DNA of 64,000 nucleotides from Psychroserpens mesophilus (GTDB lineage Bacteria; Bacteroidota; Bacteroidia; Flavobacteriales; Flavobacteriaceae). The first letter of the stretch is position 1. Every line of letters starts with the position of its first letter. Location: NCBI RefSeq assembly GCF_000826645.1, contig NZ_JXJP01000014.1:62001-126000 (forward strand). The letters run 5' to 3'. Below are positions 1-64,000 of this stretch, one piece after another. The notes beneath the pieces are model-generated. The model was not told the origin of the DNA, did not search any database, and saw only the letters and a program-made list of their open reading frames with translations. Made by a program: the position numbers and the translations under genes.

Positions 1-35
1 TTAATGCAACTAATCAATATTTTTATATATTTGTC

Positions 36-66
36 TTTGTTAATAAAATTTAACAACTTACTTTTG
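36..66 (+). promoter_or_regulatory. Bacteroidota-type promoter of the OmpA gene
   Basis: A TTTG box at 36-39 and a TACTTTTG box at 59-66 are separated by 19 bp. This matches the -33 TTTG / -7 TAnnTTTG promoter recognised by the Bacteroidota primary sigma factor. It predicts a transcript start near 71 and a leader of about 40 nt before the ATG at 112. A second, weaker TATATTTG lies at 26-33. Confidence 0.7.
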
Positions 67-111
67 CTTAGAATTAACACTTATAACACTTAAAATTAAA
101 ATTATTAGAAT

Positions 112-1473
112 ATGAAAAATCTTAGCAGATTATTTTTCGTTTTGTTGCTTGCCTTAAGCTTCAATGCTAATGCACAAGATGAAAACAACCCTTGGAAAAT
201 TAGTATTGGTGTAAATGCGGTTGACCTTTATCCTGTTGGAGAAGAAGCTCCAAGAGGTGAATTTCTTGACGAATTTTTTAACCTAGAAGATCACTGGAAT
301 ATTATTCCTTCTTTATCAACTGTGTCTGTTTCTAGATACTTAAGTTCAGGTTTTAGCTTAACAGCAACAGGTTCTATTAACGAAATCACTAAATTTGGTG
401 ATACTAAAGTAAATAACTTATCATACTATGCTGTAGATGGTACGGTATCTTACAGTTTTATGAATCTTATAAAGTCTAACAGCATTGATCCTTATTTAGG
501 TGTTGGTGGTGGTTACACTTGGGTTGATGAAATTGGAGCAGGTACTTTTAATGGTGCTTTAGGTATCAACTATTGGTTTAGTGATAACATAGCTTTAACA
601 GCTCAAACAACTTACAAAACTGCTTTTGAAGATTATTTAGAAAATCACTGGCAACACTCAATGGGTATCTCAGTTAAGTTTGGTGGAAAAGACACCGATG
701 GTGATGGTATCTATGATAAAAACGATGCTTGTCCAGATGTTCCTGGTTTAGAAGCATTTAACGGTTGTCCAGATTCTGACAATGATGGTATCGAAGATGC
801 TAAAGATGATTGTCCTAACGAAGCTGGTTTAGCTGAATTTAATGGTTGCCCTGATTCTGATGGAGATGGTGTAGCTGATAAAAATGATGATTGTCCTACA
901 GTAGCAGGTCTTGCAGCTCTTAACGGTTGTCCAGATGCTGATAATGACGGAGTAGCTGACAATGTTGATGATTGTCCTAACGAAGCGGGTCCATCTGCAA
1001 ACAAAGGATGTCCTTGGCCAGATACTGACGGTGACGGTGTATTAGATAAAGATGATAAATGTCCTAATGAAGCTGGTACTGTAGCTAACAACGGTTGCCC
1101 AGAAGTTAATCCTACTGCTGAAGTAATGGAAGAGTTAAATAGCTATGCTAGAACTATCTTATTCAACTCAGGTAAAGCTTCTTTCAAATCAGAGACAGAT
1201 GCTGTATTACAAGCAATGACTGCGATCTTTAAAGAATACCCAAGAGCTAACTTCTCTATAGAAGGTCATACTGATAGTGATGGTGCAAAATCATCTAACC
1301 AAATATTATCTGAAAGAAGAGCTAATGCAGTAAGAGATTACTTAATTGCTAATGGTATTAACGCTGACAGATTAACTGCTAAAGGTTTTGGAGAAGATTA
1401 TCCAATCGACACAAACAAAACAAGAGCAGGTAAAGCTAATAACAGACGTGTTGAAGTAAAACTTAAAAAATAA
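112..1473 (+). CDS. OmpA family outer-membrane protein with TSP type 3 repeats
   Basis: Outer-membrane protein that anchors the envelope to peptidoglycan (453 aa). An N-terminal signal peptide ends near residue 21 (ANA/QDEN). Residues about 25-190 look like a small outer-membrane beta-barrel. Residues about 194-335 hold five thrombospondin type 3-like calcium-binding repeats of the form D-x-D-x-DG...D-x-CP with paired Cys. Residues about 343-453 are an OmpA C-terminal peptidoglycan-binding domain ([35 protein letters not shown]). This barrel-TSP3-OmpA order is typical of abundant flavobacterial porin-like proteins. It has its own strong promoter and terminator, so it is monocistronic. The ligand or pore function is not visible from sequence. 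Confidence 0.93.
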
Positions 1474-1502
1474 GTTTTATTAAACATCACAAATAAGTTT
1501 TG

Positions 1503-1535
1503 AAAAACGCTCCGAAATTCGGAGCGTTTTTTATT
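1503..1535 (+). terminator. Rho-independent terminator after the OmpA gene
   Basis: An AAAACGCTCCGAA arm pairs with TTCGGAGCGTTTT and is followed by a T-rich tract. It lies 30 nt after the stop codon and ends only about 9 nt before the next ATG. Confidence 0.85.
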
Positions 1536-1543
1536 TTTATACT

Positions 1544-4306
1544 ATGACAAGTTTTATTAACGACGTAGTGCTCGACCTTCAAAAAAAGAATGTAGAATTC
1601 TCTAAATTGACATTCATTTTACCAAGCAAAAGAGCAGGCGTTTTTCTTAAAAGTCATATATCTAATCACCTCAACCAAACTATTTTTGCTCCTTCTATTC
1701 TTTCTATTGAGGAATTTGTAGAAACGCTTTCCGACCTCAAATACGCCAACAATACAGAGCTCCTATTTGAGTTTTACAAGGTATATCTTAAACACACACC
1801 TAAAGATCAAGTTGAAGCATTTGATACCTTTTCAAAATGGGCTCAAATCCTTCTGCAGGATTTCAATGAAATTGATCGATATCTCGTTCCATCAAAAAAA
1901 ATCTTTGATTATCTCAATGCTATTAAAGAAATAGAACTTCAACATTGGTCAATCGATGAAAATCAAACAACTTACGTAAAAAACTATCTATTATTCTGGA
2001 ATCGTTTAAAATTATTTTATTCAGAATTAAACCTTGAGCTGCTTCATAACAAAAAGGGATATCAAGGTCTGGTTTACAGAGAAGCCATTGAAAATCTCGA
2101 ACAATTTATCGTTTCAAAAACAAATGAAAAATATGTATTTGTTGGTTTTAATGCATTAAACAAAGCTGAGGAAATTATTATACAAGAATTACTTCAGCAA
2201 AATTTAGCACATATCTATTGGGACATAGACTCCAAATTTGTTGAGGATAACATTCATGATGCTGGTTTATTTATAAGAGCTCACAAAGCTCGTTGGCGCT
2301 ATTTTAGAAAAGAACGGTTTAACTGGTTGTCAAACCATTATACTACAACTAAAAATATAACTTGTGTTGGAACACCTAAAAATATTGGCCAAATAAAATA
2401 TGTCGGAGAATTATTAACGATTCTAAAAGAACAACACATATCCTTTGAACATACAGCAATAGTTTTAGGAGATGAATCCTTACTGATTCCATTACTGAAT
2501 TCCATCCCTGAAGGTATCGGACCAATAAATATTACAATGGGATTGCCCTTGGGAAGCATCCCTATGGCTTCATTATTTGAAGATCTTTTTAGAATACACA
2601 AATCTGACGCACCATTACTTTACTATAAAGATGTGATTTCTATCCTCACAAATCAGTTTGTAAAACCACTTTTCAATATTGAAGGTAATAACATTTCTGA
2701 CCAAATTATTTATGACATACAGCAAAATAACATGAGTTATTTATCGCTGCATAAACTAGAATTGCTTGCCGACACAAAATCTGATCTTATGGTATTGCTT
2801 TTTGGTCCATGGCAAAACAATTCGGAAATAGCCCTAAAAAAATGCGCTCAATTAATTCTGGAAATAAAAAACTCGCTCGATCAAAATAAGACCGAAAATT
2901 TATTGGCTTTAGAATATTTATACCGTTTTAATGTCGTTTTCAATGAATTAAATACTTTAAATAATACCTACTCGTATGTAAATAGTATATCGGTACTTTT
3001 TGGATTATATAAAGAACTCCTGAAAAGTGAAACCTTAGACTTTAAAGGTGAACCTCTTAAAGGGTTACAAATTATGGGAATGTTAGAGTCACGAGTTCTT
3101 GACTTTGATACAGTAATTATCACATCAGTTAATGAAGGTATACTACCAGCTGGTAAAAGCAACAATTCATTTATTCCGTTCGATGTGAAGCTTGAAAATG
3201 AGATGCCTACTTATAAAGAAAAAGATGCTGTTTACACCTATCATTTTTACAGGCTATTACAAAGAGCGAAAAATGTACACCTTATTTATAATACGGAGCC
3301 TGATGTTTTAAATGGAGGAGAAAAAAGTCGCTTTATAACGCAGCTTGATATTGATGATTCTCATGATATTGTACATTACGTTGTTTCTCCTAAGGTTCCA
3401 ATAATCAATCAAAATCTGATTGAGATTTCGAAATCACAAAACATAATAAACCAAATAAAACAGTTTTCAAAATCTGGATTTTCACCATCGTCATTAACAA
3501 ACTATATAAGAAATCCTATAGCCTTCTATTATGAAAAAATATTAGGCATTAAACAATATGAAGATGTTGAAGAAAGCGTAGCTCTAAACACATTAGGAAC
3601 TATAATTCATAATACGCTTGAAGATTTCTATAAGGCTATCGAAGGTCAATTATTAACTTTAGAGATGATAAAGGAAATGATGACTAAAATAGATGTCACC
3701 GTTGGCAAACATTTTAAATCTGAATATAAAGAAGGTGATATTACTAAAGGTAAAAATCTAATCATTTATGAAATCGCGAAACACTATATCTCTAATTTTC
3801 TAAAGCTAGAGAAACAAGCTTTAAAAGAAGGAAACACTATCAAAATTATTGCAATTGAAACCGAAAATGAAGTTTCCATAGATATTGAAGGTATAAGCCA
3901 TCCTATTGTTTTAAAAGGAAAAGTAGATCGTGTAGATAGCTACAATGGTGTCACCAGAATTATAGATTATAAAAGTGGTCGTGTAGATCAAAACAAAGTT
4001 GAAATTGTAAACTGGGAGGACATTACAACAGATTACGACAAGTATAGTAAAAGTTTTCAAATATTAATGTACGCCTATATGATGCACCAAGAAGGCAAAA
4101 TAACATTACCTGTTGAAGCTGGCATCATTTCATTTAAAAAACTAAATTCAGGGTTTATAAAATTTGGTAAAAAGGAGTCTCAAGGTACCAGAACTAAGGA
4201 TAACTTAATTACTGAAGACACATTATTAGCTTATGAGTTCGAACTTAAAAAACTCATATTAGAAATCTGTAATCCTTCAATTAATTTTGTTGAAAAAGAA
4301 CTGTAA
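1544..4306 (+). CDS. AddB-like PD-(D/E)XK nuclease family protein
   Basis: A 920-aa protein that resembles the AddB/RecB-type helicase-nuclease subunit of double-strand-break repair. The N-terminus (FILPSKRAGVFLKSHI) corresponds to the AddB helicase-like domain, but the Walker A GxGKT is replaced by PSKRAG, so ATP binding there is doubtful. The C-terminal nuclease domain (from about residue 650) carries GKVDRVD (D795) and IDYKSG (D808, K810), the metal-binding D...D-x-K of the RecB-family PD-(D/E)XK fold. The four Fe-S cysteines of classical AddB are not evident. The expected partner, an AddA (UvrD-like) helicase, is not in this window. The start lies right behind the preceding terminator, so transcription must start inside or just beyond it. 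Confidence 0.8.
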   Translation: MTSFINDVVLDLQKKNVEFSKLTFILPSKRAGVFLKSHISNHLNQTIFAPSILSIEEFVETLSDLKYANNTELLFEFYKVYLKHTPKDQVEAFDTFSKWAQILLQDFNEIDRYLVPSKKIFDYLNAIKEIELQHWSIDENQTTYVKNYLLFWNRLKLFYSELNLELLHNKKGYQGLVYREAIENLEQFIVSKTNEKYVFVGFNALNKAEEIIIQELLQQNLAHIYWDIDSKFVEDNIHDAGLFIRAHKARWRYFRKERFNWLSNHYTTTKNITCVGTPKNIGQIKYVGELLTILKEQHISFEHTAIVLGDESLLIPLLNSIPEGIGPINITMGLPLGSIPMASLFEDLFRIHKSDAPLLYYKDVISILTNQFVKPLFNIEGNNISDQIIYDIQQNNMSYLSLHKLELLADTKSDLMVLLFGPWQNNSEIALKKCAQLILEIKNSLDQNKTENLLALEYLYRFNVVFNELNTLNNTYSYVNSISVLFGLYKELLKSETLDFKGEPLKGLQIMGMLESRVLDFDTVIITSVNEGILPAGKSNNSFIPFDVKLENEMPTYKEKDAVYTYHFYRLLQRAKNVHLIYNTEPDVLNGGEKSRFITQLDIDDSHDIVHYVVSPKVPIINQNLIEISKSQNIINQIKQFSKSGFSPSSLTNYIRNPIAFYYEKILGIKQYEDVEESVALNTLGTIIHNTLEDFYKAIEGQLLTLEMIKEMMTKIDVTVGKHFKSEYKEGDITKGKNLIIYEIAKHYISNFLKLEKQALKEGNTIKIIAIETENEVSIDIEGISHPIVLKGKVDRVDSYNGVTRIIDYKSGRVDQNKVEIVNWEDITTDYDKYSKSFQILMYAYMMHQEGKITLPVEAGIISFKKLNSGFIKFGKKESQGTRTKDNLITEDTLLAYEFELKKLILEICNPSINFVEKEL

Positions 4307-4308
4307 AC

Positions 4309-5148
4309 ATGATTGTAAAACATCAAATCCTTCAAAGAATAGATAATAAACCAATAGTTTGGGATGCTTATTTTAAATCTGATAGTACAAAAAAGCCTCT
4401 TGTTATTTTTTGTCATGGTTATAAAGGTTTTAAGGATTGGGGAGCTTGGGACTTAGTTGCAGAAATGTTTAGCGAACAAGATCTGTTTTTTGTGAAATTT
4501 AATTTTTCACATAATGGTGGAACAGTCGAAAATCCGATAGATTTTCCTGACCTAGACGCTTTTGCCGAAAACAATTATACCAAAGAGCTTAATGATTTAG
4601 ATGATATTCTAAATTTTATTTTGTCTGAAAACTTTCCGTACAAAAACATTATTGACACCAAGAACATCACACTTGTTGGCCACTCTCGAGGCGGAGGAAT
4701 TTCAATCATAAAGGCTTCCGAAGATCAGCGAATTACCTCACTAATTACATGGGCAAGTATAAGCGATTTTGGTTCTCGTTTTGGATCAAATGAAGATATT
4801 AGTGCATGGAAATACCATGGCGTGAAATATGTTTTAAATGGGAGAACAAAACAACATATGCCTCATTACTTTCAGTTTTATGACGATTATTTAGCAAATA
4901 AAGACCGATTGAATATTAAAAAAGCTACTGAAAACATTAGAATACCACAATTAATTATTCATAGTCTAGAAGACGAAGCTGTAAAGTTTTCTGAAGCTGA
5001 AAACTTACATTTATGGAATCCTAAGAGTGACCTTTATAAGATTACCAACTCTAATCATGTTTTTGGAGCTTCTCATCCTTGGGAAAATGTAAAATTACCA
5101 AAATCATTAGATTTAGTCGTTCATAAAAGCATTGCATTTATCAAATAA
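4309..5148 (+). CDS. Alpha/beta hydrolase family protein
   Basis: A 279-aa cytoplasmic alpha/beta hydrolase related to dienelactone-hydrolase/acyl-peptidase-like families. Visible catalytic elements are FCHGYKGF (oxyanion region, about residue 35), the nucleophile elbow GHSRGGG with Ser126, an acidic residue in HSLEDEAVKF, and His250 in TNSNHVF. It has no signal peptide. It starts 2 nt after the stop of the AddB-like gene, so the two are probably co-transcribed. The substrate cannot be told; a carboxylesterase or thioesterase is possible. Confidence 0.85.
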   Translation: MIVKHQILQRIDNKPIVWDAYFKSDSTKKPLVIFCHGYKGFKDWGAWDLVAEMFSEQDLFFVKFNFSHNGGTVENPIDFPDLDAFAENNYTKELNDLDDILNFILSENFPYKNIIDTKNITLVGHSRGGGISIIKASEDQRITSLITWASISDFGSRFGSNEDISAWKYHGVKYVLNGRTKQHMPHYFQFYDDYLANKDRLNIKKATENIRIPQLIIHSLEDEAVKFSEAENLHLWNPKSDLYKITNSNHVFGASHPWENVKLPKSLDLVVHKSIAFIK

Positions 5149-5153
5149 AAATG

Positions 5154-5227
5154 TGGAGAAGACGGGATTCGAACCCGTGACCTCTTGACTGCCAGTCAAG
5201 CACTCTAGCCAACTGAGCTACATCCCC
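5154..5227 (-). tRNA. tRNA-Ala (anticodon GGC)
   Basis: On the minus strand a 74-nt cloverleaf runs from GGGGATGTAGCTCAG, through a D-loop and the anticodon stem-loop CTTGA-CTGGCAG-TCAAG, to the T-arm GGGTTCGAATCCC and the acceptor strand CTTCTCC plus discriminator A. The loop gives U33 followed by GGC, which reads the Ala codons GCC/GCU. The acceptor stem has one T-T mismatch at the sixth pair. CCA is not encoded. The gene ends 5 nt past the stop of the convergent hydrolase gene. Confidence 0.93.
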
Positions 5228-5230
5228 AAA

Positions 5231-6025
5231 TTACTTAAGTCCTTTTAAAACTAATACAGGTAACTTACTGCTAAAATCCTTTTTTAAAATAGTATTGTTT
5301 TCCCATTTCTTCATAAAGAATCCGCGTTTACGTCTTACGACACACAATAAATCTGGATTGTTTTCTTTATAATGTTCTAAAACACCTTGATAGGTCGTTA
5401 CATTTTCAGCAATAGTAGTGTTTGTAATGTGTTTTGCCAAGTTCTCCTTCACATCCAAATCACCTTCAGTATGATAGGTTGTTTTTACAAGAAGTAAATT
5501 CAAGACTGCCTTAAATTGATTTTTAATATCCATTAAAGGCGTTAAAGCATCTTCCTTTTTGATTATCGCCGATTTCATGGCCAATAAAATCTTCACAATT
5601 GGCTTAAAGGTATACCCTTCAGGCACGATTAAAGCAGGAATATTGGTTTGTTTTACAATCTTACCTGACGTTTTGCCCAAATACACTTCATCTTTTACAG
5701 AATTCGTTCTTGGCTCTAAAAGGATTAAATCCACATCTAAAGTTTTACAAGCCAATTCTAAAGTATCAGCAAGCTTCCCTTTAAATACTTTCAAAACTAT
5801 CTCGACGTTTCTTTGATTAACTTGATTCACATGATTCTTCAAAAATCCTAAGCTCTCACGCTCTATCATTTCATCTACTTTCATCATCGTTCCAGCTTTA
5901 GTGTAAACATTATACACTTGAACTACATATAACTTTGCACCAAAAGCATAAGCAAAATCAACTGCGTATTGTAAATGACTTACGGCATTTTTTGATGTAC
6001 CAACAGGAACTAAAATAGACTTCAT
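5231..6025 (-). CDS. Universal stress protein (UspA family, tandem type)
   Basis: Cytoplasmic universal stress protein of about 264 aa with two Usp-like halves. The first (residues about 2-140) is well conserved: MKSILVPVGTSKNA at the N-terminus and GKTSGKIVKQTNIPALIVP, where the usual nucleotide-binding G-x2-G-x9-G region lies. The second half is more divergent and ends in KLPVLVLKG. The start was chosen at the second ATG, because MKSILVPV is the usual N-terminus; an ATG two codons earlier (6031) is possible. A TATCTTTG box on the minus strand at 6064-6071 could drive it. It lies just downstream of the tRNA promoter side and may be transcribed towards it. Confidence 0.87.
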   Translation of the reverse strand: MKSILVPVGTSKNAVSHLQYAVDFAYAFGAKLYVVQVYNVYTKAGTMMKVDEMIERESLGFLKNHVNQVNQRNVEIVLKVFKGKLADTLELACKTLDVDLILLEPRTNSVKDEVYLGKTSGKIVKQTNIPALIVPEGYTFKPIVKILLAMKSAIIKKEDALTPLMDIKNQFKAVLNLLLVKTTYHTEGDLDVKENLAKHITNTTIAENVTTYQGVLEHYKENNPDLLCVVRRKRGFFMKKWENNTILKKDFSSKLPVLVLKGLK

Positions 6026-6042
6026 AATCAAATATTTAAGGG

Positions 6043-6071
6043 TAACTTTGTATAAATTTTGGACAAAGATA
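6043..6071. promoter_or_regulatory. Divergent -7 boxes between the stress protein and GNAT genes
   Basis: The 50-bp gap holds TAACTTTG on the plus strand (6043-6050, towards the GNAT gene) and TATCTTTG on the minus strand (6064-6071, towards the stress protein). Both fit TAnnTTTG. The two promoters face each other and overlap, so they could interfere. The matching -33 boxes are weak. Confidence 0.45.
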
Positions 6072-6081
6072 ACTATTAATA

Positions 6082-6582
6082 ATGATTAGAAAAGCAACTC
6101 TAAAAGATATTGATACTATAGTAGGAATTACGGAAGCTTGCACTGATGATATGGTTGGCAAACATATATACCAATGGAACGAGAACTATCCAAATAGAAC
6201 TGCTTTTGAAAATGATGTTACACGAGGTGAACTTTATGTCTTAGAAGTTGAAAGCATAATTATTGGTTGTATGGTTATATCAAGCCTAATAGATGATGAA
6301 TACCTTCCTGTTTCATGGCTAACTCCAAATCAAAATAATAGTTATATTCATCGATTAGCAATTCGTCCAGACCATCAAGGAAAAGGTTATGCACAGATGC
6401 TGATGGATTATGCTGAAACATTTTCAATTGAAAATAACTATGCGTCTATAAGATTAGACACCTTTTCACAGAACCTTAGAAACCAAAAGTTTTACGAACT
6501 TCGTGGCTACAAAAAACTGGATTCTATTTATTTTCCAAAGCAAAGTGAACACCCATTTTATTGTTACGAATTGATCCTTTGA
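6082..6582 (+). CDS. GNAT family N-acetyltransferase
   Basis: A 166-aa acetyl-CoA-dependent acyltransferase. The core motif A is present at about residues 91-105 (LAIRPDHQGKGYAQ, i.e. the acetyl-CoA pyrophosphate-binding Q/R-x-x-G-x-G/A), preceded by the N-terminal MIRKATLKDIDTI strand and followed by the NQKFYELRGYKKL segment usual for RimI-like enzymes. The acceptor is unknown; amino-acid, antibiotic or protein acetylation are all possible. Its stop codon overlaps the probable TTG start of the downstream MATE gene (TTGA), suggesting translational coupling. Confidence 0.88.
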   Translation: MIRKATLKDIDTIVGITEACTDDMVGKHIYQWNENYPNRTAFENDVTRGELYVLEVESIIIGCMVISSLIDDEYLPVSWLTPNQNNSYIHRLAIRPDHQGKGYAQMLMDYAETFSIENNYASIRLDTFSQNLRNQKFYELRGYKKLDSIYFPKQSEHPFYCYELIL

Positions 6583-7913
6583 AAACAGATATCACATTAA
6601 AAAACATCAATAAACTCGCCATTCCTGCTTTAATTGCTGGAGTTGCAGAACCTATTCTGTCGTTAACGGACACAGCCATTATAGGTAACGTTGATTATAA
6701 TGCTGCCGAATCTTTAGCTGCTGTTGGCATTGTTGGCACTTTTATTTCGATGCTTATTTGGGTTTTAGGGCAAACGAGAAGTGCAATATCATCTATCGTT
6801 TCTCAGCATCTTGGTGCCAACAAATTGAACAAAGTAAAAAACTTACCAGCTCAGGCAATCTTTATAATCACATCACTTAGTATCTTAATCATAGTCACCA
6901 CCTGGCCATTTGCATCTCAAATTTTTAAACTCTATAATGCATCCAATCTTATTTTAGAATATAGTGTAGACTACTACCATATTCGTGTTTTCGGATTTCC
7001 ATTTACTCTCTTTACTATTGCTATTTTTGGTACGTTTAGAGGGCTTCAAAACACCTATTACCCAATGATTATAGCTATTATTGGAACCATTGTCAATATC
7101 ATTTTAGATTTCGCTTTGGTATATGGAATTGAAGGCATTGTAAATCCTATGCATATTAAAGGTGCAGCTTATGCAAGTGTGATTGCTCAAGTTACCATGG
7201 CATTATGTTCAGCTTACTTCTTGTTGAAAAAGACAGACATTTCATTAAAAGTAACATTTCCATTTAATCCCGAAATCAAAAATTTTGTTTTCATGATTCT
7301 TAACTTATTTGTGAGAACCTTAGCGCTTAATGCTACATTATATTTCGCGACTCGTTTTGCAACCTCCTACGGAACGGAATATATTGCAGCTTATACCATT
7401 GCCATTAATCTTTGGTTTTTAGGTGCATTTATTATTGATGGATATGCAAGTGCTGGAAACATTCTCTCTGGAAAATATTTAGGTGCTAAAAATTATAAAA
7501 AACTGGTTGAGTTAAGTCAGTTTCTAATTAAATGCGGTATCGGTGTCGGAATTATTTTAGCAGTATTAGGCTTAGTCTCATATACTTTTATCGGTTCGGT
7601 TTTTACACAAGATCAATTGGTACTAAATGAATTTTATAAGGTATTTTGGATAGTTTTAGCCATGCAACCACTTTGTGCCTTGGCGTTTATTTTTGATGGG
7701 ATGTTTAAAGGTATGGGTAAAATGAAATTTTTAAGAAATCTATTGTTATTATCTACAGGACTGGTGTTTATTCCTGTGCTGTTTTGGTTAGACAGTTTCG
7801 ACCTAAAACTCTATGCTATATTTATTGCTTTAACATTGTGGATCATCGCCAGAGGAATTCCCCTAATTATAAAATTTAGGCAACAATTTTTATCGCTTTC
7901 CCAAAAAACGTAA
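6579..7913 (+). CDS. MATE family multidrug/Na+ efflux transporter
   Basis: Inner-membrane exporter of about 444 aa with twelve hydrophobic segments in two related halves, ending in a basic tail. The first helix region has the MATE signature (NKLAIPALIAGVAEPILSLTDTAIIGN) and the second half repeats the pattern around residue 230-290. Expected role: cation-coupled export of drugs or metabolites. No ATG opens this frame near the N-terminus. Two TTG codons do: 6561, and 6579, which overlaps the upstream stop as TTGA and gives the N-terminus expected for the family (KTDITLKNINKLAIP). I prefer 6579. Confidence 0.88.
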   Translation: MKTDITLKNINKLAIPALIAGVAEPILSLTDTAIIGNVDYNAAESLAAVGIVGTFISMLIWVLGQTRSAISSIVSQHLGANKLNKVKNLPAQAIFIITSLSILIIVTTWPFASQIFKLYNASNLILEYSVDYYHIRVFGFPFTLFTIAIFGTFRGLQNTYYPMIIAIIGTIVNIILDFALVYGIEGIVNPMHIKGAAYASVIAQVTMALCSAYFLLKKTDISLKVTFPFNPEIKNFVFMILNLFVRTLALNATLYFATRFATSYGTEYIAAYTIAINLWFLGAFIIDGYASAGNILSGKYLGAKNYKKLVELSQFLIKCGIGVGIILAVLGLVSYTFIGSVFTQDQLVLNEFYKVFWIVLAMQPLCALAFIFDGMFKGMGKMKFLRNLLLLSTGLVFIPVLFWLDSFDLKLYAIFIALTLWIIARGIPLIIKFRQQFLSLSQKT

Positions 7914-7937
7914 CTTTAAACCATAATTTAAGTCCGT

Positions 7938-8093
7938 ATGAATGTGCGTTTAATATCCCTGTTTCAAAATTCTGAGCCTTACGAGTCTGGTTACAATGTT
8001 GGTTATGCCATTGGACAGAATCTACCTTACATCATTATTTTAGTTTTAGCGTTCTTTGTGTTTCGCTATTTTAAAAATAAATCTAAAAAATAG
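7938..8093 (+). CDS. Small single-pass membrane protein (51 aa)
   Basis: An open frame of 51 codons from an ATG 24 nt after the MATE stop. It has a polar N-terminus (about residues 1-27, including SGYNVGYAIGQ) followed by one hydrophobic helix (LPYIIILVLAFFVFRYF) and a lysine-rich end. This layout suggests an inner-membrane protein with a cytoplasmic basic tail. I do not recognise a named family. A second tiny membrane ORF follows 3 nt later, which supports both being real. Confidence 0.6.
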   Translation: MNVRLISLFQNSEPYESGYNVGYAIGQNLPYIIILVLAFFVFRYFKNKSKK

Positions 8094-8096
8094 TCT

Positions 8097-8195
8097 ATGG
8101 ATATCATGTCATTTATGAGTGGAAGTGGTTTATTCCTTATTTTAGGAATTGTACTAGTTGTTGTTTATTTCATCAATCGAAATAAAAGACGCTAA
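8097..8195 (+). CDS. Very small membrane protein (32 aa)
   Basis: A 32-codon frame (MDIMSFMSGSGLFLILG...) consisting almost only of one transmembrane helix (LFLILGIVLVVVYFI) and a basic NRNKRR tail. It begins 3 nt after the 51-aa membrane ORF and ends exactly one base before the stop of the convergent oxygenase gene. No family is recognised. Conservation in relatives would decide whether it is translated. Confidence 0.45.
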   Translation: MDIMSFMSGSGLFLILGIVLVVVYFINRNKRR

Positions 8196-8852
8196 TTACC
8201 TTGTTTTTAACCATCCTGTAATACTTAAACGTTCAGTTTCTACAGGTTTTACTTCGTGTTCGATGATTTGACTTTCGAAAATTACAATTCGTCCCGGAAA
8301 CGGATAAATTACGTTTTCAGTCTCTATACCATTATCGTTTAAATATAACACTAGTTCACCTCCATTTTCTGGTTTCCAGTCTTCTTCGTTTAAATAACAA
8401 ACGATTGAAAGTTTTCGCCTGTCGTCATTTATAAACGTATCAATATGACGCTTATAAAATGTGTCTTTGGGATATAATGCATAGTGAAACTCTTTCTGTA
8501 AAATTCCCATAAAACATGTTTTATTGAGATAAGTAACCAAATCATTGATTCTATCAAAAAAGAGAAGTTCTGCATCATTAGAAAGTGTTTCATCAATCCA
8601 TAAAATTTGATCACCTCTAATCGACTTTATGATAGTCTCATTAAGTCGGTTTCCGATAGCTGCTTTTTTAAAACGGTCTGCCTCATGTTTCTCAAGTAGG
8701 GATTGTCGCAATTTAAAAACGGTTTCTGAAGGAAAAAAATCGTCAATAATACTATAGTTTTTTAAACTAATATCATTGATAATTTGTTCATAAACTGGGT
8801 TTTCGAGGAAAGGTATATTCTCAAAAAGCTCATTTGGCAACAGTTTAATCAT
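8196..8852 (-). CDS. 2-oxoglutarate/Fe(II)-dependent oxygenase (prolyl-hydroxylase-like)
   Basis: A 218-aa double-stranded beta-helix dioxygenase. The Fe(II) ligands are seen in KRHIDTF (H-x-D) and in QIIEHEVKPV (distal His). An Arg about ten residues further on (ETERLSITGWL) fits the 2-oxoglutarate-binding basic residue. The N-terminal half is helical and carries no signal. The C-terminal half resembles P4H/SM-20/PHD-like proteins that hydroxylate prolyl residues in proteins; a small-molecule substrate cannot be excluded. It is convergent with the two tiny membrane ORFs, with no intergenic space. Confidence 0.82.
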   Translation of the reverse strand: MIKLLPNELFENIPFLENPVYEQIINDISLKNYSIIDDFFPSETVFKLRQSLLEKHEADRFKKAAIGNRLNETIIKSIRGDQILWIDETLSNDAELLFFDRINDLVTYLNKTCFMGILQKEFHYALYPKDTFYKRHIDTFINDDRRKLSIVCYLNEEDWKPENGGELVLYLNDNGIETENVIYPFPGRIVIFESQIIEHEVKPVETERLSITGWLKTR

Positions 8853-8935
8853 TTGATTATCATTGTTATAAATTCGCTTTTTTAGTTAAAAGCCAGCAAA
8901 TGTAATCTAAAATCTGATTGCTTTTACAAAATGAA

Positions 8936-8943
8936 TATCTTTG
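8936..8943 (+). promoter_or_regulatory. Candidate -7 box for queD-lpxH
   Basis: TATCTTTG fits TAnnTTTG and lies 20 nt before the queD ATG. The nearest TTG upstream (8918-8920) leaves a spacer of 15 bp, a little short, so the -33 assignment is uncertain. Confidence 0.5.
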
Positions 8944-8962
8944 TAGTGAAAATAAACTTTAG

Positions 8963-9415
8963 ATGAGTAACATTCGCATTACAAAACAGTTCTCTTTTGA
9001 AACAGGTCATGCCTTGTACGGTTATGACGGAAAATGTAAAAATGTTCACGGACATAGTTACAGATTAGACGTAACTGTTATTGGCACACCTATTTCAGAT
9101 ACTTCCAATGTTAAATTCGGAATGGTTATCGATTTTAGTGACCTTAAAAAAATAGTAAAGGAGGAAATTGTTGACGTCTTCGATCATGCAACTGTGTTTA
9201 ATAAAAACACACCACATGTTGAACTGGCAAAAGAATTAAAAGAAAGAGATCACAATGTGCTGCTTGTAGATTATCAACCTACCAGTGAGATGATGGTCAT
9301 TGATTTTGCTGAAAAAATAAAGAAAAGATTACCCAAAAATATTCAGCTACACTCTTTAAAATTGCAAGAAACAGCAACCTCTTATGCTCAGTGGTTTGCT
9401 TCAGATAATGACTAA
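8963..9415 (+). CDS. queD: 6-carboxy-5,6,7,8-tetrahydropterin synthase
   Basis: QueD/6-pyruvoyl-tetrahydropterin synthase family (150 aa). It converts 7,8-dihydroneopterin triphosphate to 6-carboxytetrahydropterin in the preQ0/queuosine pathway. Zinc ligands and the catalytic Cys are visible as His16 (FETGHALYG) and C25-K-N-V-H29-G-H31. The DVFDHATVFN segment and the C-terminal LQETATSYAQW (Glu anchoring the pterin) are also intact. The length is slightly above the 120-140 aa usual for QueD, as in other Bacteroidota. It overlaps lpxH by 8 nt. Confidence 0.92.
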   Translation: MSNIRITKQFSFETGHALYGYDGKCKNVHGHSYRLDVTVIGTPISDTSNVKFGMVIDFSDLKKIVKEEIVDVFDHATVFNKNTPHVELAKELKERDHNVLLVDYQPTSEMMVIDFAEKIKKRLPKNIQLHSLKLQETATSYAQWFASDND

Positions 9416-10181
9416 ACCAACGCACATAAAAATTCCACAAGGCAAATTCATCTATTTTGCTTCAGACAATCATTTGGGAGCGCCAACCATGGAGGCTTCT
9501 CTGCCTCGTGAAAAGAAATTTGTTGCCTGGTTAGACGAAGTGAAAAAAGATGCTGCAGCCATTTTTTTATTAGGTGATTTATTCGATTTCTGGTTTGAAT
9601 ACGGTACCGTTGTCCCAAAAGGTTTTGTTAGAACTTTAGGAAAACTTGCTGAAATTAGCGATTCAGGCATTCCAATTTATTTCTTTGTTGGAAACCACGA
9701 CTTATGGATGAATGGCTATTTTGAAACCGAACTCAATATCCCTGTATTCCATAAACCAAAAGAATTTATCTTTAACGAGACCTCGTTTTACATTGCTCAT
9801 GGAGATGGTTTAGGGCCTTTCGACAAAGGGTATAAACGTATGAAAAAAGTGTTTACTAACCCTGTTTTTAAATTCTTATTTAAATGGATGCATCCAGATA
9901 TTGGAATGAGAGTTGCACAATACCTTTCCGTTAAAAACAAGCTGATATCTGGCGAACATGATGCCACATATTTAGGCGCTGATAAAGAATGGCTCATTCA
10001 ATATAGTAGTTCAAAATTAAAAGAAGCACATCGCGACTTTTTTGTGTATGGACATCGTCACTTACCTATGACAGTAGATTTAGAAAACAATTCAAAGTAT
10101 GTGAATCTTGGGGATTGGATTCAATATTTTACCTATGGTGTTTTTGATGGCGAAAGTTTTGAGTTGAAGACCTTCAATTAA
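9408..10181 (+). CDS. lpxH: UDP-2,3-diacylglucosamine diphosphatase (lipid A biosynthesis)
   Basis: A calcineurin-like metallophosphoesterase (257 aa) of the LpxH type, which hydrolyses UDP-2,3-diacylglucosamine to lipid X at the inner membrane. The phosphoesterase motifs are in order: D20-x-H22 (FASDNHLG), GDLFDFW, GNHDLWM, AHGDGLG and YGHRHLP. The ATG at 9408 was preferred over the one at 9384 because it overlaps the queD stop and directly precedes the conserved region. A diverged UDP-sugar hydrolase is the only alternative considered. Confidence 0.9.
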   Translation: MTKPTHIKIPQGKFIYFASDNHLGAPTMEASLPREKKFVAWLDEVKKDAAAIFLLGDLFDFWFEYGTVVPKGFVRTLGKLAEISDSGIPIYFFVGNHDLWMNGYFETELNIPVFHKPKEFIFNETSFYIAHGDGLGPFDKGYKRMKKVFTNPVFKFLFKWMHPDIGMRVAQYLSVKNKLISGEHDATYLGADKEWLIQYSSSKLKEAHRDFFVYGHRHLPMTVDLENNSKYVNLGDWIQYFTYGVFDGESFELKTFN

Positions 10182-10270
10182 ATGCTTTATGTCGTTCTGA
10201 AGGACAAACAACTGTCAATCTAAATAAAATCAGGAAAACAACTGAAAAATAGTTAGATTAAAAGGGACCC

Positions 10271-11554
10271 CTAATCTTTTTCGTGCTCTTCTAAGTCCTT
10301 CGCTAAATCTAATCTTCGGAAAGATGGTGACACAAAAGCTGTAGTTACAACTGTAATCAGCGTCATAGTTCCTCCAAAAACAACTGCTGTCGCTGTTCCC
10401 ATTATTTTAGCTGTTAATCCACTTTCAAAAGCACCAAGCTCATTAGATGATCCAACAAACATCGAATTTACCGAAGATACGCGACCTCGCATATGATCTG
10501 GTGTTTTAAGTTGTAATATTGTTTGACGAATAACCATCGAAACACCATCGAAAACTCCACTTAAGAATAAAGCTACTACAGACATCCAAAAGACAGTCGA
10601 TAATCCGAAAGCAATAATACTTAATCCAAAACCAAAAACAGCAACCAACAACTTTAACCCCGCTTTTTTCACAATTGGAATATAGGCTGTTACTAACATT
10701 GTTAAAAATGAGCCAACATTTGGTGCTGCTACTAAAATTCCGAAACCTTCCGGACCAGCATCCAAAATATCGGTTGCAAAAACAGCAGCTAAAGCAATTG
10801 CTCCTCCAAATAAAACTGAAATCATATCTAAGGTAAGAGCCCCTAAAATAGCCTTTGTTTTAAACACAAAGTTGACACCTTCCTTTAAACTTTTCATAAC
10901 AGGTTCGCCGATATTGGGATTTAAAATAGGTTTTCTTTTCACTTGAAACAACATGAGTAATGAAAACATCACCAAGCCAAAAACGATACATAGTGACCAA
11001 TGTACTCCCATTTGTTCGTTTTCGCCCAGCCATCCTATTGAAAAACCAGCAAAAGTAACACCTAATACTCGAGCCATTTGCCATGTAGAACTATTCCAGG
11101 TTGCTGCATTCGGATATACTTTCTTCGGAACAATGAGTGCTACTAATGAAAATATTGAAGGTCCGAAAAACGAGCGTAATAGTCCACCAAAAAATACCAA
11201 GGCATAAATAGCATATAAAATATGTTTTACAGACCAGGTTGCTGAAACTTCAGGTGATGTAATCCAAAACAGTGCAAAGCTTATGATTGAAAATAGAGCA
11301 ATACAAACTGCAAGGAGATTCCGCTTTTCTTTTTGGTCGACGATATGCCCTGCAAACAAAGCCATACCTAGTGCTGGAATAATTTCCATAAGTCCGATTA
11401 AACCAATATACAAGGGATCTTTTGTAAGTGCATATACCTGCCATTCGATGATTACAAATTGCATCGACCAGGCAAACACTAAGGCGAAACGAACTAATAT
11501 AAACATATTGAATTCTCTGTATCGCAACGCTGCGTAAGGATCTTGTTTCGCCAT
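10271..11554 (-). CDS. MFS transporter
   Basis: A 427-aa major facilitator superfamily protein with about twelve transmembrane helices and a charged C-terminus (DLAKDLEEHEKD). Its sequence (NMFILVRFALVFAWSMQFVIIEWQVYALTKDPLYIGLIGL, in two parts) resembles the enterobactin-exporter/MFS_3-type group of flavobacterial transporters. The cytoplasmic loop 2-3 motif is visible as GHIVDQKEKRN. The cargo is unknown. It starts 2 nt after the recJ stop, so the two probably form an operon with recJ first. A weak hairpin (AGATTA...TAATCT, 10255-10276) overlaps its stop codon. Confidence 0.87.
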   Translation of the reverse strand: MAKQDPYAALRYREFNMFILVRFALVFAWSMQFVIIEWQVYALTKDPLYIGLIGLMEIIPALGMALFAGHIVDQKEKRNLLAVCIALFSIISFALFWITSPEVSATWSVKHILYAIYALVFFGGLLRSFFGPSIFSLVALIVPKKVYPNAATWNSSTWQMARVLGVTFAGFSIGWLGENEQMGVHWSLCIVFGLVMFSLLMLFQVKRKPILNPNIGEPVMKSLKEGVNFVFKTKAILGALTLDMISVLFGGAIALAAVFATDILDAGPEGFGILVAAPNVGSFLTMLVTAYIPIVKKAGLKLLVAVFGFGLSIIAFGLSTVFWMSVVALFLSGVFDGVSMVIRQTILQLKTPDHMRGRVSSVNSMFVGSSNELGAFESGLTAKIMGTATAVVFGGTMTLITVVTTAFVSPSFRRLDLAKDLEEHEKD

Positions 11555-11556
11555 AG

Positions 11557-13245
11557 TTAAGCTTTAATATCTCTGATTTTTAATTGCAGACTAACATTGC
11601 CTTGCCAATGATTTTCATCTATGGAGTACACAGCCTTAAACGGTTTTTTATCTTTAATTAAGCTTAGTTTATCTCCTAAATTGAAAGCAATTCCAACTAT
11701 ATGTTGCTGCCCTTGACGAACCGTTAATCTTAGGTGTTTATCATCCTCTCCAACACATTTTCCGTAACCTGTATCCTTTAAATTTTCAGTCATAAAAATT
11801 GGCGTCATATTTCCTGGTCCGAAAGGTGCAAACTGACGAATGATTCGGTAAAATTTAGGTGTAATATCGCTGAGTTCAATTTGTTCATCAATTTTAATTT
11901 CTGGCGTGAGTAAACTTCGGTCTATGGTTTTAGAAACCTCATCTTCAAAAGCCTGTTTGAAAGCTTCGTAATTTTCTTCTTTCAGCGTTAAACCAGCCGC
12001 ATATTTATGGCCTCCAAACTGCTCTATGTGTTCACTACAGGCTTCCAAAGCATTATACACATCAAAACCTTTTACCGAACGTGCTGAAGCTGCTAGCTTA
12101 TCGCCACTTTTAGTAAACACCAATGTGGGTCTGTAATACGTTTCAGTCAATCGTGAAGCTACAATACCAATAACACCTTTATGCCAGGATTCGTGGTATA
12201 CCACAGAGGTTAATCTATCTTCTTCTTTATTTTCCAGAATTTGCTCTAAAGCTTCTTCAGTAATACGTTGATCAGCTTCTCGCCTGTCAAGATTGAATAT
12301 GTTAATTTCTTTAGCGTAAGCTTCCGCTAAAAACTCGTCGGTTTCAGTTAATAAAGTTACAGCGTAATTACCATGTTTCATTCGACCAGCAGCATTAATT
12401 CTAGGAGCCACAATAAACACAACATCTGTAATAGTCAGTTCGTCTTTTTTTACTTCAGAAATAAGCGCTTTAATACCAGGTCTAGGATGAGTATTGATGA
12501 CTTGCAATCCGAAATATGCTAAAGCTCGATTTTCTCCAGTAATGGGAACGATATCTGCTCCAATAGCAGTCGCGACTAAATCTAAATAATCTGCTAAATC
12601 TTCAGCCGTGAGACCTTCTTTTGAAGCCAAAGCCTGAATTAATTTAAATCCAACGCCACAACCACATAATTCTTTATAAGGATACTCACAATCCTCTCGT
12701 TTCGGATCTAAAACAGCTATGGCTTTTGGTAATTCGGTTCCTGGTCGATGATGATCACAGATGATAAAATCGATACCTTTTTTAGTAGCATAAGCAACTT
12801 TGTCAATAGCTTTTACGCCACAATCTAAAGCTATAATTAGTGTAAACTCGTTGTCATGCGCAAAATCAATGCCTTTAAAAGACACGCCATAACCTTCATC
12901 GTAGCGATCTGGAATATAAGTTGCGATACGTTCAGATTTAGTTTTCAAATAGGATGAAAGTAATGCTACAGAAGTGGTTCCATCAACATCATAATCACCA
13001 TACACTAAAATATTCTCTTGGTTTGCTAAAGCTTTTTCTATTCGAGATACAGCCAAATCCATATCTTTCATTAGAAACGGATCATGTAAATCATTTAAAC
13101 TCGGTCTGAAAAATGTTTTAGCAGCTTCATACGTTTCGATACCACGTTGAATTAACAGCGTTGCAACTGCAGGATCTACCTGAAGCGCTTTTTGTAAGTC
13201 TTCAACAGTTTTTGTATCTGGTTTTGGTTTTAGAGTCCAACGCAT
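11557..13245 (-). CDS. recJ: Single-stranded-DNA-specific exonuclease RecJ
   Basis: 5'-3' ssDNA exonuclease of the DHH phosphoesterase superfamily (562 aa), acting in recombinational and mismatch repair. The manganese-binding motifs are visible: YGDYDVDGTTSVAL (motif I), IALDCG, CDHHRPG (DHH), PRINAAGRM and GGHKYAAG (DHHA1). The OB-like C-terminal domain ends in LKIRDIKA. Full length for the family. It is followed without a gap by the MFS gene. Confidence 0.95.
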   Translation of the reverse strand: MRWTLKPKPDTKTVEDLQKALQVDPAVATLLIQRGIETYEAAKTFFRPSLNDLHDPFLMKDMDLAVSRIEKALANQENILVYGDYDVDGTTSVALLSSYLKTKSERIATYIPDRYDEGYGVSFKGIDFAHDNEFTLIIALDCGVKAIDKVAYATKKGIDFIICDHHRPGTELPKAIAVLDPKREDCEYPYKELCGCGVGFKLIQALASKEGLTAEDLADYLDLVATAIGADIVPITGENRALAYFGLQVINTHPRPGIKALISEVKKDELTITDVVFIVAPRINAAGRMKHGNYAVTLLTETDEFLAEAYAKEINIFNLDRREADQRITEEALEQILENKEEDRLTSVVYHESWHKGVIGIVASRLTETYYRPTLVFTKSGDKLAASARSVKGFDVYNALEACSEHIEQFGGHKYAAGLTLKEENYEAFKQAFEDEVSKTIDRSLLTPEIKIDEQIELSDITPKFYRIIRQFAPFGPGNMTPIFMTENLKDTGYGKCVGEDDKHLRLTVRQGQQHIVGIAFNLGDKLSLIKDKKPFKAVYSIDENHWQGNVSLQLKIRDIKA

Positions 13246-13304
13246 AAATTGGTAAAAATGAAATTATACTATTATTCAGAATGTAGTAGAGAACCTATAA
13301 TTGG

Positions 13305-13329
13305 TTTCGACTGCGATCAAACTGACAAC
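13305..13329. repeat. Degenerate interspersed palindromic repeat (copy 1)
   Basis: TTCGACTGCGATCAAACTGACA in the recJ upstream region is a decayed form of the TTCGACTGCGCTCA-n-TGACA element seen elsewhere in this window. It lies outside any gene. Confidence 0.45.
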
Positions 13330-13366
13330 AACGCTATCAACAGTTTACTAATATAGAAAATTTTCG

Positions 13367-13789
13367 CTAAATATTATGATAATGAATAGATGTTTTTACT
13401 TCTGCAAATCTCCTAAACATTTCCATCACACCACAATATTTTTCAATAGAAAGATCTACGGCTTTTTTAATCTTATCCTCATCTAACTGGTCACCATAAA
13501 AATGGTATTCAACAGAAACTGTATGGTAATATTTGGGATGTTCCTCTGTTAACTCACCATAGGTATCAATTCTAAAATCTGAAAAGGACACTTTCATTTT
13601 CTTTAAAATAGACACCACATCTAATCCTGAACAACCAGCCAACGACGATAACATCATTGCTTTAGGAGCTAATCCGGAATTGTAACCACCATTTTCAGGT
13701 GAAGTATCCATGAGTAATGTTTTTCCACTTGGATTATCAGAATCAAACTGTAAATTTCCTTTCCAGTGTGTGACTACTTTATGAGACAT
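13367..13789 (-). CDS. OsmC family peroxiredoxin-like protein
   Basis: A 140-aa OsmC/Ohr-fold protein. The first reactive Cys is visible in SLAGCSGLDVVSILKKM (about residue 53) and the second in EKYCGVMEMFRRF (about residue 119), matching the two redox Cys of the family. OsmC proteins reduce organic hydroperoxides or act on thiol-linked substrates in the cytoplasm. It is divergent from the AhpD-like gene, which fits a shared oxidative-stress setting. A TATTTTTG box on the minus strand (13843-13850) is a candidate -7 element. Confidence 0.9.
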   Translation of the reverse strand: MSHKVVTHWKGNLQFDSDNPSGKTLLMDTSPENGGYNSGLAPKAMMLSSLAGCSGLDVVSILKKMKVSFSDFRIDTYGELTEEHPKYYHTVSVEYHFYGDQLDEDKIKKAVDLSIEKYCGVMEMFRRFAEVKTSIHYHNI

Positions 13790-13879
13790 AGTTTTAAAAA
13801 ATTAAGTTAGAAGTCGCTTAAGTAATTATATATTATCTTAGTCAAAAATACTACTAAAAAACTCAAATTTCTATTCCAT

Positions 13880-14482
13880 ATGGCATTAGTTACACCATTA
13901 TCAGCAGAGCACGATCCGGAAACAAAACAACTCGCAGAATTCTTTAATGAAACCCTTGGCTTTTGTCCGAATTCTGTACTAACCATGCAAAGACGTCCTG
14001 CTATTAGTAAAGCCTTTATTAACTTAAACAAAGCGGTAATGGCTAATGAAGGTCGTGTGACTTCAGCTTTAAAACGAATGATTGCCTGGGTAAGTAGTAA
14101 TGCGACTGGTTGTCGTTATTGTCAGGCACACGCTATTAGAGCTGCAGAACGTTATGGCGCAGAACAAGTACAACTGGATAATATCTGGGACTATAGAACA
14201 CACTCGGCATTTTCTGAAGCCGAACGTGCAGCTCTAGATTTCAGTTTAGCAGCTTCACAAGTTCCTAATGCGGTGAATGCAGACATTAAAAAACGTTTAT
14301 ACGAGCATTGGGATGAAGGTGAAATTGTAGAAATGCTTGGTGTGATTTCATTATTTGGTTACCTCAATCGCTGGAATGATTCTATGGGAACAACTATGGA
14401 AGAAGGCGCCATTGAAAGCGGTAATCAGTTTCTTGGGAAACATGGTTTTGAAGTTGGGAAACATGATGGATCGCTTTATTAG
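13880..14482 (+). CDS. Carboxymuconolactone decarboxylase / AhpD-like family protein
   Basis: A 200-aa AhpD-fold protein with the redox motif C-R-Y-C-Q-A-H in TGCRYCQAHAIRAA, the C-x-x-C...H used by alkylhydroperoxidase-type enzymes. The sequence is closer to peroxidase-related CMD proteins than to true gamma-carboxymuconolactone decarboxylases. The expected role is hydroperoxide reduction or thiol redox chemistry. It is transcribed divergently from the osmC-like gene, across 90 bp. Confidence 0.87.
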   Translation: MALVTPLSAEHDPETKQLAEFFNETLGFCPNSVLTMQRRPAISKAFINLNKAVMANEGRVTSALKRMIAWVSSNATGCRYCQAHAIRAAERYGAEQVQLDNIWDYRTHSAFSEAERAALDFSLAASQVPNAVNADIKKRLYEHWDEGEIVEMLGVISLFGYLNRWNDSMGTTMEEGAIESGNQFLGKHGFEVGKHDGSLY

Positions 14483-14525
14483 ATTGCTTATATATTTTAA
14501 AGCTATAGCTGATTATGAAAATATA

Positions 14526-14550
14526 GATGCTTCGCTACGCTCTGAATGAC
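14526..14550. repeat. Interspersed palindromic repeat (copy 2)
   Basis: GATGCTTCGCTACGCTCTG followed by AATGAC. On the other strand this reads GTCATTCAGAGCGTAGCGAAGC, close to the GTCATTCTGAGC-n-AGCGAAGAATC repeat common between genes in many Bacteroidota. It sits between two convergent genes. Confidence 0.65.
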
Positions 14551-14567
14551 TAGCATTAATACAAAAC

Positions 14568-15137
14568 TTAAATTACATTTTGAACCATTTTCTTCAACTC
14601 AGGCAAAACCTCCTTATCAAACCAAGGATTCTTTGTGAGCCAAAAACGGTTTCTCGGACTAGGATGTGGTAACACGAAATGGTCAGGTAAATAGGTTTTA
14701 TAATTGGCAACCGTTTCGGTTAATGTTCGTTTGGCTCTCTCTTTTAAATAATATTTTTGAGCATACATCCCAATTAATATTACCAATTCTACATGATTCA
14801 TTTCATTAAATAAAGGCTGATGCCATTGTGGTGCACATTCTGGTCTTGGTGGCAAATCACCACTCTTTCCTTTTCCTGGATAACAAAATCCCATGGGAAC
14901 AATCGCAAACTTCGTCTCGTCATAAAACTCCTCTTCAGATACATTTAACCATTTTCGCAATTGCTTTCCAGAAGCGTCATCCCATGGAATTCCTGATGCA
15001 TGGACTTTGGTTCCAGGCGCCTGACCAATAATCACAATTTTAGATTCTGGATGTGCTGTTGCCACTGGTCGTGGACCTAAAGGAAGATATTGTTTGCAGA
15101 TTTGACATTGTCGTATGTTGTGTAGTAATGCTTCCAT
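14568..15137 (-). CDS. Uracil-DNA glycosylase family protein
   Basis: A 189-aa protein of the uracil-DNA glycosylase superfamily. Motif 1 is GQAPGTKVHASGIPWDDASG (about residues 38-57) and motif 2 is HPSPRNRFW (about residue 157). It begins with a CQICKQYLPLG region, but a full four-Cys Fe-S set is not evident. Homologues in Bacteroidota are annotated as uracil-DNA glycosylase family proteins; whether uracil is excised is not proven. It is flanked by repeat copies on both sides. Confidence 0.85.
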   Translation of the reverse strand: MEALLHNIRQCQICKQYLPLGPRPVATAHPESKIVIIGQAPGTKVHASGIPWDDASGKQLRKWLNVSEEEFYDETKFAIVPMGFCYPGKGKSGDLPPRPECAPQWHQPLFNEMNHVELVILIGMYAQKYYLKERAKRTLTETVANYKTYLPDHFVLPHPSPRNRFWLTKNPWFDKEVLPELKKMVQNVI

Positions 15138-15158
15138 TTAACTTTAGTAAATTAAGAC

Positions 15159-15182
15159 ACTTCAACTGCGCTCAGTGTGACA
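15159..15182. repeat. Interspersed palindromic repeat (copy 3)
   Basis: ACTTCAACTGCGCTCAGTGT followed by GACA lies between the uracil-DNA glycosylase gene and rsmI. It is the best match in the window to the TTCAACTGCGCTCAGTGTGACA form of this repeat. Confidence 0.65.
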
Positions 15183-15191
15183 GTTGCATAA

Positions 15192-15863
15192 CTATTTTTT
15201 ACCACCAACCACAATCACAATTTCACCTTTTGGAGGTTTATTGGTATAATAATCTAGGACTTCTTTCGCTGTGCCTCTTATGGTTTCCTCATAGAGTTTG
15301 GTTAATTCTCGCGATACAGAGACTGGCCTGTCTTCACCAAAATATTCACAAAAGTTAGCTAAGGTTTTTAACAGCTTGTGCGGACTTTCATAAAAAATGA
15401 TGGTTCGAGGTTCTTCAGCTAATAGCAGTAATCGCGTTTGACGTCCTTTCTTAACTGGAAGAAAGCCTTCAAACACAAACTTGTCATTAGGCAATCCGGA
15501 ATTCACCAATGCTGGTACAAAAGCAGTTGCTCCTGGCAAACATTCAACCTCAATATCATTTTCAACGCAAGCTCTGGTTAATAAAAAACCAGGATCTGAA
15601 ATAGCAGGTGTCCCAGCATCACTAATGAGTGCAATTGACAATCCGCTTTTAAGTTTCTGAATTAACCCTTCAACCATTTTGTGTTCATTATGCATGTGAT
15701 GACTTTGCATGTGTGTACCAATTTCAAAATACTTAAGAAGTTTTCCTGAAGTACGTGTGTCTTCAGCAAGAATTAAATCGACGTTTTTAAGAACCTCAAC
15801 AGCTCTAAAAGTCATATCTTTTAAATTTCCTATAGGAGTCGGAACAATATAGAGTTTAGACAT
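15192..15863 (-). CDS. rsmI: 16S rRNA (cytidine-1402-2'-O)-methyltransferase
   Basis: RsmI, the tetrapyrrole-methylase-fold enzyme that 2'-O-methylates C1402 of 16S rRNA (223 aa). Family motifs: SKLYIVPTPIGNLKDMT at the N-terminus, LAEDTRTSGKLL, ALISDAGTPAISDPG and the central FYESPHKL. The longer frame upstream (to 15914) was rejected, because the conserved protein starts at the Met directly before SKLYIV. Its 3' end abuts repeat copy 3. Confidence 0.95.
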   Translation of the reverse strand: MSKLYIVPTPIGNLKDMTFRAVEVLKNVDLILAEDTRTSGKLLKYFEIGTHMQSHHMHNEHKMVEGLIQKLKSGLSIALISDAGTPAISDPGFLLTRACVENDIEVECLPGATAFVPALVNSGLPNDKFVFEGFLPVKKGRQTRLLLLAEEPRTIIFYESPHKLLKTLANFCEYFGEDRPVSVSRELTKLYEETIRGTAKEVLDYYTNKPPKGEIVIVVGGKK

Positions 15864-15952
15864 TATCATTTTGATTGTTTTCAAATTTACAATCTTTAGT
15901 CTATATTCACGCAACCAATAGTAGTATTTGACATCTAGTTGTAAACCCGTTT

Positions 15953-18900
15953 ATGTTAAAAAAATGTCTTATCATTCTTTTTTTATGTGCTTCCTATATT
16001 CAAACTGAAGCTCAAACTACAGATTTAGCAGTATTGGTTGAAGCTCAAAACAGTAGTAATGTAGATGTGTCTCAGGTTCATATTTATCAAGAATTTCAAT
16101 ACATTATCAAGATTCTCAATTCGGGTAATTTAGTAAACAATGCTACGTTTACTCAAGAGATTAATTCGAATATATCTGTTGTTTCATTTGCATATCAAAA
16201 TGCTTCAGGAGGTGCAGGAATTGTAACAGATTTCGTTTTAGACCCAACAACAAATAACCTATCTGGAACGATCACATCGCTACCTACAAATTCCAGCATT
16301 GAAGTAAAGGTTACAGTCATTGCTCCAACGTTCGTTGGTGGAGTTGCTACTAATGTTACTGTGTTTCCACCAGAAAACACAACAGATATTGATAGTTCGA
16401 ACAACCAATCTATTATCTCATTAGATGTCACGGACCTTGACATTGACTTCACAGTAGTCCTCAACCAGATAACACCAAATGAAGGCACACCAATAAGTGC
16501 TTGGGGAGATAATGTGACGTATCAATTTACCATTCAAAATCACAGTAGTATTGCATTTCCCATAGATGCTTTTGCGTTTAATATGAGTAGTAATCCAATA
16601 GTAAACGGAGAGGCAGATGCTCAAATTCAATCTTTAGAATGTATTGCAACAACAAACGGAGTTGAATGCCCAGAAGATCTTCCGTTTTCAACTGGCATTC
16701 AAAATGTAGATGCTGGAGTAGAGATTTTTTCATTTAATGATGGCATCGTATTTCCAGTAAATGGAACGATTACGTTTGAAATTGTAGTCAAATTTCTTGA
16801 AGGTCCTTGTGCTGAAACACCAGATGTTATTAATATTGAAAGTATTGTTGGTATTGTACTAAGTCACGATAATGTATCATCTAATGAATCCAATACTGTT
16901 AATACACTTTTATTAACTCCTGAAGCCTGCCTGTTGACCGATTTAGCGATTGAAACCGAAGTGATTCAGCCCACAAGTGGAGGCATAAGTGACTGGAGTG
17001 ACCTTGTTATATTAGAAACCGTAGTGAGTAATTTAGGCTCTTTTGATGTCCCTATTCGCTTCTTTCTTCAAAACCTGACTTCTGCTGCAGGTACATGGAA
17101 TTTAATAAGTGTGACCTGTACAGGAACTACTGGCACATTAGATTGTAATGATGTGATGTTTAATTTAAATGGTGAATCATGGAACACGTTCAATTTTGAT
17201 ATTCCTGCTGGAGCAACAATTACAGTTGAAACAGTTTTAAATTATGAGGAACCTCAATGTAGTTCTAACCCTTCATTATATACGTCTCAAATTAGGAGTG
17301 CTATCAATATCATTCCACAAGATGTCATTGATATTGATTACAGTAATAATTTTGATGATGATTTTGTTGTGCTTTTCCCTGCGGAAGAATGTCCGTTTTC
17401 AGATTTAACTGTCACCAAAACTCAGATTGATCCACAATTACCACTAGGTGGCTCAGACCAAAATCCGATGCCATGGGGAAATGTCACTTATGAAATCACA
17501 GCCAGTAACATTGGTGATGAAGATACGTTTATGACCTTAATTGATTTGTATGCTAGTTCTGGCTTTGGTGCCACAGGAATTTTAAGGAGTGTAGAATGTA
17601 TTTCGTCAACAGGAGGTGCTTCTTGTGGTTCTATAGAAATTCAAAATATTGATGTAGAAATAGATCAAAACTCTACTGATCCGGTTTTTTGGGAAATCAC
17701 CCAAAATGAAAATTGGTTTATGCCAGCTGGATCTTCAGTGACCTTCAGAACCGTTCATACCTGGCTTCCAGATTGTAGTGATGAACCCATTCCAGTCATT
17801 AATAATGTAAATGTATTCGCTTATGGAGGAACACCTGATGGCGTTAATACAAATAATGGCTTTTCTGCAACCACGTATTTCACACCTTGTGTAGATTTAA
17901 TTATTCAAACATTCCCATCAATATCAACGGTTCCTGTAAATTCTACATTTAACTGGATTGTTGACGTCACGAATAGCAATACCAGCTCAACAGCTATTGA
18001 TGCTGCGTTTTCAAACACTTTAAATCCCGCTTTTACAATTGTTGGATCACCAACATGTCAAATACAAAATGGTACTGCTAGTTGTATTACCAATTTTAAT
18101 GTTAGTGGTTCTAACATCACAGGAACGATTCCCTTATTGGAAGCAGGCGCAACTATACGGGTTGTGATTCCAGTTCTGGCACCTAATTATGGTGGTGTTT
18201 TTAATAATATTGCAAGCGTATTTCCTAGTGAAATTAATAATGAAGAATTAACACCTGAAACTAATATTTCGATCAGTAGTGCTCAAGTCGTATCGCCAAC
18301 CTTAATCAAAAGTTATAATCCTGAAATTATTATCGCTGGAGATGTAAGTACATTAACATTCACCATTAATAATGTGGCTACAAATCCTACTCAAAATGGG
18401 ATTAGCTTTACTGATAATTTAGCGCCAGAACTCAATTTAGTTAGTACTCCCACTTGGGTAGATGCTAATGGATGTACGGCTAATTTTATTGGAAATCCGG
18501 GTGATGATTTCGTTGGTGTCACTGACTTAACGTTTCCTCAAGGTGTAAGCAGTTGTACCTTTTCGGTTGAGGTAACTTCTGATAATATTGGAGTATACTT
18601 GAATGATGACTTAAATTTTAGCAACCAGAGTAATATAGATACTACACAAACTGAAGCGACACTTACTGTTATTGAAGACACCTCTAATGTAGATATTGAA
18701 GTACTAAAAACTGTATCTGAAACCTCAGTGTTTTTAAATGATGAAATAGATTTTACGATTACTACCTCTAATATTGGAACAACAACAGCAACACAAATTG
18801 AAATTTATGAAAGTTTGCCTATTGGGTATCAGTACATTTCTCATACTACAACTCAAGGCACTTATGATACCACATCATCTCTATGGACTTTAAGCTTCTT

Positions 18901-19330
18901 AAATCCAAATCAATCTGAAAGCCTGACGATAACTGTTCGTGTAATTTCTCCGGAAAACTTATTGAATACAGCTTCTTTACATCAGGTAAATGAAGTGGAT
19001 AGAGATGACACTAATAATGATGCTTCAGCTGAAACCTCCGTAGACAATTGTTTAAATATTCCTCAGGGAATTTCACCAAATAATGATGGTTTGAATGATG
19101 TTTTTGAAATTCCTTGTTTAGAACTTTATCCTGAAAATTCTATTAAAATTTATAATCGCTACGGAACACTTATTTTTCAAATGAAAGCGTATAAAAATAA
19201 TTGGGATGGCAGAGCAAATAGAGGGTTTCCAGAAAGTTCAAGCTTACTACCTGTAGGCACTTATTTCTACATCTTAGAAATTTCTGAAGCAACAGAGCCT
19301 ATTTTAGGTTGGGTGTACTTAAACTACTAA
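15953..19330 (+). CDS. Large secreted DUF11-repeat protein with T9SS type B sorting tail
   Basis: A 1125-aa secreted or surface protein. A signal peptide (residues 1-20, ending ...TEAQ) is followed by several DUF11/CARDB-like beta-sandwich repeats (starting near residues 24, 160, 325, 480, 645, 780 and 915) with paired Cys. The C-terminus (NCLNIPQGISPNNDGLNDVF; KIYNRYGTLIF; VGTYFYIL; GWVYLNY) is the gliding-motility-type (CHU_C, T9SS type B) sorting domain. Such proteins are exported by the type IX system and often act as adhesins. It is divergent from rsmI, ends 6 nt from the convergent gene, and has no visible enzyme domain. Confidence 0.88.
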   Translation: MLKKCLIILFLCASYIQTEAQTTDLAVLVEAQNSSNVDVSQVHIYQEFQYIIKILNSGNLVNNATFTQEINSNISVVSFAYQNASGGAGIVTDFVLDPTTNNLSGTITSLPTNSSIEVKVTVIAPTFVGGVATNVTVFPPENTTDIDSSNNQSIISLDVTDLDIDFTVVLNQITPNEGTPISAWGDNVTYQFTIQNHSSIAFPIDAFAFNMSSNPIVNGEADAQIQSLECIATTNGVECPEDLPFSTGIQNVDAGVEIFSFNDGIVFPVNGTITFEIVVKFLEGPCAETPDVINIESIVGIVLSHDNVSSNESNTVNTLLLTPEACLLTDLAIETEVIQPTSGGISDWSDLVILETVVSNLGSFDVPIRFFLQNLTSAAGTWNLISVTCTGTTGTLDCNDVMFNLNGESWNTFNFDIPAGATITVETVLNYEEPQCSSNPSLYTSQIRSAINIIPQDVIDIDYSNNFDDDFVVLFPAEECPFSDLTVTKTQIDPQLPLGGSDQNPMPWGNVTYEITASNIGDEDTFMTLIDLYASSGFGATGILRSVECISSTGGASCGSIEIQNIDVEIDQNSTDPVFWEITQNENWFMPAGSSVTFRTVHTWLPDCSDEPIPVINNVNVFAYGGTPDGVNTNNGFSATTYFTPCVDLIIQTFPSISTVPVNSTFNWIVDVTNSNTSSTAIDAAFSNTLNPAFTIVGSPTCQIQNGTASCITNFNVSGSNITGTIPLLEAGATIRVVIPVLAPNYGGVFNNIASVFPSEINNEELTPETNISISSAQVVSPTLIKSYNPEIIIAGDVSTLTFTINNVATNPTQNGISFTDNLAPELNLVSTPTWVDANGCTANFIGNPGDDFVGVTDLTFPQGVSSCTFSVEVTSDNIGVYLNDDLNFSNQSNIDTTQTEATLTVIEDTSNVDIEVLKTVSETSVFLNDEIDFTITTSNIGTTTATQIEIYESLPIGYQYISHTTTQGTYDTTSSLWTLSFLNPNQSESLTITVRVISPENLLNTASLHQVNEVDRDDTNNDASAETSVDNCLNIPQGISPNNDGLNDVFEIPCLELYPENSIKIYNRYGTLIFQMKAYKNNWDGRANRGFPESSSLLPVGTYFYILEISEATEPILGWVYLNY

Positions 19331-19336
19331 ACTGCG

Positions 19337-20065
19337 TTATGAAAATTTGCTTTCAATAATTTCCATAAAACGATGTTCTACCTCCTCTTTTCCAGACCAG
19401 TTGTTATAATCTGGTTTAACGATATCGTTAATAAATCGGTTAGCATCCTCAAAAGACTGAGTGGTATTTAACTGAGAAATAACTCGATCATAATCTTCTG
19501 TTTTACCTCCAAACAATTGTTTTATAAAGGCAAGTTTATCATTGAGTCCGATATTTAGAGCTCCTTTTTTTAGTTTATCGTTTAAAGATTTTTTGGCATT
19601 GGCTTCTGTAACAGGCTCAAATTCTGGTATGTGCTCAAATCCTGCCGTGATATCTTCTAAATGAGTTACTGGATTTTCCTTTTTAGAAATCGAAGTCTCA
19701 AACATCTCATCTACTCGCTGAGATTCTTGTGGCATCTGAGCAACCATATCTTTTATTTTTTCCATGACTGGCTCATAAATATGATCGTCTTCTTTCTCGT
19801 CAAGATTGATATAAATTCTGTCTTCAATTTCGATATTATCACTTACTTTGTTATTAAATGCCGTGTCCAACATTTCAAAGAAAGATGAGTCGCTTCCTAT
19901 GGTTGGTAGATCTCCATCAAAATTTTCATGAGCAAATTTAAGTACGCTCAACTTTTCATAAAGAGCAGAAACTTCGGTATGCATTTTTAAAACATCTTCC
20001 TTCCCTTTTAGTTTTAAAATTCTGTGTGCAATGCTTACTAATTCAGATTCTAACTTCTTCTTCAT
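19337..20065 (-). CDS. Conserved hypothetical protein upstream of tdk
   Basis: A 242-aa soluble, acidic, largely helical protein with no signal or transmembrane segment. The N-terminal third (ELVSIAHRILKLKGKEDVLK) looks like a coiled helix. The middle is low-complexity and acidic. The C-terminal third (KKGALNIGLNDKLAFIKQLF; NTTQSFEDANRFINDIVKP) looks most conserved in character and is helical. I do not recognise a functional family. It is divergent from tdk across about 100 bp. Its stop lies 6 nt from the stop of the adhesin-like gene. Confidence 0.75.
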   Translation of the reverse strand: MKKKLESELVSIAHRILKLKGKEDVLKMHTEVSALYEKLSVLKFAHENFDGDLPTIGSDSSFFEMLDTAFNNKVSDNIEIEDRIYINLDEKEDDHIYEPVMEKIKDMVAQMPQESQRVDEMFETSISKKENPVTHLEDITAGFEHIPEFEPVTEANAKKSLNDKLKKGALNIGLNDKLAFIKQLFGGKTEDYDRVISQLNTTQSFEDANRFINDIVKPDYNNWSGKEEVEHRFMEIIESKFS

Positions 20066-20168
20066 AACTTTTTAAATTTAAAACGAATTTATGCGGTCGA
20101 TTTTTAATAAATTTACGCCACCTTTATTCAAAACGGCTATACGGTTTGTTTAGTGTTAAAATTACAAA

Positions 20169-20816
20169 ATGTTTCTCGAAAATACAGTAAATCATAAAGA
20201 ACAATTTGGATGGATTGAAGTTATTTGCGGATCAATGTTTTCTGGTAAAACCGAAGAACTGATTCGAAGACTTAAACGTGCCAAGTTTGCAAGGCAGAAG
20301 GTTGAAATCTTCAAGCCTGCAATTGATGTGCGCTATGATGAAGAGATGGTTGTGTCTCACGATTCTAATGAAATTCGTTCTACACCAGTTCCTGCGGCAG
20401 CTAACATTCCTATTTTGGCTGATGGTTGTGATGTAGTTGGTATTGACGAAGCGCAGTTCTTTGATGATGAAATTGTTCGTGTCTGTAATGATTTGGCTAA
20501 TAAGGGCGTTCGTGTCATAGTTGCTGGTCTTGATATGGATTTTAAAGGAAACCCATTCGGACCAATGCCTAATTTAATGGCAACTGCAGAATATGTGACT
20601 AAAGTTCATGCTATTTGTACACGAACGGGAAATTTAGCACAATACAGTTATCGTAAATCTTCAAGTGATAGCCTTGTCCTACTTGGTGAAGTTGATGAAT
20701 ACGAACCTTTAAGTCGAGCAGCATATTACAAGGCAATGCTTCGTGACAAGGTTCGACATATGAAAGTTAATGATGCAGAAGAGGTGACGACTAAAAAAAA
20801 TGACTCTAATGCCTAA
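20169..20816 (+). CDS. tdk: Thymidine kinase (TK1 type)
   Basis: Cytoplasmic type II thymidine kinase (215 aa) that phosphorylates thymidine in pyrimidine salvage. It has a P-loop in [15 protein letters not shown] (about residues 20-34), the Walker B-like [10 protein letters not shown] and the lasso/thymidine-binding segment ([15 protein letters not shown]). The usual structural zinc site looks eroded: the first pair appears as CTRTG and the second as LSRAAYY instead of Cys/His pairs. Its end overlaps the start of alr, so the two are coupled. Confidence 0.93.
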
Positions 20817-21918
20817 AGCGCAAGAAACTGTACTTGAAATCGATTTAAATGCACTCAAACACAACTTCGAGTATATTAAATCTAAACTCCAAAAAGATAC
20901 TAAAATATTAGCTGTCGTAAAAGCGTTTGCCTACGGAAGTCATGCAGAGATTATTGCTGATTACCTTCAAAATTTAGACGTTGATTACTTTGCTGTAGCT
21001 TATGTTTCTGAAGGTGTTGCCCTAAGGAATGCCGGAATTATTAAGCCTATTTTAGTGTTACATCCTCAAGCTGTAAATTTTAAAACTCTTATTGAAAGGT
21101 GCCTTGAACCTAGCCTCTACAGCTCAAAGGTATTACATGAATTTATTGCTGTAGCTTCAGAAGAACAGCAGAACGATTATCCTATTCACATTAAATTTAA
21201 TACAGGATTAAATCGTTTGGGGTTTTCTGATAATGACGTAGATCATATCATTTCGACATTAAAATCTTCTAAGGCGGTTAAGGCCAAGTCTATATTTTCA
21301 CATTTGGCAGCAAGTGAGGATTTATCTGAAAAGGAATTCACAATCCAACAAATTCAGAAATTTAAATCCATTGCAGAAAATTTTTCAGAAAAGATAGGCT
21401 ACCAACCTATGTTTCATATTTGCAACACCTCGGGAATTTTAAATTATCCTGAAGCTCATTTAGATATGGTAAGAACTGGTATTGGTTTATATGGCTTTGG
21501 TAATTCTGAAGAAGAAAACAAACATTTCAAACCTATTGCGACATTAAAATCTGTGATATCTCAAATTCACCATATTAAAAAAGGAGAAACTGTTGGCTAC
21601 AACAGAGCCTTTAAGAGTCAAACTATGGTTAAATCAGCAACAATTCCTATTGGTCATGCTGATGGCATTAATAGACAATATGGTAATGGCAAGGGGTATG
21701 TCATGATTAATGGCAAACCTGCTTATATTATTGGTAATGTGTGTATGGATATGATAATGGTAGATGTTTCAGATATGGATTGTAAAGAAGGTGATGAAAT
21801 CATTATTTTTGGTCCTCATCCTCATTCAGCATCCGAATTTTCTAAAACTGCTCAAACCATTTCTTACGAGATTATAACTGCTATTTCAACGAGAGTTAAG
21901 CGTGTCTTTTTAACATAG
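20809..21918 (+). CDS. alr: Alanine racemase
   Basis: PLP-dependent fold-type III alanine racemase (369 aa), making D-alanine for peptidoglycan. The PLP lysine is in [12 protein letters not shown] (residue 38 from this start), where the classical sequence is KADAYGHG. The catalytic Tyr is in TVGYNRAFK. The C-terminal domain ([22 protein letters not shown]) is complete. The ATG at 20809 gives an 8-nt overlap with tdk and the usual [13 protein letters not shown] start; an ATG three codons earlier (20800) is an alternative. Confidence 0.94.
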
Positions 21919-22003
21919 TTGATTATTCTAACAATCATTTGTGACTTTTTAACTAAATTAGTGTCATATTAACGTATTAACTAACTAATAACACATTAAA
22001 ATT

Positions 22004-22405
22004 ATGTTTAAAGAATTTAAGAATTTTATAATGACAGGTAATGTCATTGATTTAGCAGTTGCTGTTATTCTTGCAGGAGCTGTAGGAATGGTTGTAAATG
22101 GTTTTGTTTCAGACATTATGATGCCAATTGTTGGTAATTTTGCAGGTGGCGTTGATTTTGCCGATTTAAAGTATGTACTTTCTCCTGCTACTGTTGGAGC
22201 TGACGGTGAAATCACTAAACCAGAAAATGCTGTCATGTACGGTAAATGGGTGAATTCAATTATCAATTTGATTATTGTTGGATTTGTATTGTTTATGATT
22301 GTTAAAGCATATAACAAAACTAAAACTCCTCCAGCACCAGCGGCACCTGCAGGTCCATCTGACAATGATTTACTCCAAGAAATTAGAGATTTACTGAAAA
22401 AATAA
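22004..22405 (+). CDS. mscL: Large-conductance mechanosensitive channel MscL
   Basis: MscL (133 aa), a homopentameric inner-membrane channel that opens under membrane tension in hypo-osmotic shock. The N-terminal amphipathic helix and TM1 are clear (FKEFKNFIMTGNVIDLAVAV; ILAGAVGMVVNGFVSDIMMP), followed by a periplasmic loop, TM2 (SIINLIIVGFVLFMIVKAYN) and a cytoplasmic helix (DLLQEIRDLLKK). A proline/alanine-rich linker (PPAPAAPAGP) joins TM2 to that helix. Monocistronic, with a good terminator. Confidence 0.96.
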   Translation: MFKEFKNFIMTGNVIDLAVAVILAGAVGMVVNGFVSDIMMPIVGNFAGGVDFADLKYVLSPATVGADGEITKPENAVMYGKWVNSIINLIIVGFVLFMIVKAYNKTKTPPAPAAPAGPSDNDLLQEIRDLLKK

Positions 22406-22442
22406 AATAGCTAACCGCTACATTACCTATTTTTTTAATCTT

Positions 22443-22471
22443 AACCACCTCCAAAAAGAGGTGGTTTTTTT
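22443..22471 (+). terminator. Rho-independent terminator after mscL
   Basis: The arms AACCACCTC and GAGGTGGTT form a perfect 9-bp stem with a CAAAAA loop, followed by seven T. Confidence 0.9.
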
Positions 22472-22506
22472 ATGACTTTTTTTAAATAGAAAAATGAATT
22501 AATCGC

Positions 22507-22514
22507 TACTTTTG
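22507..22514 (+). promoter_or_regulatory. Candidate -7 box of asd
   Basis: TACTTTTG is an exact TAnnTTTG and lies 19 nt before the asd ATG. Only a loose TTTA is found at the -33 position (22481-22484, 22-bp spacer). Confidence 0.55.
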
Positions 22515-22533
22515 TTTATCAAATTTATTTAAA

Positions 22534-23523
22534 ATGAAAGTAGCTGTAGTTGGAGCCACTGGTTTAGTTGGCGAAGTCATGCTTAAAGTTCTTGAAGAAC
22601 GTAGTTTTCCCGTTTCGGAATTAATACCTGTAGCATCAGAGCGATCTGTTGGTAAATTAATTTCTTATAAAAGTAAGGATTACAAAGTTGTTGGTCTACA
22701 AGATGCCATTAAGATGAAACCAAACATAGCCTTATTCTCAGCTGGAGGAGACACATCGTTAAAATGGGCTCCAAAATTTGCTGAGGCAGGAATTACCGTA
22801 ATTGATAACTCTTCCGCATGGCGAATGGACCATTCAAAACAATTGGTAGTTCCTGAAATTAATGCTGACAAACTAACCGCTAACGATAAAATAATTGCCA
22901 ATCCTAACTGTTCAACCATACAAATGGTAGTGGCTTTAGCACCTCTTCATAAAAAATATAAAATCAAACGTATTGTCGTCTCCACCTATCAATCTATCAC
23001 AGGAACAGGTGTGAAAGCTGTTAGACAATTAGAAAATGAAGTTGCAGGAATAAAAGGAGAAATGGCCTATCATTATCCTATTTATCAAAATGCTATTCCG
23101 CATTGCGATGTCTTTGAAGAAAATGGCTACACCAAAGAGGAGATGAAGCTAGTTCGTGAAACTCAAAAAATATTAGATGATCGCACCATTGCTATTACAG
23201 CTACAGCTGTAAGAATACCAACGGCTGGTGGACATAGTGAAGCTGTAAATGTAGAATTTGAAAGTGACTTTGATATTTCAGACGTAAGAAAAATACTCAA
23301 TGAATCTGAAGGCGTTGTTGTTCAAGATAATATTGATGTAAATACATACCCAATGCCAATTTATGCCAATGGGAAAGATGATGTTTTTGTTGGAAGAATC
23401 CGTAGAGATGGATCTCAACCAAACACACTAAACATGTGGATTGTTAGTGATAATCTACGTAAAGGAGCTGCCACAAATACCATTCAAATTGCTGAATACT
23501 TACTAAAAAATAATCTGATTTAG
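22534..23523 (+). CDS. asd: Aspartate-semialdehyde dehydrogenase
   Basis: NADPH-dependent enzyme (329 aa) reducing L-aspartyl-4-phosphate to aspartate semialdehyde, the entry to lysine/DAP, threonine and methionine synthesis. It has the Rossmann motif VAVVGATGLVGEVM at the N-terminus, the catalytic Cys126 in NPNCSTIQM, the substrate-binding region TYQSITGTGVKAV and the catalytic His in PTAGGHSEAVNV. Full length, with its own promoter. Confidence 0.96.
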   Translation: MKVAVVGATGLVGEVMLKVLEERSFPVSELIPVASERSVGKLISYKSKDYKVVGLQDAIKMKPNIALFSAGGDTSLKWAPKFAEAGITVIDNSSAWRMDHSKQLVVPEINADKLTANDKIIANPNCSTIQMVVALAPLHKKYKIKRIVVSTYQSITGTGVKAVRQLENEVAGIKGEMAYHYPIYQNAIPHCDVFEENGYTKEEMKLVRETQKILDDRTIAITATAVRIPTAGGHSEAVNVEFESDFDISDVRKILNESEGVVVQDNIDVNTYPMPIYANGKDDVFVGRIRRDGSQPNTLNMWIVSDNLRKGAATNTIQIAEYLLKNNLI

Positions 23524-23686
23524 TTAAGTTCTTTTTTAGAGTCTTAGGGTTTTTAGGGTTTAAGTTGTTATATAAAGGAAAGTCATTTCTTAGTTATGCT
23601 CTTAGATTTCTTTTGTAAATTACCGTAAACCCTGTAATTAGACGCTCTTGTTGTCTGATAAAAAGGGTATTACATCTAATTAATTG

Positions 23687-23715
23687 TTTGAATAATTATT
23701 ATGTAATTATATTTA
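23687..23715 (+). promoter_or_regulatory. Candidate promoter of the diheme cytochrome / FG-GAP gene pair
   Basis: TTTG at 23687-23690, a 17-bp spacer and TATATTTA at 23708-23715 (7 of 8 matches to TAnnTTTG) fit a Bacteroidota promoter 20 nt before the ATG. The rest of the 212-bp gap is AT-rich, with a short TTAGGGTTTTTAGGGTTT run at 23546-23563 and nothing else recognisable. Confidence 0.5.
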
Positions 23716-23735
23716 CTGTCCAAATTTTACTATAA

Positions 23736-25121
23736 ATGTTTAAAAATTACTTTAAAACGGTCTTCTTATTTGTGTTGGTGGTCTCAATACAATCCTGCGC
23801 TGAGGATGACAAAAGTGACGCTTACATTCCCGTTGTTATAGAAACCTCTTCCGATTTTGTAGAGGTTATTCAGAATAATTCTGTTCAAATAGACGTTCTT
23901 GCAAATGATATGAATGTACCAGCTGCCGGAAGCTTAGTAACGAGCAATTCTGCTAATGGAAGTATTGAGGTGCTAGATTTAAATGACACACCAGGCAATC
24001 CATCAGATGATGTTATCTTATACACACCAAATGCTGATTTTATTGGAACCGATATTTTTACGTACACCATATGCAACAACCTACAGCCTGTTAGTTGTTC
24101 AACAGAAGATGTGAGTGTTACCGTAACTCCAGAAGCTCAAGTTGTATATAATCCTGATGAAATGCCCTATCAGACACTTTCTGAATATAATTTTTTCGAA
24201 GGTGACTTAAAAAATTTAGATCCTATACCAAGTGTTTTACCTTATGATTTAAATTCTCCTCTGTTTAGTGACTACGCGCATAAAAAACGTTTTGTTTGGA
24301 TGCCTGATGGAACTACTGCGAGTTATGACAGCGATCATACGCCTTTAGATTTTCCGGTTGGAGGCATGCTCATCAAAAACTTTTTTTATGATAACGTTCA
24401 ACCAGAAAACACAACTAAAATCATTGAAACACGCTTAATGTTTATGACTGAGGATGGCTGGGATTTTGCTAAATACGTCTGGAATGACGAGCAAACCGAA
24501 GCGACTTTCACAAATAACGGAAGCTTTATCGATGTTGATTGGATTGATGATGATGGAACTGCAAAATCGGTTAATTACAGAATTCCTTCAAGAAATGAGT
24601 GCTTCTCGTGTCATAATAAATTTGGAACACCATTACCTATTGGTCCTAAACCTCAAAACTTAAATAAAGATTACAATTACACAGATGGTGCTTTTAATCA
24701 ATTAAGTAAGTGGATTGAATTTGGATACTTAGAAAATAATATTCCTGCATCAATAGTTTCAACTGTAGATTGGGAAAATGATTCTTTATCTCTAGAACTT
24801 AGAGTTAGATCTTATTTGGATATCAATTGTGCACATTGTCATTCTGAAGAAAGTTATTGCGAATATCGTCCTATGCGATTAGCCTTTAATGAAAATGACG
24901 ATGATGTCAACAAAGGTGTTTGTGTAACACCAGATACTCAAATATCTCCGTTAACTCATATTGTTGCTAGCGGACGAATTGATAAATCTGTTTTACACTT
25001 CAGAATTAGTTCTGTGGAAGAACAATACAGAATGCCACTTCTTGGACGAACACTGCAACACGCTGAAGGTGTCAGACTTATTGAAGAATGGATTAACTCC
25101 TTAGATGGAGAATGTGAATAA
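23736..25121 (+). CDS. Diheme c-type cytochrome-like lipoprotein (SO2930/HNE_0200 family)
   Basis: A 461-aa lipoprotein. The signal peptide ends in SIQS-C21 and is followed by AEDDKSD, an acidic stretch like the surface-export signal of flavobacterial lipoproteins. Residues about 42-130 form an Ig/cadherin-like domain (VLANDMNVPAAG; YTPNADFIGTDIFTYT). The rest matches the HNE_0200/SO2930 family, with two CxxCH haem motifs: CFSCH (289-293) and CAHCH (365-369). The axial ligands and partner oxidoreductase are unknown. It precedes the first FG-GAP gene by 27 nt and is probably co-transcribed with it, suggesting joint envelope work. Confidence 0.8.
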   Translation: MFKNYFKTVFLFVLVVSIQSCAEDDKSDAYIPVVIETSSDFVEVIQNNSVQIDVLANDMNVPAAGSLVTSNSANGSIEVLDLNDTPGNPSDDVILYTPNADFIGTDIFTYTICNNLQPVSCSTEDVSVTVTPEAQVVYNPDEMPYQTLSEYNFFEGDLKNLDPIPSVLPYDLNSPLFSDYAHKKRFVWMPDGTTASYDSDHTPLDFPVGGMLIKNFFYDNVQPENTTKIIETRLMFMTEDGWDFAKYVWNDEQTEATFTNNGSFIDVDWIDDDGTAKSVNYRIPSRNECFSCHNKFGTPLPIGPKPQNLNKDYNYTDGAFNQLSKWIEFGYLENNIPASIVSTVDWENDSLSLELRVRSYLDINCAHCHSEESYCEYRPMRLAFNENDDDVNKGVCVTPDTQISPLTHIVASGRIDKSVLHFRISSVEEQYRMPLLGRTLQHAEGVRLIEEWINSLDGECE

Positions 25122-25148
25122 TAAACTTAACATTAGAAATAAATAATT

Positions 25149-27167
25149 ATGAAAACAAAATTACTTTTTATATCGATGGCGCTTATGGCATTTAGTTTTC
25201 AAGCTTTTGCTCAGCCAGTAAACGATGTCTTTTCAGGTGCAATCCCAATTACTCCTGCAGCTGATGGTGCTTGTAATTCTCCTTTTTACCTTTCCTTTTC
25301 AACTGATGGCACAACAGATAGTGGCGTACAGGGCTCGTGTAGAGCTTCTGGTTTAGATCAGTTTTTTACATGGACGGCAACAACAACAGGTTTAAATTTC
25401 GCTTCTCAAAACCCAGGTAATCCAGGTATCGTTGTTTTTGACGCTACAGGCACTATAGAAATTGCATGTACCGATACATTTGCAACAGAAACTATTGATG
25501 GATGGAATATTGGTGATGACCTTGTTATTCAAATTTATGATTTTGAAGGTACTGGTCTTTCAGATGTAGCTTTTTGTTTAGAGGCTACGAATAATACTCC
25601 TATACCTACACCTGTAACATTTACATCAAGTGCATCAGGATCTTCAGGGTCTTATAGAATTGCCTGTGTAGATATGAACGGCGACTTCTTAGATGATTTG
25701 GTTTCAATTTCAGCTACTAATGTAAATATTAGAGAACAAAATTCAGGTGGTGGATTTACCACAAAAGATATTACAACTTCAAACGCTAATTATCTTCCAA
25801 CATGGAGTTTAGCAGCTGCTGATTATAATAGAGATGGCTACACAGATTTACTTTATGGTGCTGGAAATGGTGTTACTTTTATGAAAAGTGATGGTACTGG
25901 AAATGGCTTTACCGAAGTTTCTGGTCCACAAGATGTGTTTTCTCAACGATCTAATTTTGTTGATATTAATCAAGATGGACATTTAGATGCATTTGTTTGC
26001 CATGATGTTGCTCCTAATGTTTATTATATAAATGACGGAAGCGGAAACCTTACATTTAATCAAGGTGGTTTAGGAGACTATAGTTCTGGTGGTAATTATG
26101 GGTCTATTTGGATTGATTACGATAATGATAGAGATTTAGATTTATTCATCGCTAAATGTGGAGGTGAAACTGCAAGAAGAGTCAATCAAATGCACACCAA
26201 CGATGGTACTGGAAACTATACAGAGAATGCTTTAGCTATAGGTTTAGCAGATCCAATGCAAACATGGTCTTCGGCATGGGGAGATTTCGACAATGATGGC
26301 GATATGGACGTTTTTGTAGGTGCAAGTTCTGGTAGCCACAAACTTATGAGAAATGATGGTGGTACATTTACAGATATATCTAACGGTTCTGGTGTAGATT
26401 TACTATCATTAACCTCTACAGAAACTGTAACTTTTGATTTTGATAATGACGGTAACCTTGATTTAGTTTCAGGAGGTAATATCTTATTTGGTGACGGAAG
26501 CATGAATTTCACAGTACATACTGGCGTTTTTCCTGGAGCAGGAGCATATGGTGACATAAACAATGATGGTTATATTGATGCTTTCAATTCTAGCAGTATT
26601 TACACCAATAATAAAGAAACAAATAACAATTGGATTAAAATCCATACTGTGGGAACTACAAGTAATATCAACGGAATTGGTGCTCGTGTTGAAATTTATA
26701 CTGATTCCGGTATCCAAATTAGAGATGTAAAGAGTGGTGATGGTTTTAGATATATGAATTCATTAAATGTTCATTTTGGTATTGGTACTGATACAAGTGT
26801 ATCTCATATAATAATTTACTGGCCAAATTCAGATTGTGAAACCTTTATAAACCCACCTATTAATCAGGCATTCACCGCTGTTGAAGGTGCTGGAGCGTCT
26901 TGTGACACTTTAGGTATTAATGATGAAACGACAGGATTAGATTTAAGTTTATCACCTAATCCGACTAAAGATATTTTGAATATATCTACAGCTACTCCTT
27001 TACATAAAGATACGATTTACACCATCTTTGATATAAATGGAAGACAGATTGTAAGTAGTAAATTGAAAAATCAATCAATAGATGTTTCTGCATTAAGCAC
27101 AGGTCATTACATCCTTAGAATCATTTCTGGCGAGGACGTTAAAACTCAAAAGTTTATTAAGCAATAA
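25149..27167 (+). CDS. Secreted FG-GAP/ASPIC-UnbV protein with T9SS type A tail (paralogue 1)
   Basis: A 672-aa secreted protein with a signal peptide (1-21, ...QAFA/QP). Residues about 22-155 form a beta-rich N-terminal domain that differs from the other two paralogues. Next come seven FG-GAP/VCBS blades with Ca-binding D-x-N/D-x-DG loops (DMNGDFLDD, DYNRDGYTD, DINQDGHLD, DYDNDRDLD, DFDNDGDMD, DFDNDGNLD, DINNDGYID), i.e. a seven-bladed propeller, and an ASPIC/UnbV domain (GIGARVEIYTDSG; IRDVKSGDGFRYMNS). The C-terminus is a T9SS type A sorting tail (LSPNPTKDILNIS...GHYILRI...KFIKQ). The function is unknown; binding or adhesion is likely. Confidence 0.88.
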   Translation: MKTKLLFISMALMAFSFQAFAQPVNDVFSGAIPITPAADGACNSPFYLSFSTDGTTDSGVQGSCRASGLDQFFTWTATTTGLNFASQNPGNPGIVVFDATGTIEIACTDTFATETIDGWNIGDDLVIQIYDFEGTGLSDVAFCLEATNNTPIPTPVTFTSSASGSSGSYRIACVDMNGDFLDDLVSISATNVNIREQNSGGGFTTKDITTSNANYLPTWSLAAADYNRDGYTDLLYGAGNGVTFMKSDGTGNGFTEVSGPQDVFSQRSNFVDINQDGHLDAFVCHDVAPNVYYINDGSGNLTFNQGGLGDYSSGGNYGSIWIDYDNDRDLDLFIAKCGGETARRVNQMHTNDGTGNYTENALAIGLADPMQTWSSAWGDFDNDGDMDVFVGASSGSHKLMRNDGGTFTDISNGSGVDLLSLTSTETVTFDFDNDGNLDLVSGGNILFGDGSMNFTVHTGVFPGAGAYGDINNDGYIDAFNSSSIYTNNKETNNNWIKIHTVGTTSNINGIGARVEIYTDSGIQIRDVKSGDGFRYMNSLNVHFGIGTDTSVSHIIIYWPNSDCETFINPPINQAFTAVEGAGASCDTLGINDETTGLDLSLSPNPTKDILNISTATPLHKDTIYTIFDINGRQIVSSKLKNQSIDVSALSTGHYILRIISGEDVKTQKFIKQ

Positions 27168-27171
27168 GCAT

Positions 27172-27206
27172 AAAAAAACCTTCAAATATAATTTGAAGGT
27201 TTTTTT
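27172..27206 (+). terminator. Perfect hairpin terminator after FG-GAP paralogue 1
   Basis: AAACCTTCAAAT and ATTTGAAGGTTT make a 12-bp perfect stem with an ATA loop, flanked by A- and T-tracts, so it could work in both directions. A TACTTTTA box follows at 27209-27216. Confidence 0.92.
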
Positions 27207-27208
27207 AT

Positions 27209-27216
27209 TACTTTTA
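27209..27216 (+). promoter_or_regulatory. Candidate -7 box of FG-GAP paralogue 2
   Basis: TACTTTTA (7 of 8 to TAnnTTTG) directly follows the terminator T-tract. The same TTATTACTTTTA string recurs at the same place before paralogue 3, which supports a function. Any -33 box would fall within the terminator stem. Confidence 0.4.
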
Positions 27217-27247
27217 AACACTTTTTACCTATAACATTTAAATTATT

Positions 27248-29686
27248 ATGAAAAAAATTACATTATTAGCACTTCTTGTAATGTCTTATAGCTCTATGGC
27301 TCAGGTATTAAATGAATCTGCTAACTGGCCAAATGCCAATTGGACCATCACTGGTACTTACGATGCAAATCCGGTCATTTTTACTGACAATCCTACCGTT
27401 AGTTCCAATTTTTCGTACGATGATGATGAGGCTGGATCAGCTTCAGTAAACAACGTAGCTGCCGAATCTAATACAATCAATTTAACTGCAGCACATTCAG
27501 CTGGAGAAACTTTAATTAAAGTTTCCAGCACTTACGTTTTAAACATTTACCAAGATGAAGAATTGAGAATACAGTATTGGGATAATGATGCTGGAAACTG
27601 GCAAGATTTTGGACCTGTATTAGCACAAACAAACAATGCACCTAATGTAAATTTTTGTACTGGTACTCCTCAACAAATAATTCAAACATTAAATATTACT
27701 TCGTTTACACCGTCGCAATTGGCTAATTTTAAGTATCGTATTTTTTATGATGATAACGGATCTTATGGTTGGGGATTTTGTTTTAATTCACCTACACTAA
27801 GCTCTGAAATTCCTCCTGCTTGTCCAAACATCACAGACTTATCAGTGACATACGTTACTCTAGATGGCGCCAATGTTTTCTGGGAAGTTGGCGATGTCGA
27901 AACGTCTTGGGAAATTGCGGTTCAAACTCCTGGATCTGGAATTCCTTCTGGGTCTGGAACATCGACAAGCTCAAACAATCCTCATGTTTTGAGTGGATTA
28001 AATGCAAATACATCATATGAAATTTATGTAAGAGGATTTTGTGGTGGAACTGATTTTAGTAATTGGGTTGGACCTGTAAACTTTACAACCTTAATTCCTG
28101 CAAGAGTTAATTTTACTCGCCAAACAATGAATATTGGCAATTACGATTTAACCGTTGTAGATATGAATGGCGATTATCTTGATGATATTGTCTCAGTGTC
28201 AACTAATAATGTTAACATACATTACCAATTGAATTCTGGAGGTTTCAATGAAGTAAATATTACTACATCTAATGCAGATTATTTACCTAGTTGGAGTATG
28301 GCAGCTGCAGATTTTGATAAAAATGGATATACTGATCTATTATACGGAAGTGGAAATGGCGTAACTTTTATGAAAGCTAACAATACAGGGACTGGTTTTA
28401 CGGAAATTTCTGGCTCTGATTATGTATTTTCACAACGCTCAAATTTCGCAGATATCAACAAAGATGGTCACTTAGATGCTTTTGTATGTCATGACGTAGA
28501 ACCAAATGTTTACTACATTAATGATGGATCTGGTAATTTCACTTTTTATCAGTCAGGTATCACTCCTGGTGCTCCTTTTAATTTAGGAGATTACCCTTCT
28601 GGTGGTGATTATGGCTCTATTTGGATTGACTACGATAATGATCGAGATTTAGATATGTTTATTGCCAAATGTGGTGGTGAAGTAGCAAGAAGAACCAACG
28701 TAATGCTTACATACGATAGTAATACAGGTACATATACCGAAAATGCGGCAAGTTTAGGTCTTAATGATCCTATGCAAACTTGGTCTTCTACTTGGGGAGA
28801 TTATGATAACGATGGCGATATGGATGTTTTTGTAGGAGCAAGCTCTGGCTCACATAAACTTATGCGAAATAATGGTGATGGTTCGTTTACAGATGTCACT
28901 TCTGGTGCAGGTGTAAGTAGTCCTCCTAACGGTCACGAAAGTGTGAGTTATGATATTGATAATGATGGTTATTTAGATATTTTATGTAATGGAATGATTA
29001 TGTATGGAAAAGGAGATCTTACTTTCGAAGATGCCGACAGTAATCAAATTGACTATAAAAATGGGTCTTTAGGTGATTTAAATAACGACGGATTCATAGA
29101 CGCTTACTATAATGGTGAGATATATTGGAACCTTACAACACCTAATAATTGGATTAAAATTAATACTGTTGGTACGACTAGTAATATCAATGGTATCGGA
29201 GCGCGTGTTGAAATCTATACAGACAGCGGAGTACAAATTAGAGATGTAAGAAGTGGCGAAGGTTTTGAATATATGAGTTCATTAAACACACATTTTGGTA
29301 TTGGAACTGATACAAATATCTCTCATATTATTGTGTATTGGCCAAATTCTGATTGTGAAATGTTTTTAAACCCTGCAATTAATCAAGCGTTCACTGCTGT
29401 TGAAGGCTCTGGTGATTCTTGTGACACACTTGGGGTTGATGATGAATCCATCACTTCTGATTTCATTTTATCTCCAAACCCAACTAAAAATGTATTAAAT
29501 ATCACTACTGAATTGCAACTCGAAAATGCAATCTATAATATTTACGATATCAGTGGAAGACGTGTGATGACAAATTCAATAAACAACACTAAAACAATTG
29601 ACGTATCTCAATTAACGGCAGGAAACTACATTATTAGTATTGTTTCAAATAACACGATTAGAAACCAAAAGTTTATTAAGCAATAA
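27248..29686 (+). CDS. Secreted FG-GAP/ASPIC-UnbV protein with FN3 and T9SS type A tail (paralogue 2)
   Basis: An 812-aa secreted protein. A signal peptide (1-18, ...SMAQ) precedes a beta-sandwich of about 170 residues (EELRIQYWDNDAGNWQDFG; YRIFYDDNGSYGWGFCF), a fibronectin type III-like domain (about 190-280; NANTSYEIYVRGFCGG), a seven-bladed FG-GAP propeller, an ASPIC/UnbV domain and a T9SS type A tail (LSPNPTKNVLNIT...QKFIKQ). It carries an insertion of about nine residues (GITPGAPFN) in the propeller that paralogues 1 and 3 lack. It has its own terminator, so the three genes can be expressed separately. Confidence 0.9.
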   Translation: MKKITLLALLVMSYSSMAQVLNESANWPNANWTITGTYDANPVIFTDNPTVSSNFSYDDDEAGSASVNNVAAESNTINLTAAHSAGETLIKVSSTYVLNIYQDEELRIQYWDNDAGNWQDFGPVLAQTNNAPNVNFCTGTPQQIIQTLNITSFTPSQLANFKYRIFYDDNGSYGWGFCFNSPTLSSEIPPACPNITDLSVTYVTLDGANVFWEVGDVETSWEIAVQTPGSGIPSGSGTSTSSNNPHVLSGLNANTSYEIYVRGFCGGTDFSNWVGPVNFTTLIPARVNFTRQTMNIGNYDLTVVDMNGDYLDDIVSVSTNNVNIHYQLNSGGFNEVNITTSNADYLPSWSMAAADFDKNGYTDLLYGSGNGVTFMKANNTGTGFTEISGSDYVFSQRSNFADINKDGHLDAFVCHDVEPNVYYINDGSGNFTFYQSGITPGAPFNLGDYPSGGDYGSIWIDYDNDRDLDMFIAKCGGEVARRTNVMLTYDSNTGTYTENAASLGLNDPMQTWSSTWGDYDNDGDMDVFVGASSGSHKLMRNNGDGSFTDVTSGAGVSSPPNGHESVSYDIDNDGYLDILCNGMIMYGKGDLTFEDADSNQIDYKNGSLGDLNNDGFIDAYYNGEIYWNLTTPNNWIKINTVGTTSNINGIGARVEIYTDSGVQIRDVRSGEGFEYMSSLNTHFGIGTDTNISHIIVYWPNSDCEMFLNPAINQAFTAVEGSGDSCDTLGVDDESITSDFILSPNPTKNVLNITTELQLENAIYNIYDISGRRVMTNSINNTKTIDVSQLTAGNYIISIVSNNTIRNQKFIKQ

Positions 29687-29710
29687 TTTTCTTAACTATT
29701 TTACATAAAA

Positions 29711-29743
29711 AAGCCACTACATCAAATGTAGTGGCTTTTTTTT
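29711..29743 (+). terminator. Perfect hairpin terminator after FG-GAP paralogue 2
   Basis: AAGCCACTACAT and ATGTAGTGGCTT form a 12-bp perfect stem with a CAA loop and a run of eight T. Confidence 0.92.
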
Positions 29744-29745
29744 AT

Positions 29746-29753
29746 TACTTTTA
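29746..29753 (+). promoter_or_regulatory. Candidate -7 box of FG-GAP paralogue 3
   Basis: TACTTTTA directly after the terminator, in the same TTATTACTTTTA context as at 27205-27216. Confidence 0.4.
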
Positions 29754-29782
29754 GAAAATATTTATTTAATATCTAATTAATT

Positions 29783-32200
29783 ATGAAAAAAATTACATTA
29801 ATAGCATTTCTTGTAATGACTTATTGCTCATTTGCCCAGGTCTTAAATCAGCCTGCTAACTGGCCAAATGACAATTGGACAATTACTGGGTCTTATGATG
29901 CTAATCCTCTCTACTTTACTGATAATCCAACTGATGGCTCATCAAGTTTTTCTTACGATGAAGATGAAGCCGGGCCAAATTCAATTAATAATATAGCTAT
30001 AGAGTCTAACCTTATTGATTTAACTGCAGCACATGCGGCAGGAGAAACATGGATTTCGGTAATTAGTTCTTATGTCTTAAATATTTTTCAAAATGAAGAA
30101 TTAAGAATTCAATATTGGGATAATGATGCTGGAAATTGGCAAAATTTCGGTTCAGAATTACCTCAAACTAATGGTGCACCAACATCAAATTTTTGTAATG
30201 CCGTTGCTGAACCAGTAAATGAAACGTTAAGTATTGCAACATTTACTTCTTCTCAATTATCTAATTTTAAATACAGAATTCTATACGACGATAATGGATC
30301 TTATGGTTGGGGGGTGTGTTTTAATTCCCCTACATTACGTTCTGAAACTCCTCCTGCTTGTCCAAATATCAGTGATCTATATGCTGCTTTTATTTCTGAA
30401 AATGGAGCATATATTTATTGGGATGCTGGTGATATAGAAACGTCATGGGAAATCGCATTACAGAGTCCAGGAACTGGAATCCCTTCTGGCTCTGGCATAT
30501 CAACTACTACAAATAATCCTCATGTTTTAAACGGATTGACCGAAAACACTTCATATGAAGTTTATGTGAGAGGCTATTGTGGTGGTACAGATTATAGTAA
30601 TTGGATAGGTCCTGTTAATTTTACAACGTTAATTCCTTCCCGTGTTAATTTCTCTCTTCAATCAATGGGTATTGGAGGTTATGACTTAACTGTTGTTGAT
30701 ATGGATGGTGACCACTTGGATGATATTGTTTCAGTATCTTCTAGTAACGTAAACATACATTATCAATTGAGTACAGGTGGTTTTAATGAAGTCAATATCG
30801 CAACACCAAACGCAGATTTTTTACCAGGATGGAGTATGGCAGCTGCAGATTTTAACAAAGATGGTTTTACAGATCTACTATATGGGTCTGGTAGTGGTGT
30901 CACTTTTATGAAAAGTGATGGCACTGGAACTGGTTTTACAGAAATCTCAGGTCCTGAATATGTATTCTCACAACGTTCAAACTTCGTTGATATTAATCAG
31001 GATGGTCATTTAGATGCGTTTGTTTGTCATGATGTTGCTCCAAACGTATATTATATAAATGATGGTAGTGGCAACCTTACATTTTACCAAGGTGGCTTAG
31101 GTGATTATTCTTCAGGTGGTAATTACGGATCAATATGGATTGACTATGATAATGATAGAGATATGGACATGTTTATTGCCAAATGTGGTGGTGAAACTGC
31201 TAGACGAACCAATCAAATGTTAACCAATAATGGCAATGGTACTTTTACAGAAAACGCTCTTGATTTAGGTCTTGCTGATCCAATGCAAACATGGTCATCT
31301 TCTTGGGCCGATTATGATAACGATGGAGATATGGATGTTTTTGTAGGTGCAAGTTCTGGTGCACATAAACTTATGAGAAATAATGGCGATGGTACTTTTA
31401 CAGATGTTACTTCTGGTGCTGGCGTAAGTGGTGCTCCAAATGGTCATGAAAACGTAAGTTATGATATAGATAACGATGGTTATTTAGATATTTTGTGCAA
31501 TGGTATGATTATGTATGGTGTTGGCGATCTTACTTTTGAAGATGCCGATGACACTCAAATCAGTTATGCTAATGGAGCATTTGGTGATTTGAATAATGAC
31601 GGTTTTATTGATGCGTTCTCAAATGGTAATATTTACTGGAATCTTACAACTAACAATAATTGGATTAAAATAAACACCGTAGGTACAGCAAGTAATATTG
31701 ATGGTATTGGAGCTCGTGTAGAAATCTATACAGACAGTGGTGTTCAAATTAGAGATGTTCGTAGTGGAGAAGGTTTTAAGTACATGAGTACGCTTAATAC
31801 GCATTTTGGTATTGGTACTGATACCGCAGTTAATCATGTGATCGTCTATTGGCCAAATTCACCTTGTGAAGTGTTTTTAAACCCTGGGATTAATCAAGTA
31901 TTTACTGCTGTTGAAGGCTCTGGCGATTCTTCATGTGATGCACTTGGAATTGATGACGAGATGCTTGCATCTGATTTCATTTTATCACCAAATCCAACTA
32001 AAAACGTACTAAATATTTCTACTGGACTCTCTTTAGAAAATGCATTCTACAATATTTATGATATTAGTGGAAGACGTGTTATGGCAAATTCGCTTAACAA
32101 TGCTAAATCTATTGATGTATCCCAATTGACAGCTGGAAACTATATTATTAGTATTGTCTCTGATAATACCATAAAAAACCAAAAATTTATTAAGCAATAG
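29783..32200 (+). CDS. Secreted FG-GAP/ASPIC-UnbV protein with FN3 and T9SS type A tail (paralogue 3)
   Basis: An 805-aa paralogue of the preceding gene with the same order: signal peptide (1-18, ...SFAQ), beta-sandwich, FN3-like domain (ENTSYEVYVRGYCGG), seven FG-GAP blades, ASPIC/UnbV (GIGARVEIYTDSGVQ; IRDVRSGEGFKYMS) and T9SS type A tail. The N-terminal half and the C-terminus follow paralogue 2. The middle blades (DINQDGHLDAFVCHDVAPNV; YQGGLGDYSSGGNYGSIW) follow paralogue 1, including the missing nine-residue insertion. This mosaic points to recombination between the copies. Confidence 0.9.
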   Translation: MKKITLIAFLVMTYCSFAQVLNQPANWPNDNWTITGSYDANPLYFTDNPTDGSSSFSYDEDEAGPNSINNIAIESNLIDLTAAHAAGETWISVISSYVLNIFQNEELRIQYWDNDAGNWQNFGSELPQTNGAPTSNFCNAVAEPVNETLSIATFTSSQLSNFKYRILYDDNGSYGWGVCFNSPTLRSETPPACPNISDLYAAFISENGAYIYWDAGDIETSWEIALQSPGTGIPSGSGISTTTNNPHVLNGLTENTSYEVYVRGYCGGTDYSNWIGPVNFTTLIPSRVNFSLQSMGIGGYDLTVVDMDGDHLDDIVSVSSSNVNIHYQLSTGGFNEVNIATPNADFLPGWSMAAADFNKDGFTDLLYGSGSGVTFMKSDGTGTGFTEISGPEYVFSQRSNFVDINQDGHLDAFVCHDVAPNVYYINDGSGNLTFYQGGLGDYSSGGNYGSIWIDYDNDRDMDMFIAKCGGETARRTNQMLTNNGNGTFTENALDLGLADPMQTWSSSWADYDNDGDMDVFVGASSGAHKLMRNNGDGTFTDVTSGAGVSGAPNGHENVSYDIDNDGYLDILCNGMIMYGVGDLTFEDADDTQISYANGAFGDLNNDGFIDAFSNGNIYWNLTTNNNWIKINTVGTASNIDGIGARVEIYTDSGVQIRDVRSGEGFKYMSTLNTHFGIGTDTAVNHVIVYWPNSPCEVFLNPGINQVFTAVEGSGDSSCDALGIDDEMLASDFILSPNPTKNVLNISTGLSLENAFYNIYDISGRRVMANSLNNAKSIDVSQLTAGNYIISIVSDNTIKNQKFIKQ

Positions 32201-32227
32201 ATCTTTTCAAATTTAAAAACATAAAAA

Positions 32228-32258
32228 AGCCGCTACTTTAAATGTAGCGGCTGTTTTG
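32228..32258 (+). terminator. Terminator after FG-GAP paralogue 3
   Basis: AGCCGCTAC and GTAGCGGCT form a 9-bp perfect stem with a TTTAAAT loop, followed by GTTTTG. The T-tract is weaker than in the two preceding terminators. Confidence 0.8.
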
Positions 32259-32261
32259 TAG

Positions 32262-32269
32262 TATTTTTG
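32262..32269 (+). promoter_or_regulatory. Candidate -7 box of the ABC ATPase gene
   Basis: TATTTTTG is an exact TAnnTTTG and ends 4 nt before the ATG, so the transcript would be leaderless or nearly so. A TTTA 21 bp upstream lies in the terminator loop. Confidence 0.4.
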
Positions 32270-32273
32270 TGCC

Positions 32274-33185
32274 ATGCTTCAAGTTAAAAACCTCACTTTT
32301 AGTTATAAAAAAATAAAAATATTAGACCAGATTAACTTCTCAGTAAATCCTGGTGAACACCTTTCTATAATTGGCGAAAGTGGCTCAGGGAAAACAACAT
32401 TACTAAAATTACTTTATGGTGAATTTGACTTAAATGAAGGAGAGATTTATTGGAAAAACCAACAAATTTTAGGTCCAAAATACAACCTTGTAATTGGCTA
32501 TGACTTTATGAAACATGTAGCTCAGGAATTTGATTTAATGCCTTACATAAGTGTTGAAGAAAATATAGGCAAATACCTATCAAACTTCTTTCCTGAGGAA
32601 AAACAAAAACGAACATTTGAATTACTAGAAGTTGTTGAACTCAATGCGTTAGCTCACGTCAAAGTAAAAACCCTTAGTGGTGGACAAAAACAACGTGTAG
32701 CCCTTGCTCGTGCCTTGGCAAAAGAACCTGAAATATTACTTTTGGATGAACCCTTTAGCCATATTGATAATTTTAAAAAACAATCGCTCAGAAGACGTGT
32801 TTTTAAATATCTAAAAGATAATAAAATCACTTGTATTGTTGCCACTCATGATAAAACTGATGTTTTAGGGTTTGCAGACAGAATGATTCTTTTAAACAAT
32901 GCTGAAATTGAAGCATACGACACTCCTGAGCATTTGTTTAAGCATCCTAAATCGCCACTAGTTGCTTCGTTTTTTGGTGAGTTCAATGTTATTAATAACA
33001 ACATTATCTACGCACATCAATTGAAAGTCGTTGACAAATCCAATATGAAAGTCAAGGTCATTAAAAGCTATTTTAAAGGAACCTACTACTTAATTGAATC
33101 AAAATGTGAAGATGACCTCGTATTTTTTGAATCTTCTGAAATACTTCCAGAGGGACACACCGTATTTTTAATAATTAACACATAG
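32274..33185 (+). CDS. ABC transporter ATP-binding protein
   Basis: A 303-aa ABC ATPase with a complete nucleotide-binding domain: Walker A GESGSGKTT, Q-loop region, signature LSGGQKQRVALARAL, Walker B ILLLDEPFSHID and the switch His in VATHDKTD. The C-terminal about 70 residues (after HPKSPLVASFFGEFNVI) are a TOBE-like extension, as in importer ATPases of the Fe/spermidine/sulfate type. No permease or binding-protein gene is nearby, so its partner is unknown. Its 3' end overlaps the convergent PPTase gene by 11 nt. Confidence 0.88.
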   Translation: MLQVKNLTFSYKKIKILDQINFSVNPGEHLSIIGESGSGKTTLLKLLYGEFDLNEGEIYWKNQQILGPKYNLVIGYDFMKHVAQEFDLMPYISVEENIGKYLSNFFPEEKQKRTFELLEVVELNALAHVKVKTLSGGQKQRVALARALAKEPEILLLDEPFSHIDNFKKQSLRRRVFKYLKDNKITCIVATHDKTDVLGFADRMILLNNAEIEAYDTPEHLFKHPKSPLVASFFGEFNVINNNIIYAHQLKVVDKSNMKVKVIKSYFKGTYYLIESKCEDDLVFFESSEILPEGHTVFLIINT

Positions 33186-33741
33186 CAAAAGCACCAAATT
33201 CACCATGATGCGAAATCGATAATGCCTCCATGATTTGTTGCCCATTATAAAATACGTTTGGAACTCCAATTGCGGATTTCTTTATTTCAATCGCACTTAG
33301 TTCTTTTCCTTTGTTCAGAGAGATCTGATTTACGATTTTACCCCTTAGCATTTGGCTTTGATCGGTTTCAGGCAGTTTAAAAAAATGAATTTCAGGACAT
33401 TTAAAACCTGTTTTCATTGCTATGCTGTGTATATATTTTGAGGTAATTATGGATTTTGAATGATATCTTTTTTCATCAATACAAACAACTCCTTCGTTGT
33501 TTAAACCTAATTGGCATTGCATTCGTTTCGGATTCAAAAAAGGGAGTTTTGTTTCTCTAATATGCGCTTTATAGGCAGCCTCTTTCATGGTCCAAAGCAA
33601 CCAAACCATTTGGTTCTGATTTTCCGAAGAATGAATAATACATTGTTCTTTTTGTGTGAATACTTTATCTAGAAACCGAAATCGTTTCCAATTAGAATCT
33701 TTTGCGGCTTGTTGTAAATCAACAATGTCGTTCCCAATCAT
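33175..33741 (-). CDS. 4'-phosphopantetheinyl transferase superfamily protein
   Basis: A 188-aa PPTase that transfers phosphopantetheine from CoA to carrier proteins. The family motifs are MIGNDIVDL at the N-terminus (Mg-binding Asp) and W-T-M-K-E-A-A-Y-K in the middle. It follows the acyl carrier protein gene with a 4-nt ATGA-type overlap. This strongly suggests that it activates that ACP, the last step needed to run the cluster. The C-terminal third (LSISHHGEFGAFA) is typical of the fold. Confidence 0.88.
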   Translation of the reverse strand: MIGNDIVDLQQAAKDSNWKRFRFLDKVFTQKEQCIIHSSENQNQMVWLLWTMKEAAYKAHIRETKLPFLNPKRMQCQLGLNNEGVVCIDEKRYHSKSIITSKYIHSIAMKTGFKCPEIHFFKLPETDQSQMLRGKIVNQISLNKGKELSAIEIKKSAIGVPNVFYNGQQIMEALSISHHGEFGAFAMC

Positions 33742-33992
33742 TTTTCAGCTAATTTCTCATTAACAATATCCATAGCTGCTTTTACAGAAGTCATTTTTTC
33801 CATATCATCATTTTCAATTCTAATATCAAATTCATCCTCAACATCTAGAATAACATCTACTAAATTAGCTGAATTAATCTTTAAGTCGTTTATAAAATCT
33901 GTGTCTTCAGATAAGTTTTCAAAGGCTTGTTCATCTTGAATATAAGGTTGAACAATAGTTTTTAGTTTGGCAATAAGTTCCTCTTTGGTCAT
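33738..33992 (-). CDS. Acyl carrier protein (cluster-dedicated)
   Basis: An 84-aa four-helix acyl carrier protein. The phosphopantetheine attachment site is Ser41 in DLKINSANLVDV; the usual DSL is NSA here, so it differs from the housekeeping AcpP. The acidic recognition helix II (VILDVEDEFDI) is intact. It sits 3 nt behind the ketosynthase gene and overlaps the PPTase gene by 4 nt. The most likely role is to carry the acyl chain built by the KS, dehydratase and reductase of this cluster. Confidence 0.9.
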   Translation of the reverse strand: MTKEELIAKLKTIVQPYIQDEQAFENLSEDTDFINDLKINSANLVDVILDVEDEFDIRIENDDMEKMTSVKAAMDIVNEKLAEK

Positions 33993-33995
33993 AGC

Positions 33996-35267
33996 TTAAA
34001 TATATCTTTTAAAGATAACACATGCATTAACATCACCAAAACCAAAACTTGCTTTTGCCGCAATATTCAATTCGGTATGTAATACTTCTTTTACAATTTT
34101 TTCTTCGGAAATCATTTCGGAAATTTCATCATGTAAGTCCTCACAATTAATATTAGGAAATATAAATTGTTCTTTCAATTGAAGCACAGTGGCTACGCTT
34201 TCAATACTTCCTGATGCTGCTAAACAATGTCCTACCATCGATTTTAAGGAATTAATATATGGGAAATTTTCACCTTTTCTGTTTAAGGCTTTGGTCCAGT
34301 TTTCTATTTCAAGACTGTCTTTTGATGTTGCAGTTAAGTGACCATTAATTGCATCAATATCATTTGTAGAAATATTAGAATTTGAAACGGCTTGAATAAT
34401 GCAACGTTGCACAGCGTCTGAATTTGGAGCTGTCATTGTTCCACCTTCTCGTTGTCCTCCAGAATTAATATGTCCTCCTAAAACCTCGGCATAAATCGCC
34501 GCATTTCGGTTTAGAGCACTCTCTAAAGATTCTAATACTAAAGCACCTGATCCTGAACCTGGTACAAATCCTGATGCTGTTGCACTCATAGGTCTTGAGC
34601 CTTGTTCTGGTGAATTATTGTGCTTATACGTCATCACTCGCATAGCATCAAATCCTCCCCAAATATATGGACCATCATCACTACAACTACCAACCAGCAT
34701 GCGTTTGGCTTGACCGCTTTTAATACGTTCGTAACCCATTAAAATAGCTTCAGTTCCTGTGGTACAGGCTGAAGAATTCGTCGTTACTTGATTGCCTAAG
34801 CCTAGAATTCCACCTAAAAATGCGCTTATTCCGCTGGCCATAGTTTGCACAACAACTGTACTTCCTAAGCGTTTGACGTCACCTTCATCCAATTTATAAA
34901 TAGCTTCTCTAAATTTTTCAACACCAGAAGTTCCACTTCCAAAAACTGTTCCGCTGTCAAAATCCAGTTCGCTATTTGGGTCAACCGTAAATCCTGCATC
35001 TTTCCAAGCGTCAATTCCTGCCATACAACCATATAAAATTCCGGAGCTATTAAAACCTCTAAGCTGTAAAGGTGTTAAATAGTTTAGTTTTTGTTCTTCT
35101 GAAATTTTTGGGATTCCACCAATACAACACGAAAATTTTAAATCTGCTAATTGTTGATGAAACGTAATTCCTGAATCTCCTTTTTTTATAGCTTCTGAAA
35201 ACGCATCGATTCCAACTCCGTTTGGTGCAACAACTCCTAATCCCGTAATGACTACTCTGTTTTTCAT
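33996..35267 (-). CDS. Beta-ketoacyl-ACP synthase (FabF-like, cluster ketosynthase)
   Basis: A 423-aa condensing enzyme of the FabB/FabF fold. The catalytic triad is complete: Cys168 (TTNSSACTTGTEAI), His310 (INGHLTATSKDS) and His347 (SMVGHCLAASG), with Lys342. The loop after the first His is diverged from E. coli FabF (TSTPxGD). It overlaps the dehydratase gene by 4 nt and lies 3 nt before the ACP gene. I infer that it elongates an acyl-ACP for the type III PKS of the cluster; it could also be a chain-length-specialised KS of a separate lipid. Confidence 0.9.
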   Translation of the reverse strand: MKNRVVITGLGVVAPNGVGIDAFSEAIKKGDSGITFHQQLADLKFSCCIGGIPKISEEQKLNYLTPLQLRGFNSSGILYGCMAGIDAWKDAGFTVDPNSELDFDSGTVFGSGTSGVEKFREAIYKLDEGDVKRLGSTVVVQTMASGISAFLGGILGLGNQVTTNSSACTTGTEAILMGYERIKSGQAKRMLVGSCSDDGPYIWGGFDAMRVMTYKHNNSPEQGSRPMSATASGFVPGSGSGALVLESLESALNRNAAIYAEVLGGHINSGGQREGGTMTAPNSDAVQRCIIQAVSNSNISTNDIDAINGHLTATSKDSLEIENWTKALNRKGENFPYINSLKSMVGHCLAASGSIESVATVLQLKEQFIFPNINCEDLHDEISEMISEEKIVKEVLHTELNIAAKASFGFGDVNACVIFKRYI

Positions 35268-35701
35268 GCTTTGATCATTCCTGAAATTTGTCCTCTACAT
35301 ACCAATTCATTCTTCTCATTAAACATCTTAACCTTACATTTTAGCTTATTAAAACGAAACACCTCTTTCTCTGAAACCACAGTAACCTTTTCTTTTGGTA
35401 ATACTGGCAAAAAGAAATCTATCTGACTAGATGTTAAAGCAATCTGTGGATGACTACTTTCAGAAATTTCATCTTTCATGATAATTATTCCCAAACAAAC
35501 TAAACCAATTTGTGCCATACATTCTGTAAGAATAACACCTGGTGTCATTGGATGATTTTTAAAATGACCTTCATAAAAAAAGGCGTCTTTTTTAAAAGTA
35601 TAGTTACCTGTTATACGTTCTGAAGATATTTCAGTCAACTCATCAACAAACAAAAAAGGCTCCTGATACGGTAATAATGCTATGATTTGGTTTGATGTCA
35701 T
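35264..35701 (-). CDS. FabZ-like 3-hydroxyacyl-ACP dehydratase
   Basis: A 145-aa single hot-dog protein. The FabZ hallmarks are visible: LLPYQEPFLFVDEL, the catalytic His in YEGHFKNHPMTPGV and the catalytic acid in LTECMAQIG. This gives water elimination from 3-hydroxyacyl-ACP. It overlaps the ketosynthase gene by 4 nt and is 3 nt from the reductase gene. No ketoreductase (FabG type) is obvious in the cluster, so the 3-hydroxy substrate would have to come from housekeeping FabG. Confidence 0.87.
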   Translation of the reverse strand: MTSNQIIALLPYQEPFLFVDELTEISSERITGNYTFKKDAFFYEGHFKNHPMTPGVILTECMAQIGLVCLGIIIMKDEISESSHPQIALTSSQIDFFLPVLPKEKVTVVSEKEVFRFNKLKCKVKMFNEKNELVCRGQISGMIKA

Positions 35702-35704
35702 ATA

Positions 35705-36499
35705 TTAACTTATGTGTTCGCCTCCATCAACAGGAATGACGCAACCATTAATCCAAGAGGCTTCGTCTTTTGATAATAAATAAACGGCATTTGCAACATC
35801 TTCAGGTTGTGTTAATTTTTTAAATGGGTTCCGTTTCAAGCTATGTTCTTTTATTTGATCACTTCCTGGAATCATGCGAAGAGAAGCTGTATCTGTTACT
35901 CCTGCTTGTATACAATTGGCTCTAATTCCAAATGGTGCAAACTCCAAGGCTATATTTCTTGTTATCGCTTCTAAGGTTACTTTAGCCGCAGAAACAGCCG
36001 CATAATTCTTCCAAGCTTTTGTGTTCCCTTCACTAGTAAAACTTATGATTCTTGCATCTTTCGCGAATAGCTGAGCTTCAAATATGGCTTGGGTCCAATC
36101 ATACAAACTAATAGCCATAGCGTTGATGGTTAAGTTGAAATCATCATTTTTTAAAGTTGGTGAGTCATCAGAAATCATAGGTTTAAGATTGCCTTTTGCA
36201 ACACTATGCACTAAAGTTCTCATTTTTCCTTTTGAACCAAGCAACGTTTTCAATTCAGATACAATGAGTTCTCGCTTTTCAGATTTAAAGGCGTCTACAT
36301 TAAACGATTTGAATTGTATGTTTTCGGCTCTAATTTTATCAAATTCAGAATTTATCTCATCGTCTTGAGATCTAGAATTTCTATGGATAATACAGATATT
36401 CATGCCGTGTTTTGCAAGTTTTTTTGCCGTTGCTAAACCCAATCCGCTTGAGCCACCCAATATGAGTGCCCAATAATTTTTATCTTGAAATTCTCTCAT
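35705..36499 (-). CDS. SDR-family enoyl-ACP reductase-like protein (FabL/FabI-like)
   Basis: A 264-aa short-chain dehydrogenase with a nucleotide motif of the form GGSSGLG (residues 15-21). The active-site pair is Tyr166 and Lys173, i.e. Y-x6-K (NYAAVSAAKVTLEA). This spacing is found in enoyl-ACP reductases FabI/FabL, whereas ketoreductases have Y-x3-K. The sequence around it resembles FabL (KVTLEAITRNIALEFAPFGI). The second FabI Tyr is replaced by Ser. I therefore favour enoyl reduction of the acyl chain, with ketoreduction as the alternative. It is 60 nt from the type III PKS gene, a gap occupied by a repeat. Confidence 0.8.
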   Translation of the reverse strand: MREFQDKNYWALILGGSSGLGLATAKKLAKHGMNICIIHRNSRSQDDEINSEFDKIRAENIQFKSFNVDAFKSEKRELIVSELKTLLGSKGKMRTLVHSVAKGNLKPMISDDSPTLKNDDFNLTINAMAISLYDWTQAIFEAQLFAKDARIISFTSEGNTKAWKNYAAVSAAKVTLEAITRNIALEFAPFGIRANCIQAGVTDTASLRMIPGSDQIKEHSLKRNPFKKLTQPEDVANAVYLLSKDEASWINGCVIPVDGGEHIS

Positions 36500-36517
36500 T
36501 TTTACTATTTAAATGAA

Positions 36518-36544
36518 GATGCTTCGACTGCGCTCTGCATGACA
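36518..36544. repeat. Interspersed palindromic repeat (copy 4), inside the PKS cluster
   Basis: GATGCTTCGACTGCGCTCTG plus CATGACA fills the only sizeable gap between the type III PKS and reductase genes. It is the same element as copies 2 and 3, and would be transcribed with the operon. Confidence 0.65.
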
Positions 36545-36559
36545 TGTTAATGTTACTTA

Positions 36560-37612
36560 TTACCATTCTAATAATATGCGTTGTGCCGAAAAGCCTGGTC
36601 CAAAACTTAGCATTAGACCTTTATCACCTTTCGGAAGTTGTTTATCCATAAAGCGTTCTAAAACATACAATACTGTTGCACTACTCATGTTGCCATATAA
36701 TTTTAGAACCTCTTTTGTATCCTCTATATTCTTTCCTAAAGAGCCGAATAAATCTTCAACGGTTTGCACGATTTTCTTTCCGCCTGGATGAAAAATAAGA
36801 TGATCTATTGCTTCAATGGTGATATGATTTCGTTCCAAAAACGGATGAACAATCTTTGGAAAGTGTTCTGAAATCGTCTCAGGAACAGCTTTGTCCAGAA
36901 TCATTTGCAACCCTGTATTTACCAGTTTAAATCCCATCATGGTTTCAGCATCATAAAAATGATACATGGCTTCATCAAGTATTTTCGGACCTTCTTCATT
37001 TTCATAAGATGATAAAATAACGCTAGCTGCGCCATCTCCAAAAATCGCTGCACTTACAATATTGACCATTGAAAAATCATCCAGTTGAAAGGTTGCCGTT
37101 GGTGATTCTACTGCTATAACTGCAGCACGTTTATTAGGATTTGCTTTTAAAAAATTCTTTGCATAGATAATCCCTGAAACGCCAGCGGCACAACCCATTT
37201 CGGTCACAGGAAGACGAACAATATCCTGCTTCATCTTCAGATTGTTAATCAAGTACGCATCCATTGACGGAATCATAATTCCGGTGCAACTCACAGTAAT
37301 AATATAATCAATATCAGTTGGTTTTAAGCTGGCTTTATCTAGAGCTTTAACCAGTGATTGTTCAGCTAATTTCACAACTTCCCGAGCGTAGATATCGTTT
37401 TTTTCTTCAAACGAGGTCTTGTTAAAAACTTCTTCAGCATCCATAATCGAATAACGTTTATCGACTCCTGCGTTTTCAAAAAGCTTAATCACTTTACGTT
37501 GAAACCGTTCTTCTTGACCAGACATCCATATTTTCAAATAGGGAATGATATCCTTGGTTTCTCTAGTATATTTAGGCAACTGCTTAGCTACTGATGTGAT
37601 TTTTACACTCAT
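36560..37612 (-). CDS. Type III polyketide synthase (chalcone-synthase family)
   Basis: A 350-aa homodimeric-type condensing enzyme that extends an acyl starter with malonyl-CoA and cyclises it. The triad is intact: Cys141 (EMGCAAGVSG), His275 (LIFHPGGKK) and Asn308 (LYGNMSSATV); the C-terminal GPGFSAQ loop is also kept. The start at 37612 was chosen over one 16 codons upstream. It overlaps the methyltransferase stop as ATGA and gives the usual N-terminus. The cluster suggests a long acyl starter and an alkylresorcinol or alkylpyrone product, as for the Streptomyces srsA and Bacillus bpsA enzymes. Confidence 0.93.
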   Translation of the reverse strand: MSVKITSVAKQLPKYTRETKDIIPYLKIWMSGQEERFQRKVIKLFENAGVDKRYSIMDAEEVFNKTSFEEKNDIYAREVVKLAEQSLVKALDKASLKPTDIDYIITVSCTGIMIPSMDAYLINNLKMKQDIVRLPVTEMGCAAGVSGIIYAKNFLKANPNKRAAVIAVESPTATFQLDDFSMVNIVSAAIFGDGAASVILSSYENEEGPKILDEAMYHFYDAETMMGFKLVNTGLQMILDKAVPETISEHFPKIVHPFLERNHITIEAIDHLIFHPGGKKIVQTVEDLFGSLGKNIEDTKEVLKLYGNMSSATVLYVLERFMDKQLPKGDKGLMLSFGPGFSAQRILLEW

Positions 37613-38328
37613 ATTTTTTTCTGCTTCAAAATCCATTGAAAACGAAAAGCCCACTTCCATTGAATTTGATAATTTGTGTTTAATTGTTGAGAAATATTCT
37701 CTAATTCTTCTCGTTTAAATCCTCGTAATACTGATGTTAATCCGTCTTCAATAATTGTTTTGTTTGTAATCGTTACACAAAGCAACTTAAACAAATAGTA
37801 TGCGATTTTATGTCTGTGTAAATCATTGACTACAATTCCCAATCTGGCCTTTTCTAATACAAGTTTTAAAAACGATATCAACGCTTCATTTTTAAAATGA
37901 TGCAAGAACAAGGTAGATAACACTAAATCGTAGTGTAACGACTTAAATTCCTCTGAAAACACATCAATGGCTTTAAATTTTATGTTGTCATACGACTCAG
38001 ATAAACTCTGAGCATATTCGATTGTATGCTGATTGGCATCGATTCCAACTAAATGAAATTGATATCCATTATTCTTCCCAAAACGAGATACTTCTCTTAA
38101 TATATCTCCTCCTCCACAGCCTAAATCGATGATGGTTAAGGGTTCACTTTTGGGATGATTTTTAAGCGTTTTTTTGAGTCCGTTAATCGTGACTTTATTT
38201 CCGCCTAACCACTGATTTATTTTTGCAAGCTTGTCAAGCGCATCATGAAGTATTGGACCATTATAATCCAGATCGTCCATAATTTCCTCTGCTTCACTTC
38301 TATATGTCGTACTAATCAACCAACTCAT
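37609..38328 (-). CDS. SAM-dependent methyltransferase of the PKS cluster
   Basis: A 239-aa class I methyltransferase. The SAM-binding motif I is TIIDLGCGGGDILREV (about residues 66-81), followed by GIDANQHTIEYAQ (motif post-I) and LVLSTLFLHHF (motif II). It resembles UbiE/class I enzymes that act on small aromatic or lipid substrates. It overlaps its neighbours by 4 nt on both sides (FAD enzyme before, PKS after), so the three are translated together. I infer O- or C-methylation of the phenolic ring. Confidence 0.88.
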   Translation of the reverse strand: MSWLISTTYRSEAEEIMDDLDYNGPILHDALDKLAKINQWLGGNKVTINGLKKTLKNHPKSEPLTIIDLGCGGGDILREVSRFGKNNGYQFHLVGIDANQHTIEYAQSLSESYDNIKFKAIDVFSEEFKSLHYDLVLSTLFLHHFKNEALISFLKLVLEKARLGIVVNDLHRHKIAYYLFKLLCVTITNKTIIEDGLTSVLRGFKREELENISQQLNTNYQIQWKWAFRFQWILKQKKI

Positions 38329-39461
38329 TCTATTGACATTACTTTACCATGGGTTCGTCTTATGATGAATGGTAAAACCGACGGAAACCATTTTAAACCT
38401 CGCATCAACACTTCTGATAATCTGGGTTGATTAAACAAATTTGCAACAATATGCCCTGTTTTTAAACGTGATTTAAAGGCAGAATTCCATTCTCTAAGAT
38501 ACTGCTTTTCTAAGGCTTCTCTATCGGAAGTTTCCGAATTAAAATATTTAATAATTAATCTTGATGCTATTTGAGCACTACAAATGGCCATACTCATACC
38601 GTTACCACAAAGTGGATGAATTAGAGCAGCTGTATCACCACACATGATGATGTGGTTTTCTACTGGTTTTTTTGCATCAAATGAAATTTGACTTATCGTT
38701 AATGGCTCTTCAAATACCGGAACTGTGTTACTTAAAATGTCTTTGAGAAAGTTATTTTTATATACCACATTTTTCTGAAAGTCTTGAATGTCCTTAAACT
38801 TTTTAAACACATTAAAATTGGTGATATAACACAAATTAATGTTGTCATTTTCTACTTTAGACACACCACAATAACCACCTTCAAAATTATGAAGTGCTAC
38901 GACATCATCTGCAAAATCTCCTTTTACATGCATTTTTACTGCTAGATAAGGCGATTTTCGCTTTATAAACTGACGATTGAGTTTGATGTCTAGGTTAGAA
39001 CGCTTTCCATAGGCTCCAATCACTATTTTAGCTTTGAACTTGTTCGATTTTTTAGTTTCTACTAAAAATTCATCATTTGAAAATTGAATGTCTTCCACTG
39101 AATCCTCAAGAATTTCTGAACCGACTTCGAGTGCTTTCTTAGCTAATGCATGATCTAAACAAAATCGGCTAATTCCGAAACCACCTAAAGGTAATGTTGT
39201 ATATAACAGCTTGCTTTGGGTTGTTGATAATTGAAATCTTTCAATTTTTTTGGCTCCCAATGAAAAGACATCAATATCAAGAAATTTGAGGTATGGTAAA
39301 ACTTCATTAGAGATGTATTCACCACAAACTTTATGTTTTGGGTAGCTATTTTTTTCAATCACGAGTACGCTCAAGTTTGACTTTGACAGATGAATGGCAC
39401 TGGATAGACCTGCTAATCCTCCTCCAATTATGAGCACGTCAAACTTAAGTTCTTCCTTCAA
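38325..39461 (-). CDS. FAD-dependent oxidoreductase (geranylgeranyl-reductase/PHBH-like) of the PKS cluster
   Basis: A 378-aa flavoprotein of the PHBH/geranylgeranyl reductase fold. It has the FAD dinucleotide motif VLIIGGGLAGLSSAIHLSKS at the N-terminus, a KVCGEYIS segment typical of GGR-like enzymes and the second FAD motif CGDTAALIHPLCGNGM. Such enzymes hydroxylate aromatic rings or reduce polyprenyl double bonds. Beside a methyltransferase and a type III PKS, ring hydroxylation (as by srsC in Streptomyces griseus) is the most attractive reading, but double-bond reduction remains possible. Confidence 0.87.
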   Translation of the reverse strand: MKEELKFDVLIIGGGLAGLSSAIHLSKSNLSVLVIEKNSYPKHKVCGEYISNEVLPYLKFLDIDVFSLGAKKIERFQLSTTQSKLLYTTLPLGGFGISRFCLDHALAKKALEVGSEILEDSVEDIQFSNDEFLVETKKSNKFKAKIVIGAYGKRSNLDIKLNRQFIKRKSPYLAVKMHVKGDFADDVVALHNFEGGYCGVSKVENDNINLCYITNFNVFKKFKDIQDFQKNVVYKNNFLKDILSNTVPVFEEPLTISQISFDAKKPVENHIIMCGDTAALIHPLCGNGMSMAICSAQIASRLIIKYFNSETSDREALEKQYLREWNSAFKSRLKTGHIVANLFNQPRLSEVLMRGLKWFPSVLPFIIRRTHGKVMSIE

Positions 39462-39462
39462 T

Positions 39463-39999
39463 TCACACGGTTTTTAAATTATATTCCACTCTAATTTTTA
39501 CAGTATTAGATAGTATTAAACTGCTGCCACCAACATCAAAATCTTTTCTATTAATTTCAAAATAACTATAAAATTCTTCTGTCCCTTTAGTCTTGACAAT
39601 TCTAACTGGAATTTTCAAGGTTCTGGTAATGTTTTTAATCGTAAGCTCAACTTCTACTGAGTAAAGATTATCTGCAATTTTTTTAAATGTCTTCGTTTGC
39701 AGCGATAGCATTGGGTGGTTTTCAGCATCAAAAAAATCTTCTTTTAGCAAATGCTCATCGCGTTTTTTATGGTCTGTATTTATAGTACTAACTTCAACAT
39801 GACCTTTAAGTTTCCATTGCGAAATAGTTTCACTTGAAAAATCTGTTTCGATATAGGATTTTGAAAACCTACCATCAACATTAAATCCGATATTTTTAAT
39901 TTTAAAGGTAATATCTGCGTCAGTAATAACATTTTGAGAGTACGCAAGCAAAGCCATTAAAAGACCCACAATGAGGAGTAAAGTCGTTTTCTTTTTCAT
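39463..39999 (-). CDS. YceI family periplasmic protein
   Basis: A 178-aa exported YceI-like lipocalin-fold protein. The signal peptide is residues 1-21 (LLLIVGLLMALLAYSQ). The mature part has the family's beta-barrel pattern (ADITFKIKNIGFNVDGRFS; KKRDEHLLKEDFFDAENHP; VELTIKNITRTLKIPVRI). YceI proteins bind polyisoprenoid or other amphiphilic lipids in the periplasm. It ends 1 nt before the FAD enzyme gene, so a role in carrying the lipid product or a quinone-like precursor is plausible. Confidence 0.87.
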   Translation of the reverse strand: MKKKTTLLLIVGLLMALLAYSQNVITDADITFKIKNIGFNVDGRFSKSYIETDFSSETISQWKLKGHVEVSTINTDHKKRDEHLLKEDFFDAENHPMLSLQTKTFKKIADNLYSVEVELTIKNITRTLKIPVRIVKTKGTEEFYSYFEINRKDFDVGGSSLILSNTVKIRVEYNLKTV

Positions 40000-40035
40000 T
40001 TACTAAAGATAACGTGAAATCCTTTTAGATTAAAT

Positions 40036-40497
40036 CTAGATAATGGTAATAATTTCAAAACATTTAGATCTAAACTCTATTTGATCTCCTACTTGTTTCC
40101 CTAAAAGCAATTTGGCAATAGGCGTATTTGCAGAAATCGCATAAAACGACTGGTCTGATGAATTAATTTCTCCTGCGCTTATAGCTATAAAATAATTAGC
40201 CTGAGTTGTATATACCACACTTCCGAGTCCGATGTTTGAAGTAGTTTTTGATACATCAATTTTAGAGAGTAACTGATTTAATTTCTGAATTTCTGCCAGT
40301 TGCTGACCCGCTTTTTCGCGTTCTAACTGAAGCATGGCACGTCCAGTTTCATGTTTATCGCCTGCCGAACTTTTGGTTTCTGAGGTTAATGACATTTGGA
40401 TTTCATCAATCGTGTTTTGAATGGCCTTTAAACGAGCATCAACAAAAGCCTGACATTTTAGATACAATTCTGTTTTTAAATTATTGGTTGTTGTCAT
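40036..40497 (-). CDS. GreA/GreB-like transcript-cleavage-factor family protein
   Basis: A 153-aa protein with an N-terminal helical/coiled-coil region (about 1-75; SSAGDKHETGRAMLQLEREK) and a C-terminal FKBP-like GreA/GreB domain (about 85-150; GLGSVVYT...ISANTPIAKLLLGKQVGDQI). This domain is typical of RNA-polymerase secondary-channel factors. The acidic tip residues expected at the coiled-coil turn are not clear, so cleavage activity is uncertain. Homologues are sometimes labelled 3-oxoacyl-ACP synthase, which the sequence does not support. It overlaps mtgA by 17 nt. Confidence 0.72.
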   Translation of the reverse strand: MTTTNNLKTELYLKCQAFVDARLKAIQNTIDEIQMSLTSETKSSAGDKHETGRAMLQLEREKAGQQLAEIQKLNQLLSKIDVSKTTSNIGLGSVVYTTQANYFIAISAGEINSSDQSFYAISANTPIAKLLLGKQVGDQIEFRSKCFEIITII

Positions 40498-41188
40498 CTC
40501 GCTTAGGATAGTTTAATGGTCCGAAATAATTCATTTGTCTAACAATCCAAGTCTTTCTCCCTTCAATATATGATGTTGCCGGATGTGCTTTATATCGTAA
40601 TGGACTAGGCAAGACAGATGCAATTGCTGCAGCCTCATATTTTGTTAATTTTGACGCTGATTTATGAAACCAATAGTGCGATGCAGCTTCAGCACCATAA
40701 ATTCCTGGTCCCATTTCTATACTATTCAAATAGACTTCCATGATGCGCTCCTTACTCCAGATTAGTTCTATTAAAAACGTGAAATAGGTTTCCAGACCTT
40801 TTCTTAACCAACTTCGTTTTGGCCAAAGAAATACGTTTTTTGCTGTTTGTTGAGAAATGGTACTGGCACCTTTTAATTTTTTGCCTTTTTTATTGTTTTC
40901 ATACGCTTTTTCAATGGCTTTGATATCGAAACCATGGTGCTTTAAAAAGTTTTGATCCTCACTACAAATGACTGCCAGCTGTAAGTGCGTAGAAATCTCT
41001 TCAATCGGAATCCAGTCGTGTTTCCATCCTTTCTTATTGGCATCTGTTTGTTCAATATTACGAATCACCATCAAAGGTGTTATTGGTACGGGAACCCATT
41101 TAAAAATAAAAACGACGACTACTGATAGCACAATAAGCCAAAACAGCGTTTTGAAAATGAATTTTAAAAAACGTTTAATGAATTTCAT
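40481..41188 (-). CDS. mtgA: Monofunctional biosynthetic peptidoglycan transglycosylase
   Basis: Inner-membrane glycosyltransferase (GT51, 235 aa) that polymerises lipid II into glycan strands. It has an N-terminal membrane anchor (FWLIVLSVVVVFIFKWV). GT51 motifs: EDQNFLKHHGFD (catalytic Glu), GASTISQQTAKNVFL, RKGLETYFTFLIE and KERIMEVYLNSIEMGPGIYG. No transpeptidase domain follows. The gene starts directly after the DAO-type oxidoreductase stop. Confidence 0.94.
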   Translation of the reverse strand: MKFIKRFLKFIFKTLFWLIVLSVVVVFIFKWVPVPITPLMVIRNIEQTDANKKGWKHDWIPIEEISTHLQLAVICSEDQNFLKHHGFDIKAIEKAYENNKKGKKLKGASTISQQTAKNVFLWPKRSWLRKGLETYFTFLIELIWSKERIMEVYLNSIEMGPGIYGAEAASHYWFHKSASKLTKYEAAAIASVLPSPLRYKAHPATSYIEGRKTWIVRQMNYFGPLNYPKRDDNNQ

Positions 41189-42298
41189 TTATACTAAATC
41201 TGCTAATTCTTTTCCAACTAAACTCCCAATAGCAATTCCCATGCCACCTAGACGCACACCACAATACACATGATTACTCAATTGGGTAACGATTGGTTTT
41301 TTTTGTTTACCAACGCCCATAATTCCGCTCCATCGATGATCAATTTCAAAAGGTGTCTTTGGTAAAATGGTCGTTTTTAAGAGCGCTTCTAGTTTATTTT
41401 GAATGCGTTCAGTAAGGCTTAACTCGGTTGTTTCTTCAGCTTTAAAATCGAGATTTCGTCCACCACCAAATAGAATTCTGTCATCTATATTTCGGAAATA
41501 ATAATAGCCTTGATCTAAATGAAAAGTTCCTTTGATATGAAGATTTTTAATTGGTTTTGTGATTAACACTTGAGCTCTGGCTGGTTTAACTTCTGAAATG
41601 TTTAATGCTGAAGCAAAGCCATTGGTTGCGATTAATAATTTAGAGGTTGCAAATTCAAACTGATGGGTTTTAACTTTAACTGAAGTTGAATCTTCTGAAA
41701 CGTCTTCTACCGTTATATTGTTTAATATTTTAATTCCAGAATTTGAAACCAACTGTAATAGAGACATCATCATTCTTCCGGTGTCAATCTGACCTTCAAA
41801 CTGGTTCACACTTAAAGTGTCTTGGCAGTTTTCAAAACCAAAACTGTTAGATTTAAAACGAAATACGTCCTGATGAAATAAGGGCTTTAAAAATGAATTT
41901 ATATAATCGTTTTGGGCTTTACATTCTTCCAGTAAATCATCAGATGTTGAAAACAGTTCATAACCTCCAAATTGCTGATAATTGATATTGCTATCTCCTA
42001 AAGTGTTACGTAACAACTGTAAACCATTGACGCGTTTTTGCACCAATTGAAAGACCTCTTCTTCGGAATGAGATTTAAGGTCATCAATAATTTCACTTAA
42101 ACTACCAAAGCATGCAAAGCCTGCATTTTTTGTACTTGCACCTTGAGGCAAGGTTCCTTTTTCAAGAATTAAAATGTTAGCTTTAGGAAAGCGTTGTTTT
42201 AATCGTAAAGCACAATTTAAACCCACAATGCCGCTACCAACGATAGTATAATCGACGTTGGTTAGCCATGATTTTATTTCCCAATAGGATAAGTTCAA
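41189..42298 (-). CDS. FAD-dependent oxidoreductase (DAO / glycine-oxidase-like)
   Basis: A 369-aa amino-acid-oxidase-fold flavoprotein. It has the FAD motif YTIVGSGIVGLNCALRLK near the N-terminus, a GASTKNAGFACFG motif and a C-terminal YCGVRLGGMGIAIGSLVG FAD-contacting segment. Substrate unknown (an amino acid or secondary amine is typical). The start codon is a TTG at 42298, with no in-frame ATG near by. An 8 x 8-bp tandem repeat lies immediately upstream. This is the first gene of the long minus-strand run. Confidence 0.84.
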   Translation of the reverse strand: MNLSYWEIKSWLTNVDYTIVGSGIVGLNCALRLKQRFPKANILILEKGTLPQGASTKNAGFACFGSLSEIIDDLKSHSEEEVFQLVQKRVNGLQLLRNTLGDSNINYQQFGGYELFSTSDDLLEECKAQNDYINSFLKPLFHQDVFRFKSNSFGFENCQDTLSVNQFEGQIDTGRMMMSLLQLVSNSGIKILNNITVEDVSEDSTSVKVKTHQFEFATSKLLIATNGFASALNISEVKPARAQVLITKPIKNLHIKGTFHLDQGYYYFRNIDDRILFGGGRNLDFKAEETTELSLTERIQNKLEALLKTTILPKTPFEIDHRWSGIMGVGKQKKPIVTQLSNHVYCGVRLGGMGIAIGSLVGKELADLV

Positions 42299-42300
42299 TG

Positions 42301-42364
42301 TTGTTGAGTTGTTGAGTTGTTGAGTTGTTGAGTTGTTGAGTTGTTGAGTTGTTGAGTTGTTGAG
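42301..42364. repeat. Perfect 8 x 8-bp tandem repeat (VNTR)
   Basis: Eight exact copies of TTGTTGAG (CTCAACAA on the minus strand, the sense strand of the downstream gene). The array ends 2 bp before the TTG start of the DAO-type oxidoreductase. The unit length is not a multiple of three. It contains no stop in any minus-strand frame, and no ATG precedes it in frame. Confidence 0.95.
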
Positions 42365-42372
42365 TAAAAATA
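42365..42372 (-). promoter_or_regulatory. Candidate -7 box before the tandem repeat
   Basis: On the minus strand TATTTTTA (7 of 8 to TAnnTTTG) touches the repeat array. If used, the transcript would start inside the repeats, which would make up nearly the whole leader. No good -33 box is seen. Confidence 0.25.
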
Positions 42373-42428
42373 GTGATTTTTGGTTTGCGTAGCTCTAAAT
42401 TTGAAACTACATTTCGGTTAGAACTTCT

Positions 42429-42523
42429 GTTAAGGATAGAAGCGATATCCTTTTTTATTGTTATAGATAATTCGACTGCGCTTAATATGACAATAAAAAA
42501 GATTTAGCGGATAGCCTGACCCT
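42429..42523. repeat. Composite interspersed repeat, copy A
   Basis: GTTAAGGATAGAAGCGATAT then CCTTTTTTATTG at the left and CAATAAAAAAGATTTAGCGG then ATAGCCTGACCC at the right form long imperfect inverted arms. Between them is a TTCGACTGCGC...TGACA element (42471-42492). The same outer arms occur at 56211-56284. The remainder of the 410-bp gap holds only the VNTR, a second small hairpin (42590-42610) and the accC terminator; I see no gene. Confidence 0.75.
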
Positions 42524-42589
42524 TTGGAGTTTTTACGGAAAAGGGTAACAGCCAAAACATTAACCTTCGTTGAGTGTTTGATTTATGAG

Positions 42590-42610
42590 ATCCCGAAATG
42601 TATTCGGGAT
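42590..42610. repeat. Short palindrome ATCCCGAA-n5-TTCGGGAT
   Basis: A perfect 8-bp stem with an ATGTA loop and no T-tract, so not a normal terminator. It lies between copy A of the composite repeat and the accC terminator. Confidence 0.6.
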
Positions 42611-42670
42611 TAGTGCAAACTTCTGTTTTTAATGTGTTGTTCCTCAACTTTTAAAATGAAGGTTTTACTA

Positions 42671-42702
42671 AAAAAAACTCCGAAACGTTAATTCCGGAGT
42701 TT
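42671..42702 (-). terminator. Rho-independent terminator after accC
   Basis: On the minus strand AACTCCGGAA and TTTCGGAGTT pair around TTAACG, followed by a T-tract (A-run at 42671-42677 on plus). It lies just downstream of the accC stop. Confidence 0.8.
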
Positions 42703-42708
42703 GATGTA

Positions 42709-44061
42709 TTAGTCTTCGTTTTCTGGTTTGATTTTAAAATCTTCCATAAACTTCGTGGTATAATTCCCAGCCAGATAATCTGGATGTTCCATCAATTGTC
42801 TGTGAAAAGGAATGGTTGTTTTAATCCCTTCAATCACGAATTCGTCTAAAGCACGTTTCATTTTGTTGATTGCCTCCTCACGTGTTTGCGCAGTGGTAAT
42901 CAGCTTTGCAATCATAGAATCGTAGTTTGGCGGAATCACATAACCAGCGTAAACATGCGTGTCTAAACGTACACCATGACCACCTGGAGCATGTAATGTT
43001 GTGATGCGCCCTGGCGAAGGTCTAAAGTCGTTAAACGGATCTTCTGCATTGATACGACACTCAATTGAATGTAAGTTAGGCGTGTAGTTTTTACCAGAAA
43101 TTGGCACACCTGCAGCAACTAAAATTTGTTCACGTATTAAATCAAAATCAATGACCTGCTCAGTGATTGGGTGCTCCACCTGAATACGCGTATTCATTTC
43201 CATGAAGTAGAAGTTACGGTGTTTATCTACTAAAAATTCAACCGTTCCCGCACCTTCATATTTAATGTATTCTGCGGCTTTTACGGCTGCATCACCCATT
43301 TTTTTACGTAAGGCTGTGGTCATGAAAGGTGAAGGCACTTCTTCGGTTAATTTTTGGTGACGGCGTTGTATTGAACAGTCACGTTCAGACAGATGACAAG
43401 CTCTTCCAGTAGAATCTCCAACGATCTGGATTTCAATATGACGTGGTTCTTCGATGAGTTTTTCCATGTACATATCGTCGTTACCGAATGCCGCTTTAGA
43501 TTCTGTACGAGCAGACTCCCAAGCCGCTTGTAAATCTTCTGGTTTCCATACGGCACGCATACCTTTTCCACCACCACCAGCAGATGCTTTCAGCATGACT
43601 GGATAACCGGTTTCTTTGGCCAATTTTTTACACTCTTCAAAATCTTCAATGATACCTTCACTACCTGGAACACAAGGCACTCCGGCTGCCAGCATTGTGG
43701 CTTTAGCATTTGCCTTATCTCCCATTCTGTCGATCATCTCTGGAGATGCGCCTATAAATTTGATATCGTGTTCTTCACAGATTTTTGAAAACTTAGCGTT
43801 TTCTGATAGGAATCCGTAACCTGGATGAATGGCATCTGCATTTGTAATTTCTGCAGCTGCGATGATATTTGGTATTTTTAGATATGATTCACTACTTGAA
43901 GGTGGTCCGATACAAACGGCTTCGTCTGCAAATTTCACATGTAAACTTTCGGCATCAGCTGTAGAATAAACTGCAACTGTTTTAATGCCCATTTCTTTAC
44001 AGGTCCTGATAACACGTAATGCTATCTCACCTCTGTTGGCTACTAATATTTTTTTGAACAT
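42709..44061 (-). CDS. accC: Biotin carboxylase subunit of acetyl-CoA carboxylase
   Basis: ATP-grasp biotin carboxylase (450 aa) that carboxylates biotin on AccB, the first step to malonyl-CoA. Visible motifs: [19 protein letters not shown] at the N-terminus, ATP-binding [12 protein letters not shown], the active-site [14 protein letters not shown] and the catalytic KLITTA region. Full length. It follows accB by 82 nt. Malonyl-CoA made here feeds fatty-acid synthesis and, by inference, the type III PKS encoded next door. Confidence 0.95.
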
Positions 44062-44143
44062 AACTTGTATTTTAAAAATTCAATTTCCAAGCACCAAATT
44101 CCAAGAATTGGTTTTGGGATTTGCAGATTGGAATTTTCAATTG

Positions 44144-44629
44144 TTATGATGGATCAACTAAGAATAGTGGTTGATCAAATTCTACTGGAGATGAATCGTC
44201 AACTAAAACCTTGACTATTTTTCCAGACACTTCAGATTCTATTTCATTAAATAGTTTCATGGCTTCAATAACACAAAGTACGTCACCTTCTCCAATAGTA
44301 GATCCAACCTCAACAAACATAGGTTTATCTGGCGATGGCTTACGGTAGAACGTACCGATTATTGGTGATTTAATCGTAATATATTTTGAATCTTCTGCTA
44401 TAGCAGGAGCCGAAGGTGTTGCTTCAGCGGCTGGAGCTGCAGGTGTCGCTGGCATAGCTTGAGCTACTGGCTGATTCATTGGAATTTGCTGAACATAGGT
44501 AGTTGATTCCCCTTTGTCATCAGCACCAGTTTTTATGGTGATTTTAATATCATCCATTTCTAGTTTAACCTCACTTGCACCTGACTTGGCTACAAATTTG
44601 ATTAAGTTCTGAATTTCCTTAATATCCAT
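44144..44629 (-). CDS. accB: Biotin carboxyl carrier protein of acetyl-CoA carboxylase
   Basis: AccB (161 aa). An N-terminal helix ([17 protein letters not shown]) is followed by an Ala/Pro-rich linker (residues about 55-80) and a C-terminal biotinyl domain with the biotinylated Lys in [14 protein letters not shown]. It carries carboxybiotin between AccC and the carboxyltransferase; accA and accD are not in the window. It lies 34 nt behind fabH. Confidence 0.95.
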
Positions 44630-44663
44630 AATTATTTAGTCTTTTAATTAGTTAGTTTAAACG

Positions 44664-45659
44664 TTAGGAATTATAAGCCCATTTCAAATAAATGGAGCCC
44701 CAAGTAAATCCGCCTCCAAACGCTGCGAATATAATTTTATCACCTTTTTTTAATTGTGATTCGTAATCGTGTAATAGTAATGGTAATGTGGCTGAGGTCG
44801 TGTTTCCATACTTATGTATGTTCATCATGACCTTAGCTGGATCTAAAGCTATTCTGTTGGCAGTTGCTTCTATAATACGCTTGTTAGCCTGGTGAGCAGC
44901 TAACCATGAAATATCTTCGTTTGTTAAATTATTTCGTTCTAAAATACGCTCTGTGACGTCAGCCATATTAAAAACGGCATTTTTAAATACTGTTTTTCCT
45001 TCTTGAAACACATAGTGTTTTCCTTCATTAAATGTATCTGCAGTAATTGGATATGAGGATCCACCATAGGTGGCTTGCAAAAATTCTCGCCCTTCACCAT
45101 TACTTCTCAATAATTCGTCTTGTAAACCTAAGCCTTCATGATTGGGTTCAAACAAAACAGCTCCTGCACCATCTCCAAAAATGATACATGTAGCTCTGTC
45201 TTTATAGTTTATAAATGACGAATTTTTATCTGCTCCAATAAGCAATACATTTTTATATTTACCAGATTCAATATAACTTGAAGCGACAGACATTCCGAAG
45301 AGAAAGCTCGAACAAGCAGCTTCTAAATCGAATGAAAACGCATTTGTTGCACCTATGTTAGTTGCTGTAAAAGCTGCGGTTGATGCAGCTTTCATATCTG
45401 GAGTTGCGGTTGCAACAATGACTAATTCTATATCTTTGGGGTCAATTCCTTTTTTATTAATAAGGTCTTTAGCGGCATTTATAGCAAGGAAAGATGTGCC
45501 TTTCCCTTCTTCCTTTAAAATTCTGCGTTCCTTAATTCCTGTACGGGTGGTAATCCATTCATCATTTGTATCGACCATAGTTTCCAAAATTTGGTTGGTC
45601 AATCTATATTCAGGTAAATAAGCTCCTACACCAGTAATTGCAGCTGTTATTTTACTCAT
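44664..45659 (-). CDS. fabH: 3-oxoacyl-ACP synthase III
   Basis: FabH (331 aa) condenses acetyl-CoA (or a branched acyl-CoA) with malonyl-ACP to start fatty-acid synthesis. Catalytic triad: Cys in DLEAACSSFLFGM, His in SWLAAHQANKRII and Asn in HKYGNTTSATLPL. The N-terminal ITGVGAYLPEYRLTN is typical. It begins the fabH-accB-accC operon, with a terminator of rpmF lying upstream in the 180-bp gap. Confidence 0.95.
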   Translation of the reverse strand: MSKITAAITGVGAYLPEYRLTNQILETMVDTNDEWITTRTGIKERRILKEEGKGTSFLAINAAKDLINKKGIDPKDIELVIVATATPDMKAASTAAFTATNIGATNAFSFDLEAACSSFLFGMSVASSYIESGKYKNVLLIGADKNSSFINYKDRATCIIFGDGAGAVLFEPNHEGLGLQDELLRSNGEGREFLQATYGGSSYPITADTFNEGKHYVFQEGKTVFKNAVFNMADVTERILERNNLTNEDISWLAAHQANKRIIEATANRIALDPAKVMMNIHKYGNTTSATLPLLLHDYESQLKKGDKIIFAAFGGGFTWGSIYLKWAYNS

Positions 45660-45790
45660 ATTGTGATATTAAAAACAGTCCTAAAAAGACAAAAATCGTC
45701 AAAAAACGGTAAAATTTTAATGAATTTACTAAATTTTGAACGAATATGACGCAAATTAAGTCGTTTTTAAGACTTATAGAAATTAAACAT

Positions 45791-45818
45791 AAAAAAAACG
45801 CTCATTACTGAGCGTTTT
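45791..45818 (-). terminator. Rho-independent terminator after rpmF
   Basis: AAAACGCTCA and TGAGCGTTTT form a perfect 10-bp stem with a four-base loop. On the minus strand it is followed by a T-run (A at 45791-45798). It separates rpmF from fabH. Confidence 0.9.
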
Positions 45819-45838
45819 ATTATATGCATGCATAATAC

Positions 45839-46042
45839 TTATGCTAAATTTTCTTCTTTTTCTGAATTGTCAATTAACACTTGACCTCTGTAATATAATT
45901 TACCTTCATGCCAGTGAGCTCTGTGGTAAAGGTGTGCTTCTCCTGTTGTAGGACAAGTAGCAATTGTAGGAACAGATGCTTTATAATGTGTTCTTCTTTT
46001 GTCTCTTCTTGTTCTAGATATTTTTCTTTTAGGATGTGCCAT
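45839..46042 (-). CDS. rpmF: 50S ribosomal protein L32
   Basis: L32 (67 aa) with the conserved basic start [20 protein letters not shown] and a C-terminal YYRGQVLI. Of the zinc ribbon only one Cys ([16 protein letters not shown]) remains, with His residues following, so a C-minus or altered form. It follows the DUF177 gene by 8 nt, the usual yceD-rpmF pairing. Confidence 0.96.
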
Positions 46043-46050
46043 TTTATATG

Positions 46051-46605
46051 TTATTTATCCGTTAATAGTTTTTTTAATGTATTCCAACGAGGATCTATAC
46101 CCTCTGATGTTTCTTCTTTCTCTTCTAAGCCTTTTGGGCTTAACTCTTCTAATTTTTTAAGTATGTCTGAATCTAACGTTCCGTCTTCAACTCCAGGATG
46201 TATTCGCTTTGCAGGCATCGACAATATGATTAATTCATATATATATTGCGCCACATTAATTTCGTACTCACCATGAGGTAGAATAACAATGTCTTCAAAA
46301 TCGTCATTGTATTCATCTCCAAACTTTACAACTAAGTCAAACGTTCCGTTTATGTCCTGATTGTAAGGTTCATTTGTGATGTCGCAATTGACATTTACAC
46401 TACCTGAAACTTGAAAATGTAATTCTAATAGCGTTGTTTTCTTTTCAAAAACCAACTCTGTTTTTACATCTACATCATTAAAATCATCATACTCAAAATG
46501 TTCAAAGAACTTTTTATCAATCTGATAATCAAAATGGTGCTTTCCTATTTTGAGACCAACATAAGGTATGGTATAGTCTTTTAAGGGCTTCATCATCGCA
46601 TTCAT
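46051..46605 (-). CDS. DUF177 (YceD) domain protein
   Basis: A 184-aa YceD/DUF177 protein, the common partner of rpmF. In other bacteria and plastids the family is needed for 23S rRNA accumulation. The central [20 protein letters not shown] carries the single conserved Cys of the family, and an acidic C-terminus ([18 protein letters not shown]) follows. The start was set at the ATG at 46605 rather than the longer frame to 46659, because conserved sequence ([14 protein letters not shown]) begins right after it. Confidence 0.88.
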
Positions 46606-46666
46606 TTTGAGCCTGCAAATATATACATTTTTTATTAACTTATAACACCTTATAAACAAAAATTGT

Positions 46667-47713
46667 TTATATCTTTTTAGGTCTCGGTTTTAAAGGATTT
46701 TTAGAGATGGTTTCGTATTCATTTCGATTCTTGAAAATTTGAATGGCAGTAAAAACCGCTTCTTTAAATGAACTATTGTCCGCTTCGCCTTTGCCAGCGA
46801 TTTCAAAAGCAGTCCCATGATCTGGAGATGTTCTAACCCTATTAAGGCCTGCCGTGTAATTAACACCGCTTCCAAAGGCTATAGTTTTAAAAGGAATTAG
46901 GCCTTGATCGTGGTAGGCGGCAATTACAGCGTCAAAGTTCTTATAATTACCAGAACCAAAAAAGCTATCAGCCGAATATGGTCCATACACCAGTTTTTTG
47001 TTGTCTCTTATTTTTTCTAAGGTAGGCTTTAATATGTTTTCATCTTCATTACCAATCACACCATTATCTCCAGCATGCGGATTAATTCCGAGGACTGCAA
47101 TTTTAGGTTTACTGATTCTAAAGTCTTTAACCAATGAATTATAGACCGTATCTATTTTTTCTTTTATGAGTTCGGACGTGATATGTACTGGAACATCTTT
47201 AACCGGAACATGATCTGTAAGCAAACCTACTTTCAGGTTTTCAGTCACCATAAACATGAGACTTTTTCCTCCCAGTTTTTCTGCTAAATAATTAGTATGA
47301 CCTGGAAACTTAAAACTTTCAGATTGTATATTATGTTTATGAATTGGCGCAGTTACCAATACATCTATGGCTTCGTTTTTTAATGCTTCCGTTGCTTTCT
47401 CTAAAGATTTAACGGAATACTCACCAATGACTGTGTTTTCTTCTCCAAAATTGATAGTTACATTTTCTTTCCAAACGTTGAGTACATTAACCTTGCCTTC
47501 AACGATTTGATCGGTATGGTTAATTCCGTGGAAATTAATAGCGCTATTAAAATGCTTTTTGAAAAAAGACATTGTTTTTATTGAAGCAAAAATAACTGGT
47601 GTACAAAATTCCAGCATTCTAGCATCTTCAAACGTTTTTATAATAATTTCTGAACCAATCCCATTAAGATCTCCAATTGAAATTCCTAATTTTATTTTAC
47701 TATCTTTCTTCAT
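46667..47713 (-). CDS. pdxA: 4-hydroxythreonine-4-phosphate dehydrogenase
   Basis: PdxA (348 aa) oxidises 4-hydroxythreonine-4-phosphate in pyridoxal-5'-phosphate synthesis. Motifs: KIKLGISIGDLNGIGSEIII at the N-terminus, TAPIHKHNIQ, GHTNYLAEKLGG (metal His), NPHAGDNGVIGNE, AYHDQGLIPFK (metal His) and RTSPDHGTAFEIAGKG. The ATG at 47713 was chosen over one ten codons upstream. PLP made here is the cofactor of Alr. Divergent from ribE. Confidence 0.94.
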   Translation of the reverse strand: MKKDSKIKLGISIGDLNGIGSEIIIKTFEDARMLEFCTPVIFASIKTMSFFKKHFNSAINFHGINHTDQIVEGKVNVLNVWKENVTINFGEENTVIGEYSVKSLEKATEALKNEAIDVLVTAPIHKHNIQSESFKFPGHTNYLAEKLGGKSLMFMVTENLKVGLLTDHVPVKDVPVHITSELIKEKIDTVYNSLVKDFRISKPKIAVLGINPHAGDNGVIGNEDENILKPTLEKIRDNKKLVYGPYSADSFFGSGNYKNFDAVIAAYHDQGLIPFKTIAFGSGVNYTAGLNRVRTSPDHGTAFEIAGKGEADNSSFKEAVFTAIQIFKNRNEYETISKNPLKPRPKKI

Positions 47714-47799
47714 GTCATGACTCTTATTTGTTAGCAAATTCAATCGCTTTATTTACTAAAAATTATAAGCTGTATTAATTAAATCCTATCTTTTGTCCG

Positions 47800-47807
47800 T
47801 ATTTTTG
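47800..47807 (+). promoter_or_regulatory. Candidate -7 box of ribE
   Basis: TATTTTTG matches TAnnTTTG and lies 31 nt before the ATG. No clear TTTG is seen at -33. I see no FMN-riboswitch-like structure in the 125-bp gap. Confidence 0.45.
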
Positions 47808-47838
47808 TGATTACAAATTTAACCATTTAATTGACATT

Positions 47839-48438
47839 ATGTTTACAGGTATTATTGAAGATTTAGGCACCGTGATTAAATTAGAAAGAGAACAAGAAAA
47901 CCTTCATCTGACCTTTCAATCTAAAATCACAAAGGAATTAAAAATTGACCAAAGTGTGGCTCACAATGGTATTTGTTTAACTGTAGTTCATATTGAAGAT
48001 GATACATATACAGTTACAGCAATAAAAGAAACATTAGATAAGACAAATCTTGGTAGTATAAAAACTGGGAATCAGGTCAATATTGAACGTGCTATGAAAC
48101 TTGGAGACAGGCTTGACGGTCACATTGTGCAAGGCCATGTTGATCAGACTGCGATTTGCCAATCTGTAAATGAATCTGATGGAAGTTGGTTATTTACATT
48201 TGAATACGATAGTGCTCTGAACAATATCACCATTGAAAAAGGATCAATTACTGTGAATGGGGTTAGTTTAACTGTCGTGAATTCTGAAAGAAATACCTTT
48301 AGCGTCGCTATAATTCCTTATACGTATGAACATACTAATTTTAATACATTTACCGAAGGAACTGTTGTCAACTTAGAATTTGATGTGGTTGGGAAATATA
48401 TAAAAAAATTATACGATTTGAATAAAATCGCTACTTAG
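47839..48438 (+). CDS. ribE: Riboflavin synthase (alpha subunit type)
   Basis: A 199-aa homotrimeric riboflavin synthase that dismutates 6,7-dimethyl-8-ribityllumazine to riboflavin. Two lumazine-binding repeats: MFTGIIEDLGTV...VAHNGICLTVV and GHIVQGHVDQTA...GSITVNGVSLTVV. Both halves are complete. Its 3' end overlaps the convergent small gene by 4 nt. Confidence 0.95.
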   Translation: MFTGIIEDLGTVIKLEREQENLHLTFQSKITKELKIDQSVAHNGICLTVVHIEDDTYTVTAIKETLDKTNLGSIKTGNQVNIERAMKLGDRLDGHIVQGHVDQTAICQSVNESDGSWLFTFEYDSALNNITIEKGSITVNGVSLTVVNSERNTFSVAIIPYTYEHTNFNTFTEGTVVNLEFDVVGKYIKKLYDLNKIAT

Positions 48439-48638
48439 CGTTTAGAGAATTTAAACCTTTTAATCACACCATATATAAGGGCAATTACTAATAAAATAGG
48501 TAAAAAATCATCTATTGGTAAACCTGGTGGTGGTGGTGGTACAGGAGGTGGAGGCGAACCATCAGGTTGCGCATTACATACAAAACTTATTAATACAAAT
48601 AAGATTGAGGCTAGATATTTCCTGTTTTGTATTTTCAT
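48435..48638 (-). CDS. Small exported protein with PID-CTERM-like sorting tail
   Basis: A 67-aa protein made of a signal peptide (residues 1-23, SILFVLISFVCNAQ), a proline-rich linker (SPPPPVPPPPPGLP), the tripeptide PID, one hydrophobic helix (LPILLVIALIYGVIK) and a basic end (RFKFSKR). This resembles the PID-CTERM type of C-terminal sorting signal known in Flavobacteriia. There is almost no passenger domain. The start was set at the second ATG (48638), directly before the signal peptide; an ATG 12 codons upstream exists. Confidence 0.65.
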   Translation of the reverse strand: MKIQNRKYLASILFVLISFVCNAQPDGSPPPPVPPPPPGLPIDDFLPILLVIALIYGVIKRFKFSKR

Positions 48639-48928
48639 TAGGCGGTAAAAGTATAAAAAAAACTGTGTCAACAAAATAAAATATGAAAACTACGCATTAA
48701 AAGACGAAAATTATCGATGAAATGTAATCTTTTATCTTAAAAACGTTAAAATTTTACTAATGTCAAATATATGCTTTTTTGACATAATTAAAAGTAATTC
48801 AGCATTATTTTAGTTTTAACACCTTGTTATAATGTCGTTTACTTTTGCTATATATACGATATTGTTTACACTTTGGTTTTATTTATATAATTTAAAAATT
48901 CGAATTTTATTATAATAGTATATGCATT

Positions 48929-49678
48929 TTATCTATGCATTTGATCTAAAACATCAATAACTTCCGCTTTTTTTCGTACCGAAACCGGAACATTATTTCC
49001 ATTTTTGAGCAGTAAATAACCTCCATCAGTCTTTATAAAGGCACTAATAAATTGTAGATTCACTAAGTGGCTTTGGTGAACCCTTAAAAACCCATAAGGT
49101 TTTAAGAGATCTGCAAAATACTTTAAGGTTTTAGTGACAAATATCTTCTTATCATCTTGGAGAAAAAACATGGTATTGTTACTGTCTGACTCACAACGAA
49201 TAATATCGTCGAGATTAACAATAATAATCTTATCCAAAGTGTGCAAAGAAATTTTATCAGGCTTTTTATCGGGTGAGTTTAAAGTTTGTTTTAGAATCTC
49301 AAGCCGCTCTTTATTAGGCTGAATCTGCTGTTTTGCTTTCTCTATAGCTTTTGATAATTCTTCTTGTGCATAGGGCTTTAAAACATAATCTATTGCTGCG
49401 AACTTGAAGGCTTTTATAGCAAATTCATCACTAGCTGTTACAAAAATAATTTTTGATTTTAAATCTGGAAAAATCTCCAGAATATCAAACCCAGTACCAT
49501 CACCTAACATAATGTCTAAAAATAAAATATCTGGTTCTTTGTTACGAAGTACTTTTGCGGCTTCAACAACACTTTTGGCTGTGTCTGTAATTTTAATCTC
49601 AGGATGATGCTTTTCGATATCACTTCTTAAAAGCTGCATTGCATCCATTAAATCTTCTACTATGATTGCTGTTAACAT
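48929..49678 (-). CDS. LytTR-family response regulator
   Basis: A 249-aa transcription regulator. Residues 1-120 are a receiver domain with the phospho-acceptor Asp55 (ILFLDIMLGDG), the acidic pocket (VEDL) and the Lys of DYVLKPY. The C-terminal about 100 residues are a LytTR DNA-binding domain (IIRCESDSNNTMFFL; LKPYGFLRVHQSHLVNLQFI). It starts 2 nt after the histidine kinase stop, so kinase and regulator form a pair. The 290-bp gap downstream of it (48639-48928) is AT-rich with nothing recognisable. Confidence 0.92.
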   Translation of the reverse strand: MLTAIIVEDLMDAMQLLRSDIEKHHPEIKITDTAKSVVEAAKVLRNKEPDILFLDIMLGDGTGFDILEIFPDLKSKIIFVTASDEFAIKAFKFAAIDYVLKPYAQEELSKAIEKAKQQIQPNKERLEILKQTLNSPDKKPDKISLHTLDKIIIVNLDDIIRCESDSNNTMFFLQDDKKIFVTKTLKYFADLLKPYGFLRVHQSHLVNLQFISAFIKTDGGYLLLKNGNNVPVSVRKKAEVIDVLDQMHR

Positions 49679-49680
49679 AT

Positions 49681-52600
49681 TTAATAATCGGTTTCCAACG
49701 GAAGTTTAAATTCTATCATTGTACCTTTAACTATTCCGTTGTCTTGTTTTAGTTCTGTTATTTTTAAAGCCTCTTTTCCTGAAATAGATTCTAGTCGTTC
49801 TCTGGTTACTTTAAGTGCCATGGATTGATGATCGGTTTTTGGTTTTTGTTGTTGGGAATTATAAATTCCAATGCCATTATCTAAAATAGTTACTTTTAGT
49901 GTGTCTTTTAGAGTTTCAAACTGTACTTTGAGTTGTCCTTTTCTAGAACCTTTAATAATACCATGCCTAATAGCGTTTTCAACGAACGGCTGAATTAACA
50001 TTGGAGGAATGAGGATTTCTTCAACGTCCATATCTGTTTTCAAAATTATATCATACTCAAAAGGATCTTCAGCCATTAAACGTTCAACCTCAATGTAATG
50101 TTTCAATGTTTTAATTTCTTGGTCCAGACTAATTTTATCCTTTCTGGAGTTTACTAAGGTCTCTCTTAAAAGTATTGCAAAACTATTTACGGTATCATTC
50201 ATTTTATCAGGCTTATTTGGTGCCATAGCCTTAATTCCGTTGAGAACATTGAAAATGAAATGAGGATTCATTTGCAAACGTAACGCTTTCTGTTCAAGGG
50301 TTAACAAATGGTTTTCTAACTGAAGCCGCTCTTGTTCTTTTATATTTTTATACTTCAAGCGTTTTATATAATATAATATTAAAACAAGAAGTATTACAAT
50401 TGCAACAGCTATGAGCAACCATTGAAACCATATTTTTTTATAAAGAGGTCTTTCAATATGAAATAAAAATTGTACCGGATCGCTTTCCAGCCATCTGTAA
50501 TTTCTGGATTGTACGTTAAACTGATGTGCACCATAGTTAAGTTCAGAAAAATCCTGCGTATTATGGGTTGACCAAGGACTCCAATCGCTGTCATTCAATT
50601 TAAAACGATACTCAATTCCGTTTGGATGATCTACATCAATACTTTTATACGAAAAACTTACTTGTCTTTGGTCTGGTTTCAACCTCAACACCTTATTTGA
50701 ATTGCTCCAGAGGGATAAATTAATGGTATCAACGCTTTTGTAAGCTACTTTTACATCTTCTAAAAAAAGGCCAGGTTGTTTCAAATTAAGATTGATATCT
50801 GCTGGCTGATATTCTGTCAAACCATTTATAGCTCCAAACCACAAATGACCATTCGAATCTTTATCGACTGCATTCAAACAGGTTTCAATTCCTAAAAATC
50901 CATCATTTTTCCCAAAGAAATAAACATCAATAATTTCGTGATCTTTACTTAGCTCTATCTTATCTACTCCTTGTTCTGAACCAGTCCAAAGATAGCCTTG
51001 ATTATCAAAAATAAGTTGATACACATTTTCTGAAGATAAGGTTTTAGCGCCTTTTAATTTTTTAAACACACTAAAATTAGAGTCTTCAGACCACCAAACA
51101 CCATTGCCTGCAGTTCCTAAAAAAACAGTTTCATTTTGAACCACTATTGAATTGATTGCTATATTTTGATCTAAAACCAATCCTAAATGCGTAATTTCAT
51201 TATCTTTTAAATAGCCTATATGTCCATTTTGAGTTGCGTACCAAAGTCGGTTATAATTGTCTTTTACCAGATCTTTAATGTATAAATCTTCTATACCCTC
51301 AAACCCTGAATAGGTTTTGTAAATGTTCAAATTATCTAATTTTGGATTGTAACTAAATTTTACAATTCCGCTGGAATAAGTCGCAGCCCAAAGGGTGTCA
51401 TTTTCGATATGAATTTTTCTAATCCAATCAAAAGGAAAACTAGTTTCTGAATTGAATACTTTAGTTACAGCATGCTCAACAGGAAATTTTGTTTTCCTGT
51501 TATTTAAGGTATCTAAAACCATGGAATCAAGTTGTACTTTACCCTTAAACAGGATGCCTTTGCCGTCTGATCCAGCCCAAATATTTCCGTTTTTATCACT
51601 AGTAATCGTTTTTATTTTAACTTGAGAAAAGTTCTCTGGTAAGTCTACATTATGAATTCCCATATCATCAATGCGCATCAAACCAGCTTCAGCGTTTGAA
51701 ATCCATAATTCGTTTCCTTGATGATGAACGGCATAAATTCGGTTTCCTTTTAAACCTGTATCTGTACTATAATGCTTAAAGTTATTTTGATAGTATTTAT
51801 ACAATCCACCTCCAGAAGTTCCAATCCAGATGTTGCCTTTCTGATCTGACAATACTTCTCTTACATGAGATGTTGAAAGTCCGTTAGAGCCTTTAATTGT
51901 AAAAAGTTCATTATAGTTTTCTGTATCAATTACAGTTACACCTTTATTATCGGTTGCAACCCAGAGTTGATTACTGTTTTGAATCGATATACTATTTATT
52001 CGAAATGGTTCCCGAATTAAATCGGCATCTTCAAAATTTTGGTCTTCTATTACCAGTATGCCAGTATTGAATGTTGCTGCAAAAAGTTTAGAGCCTAAAA
52101 GTGCAAGTCCGATATATTCATTAAAATCAAGTTGCTCAATCGTTTTGGCTTCTGAATGAAGCGCACTCAATTTCCAGAGTCCGTTACTCGTTGCAAGCCA
52201 GTAATAATTGCCATCAAAAACCAAATCATTGATTGGACTATTATTGATATTAGAGTGCAATTCTATTTTCTCTACGGAACGATTCTTCAACAGTTTATAA
52301 AGTCCGTTATCAGTAAGCACGTAAACCGTTTGACCAAATTTAAGTATGTCGTTTACCTGTGGACAATCAATATTATGAAAGATCTCTTTAACCTTAATAG
52401 ATAGACCTTTCTTGGTTCCTAGGTATAGCGTATCTCCGGATGCTTTAATGGTTTGAATATAATTAGATGCTAAGCCGTTATTTGTATTAAATACCATAAA
52501 ATTATTACCATCAAAACGCGCTAGTCCACCTCCTTGAGTACCAACCCATAAATAGCCTTTGCCATCTAATGTAATGGCATAAACCTGAGATTGTGGTAAA

Positions 52601-52728
52601 CCGTCTTCTAAGGTATAAGCTCTAAGCTGTTTATTCTGAGATTGTATAGAGGCTACAATCAACAAACAGATTAAAGAAAGGTAATATGATAAATTAGGTT
52701 TCAATATGCTATAACTATCTAAGTGCAA
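49681..52728 (-). CDS. Propeller-domain sensor histidine kinase (LytS/YehU type)
   Basis: A 1015-aa membrane sensor. After an N-terminal hydrophobic segment come about fourteen two-component-regulator-propeller repeats (e.g. GYLWVGTQGGGLARFDG; GNIWIGTSGGGLYKY; NLWFG-type) in the periplasm, then a Y_Y_Y domain (about 685-755; GIEYRFKLNDSDWSPW), one TM helix (about 765-790) and a cytoplasmic kinase. The phospho-accepting His823 is in LQMNPHFIFNVLNGI, and the ATPase N-box is PPMLIQPFVENAIRHGI. The ligand is unknown. Confidence 0.9.
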   Translation of the reverse strand: MHLDSYSILKPNLSYYLSLICLLIVASIQSQNKQLRAYTLEDGLPQSQVYAITLDGKGYLWVGTQGGGLARFDGNNFMVFNTNNGLASNYIQTIKASGDTLYLGTKKGLSIKVKEIFHNIDCPQVNDILKFGQTVYVLTDNGLYKLLKNRSVEKIELHSNINNSPINDLVFDGNYYWLATSNGLWKLSALHSEAKTIEQLDFNEYIGLALLGSKLFAATFNTGILVIEDQNFEDADLIREPFRINSISIQNSNQLWVATDNKGVTVIDTENYNELFTIKGSNGLSTSHVREVLSDQKGNIWIGTSGGGLYKYYQNNFKHYSTDTGLKGNRIYAVHHQGNELWISNAEAGLMRIDDMGIHNVDLPENFSQVKIKTITSDKNGNIWAGSDGKGILFKGKVQLDSMVLDTLNNRKTKFPVEHAVTKVFNSETSFPFDWIRKIHIENDTLWAATYSSGIVKFSYNPKLDNLNIYKTYSGFEGIEDLYIKDLVKDNYNRLWYATQNGHIGYLKDNEITHLGLVLDQNIAINSIVVQNETVFLGTAGNGVWWSEDSNFSVFKKLKGAKTLSSENVYQLIFDNQGYLWTGSEQGVDKIELSKDHEIIDVYFFGKNDGFLGIETCLNAVDKDSNGHLWFGAINGLTEYQPADINLNLKQPGLFLEDVKVAYKSVDTINLSLWSNSNKVLRLKPDQRQVSFSYKSIDVDHPNGIEYRFKLNDSDWSPWSTHNTQDFSELNYGAHQFNVQSRNYRWLESDPVQFLFHIERPLYKKIWFQWLLIAVAIVILLVLILYYIKRLKYKNIKEQERLQLENHLLTLEQKALRLQMNPHFIFNVLNGIKAMAPNKPDKMNDTVNSFAILLRETLVNSRKDKISLDQEIKTLKHYIEVERLMAEDPFEYDIILKTDMDVEEILIPPMLIQPFVENAIRHGIIKGSRKGQLKVQFETLKDTLKVTILDNGIGIYNSQQQKPKTDHQSMALKVTRERLESISGKEALKITELKQDNGIVKGTMIEFKLPLETDY

Positions 52729-52781
52729 CTTACAATTTTGAACGCAGTTTTGAGTATTGAAGTATATACATTTTTCAGATT

Positions 52782-52817
52782 AAAAAAAGCGCTACGCTCT
52801 TTAAAGAAACGCAGCGC
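52782..52817 (-). terminator. Terminator after the SH3-domain gene
   Basis: On the minus strand GCGCTGCGTTTCTTT pairs with AAAGAGCGTAGCGC and runs into seven T (A at 52782-52788 on plus). It separates the SH3 gene from the kinase-regulator operon. Confidence 0.8.
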
Positions 52818-52848
52818 CCAAAACATCAACTACAATAGTGCTTTAATT

Positions 52849-53577
52849 TTATTCTCCTTCGCATGAAACATAAGACAGACCAGTATATATTGGTTTTGTA
52901 TTTGCAAGTTCTGCTAAGGTGTCTGTTTTTTGGAATTTATTACTCTTAAATATGATGTAAGTGTTCGTTTCCATAGAAGAGTTTGTTTCAACATGACCAA
53001 GAGCGATGACATCTACGTTTGAATTAGTCTCTTTCTCACTCATTAATGAGATGTTCTTTTCATTCAAATCTTTCGACTGAAAAACGATTTTATCAATCTG
53101 AGCGCCATTTTTTATCGCTCTTACTTGAAATAGTCGATTGCCTTTAAAGTCATATCCTGCTTCGCCAAAAACGAATTTAACTTGAGGATTGGTCGAACTT
53201 ATCATGGTTTTTTGAGAGATCATTCCTCCCCAAATCCATCCAATTTGTGGTCCCATTTTTACTTTATACCATCTGCTTTTTATTCCATTTATGGTATGAG
53301 GCGTACTACTTTTTGCTAATAATCTCACATGGGTTCCTATATTGATTGTTGTTAATTGTTCGCATTGTACTGACGGACAATCACGAAGTGCAACATCATC
53401 GGCTAATAAATACTTTGATGCTTTAGTTGCTGAAGTTGTATAGACATCAAATTCGACTTCTTTCGTTTGTGAAAAAACATCTGACGCAATTAATAATACT
53501 GCAGCAATTAGTAAGGTTTGAAAAATTCTGTTGATTGTGCTTGTCTTGTTTACCTGAGTCTTCTTTAAAGTTTTCAT
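52849..53577 (-). CDS. Secreted SH3-domain protein
   Basis: A 242-aa exported protein. A signal peptide (about residues 16-38, IFQTLLIAAVLLIASDVFSQ) is followed by a bacterial SH3 domain (about 55-125; LADDVALRDCPSVQCEQLT; GIKSRWYKVKMGPQIGWIWG). The C-terminal part (about 130-242) is unrecognised beta-rich sequence ending in YVSCEGE. SH3b domains often bind cell-wall peptides. The start was set at the ATG at 53577; a longer frame reaches 53619. It lies 120 bp upstream of the kinase gene but behind its own terminator. Confidence 0.75.
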   Translation of the reverse strand: MKTLKKTQVNKTSTINRIFQTLLIAAVLLIASDVFSQTKEVEFDVYTTSATKASKYLLADDVALRDCPSVQCEQLTTINIGTHVRLLAKSSTPHTINGIKSRWYKVKMGPQIGWIWGGMISQKTMISSTNPQVKFVFGEAGYDFKGNRLFQVRAIKNGAQIDKIVFQSKDLNEKNISLMSEKETNSNVDVIALGHVETNSSMETNTYIIFKSNKFQKTDTLAELANTKPIYTGLSYVSCEGE

Positions 53578-53720
53578 AATAATTTGTTTTAATGGGTTTA
53601 TACTTTTTTGATACTTCAAAGATATATTGATGTTAGAGTGAAATTTGGACGCTTCTAGAATTCGTTGAGAATGATTTAGAATTCGTAAAGATTTGAGTTA
53701 AGCAAGTGCTAAACTTCTAT

Positions 53721-53757
53721 TGTAACCTAAGTTACAAGCTTGGTAACCTAGGTTACA
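53721..53757. promoter_or_regulatory. Two tandem palindromic operators before the efflux operon
   Basis: Site 1, TGTAACCTAAGTTACA (53721-53736), has perfect TGTAAC/GTTACA arms. Site 2, GTAACCTAGGTTAC (53743-53756), is a perfect palindrome. Their centres are 21 bp apart, about two helical turns. The motif looks like sites of Crp/Fnr-family (or TetR-family) regulators. No regulator gene is adjacent. Confidence 0.75.
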
Positions 53758-53778
53758 GACTTCCATCTATCCTGAATG

Positions 53779-53786
53779 TATTTTTG
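53779..53786 (+). promoter_or_regulatory. -7 box of the efflux operon
   Basis: TATTTTTG matches TAnnTTTG and lies 22 nt before the tolC-like ATG. With a start about 5 nt downstream, the two operators would be centred near -41 and -62. There is no TTTG at -33, which fits activator dependence. Confidence 0.6.
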
Positions 53787-53808
53787 TGTAAGCAAATAAA
53801 ACGTTTAG

Positions 53809-55110
53809 ATGAAAGCATTAATTTACATACTACCTATACTTTTCTCCTTTTTAGTACAATCTCAAGAATTAGTACCGATAAGTAAGGCTGAAGTATTAAC
53901 TAAAGTTTCAGAAAACAATACTTCGATTAAGATTTCTGTTGAAGAATTTAATCAAGCTCAAGCTGATTACAGACAAACAAACGCTGTGTTTCTGCCTAAT
54001 ATTACAGCCAGTCATACAGCCATAGCCACAACAAATCCCTTAATGGCATTTGGATCAAAATTGAATCAAGGCATCCTAACTCAAAATGATTTTAATCCTG
54101 CGTTACTCAATAATCCGTCGCAAGTTGAAAACTATGCTACTAAGCTTGAAATCCAGCAACCATTAATTAATCTAGATGGTGTGTATCAAAGAAAAGCTGC
54201 CAAATCTAAAATGGAAGCCATGTCTCTCAAAACAGAACGTACACAAGATTATTTGGAGTTTGAAGTTGACAAAGCTTACATGCAATTACAACTCGCCTAT
54301 GAAGCTGTTGAGGTATTAGAAAAAGCTTTAGAAGCCGCAAATGCAAATAAAAAATTAGCAGATGACAGTTTTAAACAAGGTTATTTACAACGCGCTGACG
54401 TGTTAAATGTGGACGTTCGTGTTACGGAAGTACAAAACCAATTGCAAATGGCAAAAAGTAATATACAAAATGCCTCTAATTACCTATCGTTTTTAATGAA
54501 TGATGAAACCTATGTGCTTTACACGCCTACTGATAAATTATCGGTTTCAACTTTCACGGTAAACGACAGAAAAGTTTCAGAAAACCGTTCAGACATTAAA
54601 GCTATGGAATTCGCTTCTAAGGCTTATGAAGCCATGAATAAAGCTGACAAAATGGCTTTTCTACCAAGATTAAATGCTTTTGGAAGTTATGAGTTATATG
54701 ATGACCAGGTGTTTCAAGGAGATGCTAGTGGCTATTTGTTTGGTGCACAATTAAGTTGGGATATATTTCAAGGCTCTAAACGTTTTGGAAAAGCACAAAA
54801 AAGCAAAGCTGAATTTGAACAGTCCAAACTAGAGTATGAGCAATACGTGTCACAAAGTAATTTAGAATTGAATAAAGCAAAACGAGCCTTTTTAGATGCC
54901 GAAAATTCACTTCAACTCACATCACTAGCCTTAGAGCAATCGGAAGAATCTTTGAGGATACGTACCAACAGATTTAAAGAAGGTTTAGAAAAGACATCAG
55001 ATTTATTAATCGCAGAAACACAGTATGCACAAAAGCAACTCGAATATTATCAAACCATTTTTGAATATAATTATGCGCAAGCTTATTTACAATTTTTAAC
55101 CAAGGAATAA
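53809..55110 (+). CDS. TolC family outer-membrane efflux protein
   Basis: A 433-aa TolC-like protein with signal peptide (1-18, FSFLVQSQ) and two OEP repeats (about 30-225 and 240-430) of long helices and short barrel strands (QADYRQTNAVFLPNITAS; KMAFLPRLNAFGSYELYDDQ). It forms the outer-membrane duct of the tripartite pump encoded with the next two genes. No lipobox is seen. It begins the operon that is preceded by two palindromic operators. Confidence 0.92.
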   Translation: MKALIYILPILFSFLVQSQELVPISKAEVLTKVSENNTSIKISVEEFNQAQADYRQTNAVFLPNITASHTAIATTNPLMAFGSKLNQGILTQNDFNPALLNNPSQVENYATKLEIQQPLINLDGVYQRKAAKSKMEAMSLKTERTQDYLEFEVDKAYMQLQLAYEAVEVLEKALEAANANKKLADDSFKQGYLQRADVLNVDVRVTEVQNQLQMAKSNIQNASNYLSFLMNDETYVLYTPTDKLSVSTFTVNDRKVSENRSDIKAMEFASKAYEAMNKADKMAFLPRLNAFGSYELYDDQVFQGDASGYLFGAQLSWDIFQGSKRFGKAQKSKAEFEQSKLEYEQYVSQSNLELNKAKRAFLDAENSLQLTSLALEQSEESLRIRTNRFKEGLEKTSDLLIAETQYAQKQLEYYQTIFEYNYAQAYLQFLTKE

Positions 55111-55115
55111 AACCT

Positions 55116-56201
55116 ATGAAAATGAAAACATACATATACTTAATAACTCTTATTACAGCATTACTATTCCTAGAGAGTTGTGGTAATAAAGACAAAAAAA
55201 CAGTTGTAGATAACTCGCCTGCTATTGCGGTAACAGTCAATCAGGTAAAAGCCAATAATAACAGTCCGTTTTTATCTGTTAGTGGGAAAATTCAATCTAC
55301 TAACAGTGCAGATTTAAGCACCAGAATGATGGGTTACGTAGATAAAGTGCACGTTAATGTTGGAGACAAGGTCAAGAAAGGACAGTTGCTTGTTTCTATT
55401 AATAATGCTGACTTACAAGCTAAAAGAGCACAGGTAAATGCTGCAATTACTGAAGCAACAGCAGCTTTTAATAATGCACAAAAAGATTATAACCGTTTTA
55501 AAAATTTATTTGCAGATAACAGCGCTTCACAAAAAGAACTCGATGATATAACGGCAAATTTTGAAATGGCAAAAGCGCGTTTAGAAGCTGCAAAACAAAT
55601 GAAGAATGAGGTTAACGCACAATTTGCATACAGTAACATTACTGCACCTTTTAGTGGAGTTATAACTGGTAAAAATGTCGAAGAAGGAAACATGGCAAAT
55701 CCTGGAGTGCCATTAATATACATGGAAACTCCTGGTGAATTTGAAGTAATGGCTATGGTACCTGAAACTGAAATTTCATCAATTCAAACAGGAACAAACG
55801 TTGCAGTTTTAGTCAAATCGATTGACCAAACGTTAAAGGGAACCGTTTCAGAAGTAAGCACGTCTGCTAAACAAACAGGTGGTCAATATTTAGTAAAAAT
55901 AAATCTGGAAGAAACAAAGGCTAACATCCTATCAGGAATGTTTACAACAGTGCAATTTCCAATAGAACGAAAAGCAGCAACATCACTGGTTTTAATTCCT
56001 ACGGATGCTATTGTAATTAACGGACAATTATCTGGAGTTTACACGGTAAGTCAGAGTAATACAGCATTGTTGCGTTGGTTGCGTTTGGGCCGAACTTTTG
56101 GAGATCAGGTAGAAGTATTATCGGGTTTAAATGCAGATGAAGCCTACATAGTTTCTGCGGAAGGAAAGCTATATAATGGTGCTAAAATTTCAATTCAATA
56201 A
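55116..56201 (+). CDS. RND efflux pump periplasmic adaptor (membrane fusion protein)
   Basis: A 361-aa membrane fusion lipoprotein. The lipobox is FLES-C22, followed by GNKDKK. Domain order: lipoyl half (GYVDKVHVNVGDKVKKGQLL), alpha-hairpin (about 95-155), second lipoyl half (ITAPFSGVITGKNVEEGNMA), beta-barrel and membrane-proximal domain. It links the RND permease to the TolC-like protein. It starts 5 nt after the previous stop. Confidence 0.93.
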   Translation: MKMKTYIYLITLITALLFLESCGNKDKKTVVDNSPAIAVTVNQVKANNNSPFLSVSGKIQSTNSADLSTRMMGYVDKVHVNVGDKVKKGQLLVSINNADLQAKRAQVNAAITEATAAFNNAQKDYNRFKNLFADNSASQKELDDITANFEMAKARLEAAKQMKNEVNAQFAYSNITAPFSGVITGKNVEEGNMANPGVPLIYMETPGEFEVMAMVPETEISSIQTGTNVAVLVKSIDQTLKGTVSEVSTSAKQTGGQYLVKINLEETKANILSGMFTTVQFPIERKAATSLVLIPTDAIVINGQLSGVYTVSQSNTALLRWLRLGRTFGDQVEVLSGLNADEAYIVSAEGKLYNGAKISIQ

Positions 56202-56210
56202 CTAAAAAGT

Positions 56211-56284
56211 CGCGTTAAGGATAGCAGTGGAAATCCTTTTTTTGCTGCCATATATGGCAAAAAAAGATTGTAACGGATAGCCTG
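56211..56284. repeat. Composite interspersed repeat, copy B, inside the efflux operon
   Basis: CGCGTTAAGGATAGCAGTGG then AAATCCTTTTTTTG, a GCCATATATGGC centre and CAAAAAAAGATT then GTAACGGATAGCCTG. The outer arms match copy A at 42429-42523, but the centre is a simple palindrome instead of the TTCGACTGCGC element. It fills the 110-nt gap between adaptor and permease genes. Confidence 0.75.
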
Positions 56285-56311
56285 TTAAAACGCCCAAAAT
56301 AAAAGTATAAA

Positions 56312-59300
56312 ATGAAAGAAGGAATCGCAGGTAAAATTGCCAAAGTCTTTATGCAATCGAAGTTAACGGTCTTGTTAATGATTGTGTTTATGGTGGTTGG
56401 TGTGTATAGTTCATTTTTAATTCCACGAGAGGAAGAGCCACAAATAGATGTGCCAATGGCAGACATTTTTGTGGGTTATCCAGGTGCAAGTCCGACGGAA
56501 GTAGAATCACGCGTTATCAAACCACTGGAGCAATTAATTTCGAATATTAAAGGCGTGGAATACGTGTATTCTACGTCGATGAAAGAGCAAGGCATGGTCA
56601 TCGTACAGTTTTATGTTGGTGAAGATATTGAGCGTTCGTTTGTAAAATTATACAACGAAATTAATAAACACATGGACCAGATGCCAGCTGGTGTGACATT
56701 TCCATTGGTGAAAACCAGAGCAATTGATGATGTGCCCATGTTAGGTTTAACCTTATGGAGTGAAAACTACAACGATTACCAATTGGGTCAAATGGCGCAA
56801 GAACTGGAGGCTGAAATTAAAAAAGTAAACGATGTAGCAATTACGCATAAAATTGGTGGTAGAGACCGTCAGTTACGCGTGGTTTTAGATAAGGATAAAC
56901 TGGCAGCAAGTGGATTGGATTTCTTATCGGTTTCTGAAATGATTAAGGCAAATAACAGCCAGTTAAGCTCCGGAAGTTTTGATAAGAACGACACTGAATT
57001 TTTGGTGAATACAGGTAAGTTTCTAGAATCGGTAACAGATGTAGAAAACTTAGTCGTTGGTGTGCAACAAAATCAGCCTATTTATTTAAAGCAAGTAGCC
57101 AAGATTATCGACGGACCACAAGTACCACAAAATTATGTGAGCTTAGGTTTTGGAAAAGGCAGTGAAAAAGCTTCAGAATATAAATCGGAATATCCAGCAG
57201 TGACGATTTCGGTAGCGAAAAGAAAAGGTGCTGATGCTATGAAAATTGCAGAAGTCATTATTGATAAAGTTGAGCATTTACGTACCACTTTAATTCCAGA
57301 TGATGTTCATGTAGAAATCACTAGAAATTATGGTGAAACAGCGTCACATAAAGTATCCGAATTGTTATTGCATCTTATAGGCTCTATTATAGCGGTTACT
57401 ATTGTGGTAATGTTAGCCATGGGCTGGCGAGGTGGATTGGTCGTGTTTTTATCGGTACCTATTACCTTTGCATTGACGCTTTTGAGTTACTACATGTTGG
57501 ATTATACCTTAAACCGAATCACGTTATTTGCTTTAGTATTTGTCACTGGGATTGTAGTTGACGACTCTATCATCATAGCCGAAAATATGCACAGGCATTT
57601 TAAAATGAAACGCCTGCCTTTTAAGCAAGCAGCTTTATATGCGATTAATGAGGTAGGAAACCCTACCATTTTGGCAACTTTTACTGTCATAGCTTCAGTG
57701 TTACCAATGGCTTTTGTTTCTGGATTAATGGGACCATATATGGCACCAATGCCAATTGGAGCTTCTATCGCAATGATTTTATCCTTGTTTGTCGCCTTAA
57801 CTATTACGCCTTATTTGGGTTATATTTTCTTAAGAGAAAAAGATAAAAAAGGCCAAGAAGAGAAGCCTGAAAAAGCAGTTGAAGACACACTTATTTACAG
57901 AGTTTACAATAAGTTTGAACGACCTTTATTAGAAAGTAAAACGAAGCGTTGGTTGTTCTTAGGTGGAACATTTATCTTGCTAATGGCAACGATGATCTTA
58001 TTTTTTACCAAATCGGTAGCCGTAAAAATGTTGCCTTTTGATAATAAAAATGAATTTCAAGTGGTCATAGACATGCCCGAAGGGACAACCTTAGAAAGAA
58101 CGGGAGTAGTGGCACAAGAAATCGCCCAGTATTTAGCAACCAGACCAGAAGTGGTGAATTACCAAAATTACATCGGAACGTCTGCACCTATAACGTTCAA
58201 TGGCCTGGTTCGTCATTATGATTTACGTGGTGGATCGAATATGGCAGATATTCAAGTCAATTTATTAGATAAAGAAGAGCGCTCTGCACAAAGTCATGAT
58301 ATTGCAAAATTATTGCGTCCAGATATTCAAAAAATTGCTTCCAAATACAATGCAAATGTAAAACTAGTGGAAGTGCCACCAGGACCACCTGTTTTATCTA
58401 CTATTGTTGCTGAGGTTTATGGACCTGATTACGATGAACAAATGAGAATTGCAAATAGTATTCAGAACATTTTAAAAAACACAACTGATGTCGTAGATAT
58501 TGATTGGATGGTTGAAGCAGATCAGAAGGAGTTTCAATTCGAAATCAATAAAGAAAAAGCAATGTTATATGGTGTGGCGCCTCAGCAAATTGCACATACG
58601 ATGAATATGGCATTGTCTAACAGGACGATTACAAATTTATACGATGAAGACGCTTCAAACCAAGTAGGATTGGTATTAGCCCTTGATGAAAAAGAAAAAT
58701 CAACAGTTACAGATATTTCTCAATTGAAAGTAAAATCGAAACAAGGTAATATGTTACCAATTGCAGATCTGGTTACCATTACTGAAACAACTGCTGCTAA
58801 AAGTATTTATCGTAAAAATCAGAAACGTGTCGTTTATGTTATGGCAGATATGGCTGGTGAACTAGAGAGTCCTGCCTATGCAATTCTGGGAATGGAAGAA
58901 AAACTGAAGGAAATTCCGCTACCTAAAGGTTACGAGATTAACGAAATGTATTTAGGCCAGCCAGACTTTGAAGACAATTACACCGTAAAATGGGATGGAG
59001 AATGGCAAATTACACTAGAGGTGTTTAGAGACTTGGGGATTGCCTTTTTAGGCGCTATTATCTTGATTTATATCTTAATTGTAGGATGGTTTCAAAACTT
59101 TAAAGCACCAGTAGTAATGATGGTTGCGATTCCATTGTCTTTAATTGGTATTATTTTAGGACACTGGATTATGGGCGCTTTTTTTACTGCAACTTCATTT
59201 ATTGGTATGATTGCTTTAGCTGGAATTATGGTGCGAAATTCGGTACTACTCATTGACTTTATCAATCTAAGAACCGCAGAAGGTGTGCCCTTAAAACAGG

Positions 59301-59506
59301 CAGCAATTGAAGCTGGAGCAGTGCGTACAACACCCATTTTATTAACAGCAGGAACCGTTGTTATTGGAGCATTTGTGATCTTATTTGATCCCATCTTTCA
59401 AGGTTTAGCCATCTCTTTAATGGGAGGAACTATCGTTTCTACAGTATTAACCTTATTAGTTGTACCATTAGTGTATTACATGATTGAAAAGAAAAATTAT
59501 AAATAA
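56312..59506 (+). CDS. RND efflux transporter permease subunit
   Basis: A 1064-aa proton-driven inner-membrane pump of the AcrB/MdtB superfamily. It has twelve expected TM helices with two large periplasmic loops. The N-terminal pattern FLIPREEEPQIDVPMADIFV is typical. The proton-relay acidic pair is visible in GIVVDDSIIIAENMHRHF, and the second half has the related GIMVRNSVLLIDFINLR. Substrate not predictable: drugs, solvents or metals. It follows the adaptor after a 110-nt gap filled by copy B of the composite repeat. Confidence 0.93.
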   Translation: MKEGIAGKIAKVFMQSKLTVLLMIVFMVVGVYSSFLIPREEEPQIDVPMADIFVGYPGASPTEVESRVIKPLEQLISNIKGVEYVYSTSMKEQGMVIVQFYVGEDIERSFVKLYNEINKHMDQMPAGVTFPLVKTRAIDDVPMLGLTLWSENYNDYQLGQMAQELEAEIKKVNDVAITHKIGGRDRQLRVVLDKDKLAASGLDFLSVSEMIKANNSQLSSGSFDKNDTEFLVNTGKFLESVTDVENLVVGVQQNQPIYLKQVAKIIDGPQVPQNYVSLGFGKGSEKASEYKSEYPAVTISVAKRKGADAMKIAEVIIDKVEHLRTTLIPDDVHVEITRNYGETASHKVSELLLHLIGSIIAVTIVVMLAMGWRGGLVVFLSVPITFALTLLSYYMLDYTLNRITLFALVFVTGIVVDDSIIIAENMHRHFKMKRLPFKQAALYAINEVGNPTILATFTVIASVLPMAFVSGLMGPYMAPMPIGASIAMILSLFVALTITPYLGYIFLREKDKKGQEEKPEKAVEDTLIYRVYNKFERPLLESKTKRWLFLGGTFILLMATMILFFTKSVAVKMLPFDNKNEFQVVIDMPEGTTLERTGVVAQEIAQYLATRPEVVNYQNYIGTSAPITFNGLVRHYDLRGGSNMADIQVNLLDKEERSAQSHDIAKLLRPDIQKIASKYNANVKLVEVPPGPPVLSTIVAEVYGPDYDEQMRIANSIQNILKNTTDVVDIDWMVEADQKEFQFEINKEKAMLYGVAPQQIAHTMNMALSNRTITNLYDEDASNQVGLVLALDEKEKSTVTDISQLKVKSKQGNMLPIADLVTITETTAAKSIYRKNQKRVVYVMADMAGELESPAYAILGMEEKLKEIPLPKGYEINEMYLGQPDFEDNYTVKWDGEWQITLEVFRDLGIAFLGAIILIYILIVGWFQNFKAPVVMMVAIPLSLIGIILGHWIMGAFFTATSFIGMIALAGIMVRNSVLLIDFINLRTAEGVPLKQAAIEAGAVRTTPILLTAGTVVIGAFVILFDPIFQGLAISLMGGTIVSTVLTLLVVPLVYYMIEKKNYK

Positions 59507-59517
59507 AAATCATAAAG

Positions 59518-59823
59518 ATGAAATTAGTCATAGTTACTGCAGTCGAGGAGTTTCAGAAGGATGTTTTGAAACTATTCAAAAAAGCAAATATTGATAATTT
59601 TAGCAGTTCAGATATTGATGGCTACAAAAATGGATCGTCAATATTGATGGCTTCTAATTGGTTTTCAGGAGAAAAAAGTGGCAATGAATCCAATTTGTTT
59701 TTCTCTTTTACAGATGATGAACACATTGACCATTTGTTCCATTTAATTAAAGATTACAACGAACATTTGGAAACAAATAATCCTATTAAAGCTGTTGTTG
59801 TTCCTATTGAAAAATTTATATAA
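59518..59823 (+). CDS. PII-like protein of the efflux operon
   Basis: A 101-aa protein with the ferredoxin-like beta-alpha-beta order of PII/CutA-type proteins: MKLVIVTAVEEFQKDVLKLF, a short DIDGYKNG turn where PII has the T-loop base, and NLFFSFTDDEHIDHLFHLI with a C-terminal KAVVVPIEKFI strand. The T-loop is short and lacks the uridylylated Tyr. It starts 12 nt after the permease gene, so it probably tunes the pump, as PII-like proteins do for some transporters. A general conserved hypothetical label would be the cautious alternative. Confidence 0.65.
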   Translation: MKLVIVTAVEEFQKDVLKLFKKANIDNFSSSDIDGYKNGSSILMASNWFSGEKSGNESNLFFSFTDDEHIDHLFHLIKDYNEHLETNNPIKAVVVPIEKFI

Positions 59824-59844
59824 CCTTAAAAAAAATTAATCAAA

Positions 59845-60054
59845 ATGTTAAATACATATTTTAGAGTCATCGTTGGTTTTATGGTGCTTTTAAGCGTAGT
59901 TCTAACCGTTTATGTGAATCCAAACTGGATGTGGTTTACCGTATTTATTGGTGTTAATTTAATACAATCTGCCTTCACAAAATGGTGTTTATTGGAAACT
60001 ATTCTGGTGAAATTGGGCGTTAAGAAAGATGGAGGTAATTGTAAAACGTGTTAA
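59845..60054 (+). CDS. DUF2892 / YgaP-type small membrane protein
   Basis: A 69-aa membrane protein with two helices (YFRVIVGFMVLLSVVLTVYV; WMWFTVFIGVNLIQSAF) and the TKWCLLETILVKLGVK end typical of DUF2892/YgaP transmembrane domains. It carries a C-terminal NCKTC (C-x-x-C). In other bacteria this domain is fused to or encoded beside rhodaneses. It is the last gene of the efflux operon, 21 nt after the PII-like gene. Confidence 0.82.
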   Translation: MLNTYFRVIVGFMVLLSVVLTVYVNPNWMWFTVFIGVNLIQSAFTKWCLLETILVKLGVKKDGGNCKTC

Positions 60055-60087
60055 GTTTTTGAAAATTCTAACTCGTTAATTTTTGAT

Positions 60088-62061
60088 CTATTCCAGTTCA
60101 ATTCCGAAAGCCCTAAATGCTATGAGTTGTCCTGGATGCTCCTCAATGTTTGCTAAATCTAAGTTGCCTTCAAACTTAATGTCATTAGCGACTTCTACCT
60201 GATAGTCTATGACTTGGTTTTTATCATTTTTTGTAAAGTTGATACTTAACGTTGGCCAGTTTAAATCGTTTTCAACCCATTCGATATTACAATCTTTAAG
60301 GTCTTCCACAATTTTTTCTTGTTCTGGTGTCAAAGTTTTATTGGCAACTTTGAAATTAAATTTCATTTTAAGGTCTGAATACGGAAGCAATTGTGGAAAA
60401 TTCATATAAAATGCCATGAGATTGTCATTGGCAGCGACCATGTTTTCCTTTTCTTCATAAGCTTTGCTTAATCCTTCGTGTATTCTGGCTATGAGTAATT
60501 TTTCGTTAGTTTCATCTAAATAATCATCTTCTAAAACACGTTCAAACTCTTTAATAGCTAGGTCATAATCACCATCTTCCAGATGAAATTGAGCGATAAA
60601 ATAGTTAAAGTATTTATGAACGCGTTCACGTTCATCTTCCTGTAATTTGTCTTTGAAAATTTTGATGAAATAATCTGAATTAAAATACTTTATAAGTTCC
60701 CAGATCTCATCGAAAAAAATATTGTTTTCAGAAGCAAATAAATTATAATAACCTATAAATCGCTCTGGATCTGCGGAAAGTTCACTGGTTAAAAGCAAAT
60801 GAGCATTTTCTTGCTTAAAATGGTGTTTAGAGATGTCGTATAATTTTTTCGGTTTATACCAGTACGATTTATCTCTAAAGGTGATGTCACTTATAGATTT
60901 CTTATGGTACAAATATTTAAACAACAGCGTGTTGCGATCATAAGCTACTTCTCCCCAAGTACTACCAACATGAATTTCTTTAAAATTAGCGGCTTTGTCT
61001 CGAAATTCTTTAGACTTTTTTAAATCTCCAGAATAGTAATACGCTCTGCTGAGTGCTATATTATTCCAGCCAAATCCTGGAGCATTGCCAAGGTTTTTTA
61101 TAGAGTTTTCTACGATAGATTTAGCAGAAGGCAAGTCGTTTTGAAAAATTTTTATAGCCGATTGCATGTAATCAAATTCTTTGATGTCTTTTTGGATATA
61201 GTCATCATTTTGACGCGCTGTTTCATAACTATCTTCAGCCTCTGTAAATTTAGCCTGAATAAATTGAAGGTTTCCATAATTATTATGAGAAAGCCTATCG
61301 TATCGTCTTAATTGCTCACTAAAATATTCAGCTGAATCCAATTTAATCTGATGCGAGTAAATGATGTTTTTATAATGGTAATAACTCAATAAGGCATCAT
61401 TTGAAAAATCTGGCCAATAGGTATTTAAAAACCACTGATTATGTTTGTCGCTGGTTTTAATAGAATCGGCAAACCTGGAGGCTATTTCAAGATTTTCTTC
61501 AATATTAGGTTTTAGAAAGTCGTACTTTTCTGGACTATACATGCGATTACGCAAATAAATCCATGAAATATGACTATAAGGACTTATTCCAAAATTAAAT
61601 ACAAAATCACGGTTTTGAAGTCGTCTTACCACCTTTATGGCCTGACTTGGTTTATCGACATACTCATAGCATTTTGCTAAAAAATAAATCAGAAACGCAT
61701 ACTTTCTTTGATATTGATAGCTATCAATGTAAGCTTGAATTTCTGTGGTTCTTCTTAATTTTCTAGGAAAATCTTTTTCAAGCAATGCAACAGCTTTTTC
61801 AAGAGATTTTATTGCAGCTTCATAACCTCTCTTATCTGAAGCTCTTTCATAACGATAATTAGCTTCAAAAAAATGACCAACATAATACGTACTGTCTAAC
61901 TGAATCATTTTTTGAGAAAGTTCATAAGCTTTACGTCCGCTGTAACTTCCTCTAAATTCTCTTTCAAGTCGATCAATTTCAATGCGTTGTGCATGTGCAT
62001 TGAACGCTCCTAAAAAGAACAATCCAAATAAAATAACAATATTTATGTTAGTGATTTTCAC
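60088..62061 (-). CDS. Secreted TPR-repeat protein of the MoxR operon
   Basis: A 657-aa exported protein. Signal peptide (1-24, IVILFGLFFLGAFNAHAQ), then mainly helical sequence with several TPR-like pairs (e.g. GYEAAIKSLEKAVALLEKDF; LAIKEFERVLEDDY; GLSKAYEEKENMVAANDNLM). The C-terminal about 60 residues are beta-like. No enzyme motif is seen. It starts 3 nt after the MoxR ATPase stop, so it is part of the same operon and may be its periplasmic partner. Confidence 0.78.
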   Translation of the reverse strand: MKITNINIVILFGLFFLGAFNAHAQRIEIDRLEREFRGSYSGRKAYELSQKMIQLDSTYYVGHFFEANYRYERASDKRGYEAAIKSLEKAVALLEKDFPRKLRRTTEIQAYIDSYQYQRKYAFLIYFLAKCYEYVDKPSQAIKVVRRLQNRDFVFNFGISPYSHISWIYLRNRMYSPEKYDFLKPNIEENLEIASRFADSIKTSDKHNQWFLNTYWPDFSNDALLSYYHYKNIIYSHQIKLDSAEYFSEQLRRYDRLSHNNYGNLQFIQAKFTEAEDSYETARQNDDYIQKDIKEFDYMQSAIKIFQNDLPSAKSIVENSIKNLGNAPGFGWNNIALSRAYYYSGDLKKSKEFRDKAANFKEIHVGSTWGEVAYDRNTLLFKYLYHKKSISDITFRDKSYWYKPKKLYDISKHHFKQENAHLLLTSELSADPERFIGYYNLFASENNIFFDEIWELIKYFNSDYFIKIFKDKLQEDERERVHKYFNYFIAQFHLEDGDYDLAIKEFERVLEDDYLDETNEKLLIARIHEGLSKAYEEKENMVAANDNLMAFYMNFPQLLPYSDLKMKFNFKVANKTLTPEQEKIVEDLKDCNIEWVENDLNWPTLSINFTKNDKNQVIDYQVEVANDIKFEGNLDLANIEEHPGQLIAFRAFGIELE

Positions 62062-62064
62062 GAG

Positions 62065-63096
62065 CTACTTTTTTAAATTAAGCCTAGACAAGCGATCAAT
62101 TTCAGTTTTGACAATGCTTTGGATTGCATTACTTTCGGCACCAAGATTTTTAAATAAAAGTCGATGTTGAAGCACAGGCTTTACTAATGATGCCAAGTCG
62201 TCTTCTATCACATAATTTCGTTTATGAATTACAGCGTATGCTCTTAAACATTTTAAAAGGATGATTCCTGATCTTACAGAGGCGCCAAGTAAGATTCCTG
62301 AATGCTCTCTGGTTTGTCTTACAATGTTATTGATACTCACAATAATTTCATCATCTACATGCACTTCTTCTGCTTTGCTTCTGAGCATAAGAATATCTTT
62401 CATGTCTAATACAGGCTCAACGGTGTCTTGTGACCTCTGGATTTCTAATTGTTTTTTATAAATTTCAAGCTCAATTTCCTTTGTGACATAACCGAAATTA
62501 ATTTTCATAAAAAATCGATCTAATTGTGCATTTGGCAATGGATAAGTCCCTTCCATCTCGATGGGGTTTTGAGTTGCAATGACAAAGAATAAATCTTCAA
62601 GCTTATAGGTTTTATCTCCAATAGAGATTTGGTTTTCAGCCATACATTCCAGTAAAGCCGACTGCACCTTTGGTGAAGCTCTGTTAATTTCATCTGCCAA
62701 CAAAATATTTGAAAACAGTGGCCCTTTTTTGAATATAAAATCTTTGTTGCCTTCATCATACAAATGCGTTCCAATTAAGTCCATAGGCAATAAATCTGGT
62801 GTGAACTGGATTCTTTTAAAATCGGAATGGCCATGTTTTCCAGATAACGAATACGCCAGAGTTTTAGCCATAACGGTTTTTCCAGAACCTGGATTATCTT
62901 CTAATAAAATATGTCCTTTAGCAATAAGGCAGGTAACAATTTGAATAATCTGTTCTCTATGACCTTTTACAACCTTACCAATATTATCAATTAACAGGTC
63001 TATTTTAAATCCAGGAGAGTCTGGAGAACTAACTATACTTGATGGTGGAGCAAATCGTTGATGATCTGAATTTGTGTTTTCTATGTTCTCGTTCAT
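62065..63096 (-). CDS. MoxR family AAA+ ATPase
   Basis: A 343-aa MoxR-type AAA+ ATPase, a chaperone-like enzyme that assembles or activates partner (often von Willebrand A-domain) proteins. Walker A: LLEDNPGSGKTVMAKTLA; Walker B: LLADEINRASPKVQSALLE; sensor 1: FVIATQNPIEMEGTYPLPNA; lid with DLASLVKPVLQHRL. Complete. It lies between a membrane protein gene (9 nt) and the TPR gene (3 nt). Confidence 0.93.
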   Translation of the reverse strand: MNENIENTNSDHQRFAPPSSIVSSPDSPGFKIDLLIDNIGKVVKGHREQIIQIVTCLIAKGHILLEDNPGSGKTVMAKTLAYSLSGKHGHSDFKRIQFTPDLLPMDLIGTHLYDEGNKDFIFKKGPLFSNILLADEINRASPKVQSALLECMAENQISIGDKTYKLEDLFFVIATQNPIEMEGTYPLPNAQLDRFFMKINFGYVTKEIELEIYKKQLEIQRSQDTVEPVLDMKDILMLRSKAEEVHVDDEIIVSINNIVRQTREHSGILLGASVRSGIILLKCLRAYAVIHKRNYVIEDDLASLVKPVLQHRLLFKNLGAESNAIQSIVKTEIDRLSRLNLKK

Positions 63097-63105
63097 AATT
63101 GTAAG

Positions 63106-64000
63106 CTATTTTTTTAGATTAAGATTCAACATGTAATGAATCCATTTATTAGGTTTAATAAAATTCAAAATGCGTTCTGATTTACTATATTGAGATAAGA
63201 CTTTTTTATTAAAATCTGAATGAAATCCGCGAATGAATTTAACCTCATCGTCGGTAGGTTTATCTCCACTATATTTCAACTTTTGATAAATGCTAATAAA
63301 GGCTTCGAAGTATGTCCCAAATTTAGGATCTACAACATCTCGTGCATAAACCATCGATGTTTGTGATCCTCTTGGAATTCCCATCTGATTGAGGAGAAAA
63401 TGTGCGTTTTTATAATTTACTTCTGAAACTACATAAGCCGACTTGTTATTTTTTGCCTTGTTAGATAACCACCAAAAGTAACAGATTGGTGAGCACATCA
63501 ATATCAACAATATAAGAAGAATACTTGCAAGAATGTAAATAGACCAGTCGGTTATAGTTTCAATTACACTTTCCTCATCTTCTTTCGGTTCTTCTCCTAA
63601 GGTTTCTTCTTCAAGTTTTGGAACATGAACTTCCATAATCGTTAAAGGATCTGGAAAGAGTTTCATATAGTTTTCTATACTTTCGTTTTCTCTTTGAGGT
63701 CGAATACTTCCTAGTTTGTAATCAAATGACACCATTACTGCAGTATCGCCAAGCTTTACATTTTGAAGTGAAATAGCTTGTTCGCCTGCGAAAACTTTCG
63801 CCTGATTTACATCAAAATCCATTTCCATAATAGAAGCACTATCAAGAGAAATACCAATGTCGTTTATAATCATTTGATCCACCCGAAGTTCCATTTTTTT
63901 GCTAATCGTATCGACCACAGTAATGAGACCTTTACCTACAAAGGTTTCTTTAGTAGGAGGCGTTGGAGGTGTTCCATCAGGTTGAGGCCCTTCTTCTGCT
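63106..64000 (-). CDS. Membrane protein of the MoxR operon (N-terminus beyond the window)
   Basis: The frame is open to the window edge, so this gene is truncated at its 5' end; at least 298 codons are visible. A Pro-rich stretch (GPQPDGTPPTPPTKETFVGKG) leads into a beta-rich, probably periplasmic domain, an acidic linker (EEETLGEEPKEDEESV), one TM helix (IYILASILLILLILMCSPIC) and a cytoplasmic, helical C-terminus with NQMGIPRGSQTSMVYARDVV that weakly recalls DUF4129-type regions. I do not recognise the family with confidence. It is first in the visible operon. Confidence 0.7.
   Translation of the reverse strand, partial: AEEGPQPDGTPPTPPTKETFVGKGLITVVDTISKKMELRVDQMIINDIGISLDSASIMEMDFDVNQAKVFAGEQAISLQNVKLGDTAVMVSFDYKLGSIRPQRENESIENYMKLFPDPLTIMEVHVPKLEEETLGEEPKEDEESVIETITDWSIYILASILLILLILMCSPICYFWWLSNKAKNNKSAYVVSEVNYKNAHFLLNQMGIPRGSQTSMVYARDVVDPKFGTYFEAFISIYQKLKYSGDKPTDDEVKFIRGFHSDFNKKVLSQYSKSERILNFIKPNKWIHYMLNLNLKK

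Follow-up and report, generated by a model that had tools for sequence, protein, structure and literature searches.

A conserved type III polyketide synthase block in Flavobacteriaceae with putative dedicated tail-building genes, a probable source of a methylated and oxidized phenolic lipid

Operons in which a type III polyketide synthase (T3PKS) stands beside one methyltransferase (MT) and one FAD oxidoreductase are known from cyanobacteria (hidABC, hierridins) and Planctomycetota. T3PKSs from such MT-FAD-T3PKS operons produced pentadecyl- and heptadecylresorcinols when expressed in C. glutamicum, and the available text of that report describes, for Gimesia maris, a single methylation upon addition of the MT and the FAD enzyme, with no role assigned to the latter (PMC10896814). 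The hid-type trio gives rise to hierridins (PMC8086630), and the pkqABC and srsABC trios of Actinobacteria, which share a T3PKS, an MT and an oxidoreductase or hydroxylase, methylate and oxidize the ring to give alkylquinones (PMC9927152). In the parts of these sources available to us, pkqABC and srsABC are three genes with no mention of acyl machinery of their own (PMC9927152), and no dedicated ketosynthase (KS), dehydratase (DH), enoyl reductase (ER), acyl carrier protein (ACP) or phosphopantetheinyl transferase (PPTase) is mentioned for the hidABC and Planctomycetota operons (PMC10896814). The operon of 'Saltatorellus ferox' differs in having two MTs and no named oxidoreductase, and it includes genes for a lipoprotein and a lipid/isoprenoid-binding protein, comparable to the YceI protein described below (PMC10896814). 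The locus studied here also has one MT and one FAD enzyme beside its T3PKS, in the order FAD-MT-T3PKS instead of the MT-FAD-T3PKS of Planctomycetota.

Other systems supply the acyl chain themselves. The arsABCD operon of Azotobacter, as the present locus probably does, combines T3PKSs with a dedicated fatty acyl supply, in that case a type I fatty acid synthase, whereas here the enzymes are discrete and of type II and no such large protein is encoded. Flexirubins and dialkylresorcinols are phenolic lipids of Flavobacteriaceae made with type II-like chain enzymes, but their ring formation is based on DarB, which is absent from this genome. An Azotobacter strain lacking the ars operon and other genes made no alkylresorcinol, according to the text available (PMC12358690). 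In the cylindrocyclophane cluster (CylB/D/H/I), a free ACP and upstream synthases deliver the acyl chain to the T3PKS CylI, which is thus a precedent for an ACP-fed T3PKS (PMC8086630). That cluster also uses type I PKSs, the halogenase CylC and the alkylating enzyme CylK, none of which is among the nine ORFs here.

These ORFs lie on the minus strand at 33175-39999 of the window, i.e., the whole 64,000-nucleotide stretch of Psychroserpens mesophilus DNA analyzed, in the operon order YceI, FAD enzyme, MT, T3PKS, short-chain dehydrogenase/reductase (SDR), DH, KS, ACP, and PPTase. All nine are present in the ORF list of the window, with scores over the Pfam gathering threshold of the family named in every case, which bears out the genes and positions of the original prediction. 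The five tight junctions counted there were too few, as seven of the eight are within 4 nt (YceI/FAD, +1; FAD/MT, −4; MT/PKS, −4; SDR/DH, +3; DH/KS, −4; KS/ACP, +3; ACP/PPTase, −4). The remaining junction, between the T3PKS and the SDR, leaves the single long gap (60 nt), which contains on the minus strand a sequence (36518..36543) that we label, by assumption, REP-like; it occurs once in the window, and shuffled sequences gave an expectation of 0. In 8 of 139 loci an IS200-like transposase gene sits at this position or in the following gap (one member scanned). Matches in a sigma-70-type promoter scan were no more frequent than in shuffles.

T3PKS orthologs were found in 48 of the 149 Flavobacteriaceae genomes sampled, and about one-third of the sampled genera carry the block. 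The cluster KS (E ≤ 1e−60) was present in 47 of these 48 genomes and in 0 of the 101 others, a count that ignores kinship and includes one genome (G144) where both genes lie apart; the split in another (G066) is a contig end. The rule emerging from the sample is that this ketosynthase is present only where the T3PKS is. The order FAD-MT-PKS-(SDR)-DH-KS-ACP was mostly kept, and the 47 family loci contained the FAD enzyme (47) and MT (47), both adjacent to the T3PKS, and further the DH (44), KS (44), ACP (44), and SDR (42). Since the orthologs recur in 48 of 149 genomes and mostly in the same order, the cluster is not a chance grouping, and the T3PKS and its KS, DH, ACP and trio genes behave as one co-inherited unit in Flavobacteriaceae, in line with the co-occurrence that the original prediction had anticipated. 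The conserved core consists of the FAD enzyme, MT, T3PKS, DH, KS, and ACP. The block was also found in nine loci (L173-L181) from five other Bacteroidia families, and three of these loci (L173, L174, and L176) contain the full set of eight, FAD through PPTase. That the T3PKS trio and the KS-DH-ACP set are merely two unrelated operons that happen to adjoin, as the 60-nt gap with its REP-like sequence might suggest in the window, is very improbable given the KS distribution, the recurrence of the block in other families and a PKS-SDR gap of ≤30 nt in 30 of 42 loci (starts chosen by script). Distances among the proteins were congruent with those of the T3PKS to different extents (Spearman, KS, 0.67; MT, 0.63; FAD, 0.56; DH, 0.42; ACP, 0.38; SDR, 0.35), which is partly expected from kinship alone and includes partly incomplete FAD rows; we did not use these values as an argument.

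The two genes at the ends of the operon are not part of the core. The PPTase (33175..33741, minus strand; 188 amino acids [aa]; ACPS, PF01648, 54.9 bits) is a direct neighbor of the cluster in 14 of the 47 family loci, and the YceI-family protein (39463..39999, minus strand; 178 aa; PF04264, 91.5 bits) lies upstream of the FAD gene in 4 of 47, which rules them out as core parts and makes them accessory. Two PF01648 genes, including the cluster PPTase, were found in the genome. The YceI family occurs in 50 of 139 compared neighborhoods, in three arrangements, and is a possible lipid-, isoprenoid-, or quinone-binding partner.

The T3PKS (36560..37612, minus strand; 350 aa; PF00195 and PF02797) most likely starts at the ATG at 37612, whose overlap with the MT stop codon reads ATGA, rather than at the listed ORF start at 37660. 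Its Cys-His-Asn triad is intact in all 49 aligned copies. The nearest solved structure by sequence is Pks11 (30% identity), and by fold Pks11 (TM 0.89) and CylI. Pks11 is an alkylpyrone synthase, which counts against regarding resorcinol cyclization as fixed: the same unit could have a T3PKS that closes a lactone and so make a methylated alkylpyrone instead of a resorcinol or quinone. We regard this as unlikely, since the T3PKS-MT-FAD trios of known product that we found yield resorcinols or quinones, the resorcinol former CylI is nearly as near in fold as Pks11, and an FAD ring oxidase would be less needed on a pyrone. In a criterion for resorcinol- and pyrone-forming T3PKSs, position 281 is Trp in ArsB and Gly in ArsC (PMC9927152, as far as its text was available). 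All 46 copies of the T3PKS have Phe directly after a conserved Met-Gly, where Pks11 has Trp; that this site corresponds to ArsB position 281 is a guess.

Among NCBIfam models, the best match of the T3PKS was that of DpgA (NF042429, 172.6 bits; cut-off, 425), a malonyl-only enzyme, and the combination of KS, DH, and ACP with no fixed ER resembles aryl-polyene logic. Both would fit a reversed flow, with an aromatic compound built by the T3PKS from malonyl-CoA serving as the starter that the ACP receives and that KS, DH, and ER then extend. This order of events is quite improbable: the DpgA score is below its cut-off, among the cluster ORFs there is neither a CoA ligase nor an acyltransferase by which an aromatic acid could be loaded, and the structural neighbors Pks11 and CylI take acyl starters. 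An aryl-polyene reading, which supposes no ER, is weakened by the Tyr-x6-Lys reductase found in most loci, less so where the reductase is missing.

The tail genes encode enzymes that resemble those of fatty acid synthesis. The FabF-like ketosynthase (33996..35267, minus strand; 423 aa; Pfam ketoacyl synthase N and C domains) scores 255.9 bits against the FabF model TIGR03150, below the cut-off of 493.75, and is a separate FabF-like subfamily; its Cys-His-His residues are intact in 45 of 45 aligned copies. The same number of aligned copies retains the His and Glu of the FabZ-like dehydratase (35264..35701, minus strand; 145 aa; FabA-like, PF07977, 51.6 bits) and the attachment Ser of the ACP (33738..33992, minus strand; 84 aa; PP-binding, PF00550, 24.3 bits). 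The SDR (35705..36499, minus strand; 264 aa; adh_short_C2) is similar to FabL/FabI-type enoyl reductases, its best PDB match being the enoyl-ACP reductase 3oic, and keeps in 43 of 43 aligned copies the Tyr-x6-Lys that forms the FabL active site. Judged by its residues it would work like FabL, and it is not filed as FabL by model score (NF005975, 148.1 bits; cut-off, 328). About 25 of 139 loci lack it at this position, which makes it accessory or dispensable. No ketoreductase (KR) or acyltransferase was found among the cluster ORFs by ORF list and Pfam, so that the tail machinery of the cluster is incomplete. The proposal that the unit has its own acyl-chain machinery thus finds support in KS, DH, ER, and ACP and has to be qualified for the missing KR and acyltransferase and the dispensable reductase.

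The FAD enzyme (38325..39461, minus strand; 378 aa; TTG start; Pfam DAO and FAD_binding_3) is a probable ring oxygenase or oxidoreductase. Its fold neighbors are flavin halogenases (most of the nearest), UbiI, and 3-hydroxybenzoate 6-hydroxylase, and a GD motif is present in 131 of 132 FAD ORFs of >330 aa. The WxWxIP-type motif that marks flavin halogenases was found in none of these 132 ORFs, and the halogenase function suggested by the fold was rejected. The MT (37609..38328, minus strand; 239 aa; Methyltransf_31/25, PF13847, 50.7 bits) is a class I SAM methyltransferase. Neither protein reaches the cut-off of any of the NCBIfam models listed (FAD enzyme versus TIGR02032, 114.7 bits, cut-off 158.8; MT versus NF004851, 137.8 bits, cut-off 243).

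We propose, with a probability of roughly 0.6, that the cluster is one biosynthetic unit for a ring-methylated and probably ring-oxidized alkylresorcinol or quinone membrane lipid, the tail of which is provided through a dedicated ACP. The observed basis is the genes, the intact catalytic residues, the co-occurrence, and the synteny. In the presumed direction of flow, the cluster PPTase or the other one in the genome would arm the ACP, on which an acyl chain would be lengthened, to a length that is likewise presumed, by the KS, a shared FabG, the cluster DH, and the FabL-like ER, with a shared ER substituting where the SDR has been lost. The T3PKS would then take the acyl group, add malonyl units, and close the ring, most likely to a 5-alkylresorcinol. 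Putative methylation by the MT and oxidation by the FAD enzyme would give a methylated hydroxy-alkylresorcinol or an alkylquinone, which YceI may carry. Points against this proposal are the Gimesia maris result, the low model scores of the MT and the FAD enzyme, the lack of a KR and an acyltransferase in the cluster, and the loci that have no ER. The likeness of the trio to srsABC noted in the original prediction thus stands, as it parallels operons reported, in the text available, to make alkylresorcinols and alkylquinones (PMC10896814, PMC9927152, and PMC8086630). For the same reason the pathway as a whole is not new, the T3PKS-MT-FAD trio being a known type of module: the ring part is of a known kind, and what appears new against the literature found is the probable dedicated tail-building part.

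The relation to flexirubin-type lipids could be followed across genomes. The claim that darB is lacking near the cluster holds for the whole genome, with no match to NF053539 at E ≤ 1e−60; the T3PKS of the window scores 29.3 bits against this model (cut-off, 550), and three FabH-like matches outside the window are far under the DarB cut-off. The DarB system and the T3PKS cluster occur together in 13 of the 149 genomes. Of the 24 genomes whose DarB exceeds the cut-off, 13 have the cluster, compared with 35 of the 125 others (Fisher test, P = 0.017, kinship ignored). A substitute for flexirubin would be expected to avoid DarB and the cluster is instead commoner with it, and we therefore rejected this reading.

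T3PKS clusters account for 10.74% of the predicted gene clusters in a large survey of Flavobacteriaceae, as given in the text available (PMC10734526), and a large share of them probably belong to the block described here. The literature we found, available in part, names no product for these clusters and contains no description of their dedicated tail-building part. If the proposed alkylresorcinol or quinone pathway is right, the block would be a discrete and easily rebuilt system for chain transfer from an ACP to a type III PKS, and its product might serve as an alternative quinone or as a lipid of the envelope in this widespread marine group.

Among 30 T3PKS loci that fall outside the ortholog group, MT and FAD homologs (FAD, >200 bits) were found in 9; UbiA is encoded in 7 of the 9, and the cluster DH in none. 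These Bacteroidota trios, often with UbiA in place of KS, DH, and ACP, suggest that the source of the tail was swapped and the ring tailoring kept. Because the UbiA trios keep the MT and the FAD enzyme with other tail genes, these two enzymes probably act on the shared ring and not on the tail. The two types do not differ completely in their tail genes, since at two UbiA loci (L189 and L190) the trio is accompanied by a neighboring SDR gene (59 to 68 bits against the cluster SDR model). A rather unlikely extension is that Bacteroidota use the product, a polyketide benzoquinone, as a redox carrier in addition to menaquinone, that YceI transports it in the periplasm, and that one module is served by two tail builders (acyl, by KS/DH/ER/ACP, or prenyl, by UbiA). 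If true, the T3PKS-MT-FAD ring module of Bacteroidota would be one that can be fitted with either. Plasmid records matched the FAD enzyme (15) and the T3PKS (232). The T3PKS trio was not found in the four plasmid neighborhoods inspected (2 of the 15 FAD matches and 2 of the 232 T3PKS matches), and in one of these four the T3PKS adjoins an isoprenylcysteine-type methyltransferase gene.

The cluster (33175-39999, minus strand) consists of nine ORFs encoding, in this order, YceI, the FAD enzyme (FAD), the methyltransferase (MT), the type III PKS (T3PKS), the FabL-like reductase (SDR), the FabZ-like dehydratase (DH), the FabF-like ketosynthase (KS), the ACP, and the PPTase. All of them scored above the Pfam cut-off for their respective families. 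The genes are closely packed, as the original prediction had said, with more tight junctions than the five it claimed: the spacing is +3 to -4 nt at seven of the eight junctions. The exception is the 60-nt gap between the T3PKS and SDR genes, which contains a 26-nt sequence (36518-36543) that we take to be a REP-like element. The T3PKS most likely starts at the ATG at 37612, within the MT stop codon.

The check for conserved co-occurrence was run in 149 Flavobacteriaceae genomes from 148 genera and showed that the cluster is one unit. T3PKS matches (E<=1e-30) were found in 49 genomes; the one in genome G072 was rejected as an ortholog (31% identity, no other cluster gene adjoining), leaving 48 orthologs including the window's own. 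The strongest result is the near-perfect co-occurrence of KS and T3PKS, computed ignoring kinship: a KS-only search (E<=1e-60, family sample of equal size, same handles where listed) gave matches in 47 of 149 genomes, all within the 48 T3PKS genomes, and in 0 of the 101 others. Only genome G138 had the T3PKS ortholog and no KS match at this threshold. The KS was retained in G144 on a different contig, far from the T3PKS, while their separation in G066 is due only to a contig end. At the 47 ortholog loci besides the window and G072, counting same-strand matches within about 6-7 kb, FAD and MT were present in all 47, DH, KS, and ACP in 44 each, and SDR in 42. The PPTase, the last gene of the predicted eight-gene set, was near the T3PKS in 14 of 47 loci; YceI was found in 4. 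Some missing neighbors are explained by a contig end (locus L035), and three loci (L038, L042, and L078) have an extra inserted gene.

Judged by their conserved residues, the enzymes look functional. The T3PKS Cys-His-Asn residues were intact in 49/49 aligned sequences (including the distant locus L082), as were KS Cys-His-His, DH His/Glu, and the ACP Ser in 45/45 copies each. The SDR motif Tyr-x6-Lys, the spacing of FabI/FabL enoyl reductases (ER), Tyr-x3-Lys being that of ketoreductases, was conserved in 43/43 copies, and the top PDB match of the SDR is an enoyl-ACP reductase (3oic). The gene cluster is thereby confirmed and better supported than originally stated. The nine ORFs include KS, DH, an ER-like enzyme, and ACP but neither a ketoreductase nor a malonyl transferase, from which we infer that these two activities must be shared with primary metabolism. 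Besides the cluster enzymes, the window's genome has one strong ketosynthase and three weak partial matches to PF00109, and one dehydratase (PF07977). PF01648 matches just twice there, once in the cluster PPTase and once in a second PPTase within a frame of 208 aa; further carrier proteins could therefore be substrates of the cluster enzyme as well.

The solved structures nearest in fold to the T3PKS model (mean pLDDT, 80.7) are Pks11 (30% identity, TM 0.89) and CylI (26%, TM 0.86); by sequence, the solved relatives ranked Pks11, Streptomyces THN synthase (1u0m), and CylI. The FAD model (pLDDT, 87.0) is closest in fold to flavin halogenases, UbiI, and 3-hydroxybenzoate 6-hydroxylase, and none of 132 FAD ORFs longer than 330 aa carried the halogenase motif.

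Outside the family, a class sample (295 genomes) gave 16 T3PKS matches at E<=1e-140, nine of them in five other families. A phylum sample (296 genomes) gave 25 at E<=1e-189, with the next match at 2.3e-75; in the class sample, this gap is occupied by four genomes of one family (1e-141 to 1e-144) that still hold the block. The nine loci outside the family (L173-L181) all have FAD, MT, PKS, DH, and KS, with the SDR in its usual slot in seven and a detectable ACP in seven; PKS identity is only 52-54% in L178-L181. Carriers (best 80 of 568 confirmed) include Psychroserpens, Lacinutrix, Gelidibacter, Winogradskyella, Polaribacter, Tenacibaculum, Lutibacter, Flagellimonas, Brumimicrobium, Bizionia, and Altibacter.

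Loci from these best 80 of 568, the samples, and the window form a set of 139, whose counts are rough since certain genomes entered twice (e.g., L105 and L038). The reductase is missing from its slot in about 25 of them: 24 yielded no SDR ORF, although one of these, L149, has the SDR at a contig end, and in two further loci, L165 and L175, the sole SDR is distant and on the opposite strand. In eight loci (L130, L137, L145, L146, L154, L042, L115, and L135), an IS200-like transposase gene, presumably RAYT-like, occupies the SDR slot or lies between SDR and DH; the SDR is missing from five of them, and the reductase may have been lost through mobile elements. YceI is in the neighborhood of 50 loci; its ORF lies upstream in the same orientation in 36 cases, downstream in the opposite orientation in 11, and downstream in the same orientation in 5.

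The original prediction of a new phenolic-lipid pathway was right in outline and too strong in its details. The T3PKS-MT-FAD trio is already known. In one study, 58 of 96 planctomycetal T3PKS genes lie within such trios, and T3PKSs from operons of this type produced pentadecyl- and heptadecylresorcinols; adding the MT and FAD of one operon gave a single methylation, probably on carbon, and no role was found for the FAD in that experiment (PMC10896814). Cyanobacterial hidABC is described as a like kind of trio (PMC8086630), and actinobacterial pkq/srs trios as making alkylquinones, the pkq product being reported as an alternate electron carrier (PMC9927152). The open-access literature subset yielded no report of a type II KS/DH/ER/ACP set adjoining such a trio. 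What appears to be new is this dedicated, co-inherited, discrete acyl-chain set beside the putative phenolic-lipid trio.

We compared 30 other Bacteroidota T3PKS loci (L082, L182-L190, and L200-L219, the last being 20 picked from 96 weaker phylum-sample matches). MT and FAD homologs (FAD >200 bits) were found at nine, two more had MT with FAD at just 29-33 bits, 19 had neither nearby, and none had DH. Seven of the nine (L189, L190, L208, L209, L210, L216, and L219) also carry a UbiA prenyltransferase gene, identified by Pfam in L189 and by similarity to it in the other six. In L189 and L190 an SDR adjoins the trio (59-68 bits against the model of the cluster SDR). More distant ACP and KS genes at these two loci look like housekeeping genes, since the L189 KS adjoins an RNase III gene. 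These trios are possibly a prenylated phenol or quinone pathway, for which the literature search found no paper. Because trios pair with either UbiA or KS/DH/ER/ACP, one ring-tailoring pair (MT and FAD) appears to be combined with two tail sources. On the simplest reading, MT and FAD would act on the ring, and KS/DH/ER/ACP would serve the lipid tail, as UbiA would.

Several neighboring genes were also observed. About 3 kb upstream of YceI, on the cluster strand, lie two genes, which we take to encode biotin carboxylase and BCCP, and a FabH (ketosynthase III-like match) (42709-45659). Of the 139 loci, 29 have the biotin carboxylase family and 25 the BCCP family within ~8 kb of the T3PKS, possibly reflecting malonyl-CoA supply or plain synteny. 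Directly downstream of the cluster, 20 of 139 loci encode a ~750-aa membrane protein (e.g., L116, +4489 from the T3PKS start), apparently an RND/MMPL-type exporter and a candidate product exporter, and 18 (including L074, L062, and L065) a ~145-aa membrane protein with no Pfam match in the one member scanned. A tandem pair of very similar, secreted-looking proteins of 812 and 805 aa (27248-32200) is probably a recent duplication; both resemble proteins that combine FG-GAP/VCBS repeats and a type IX secretion tail. The window also has two matches to the Flavo-1 sRNA family, at 42425-42525 (59.2 bits) and 56204-56291 (64.8 bits).
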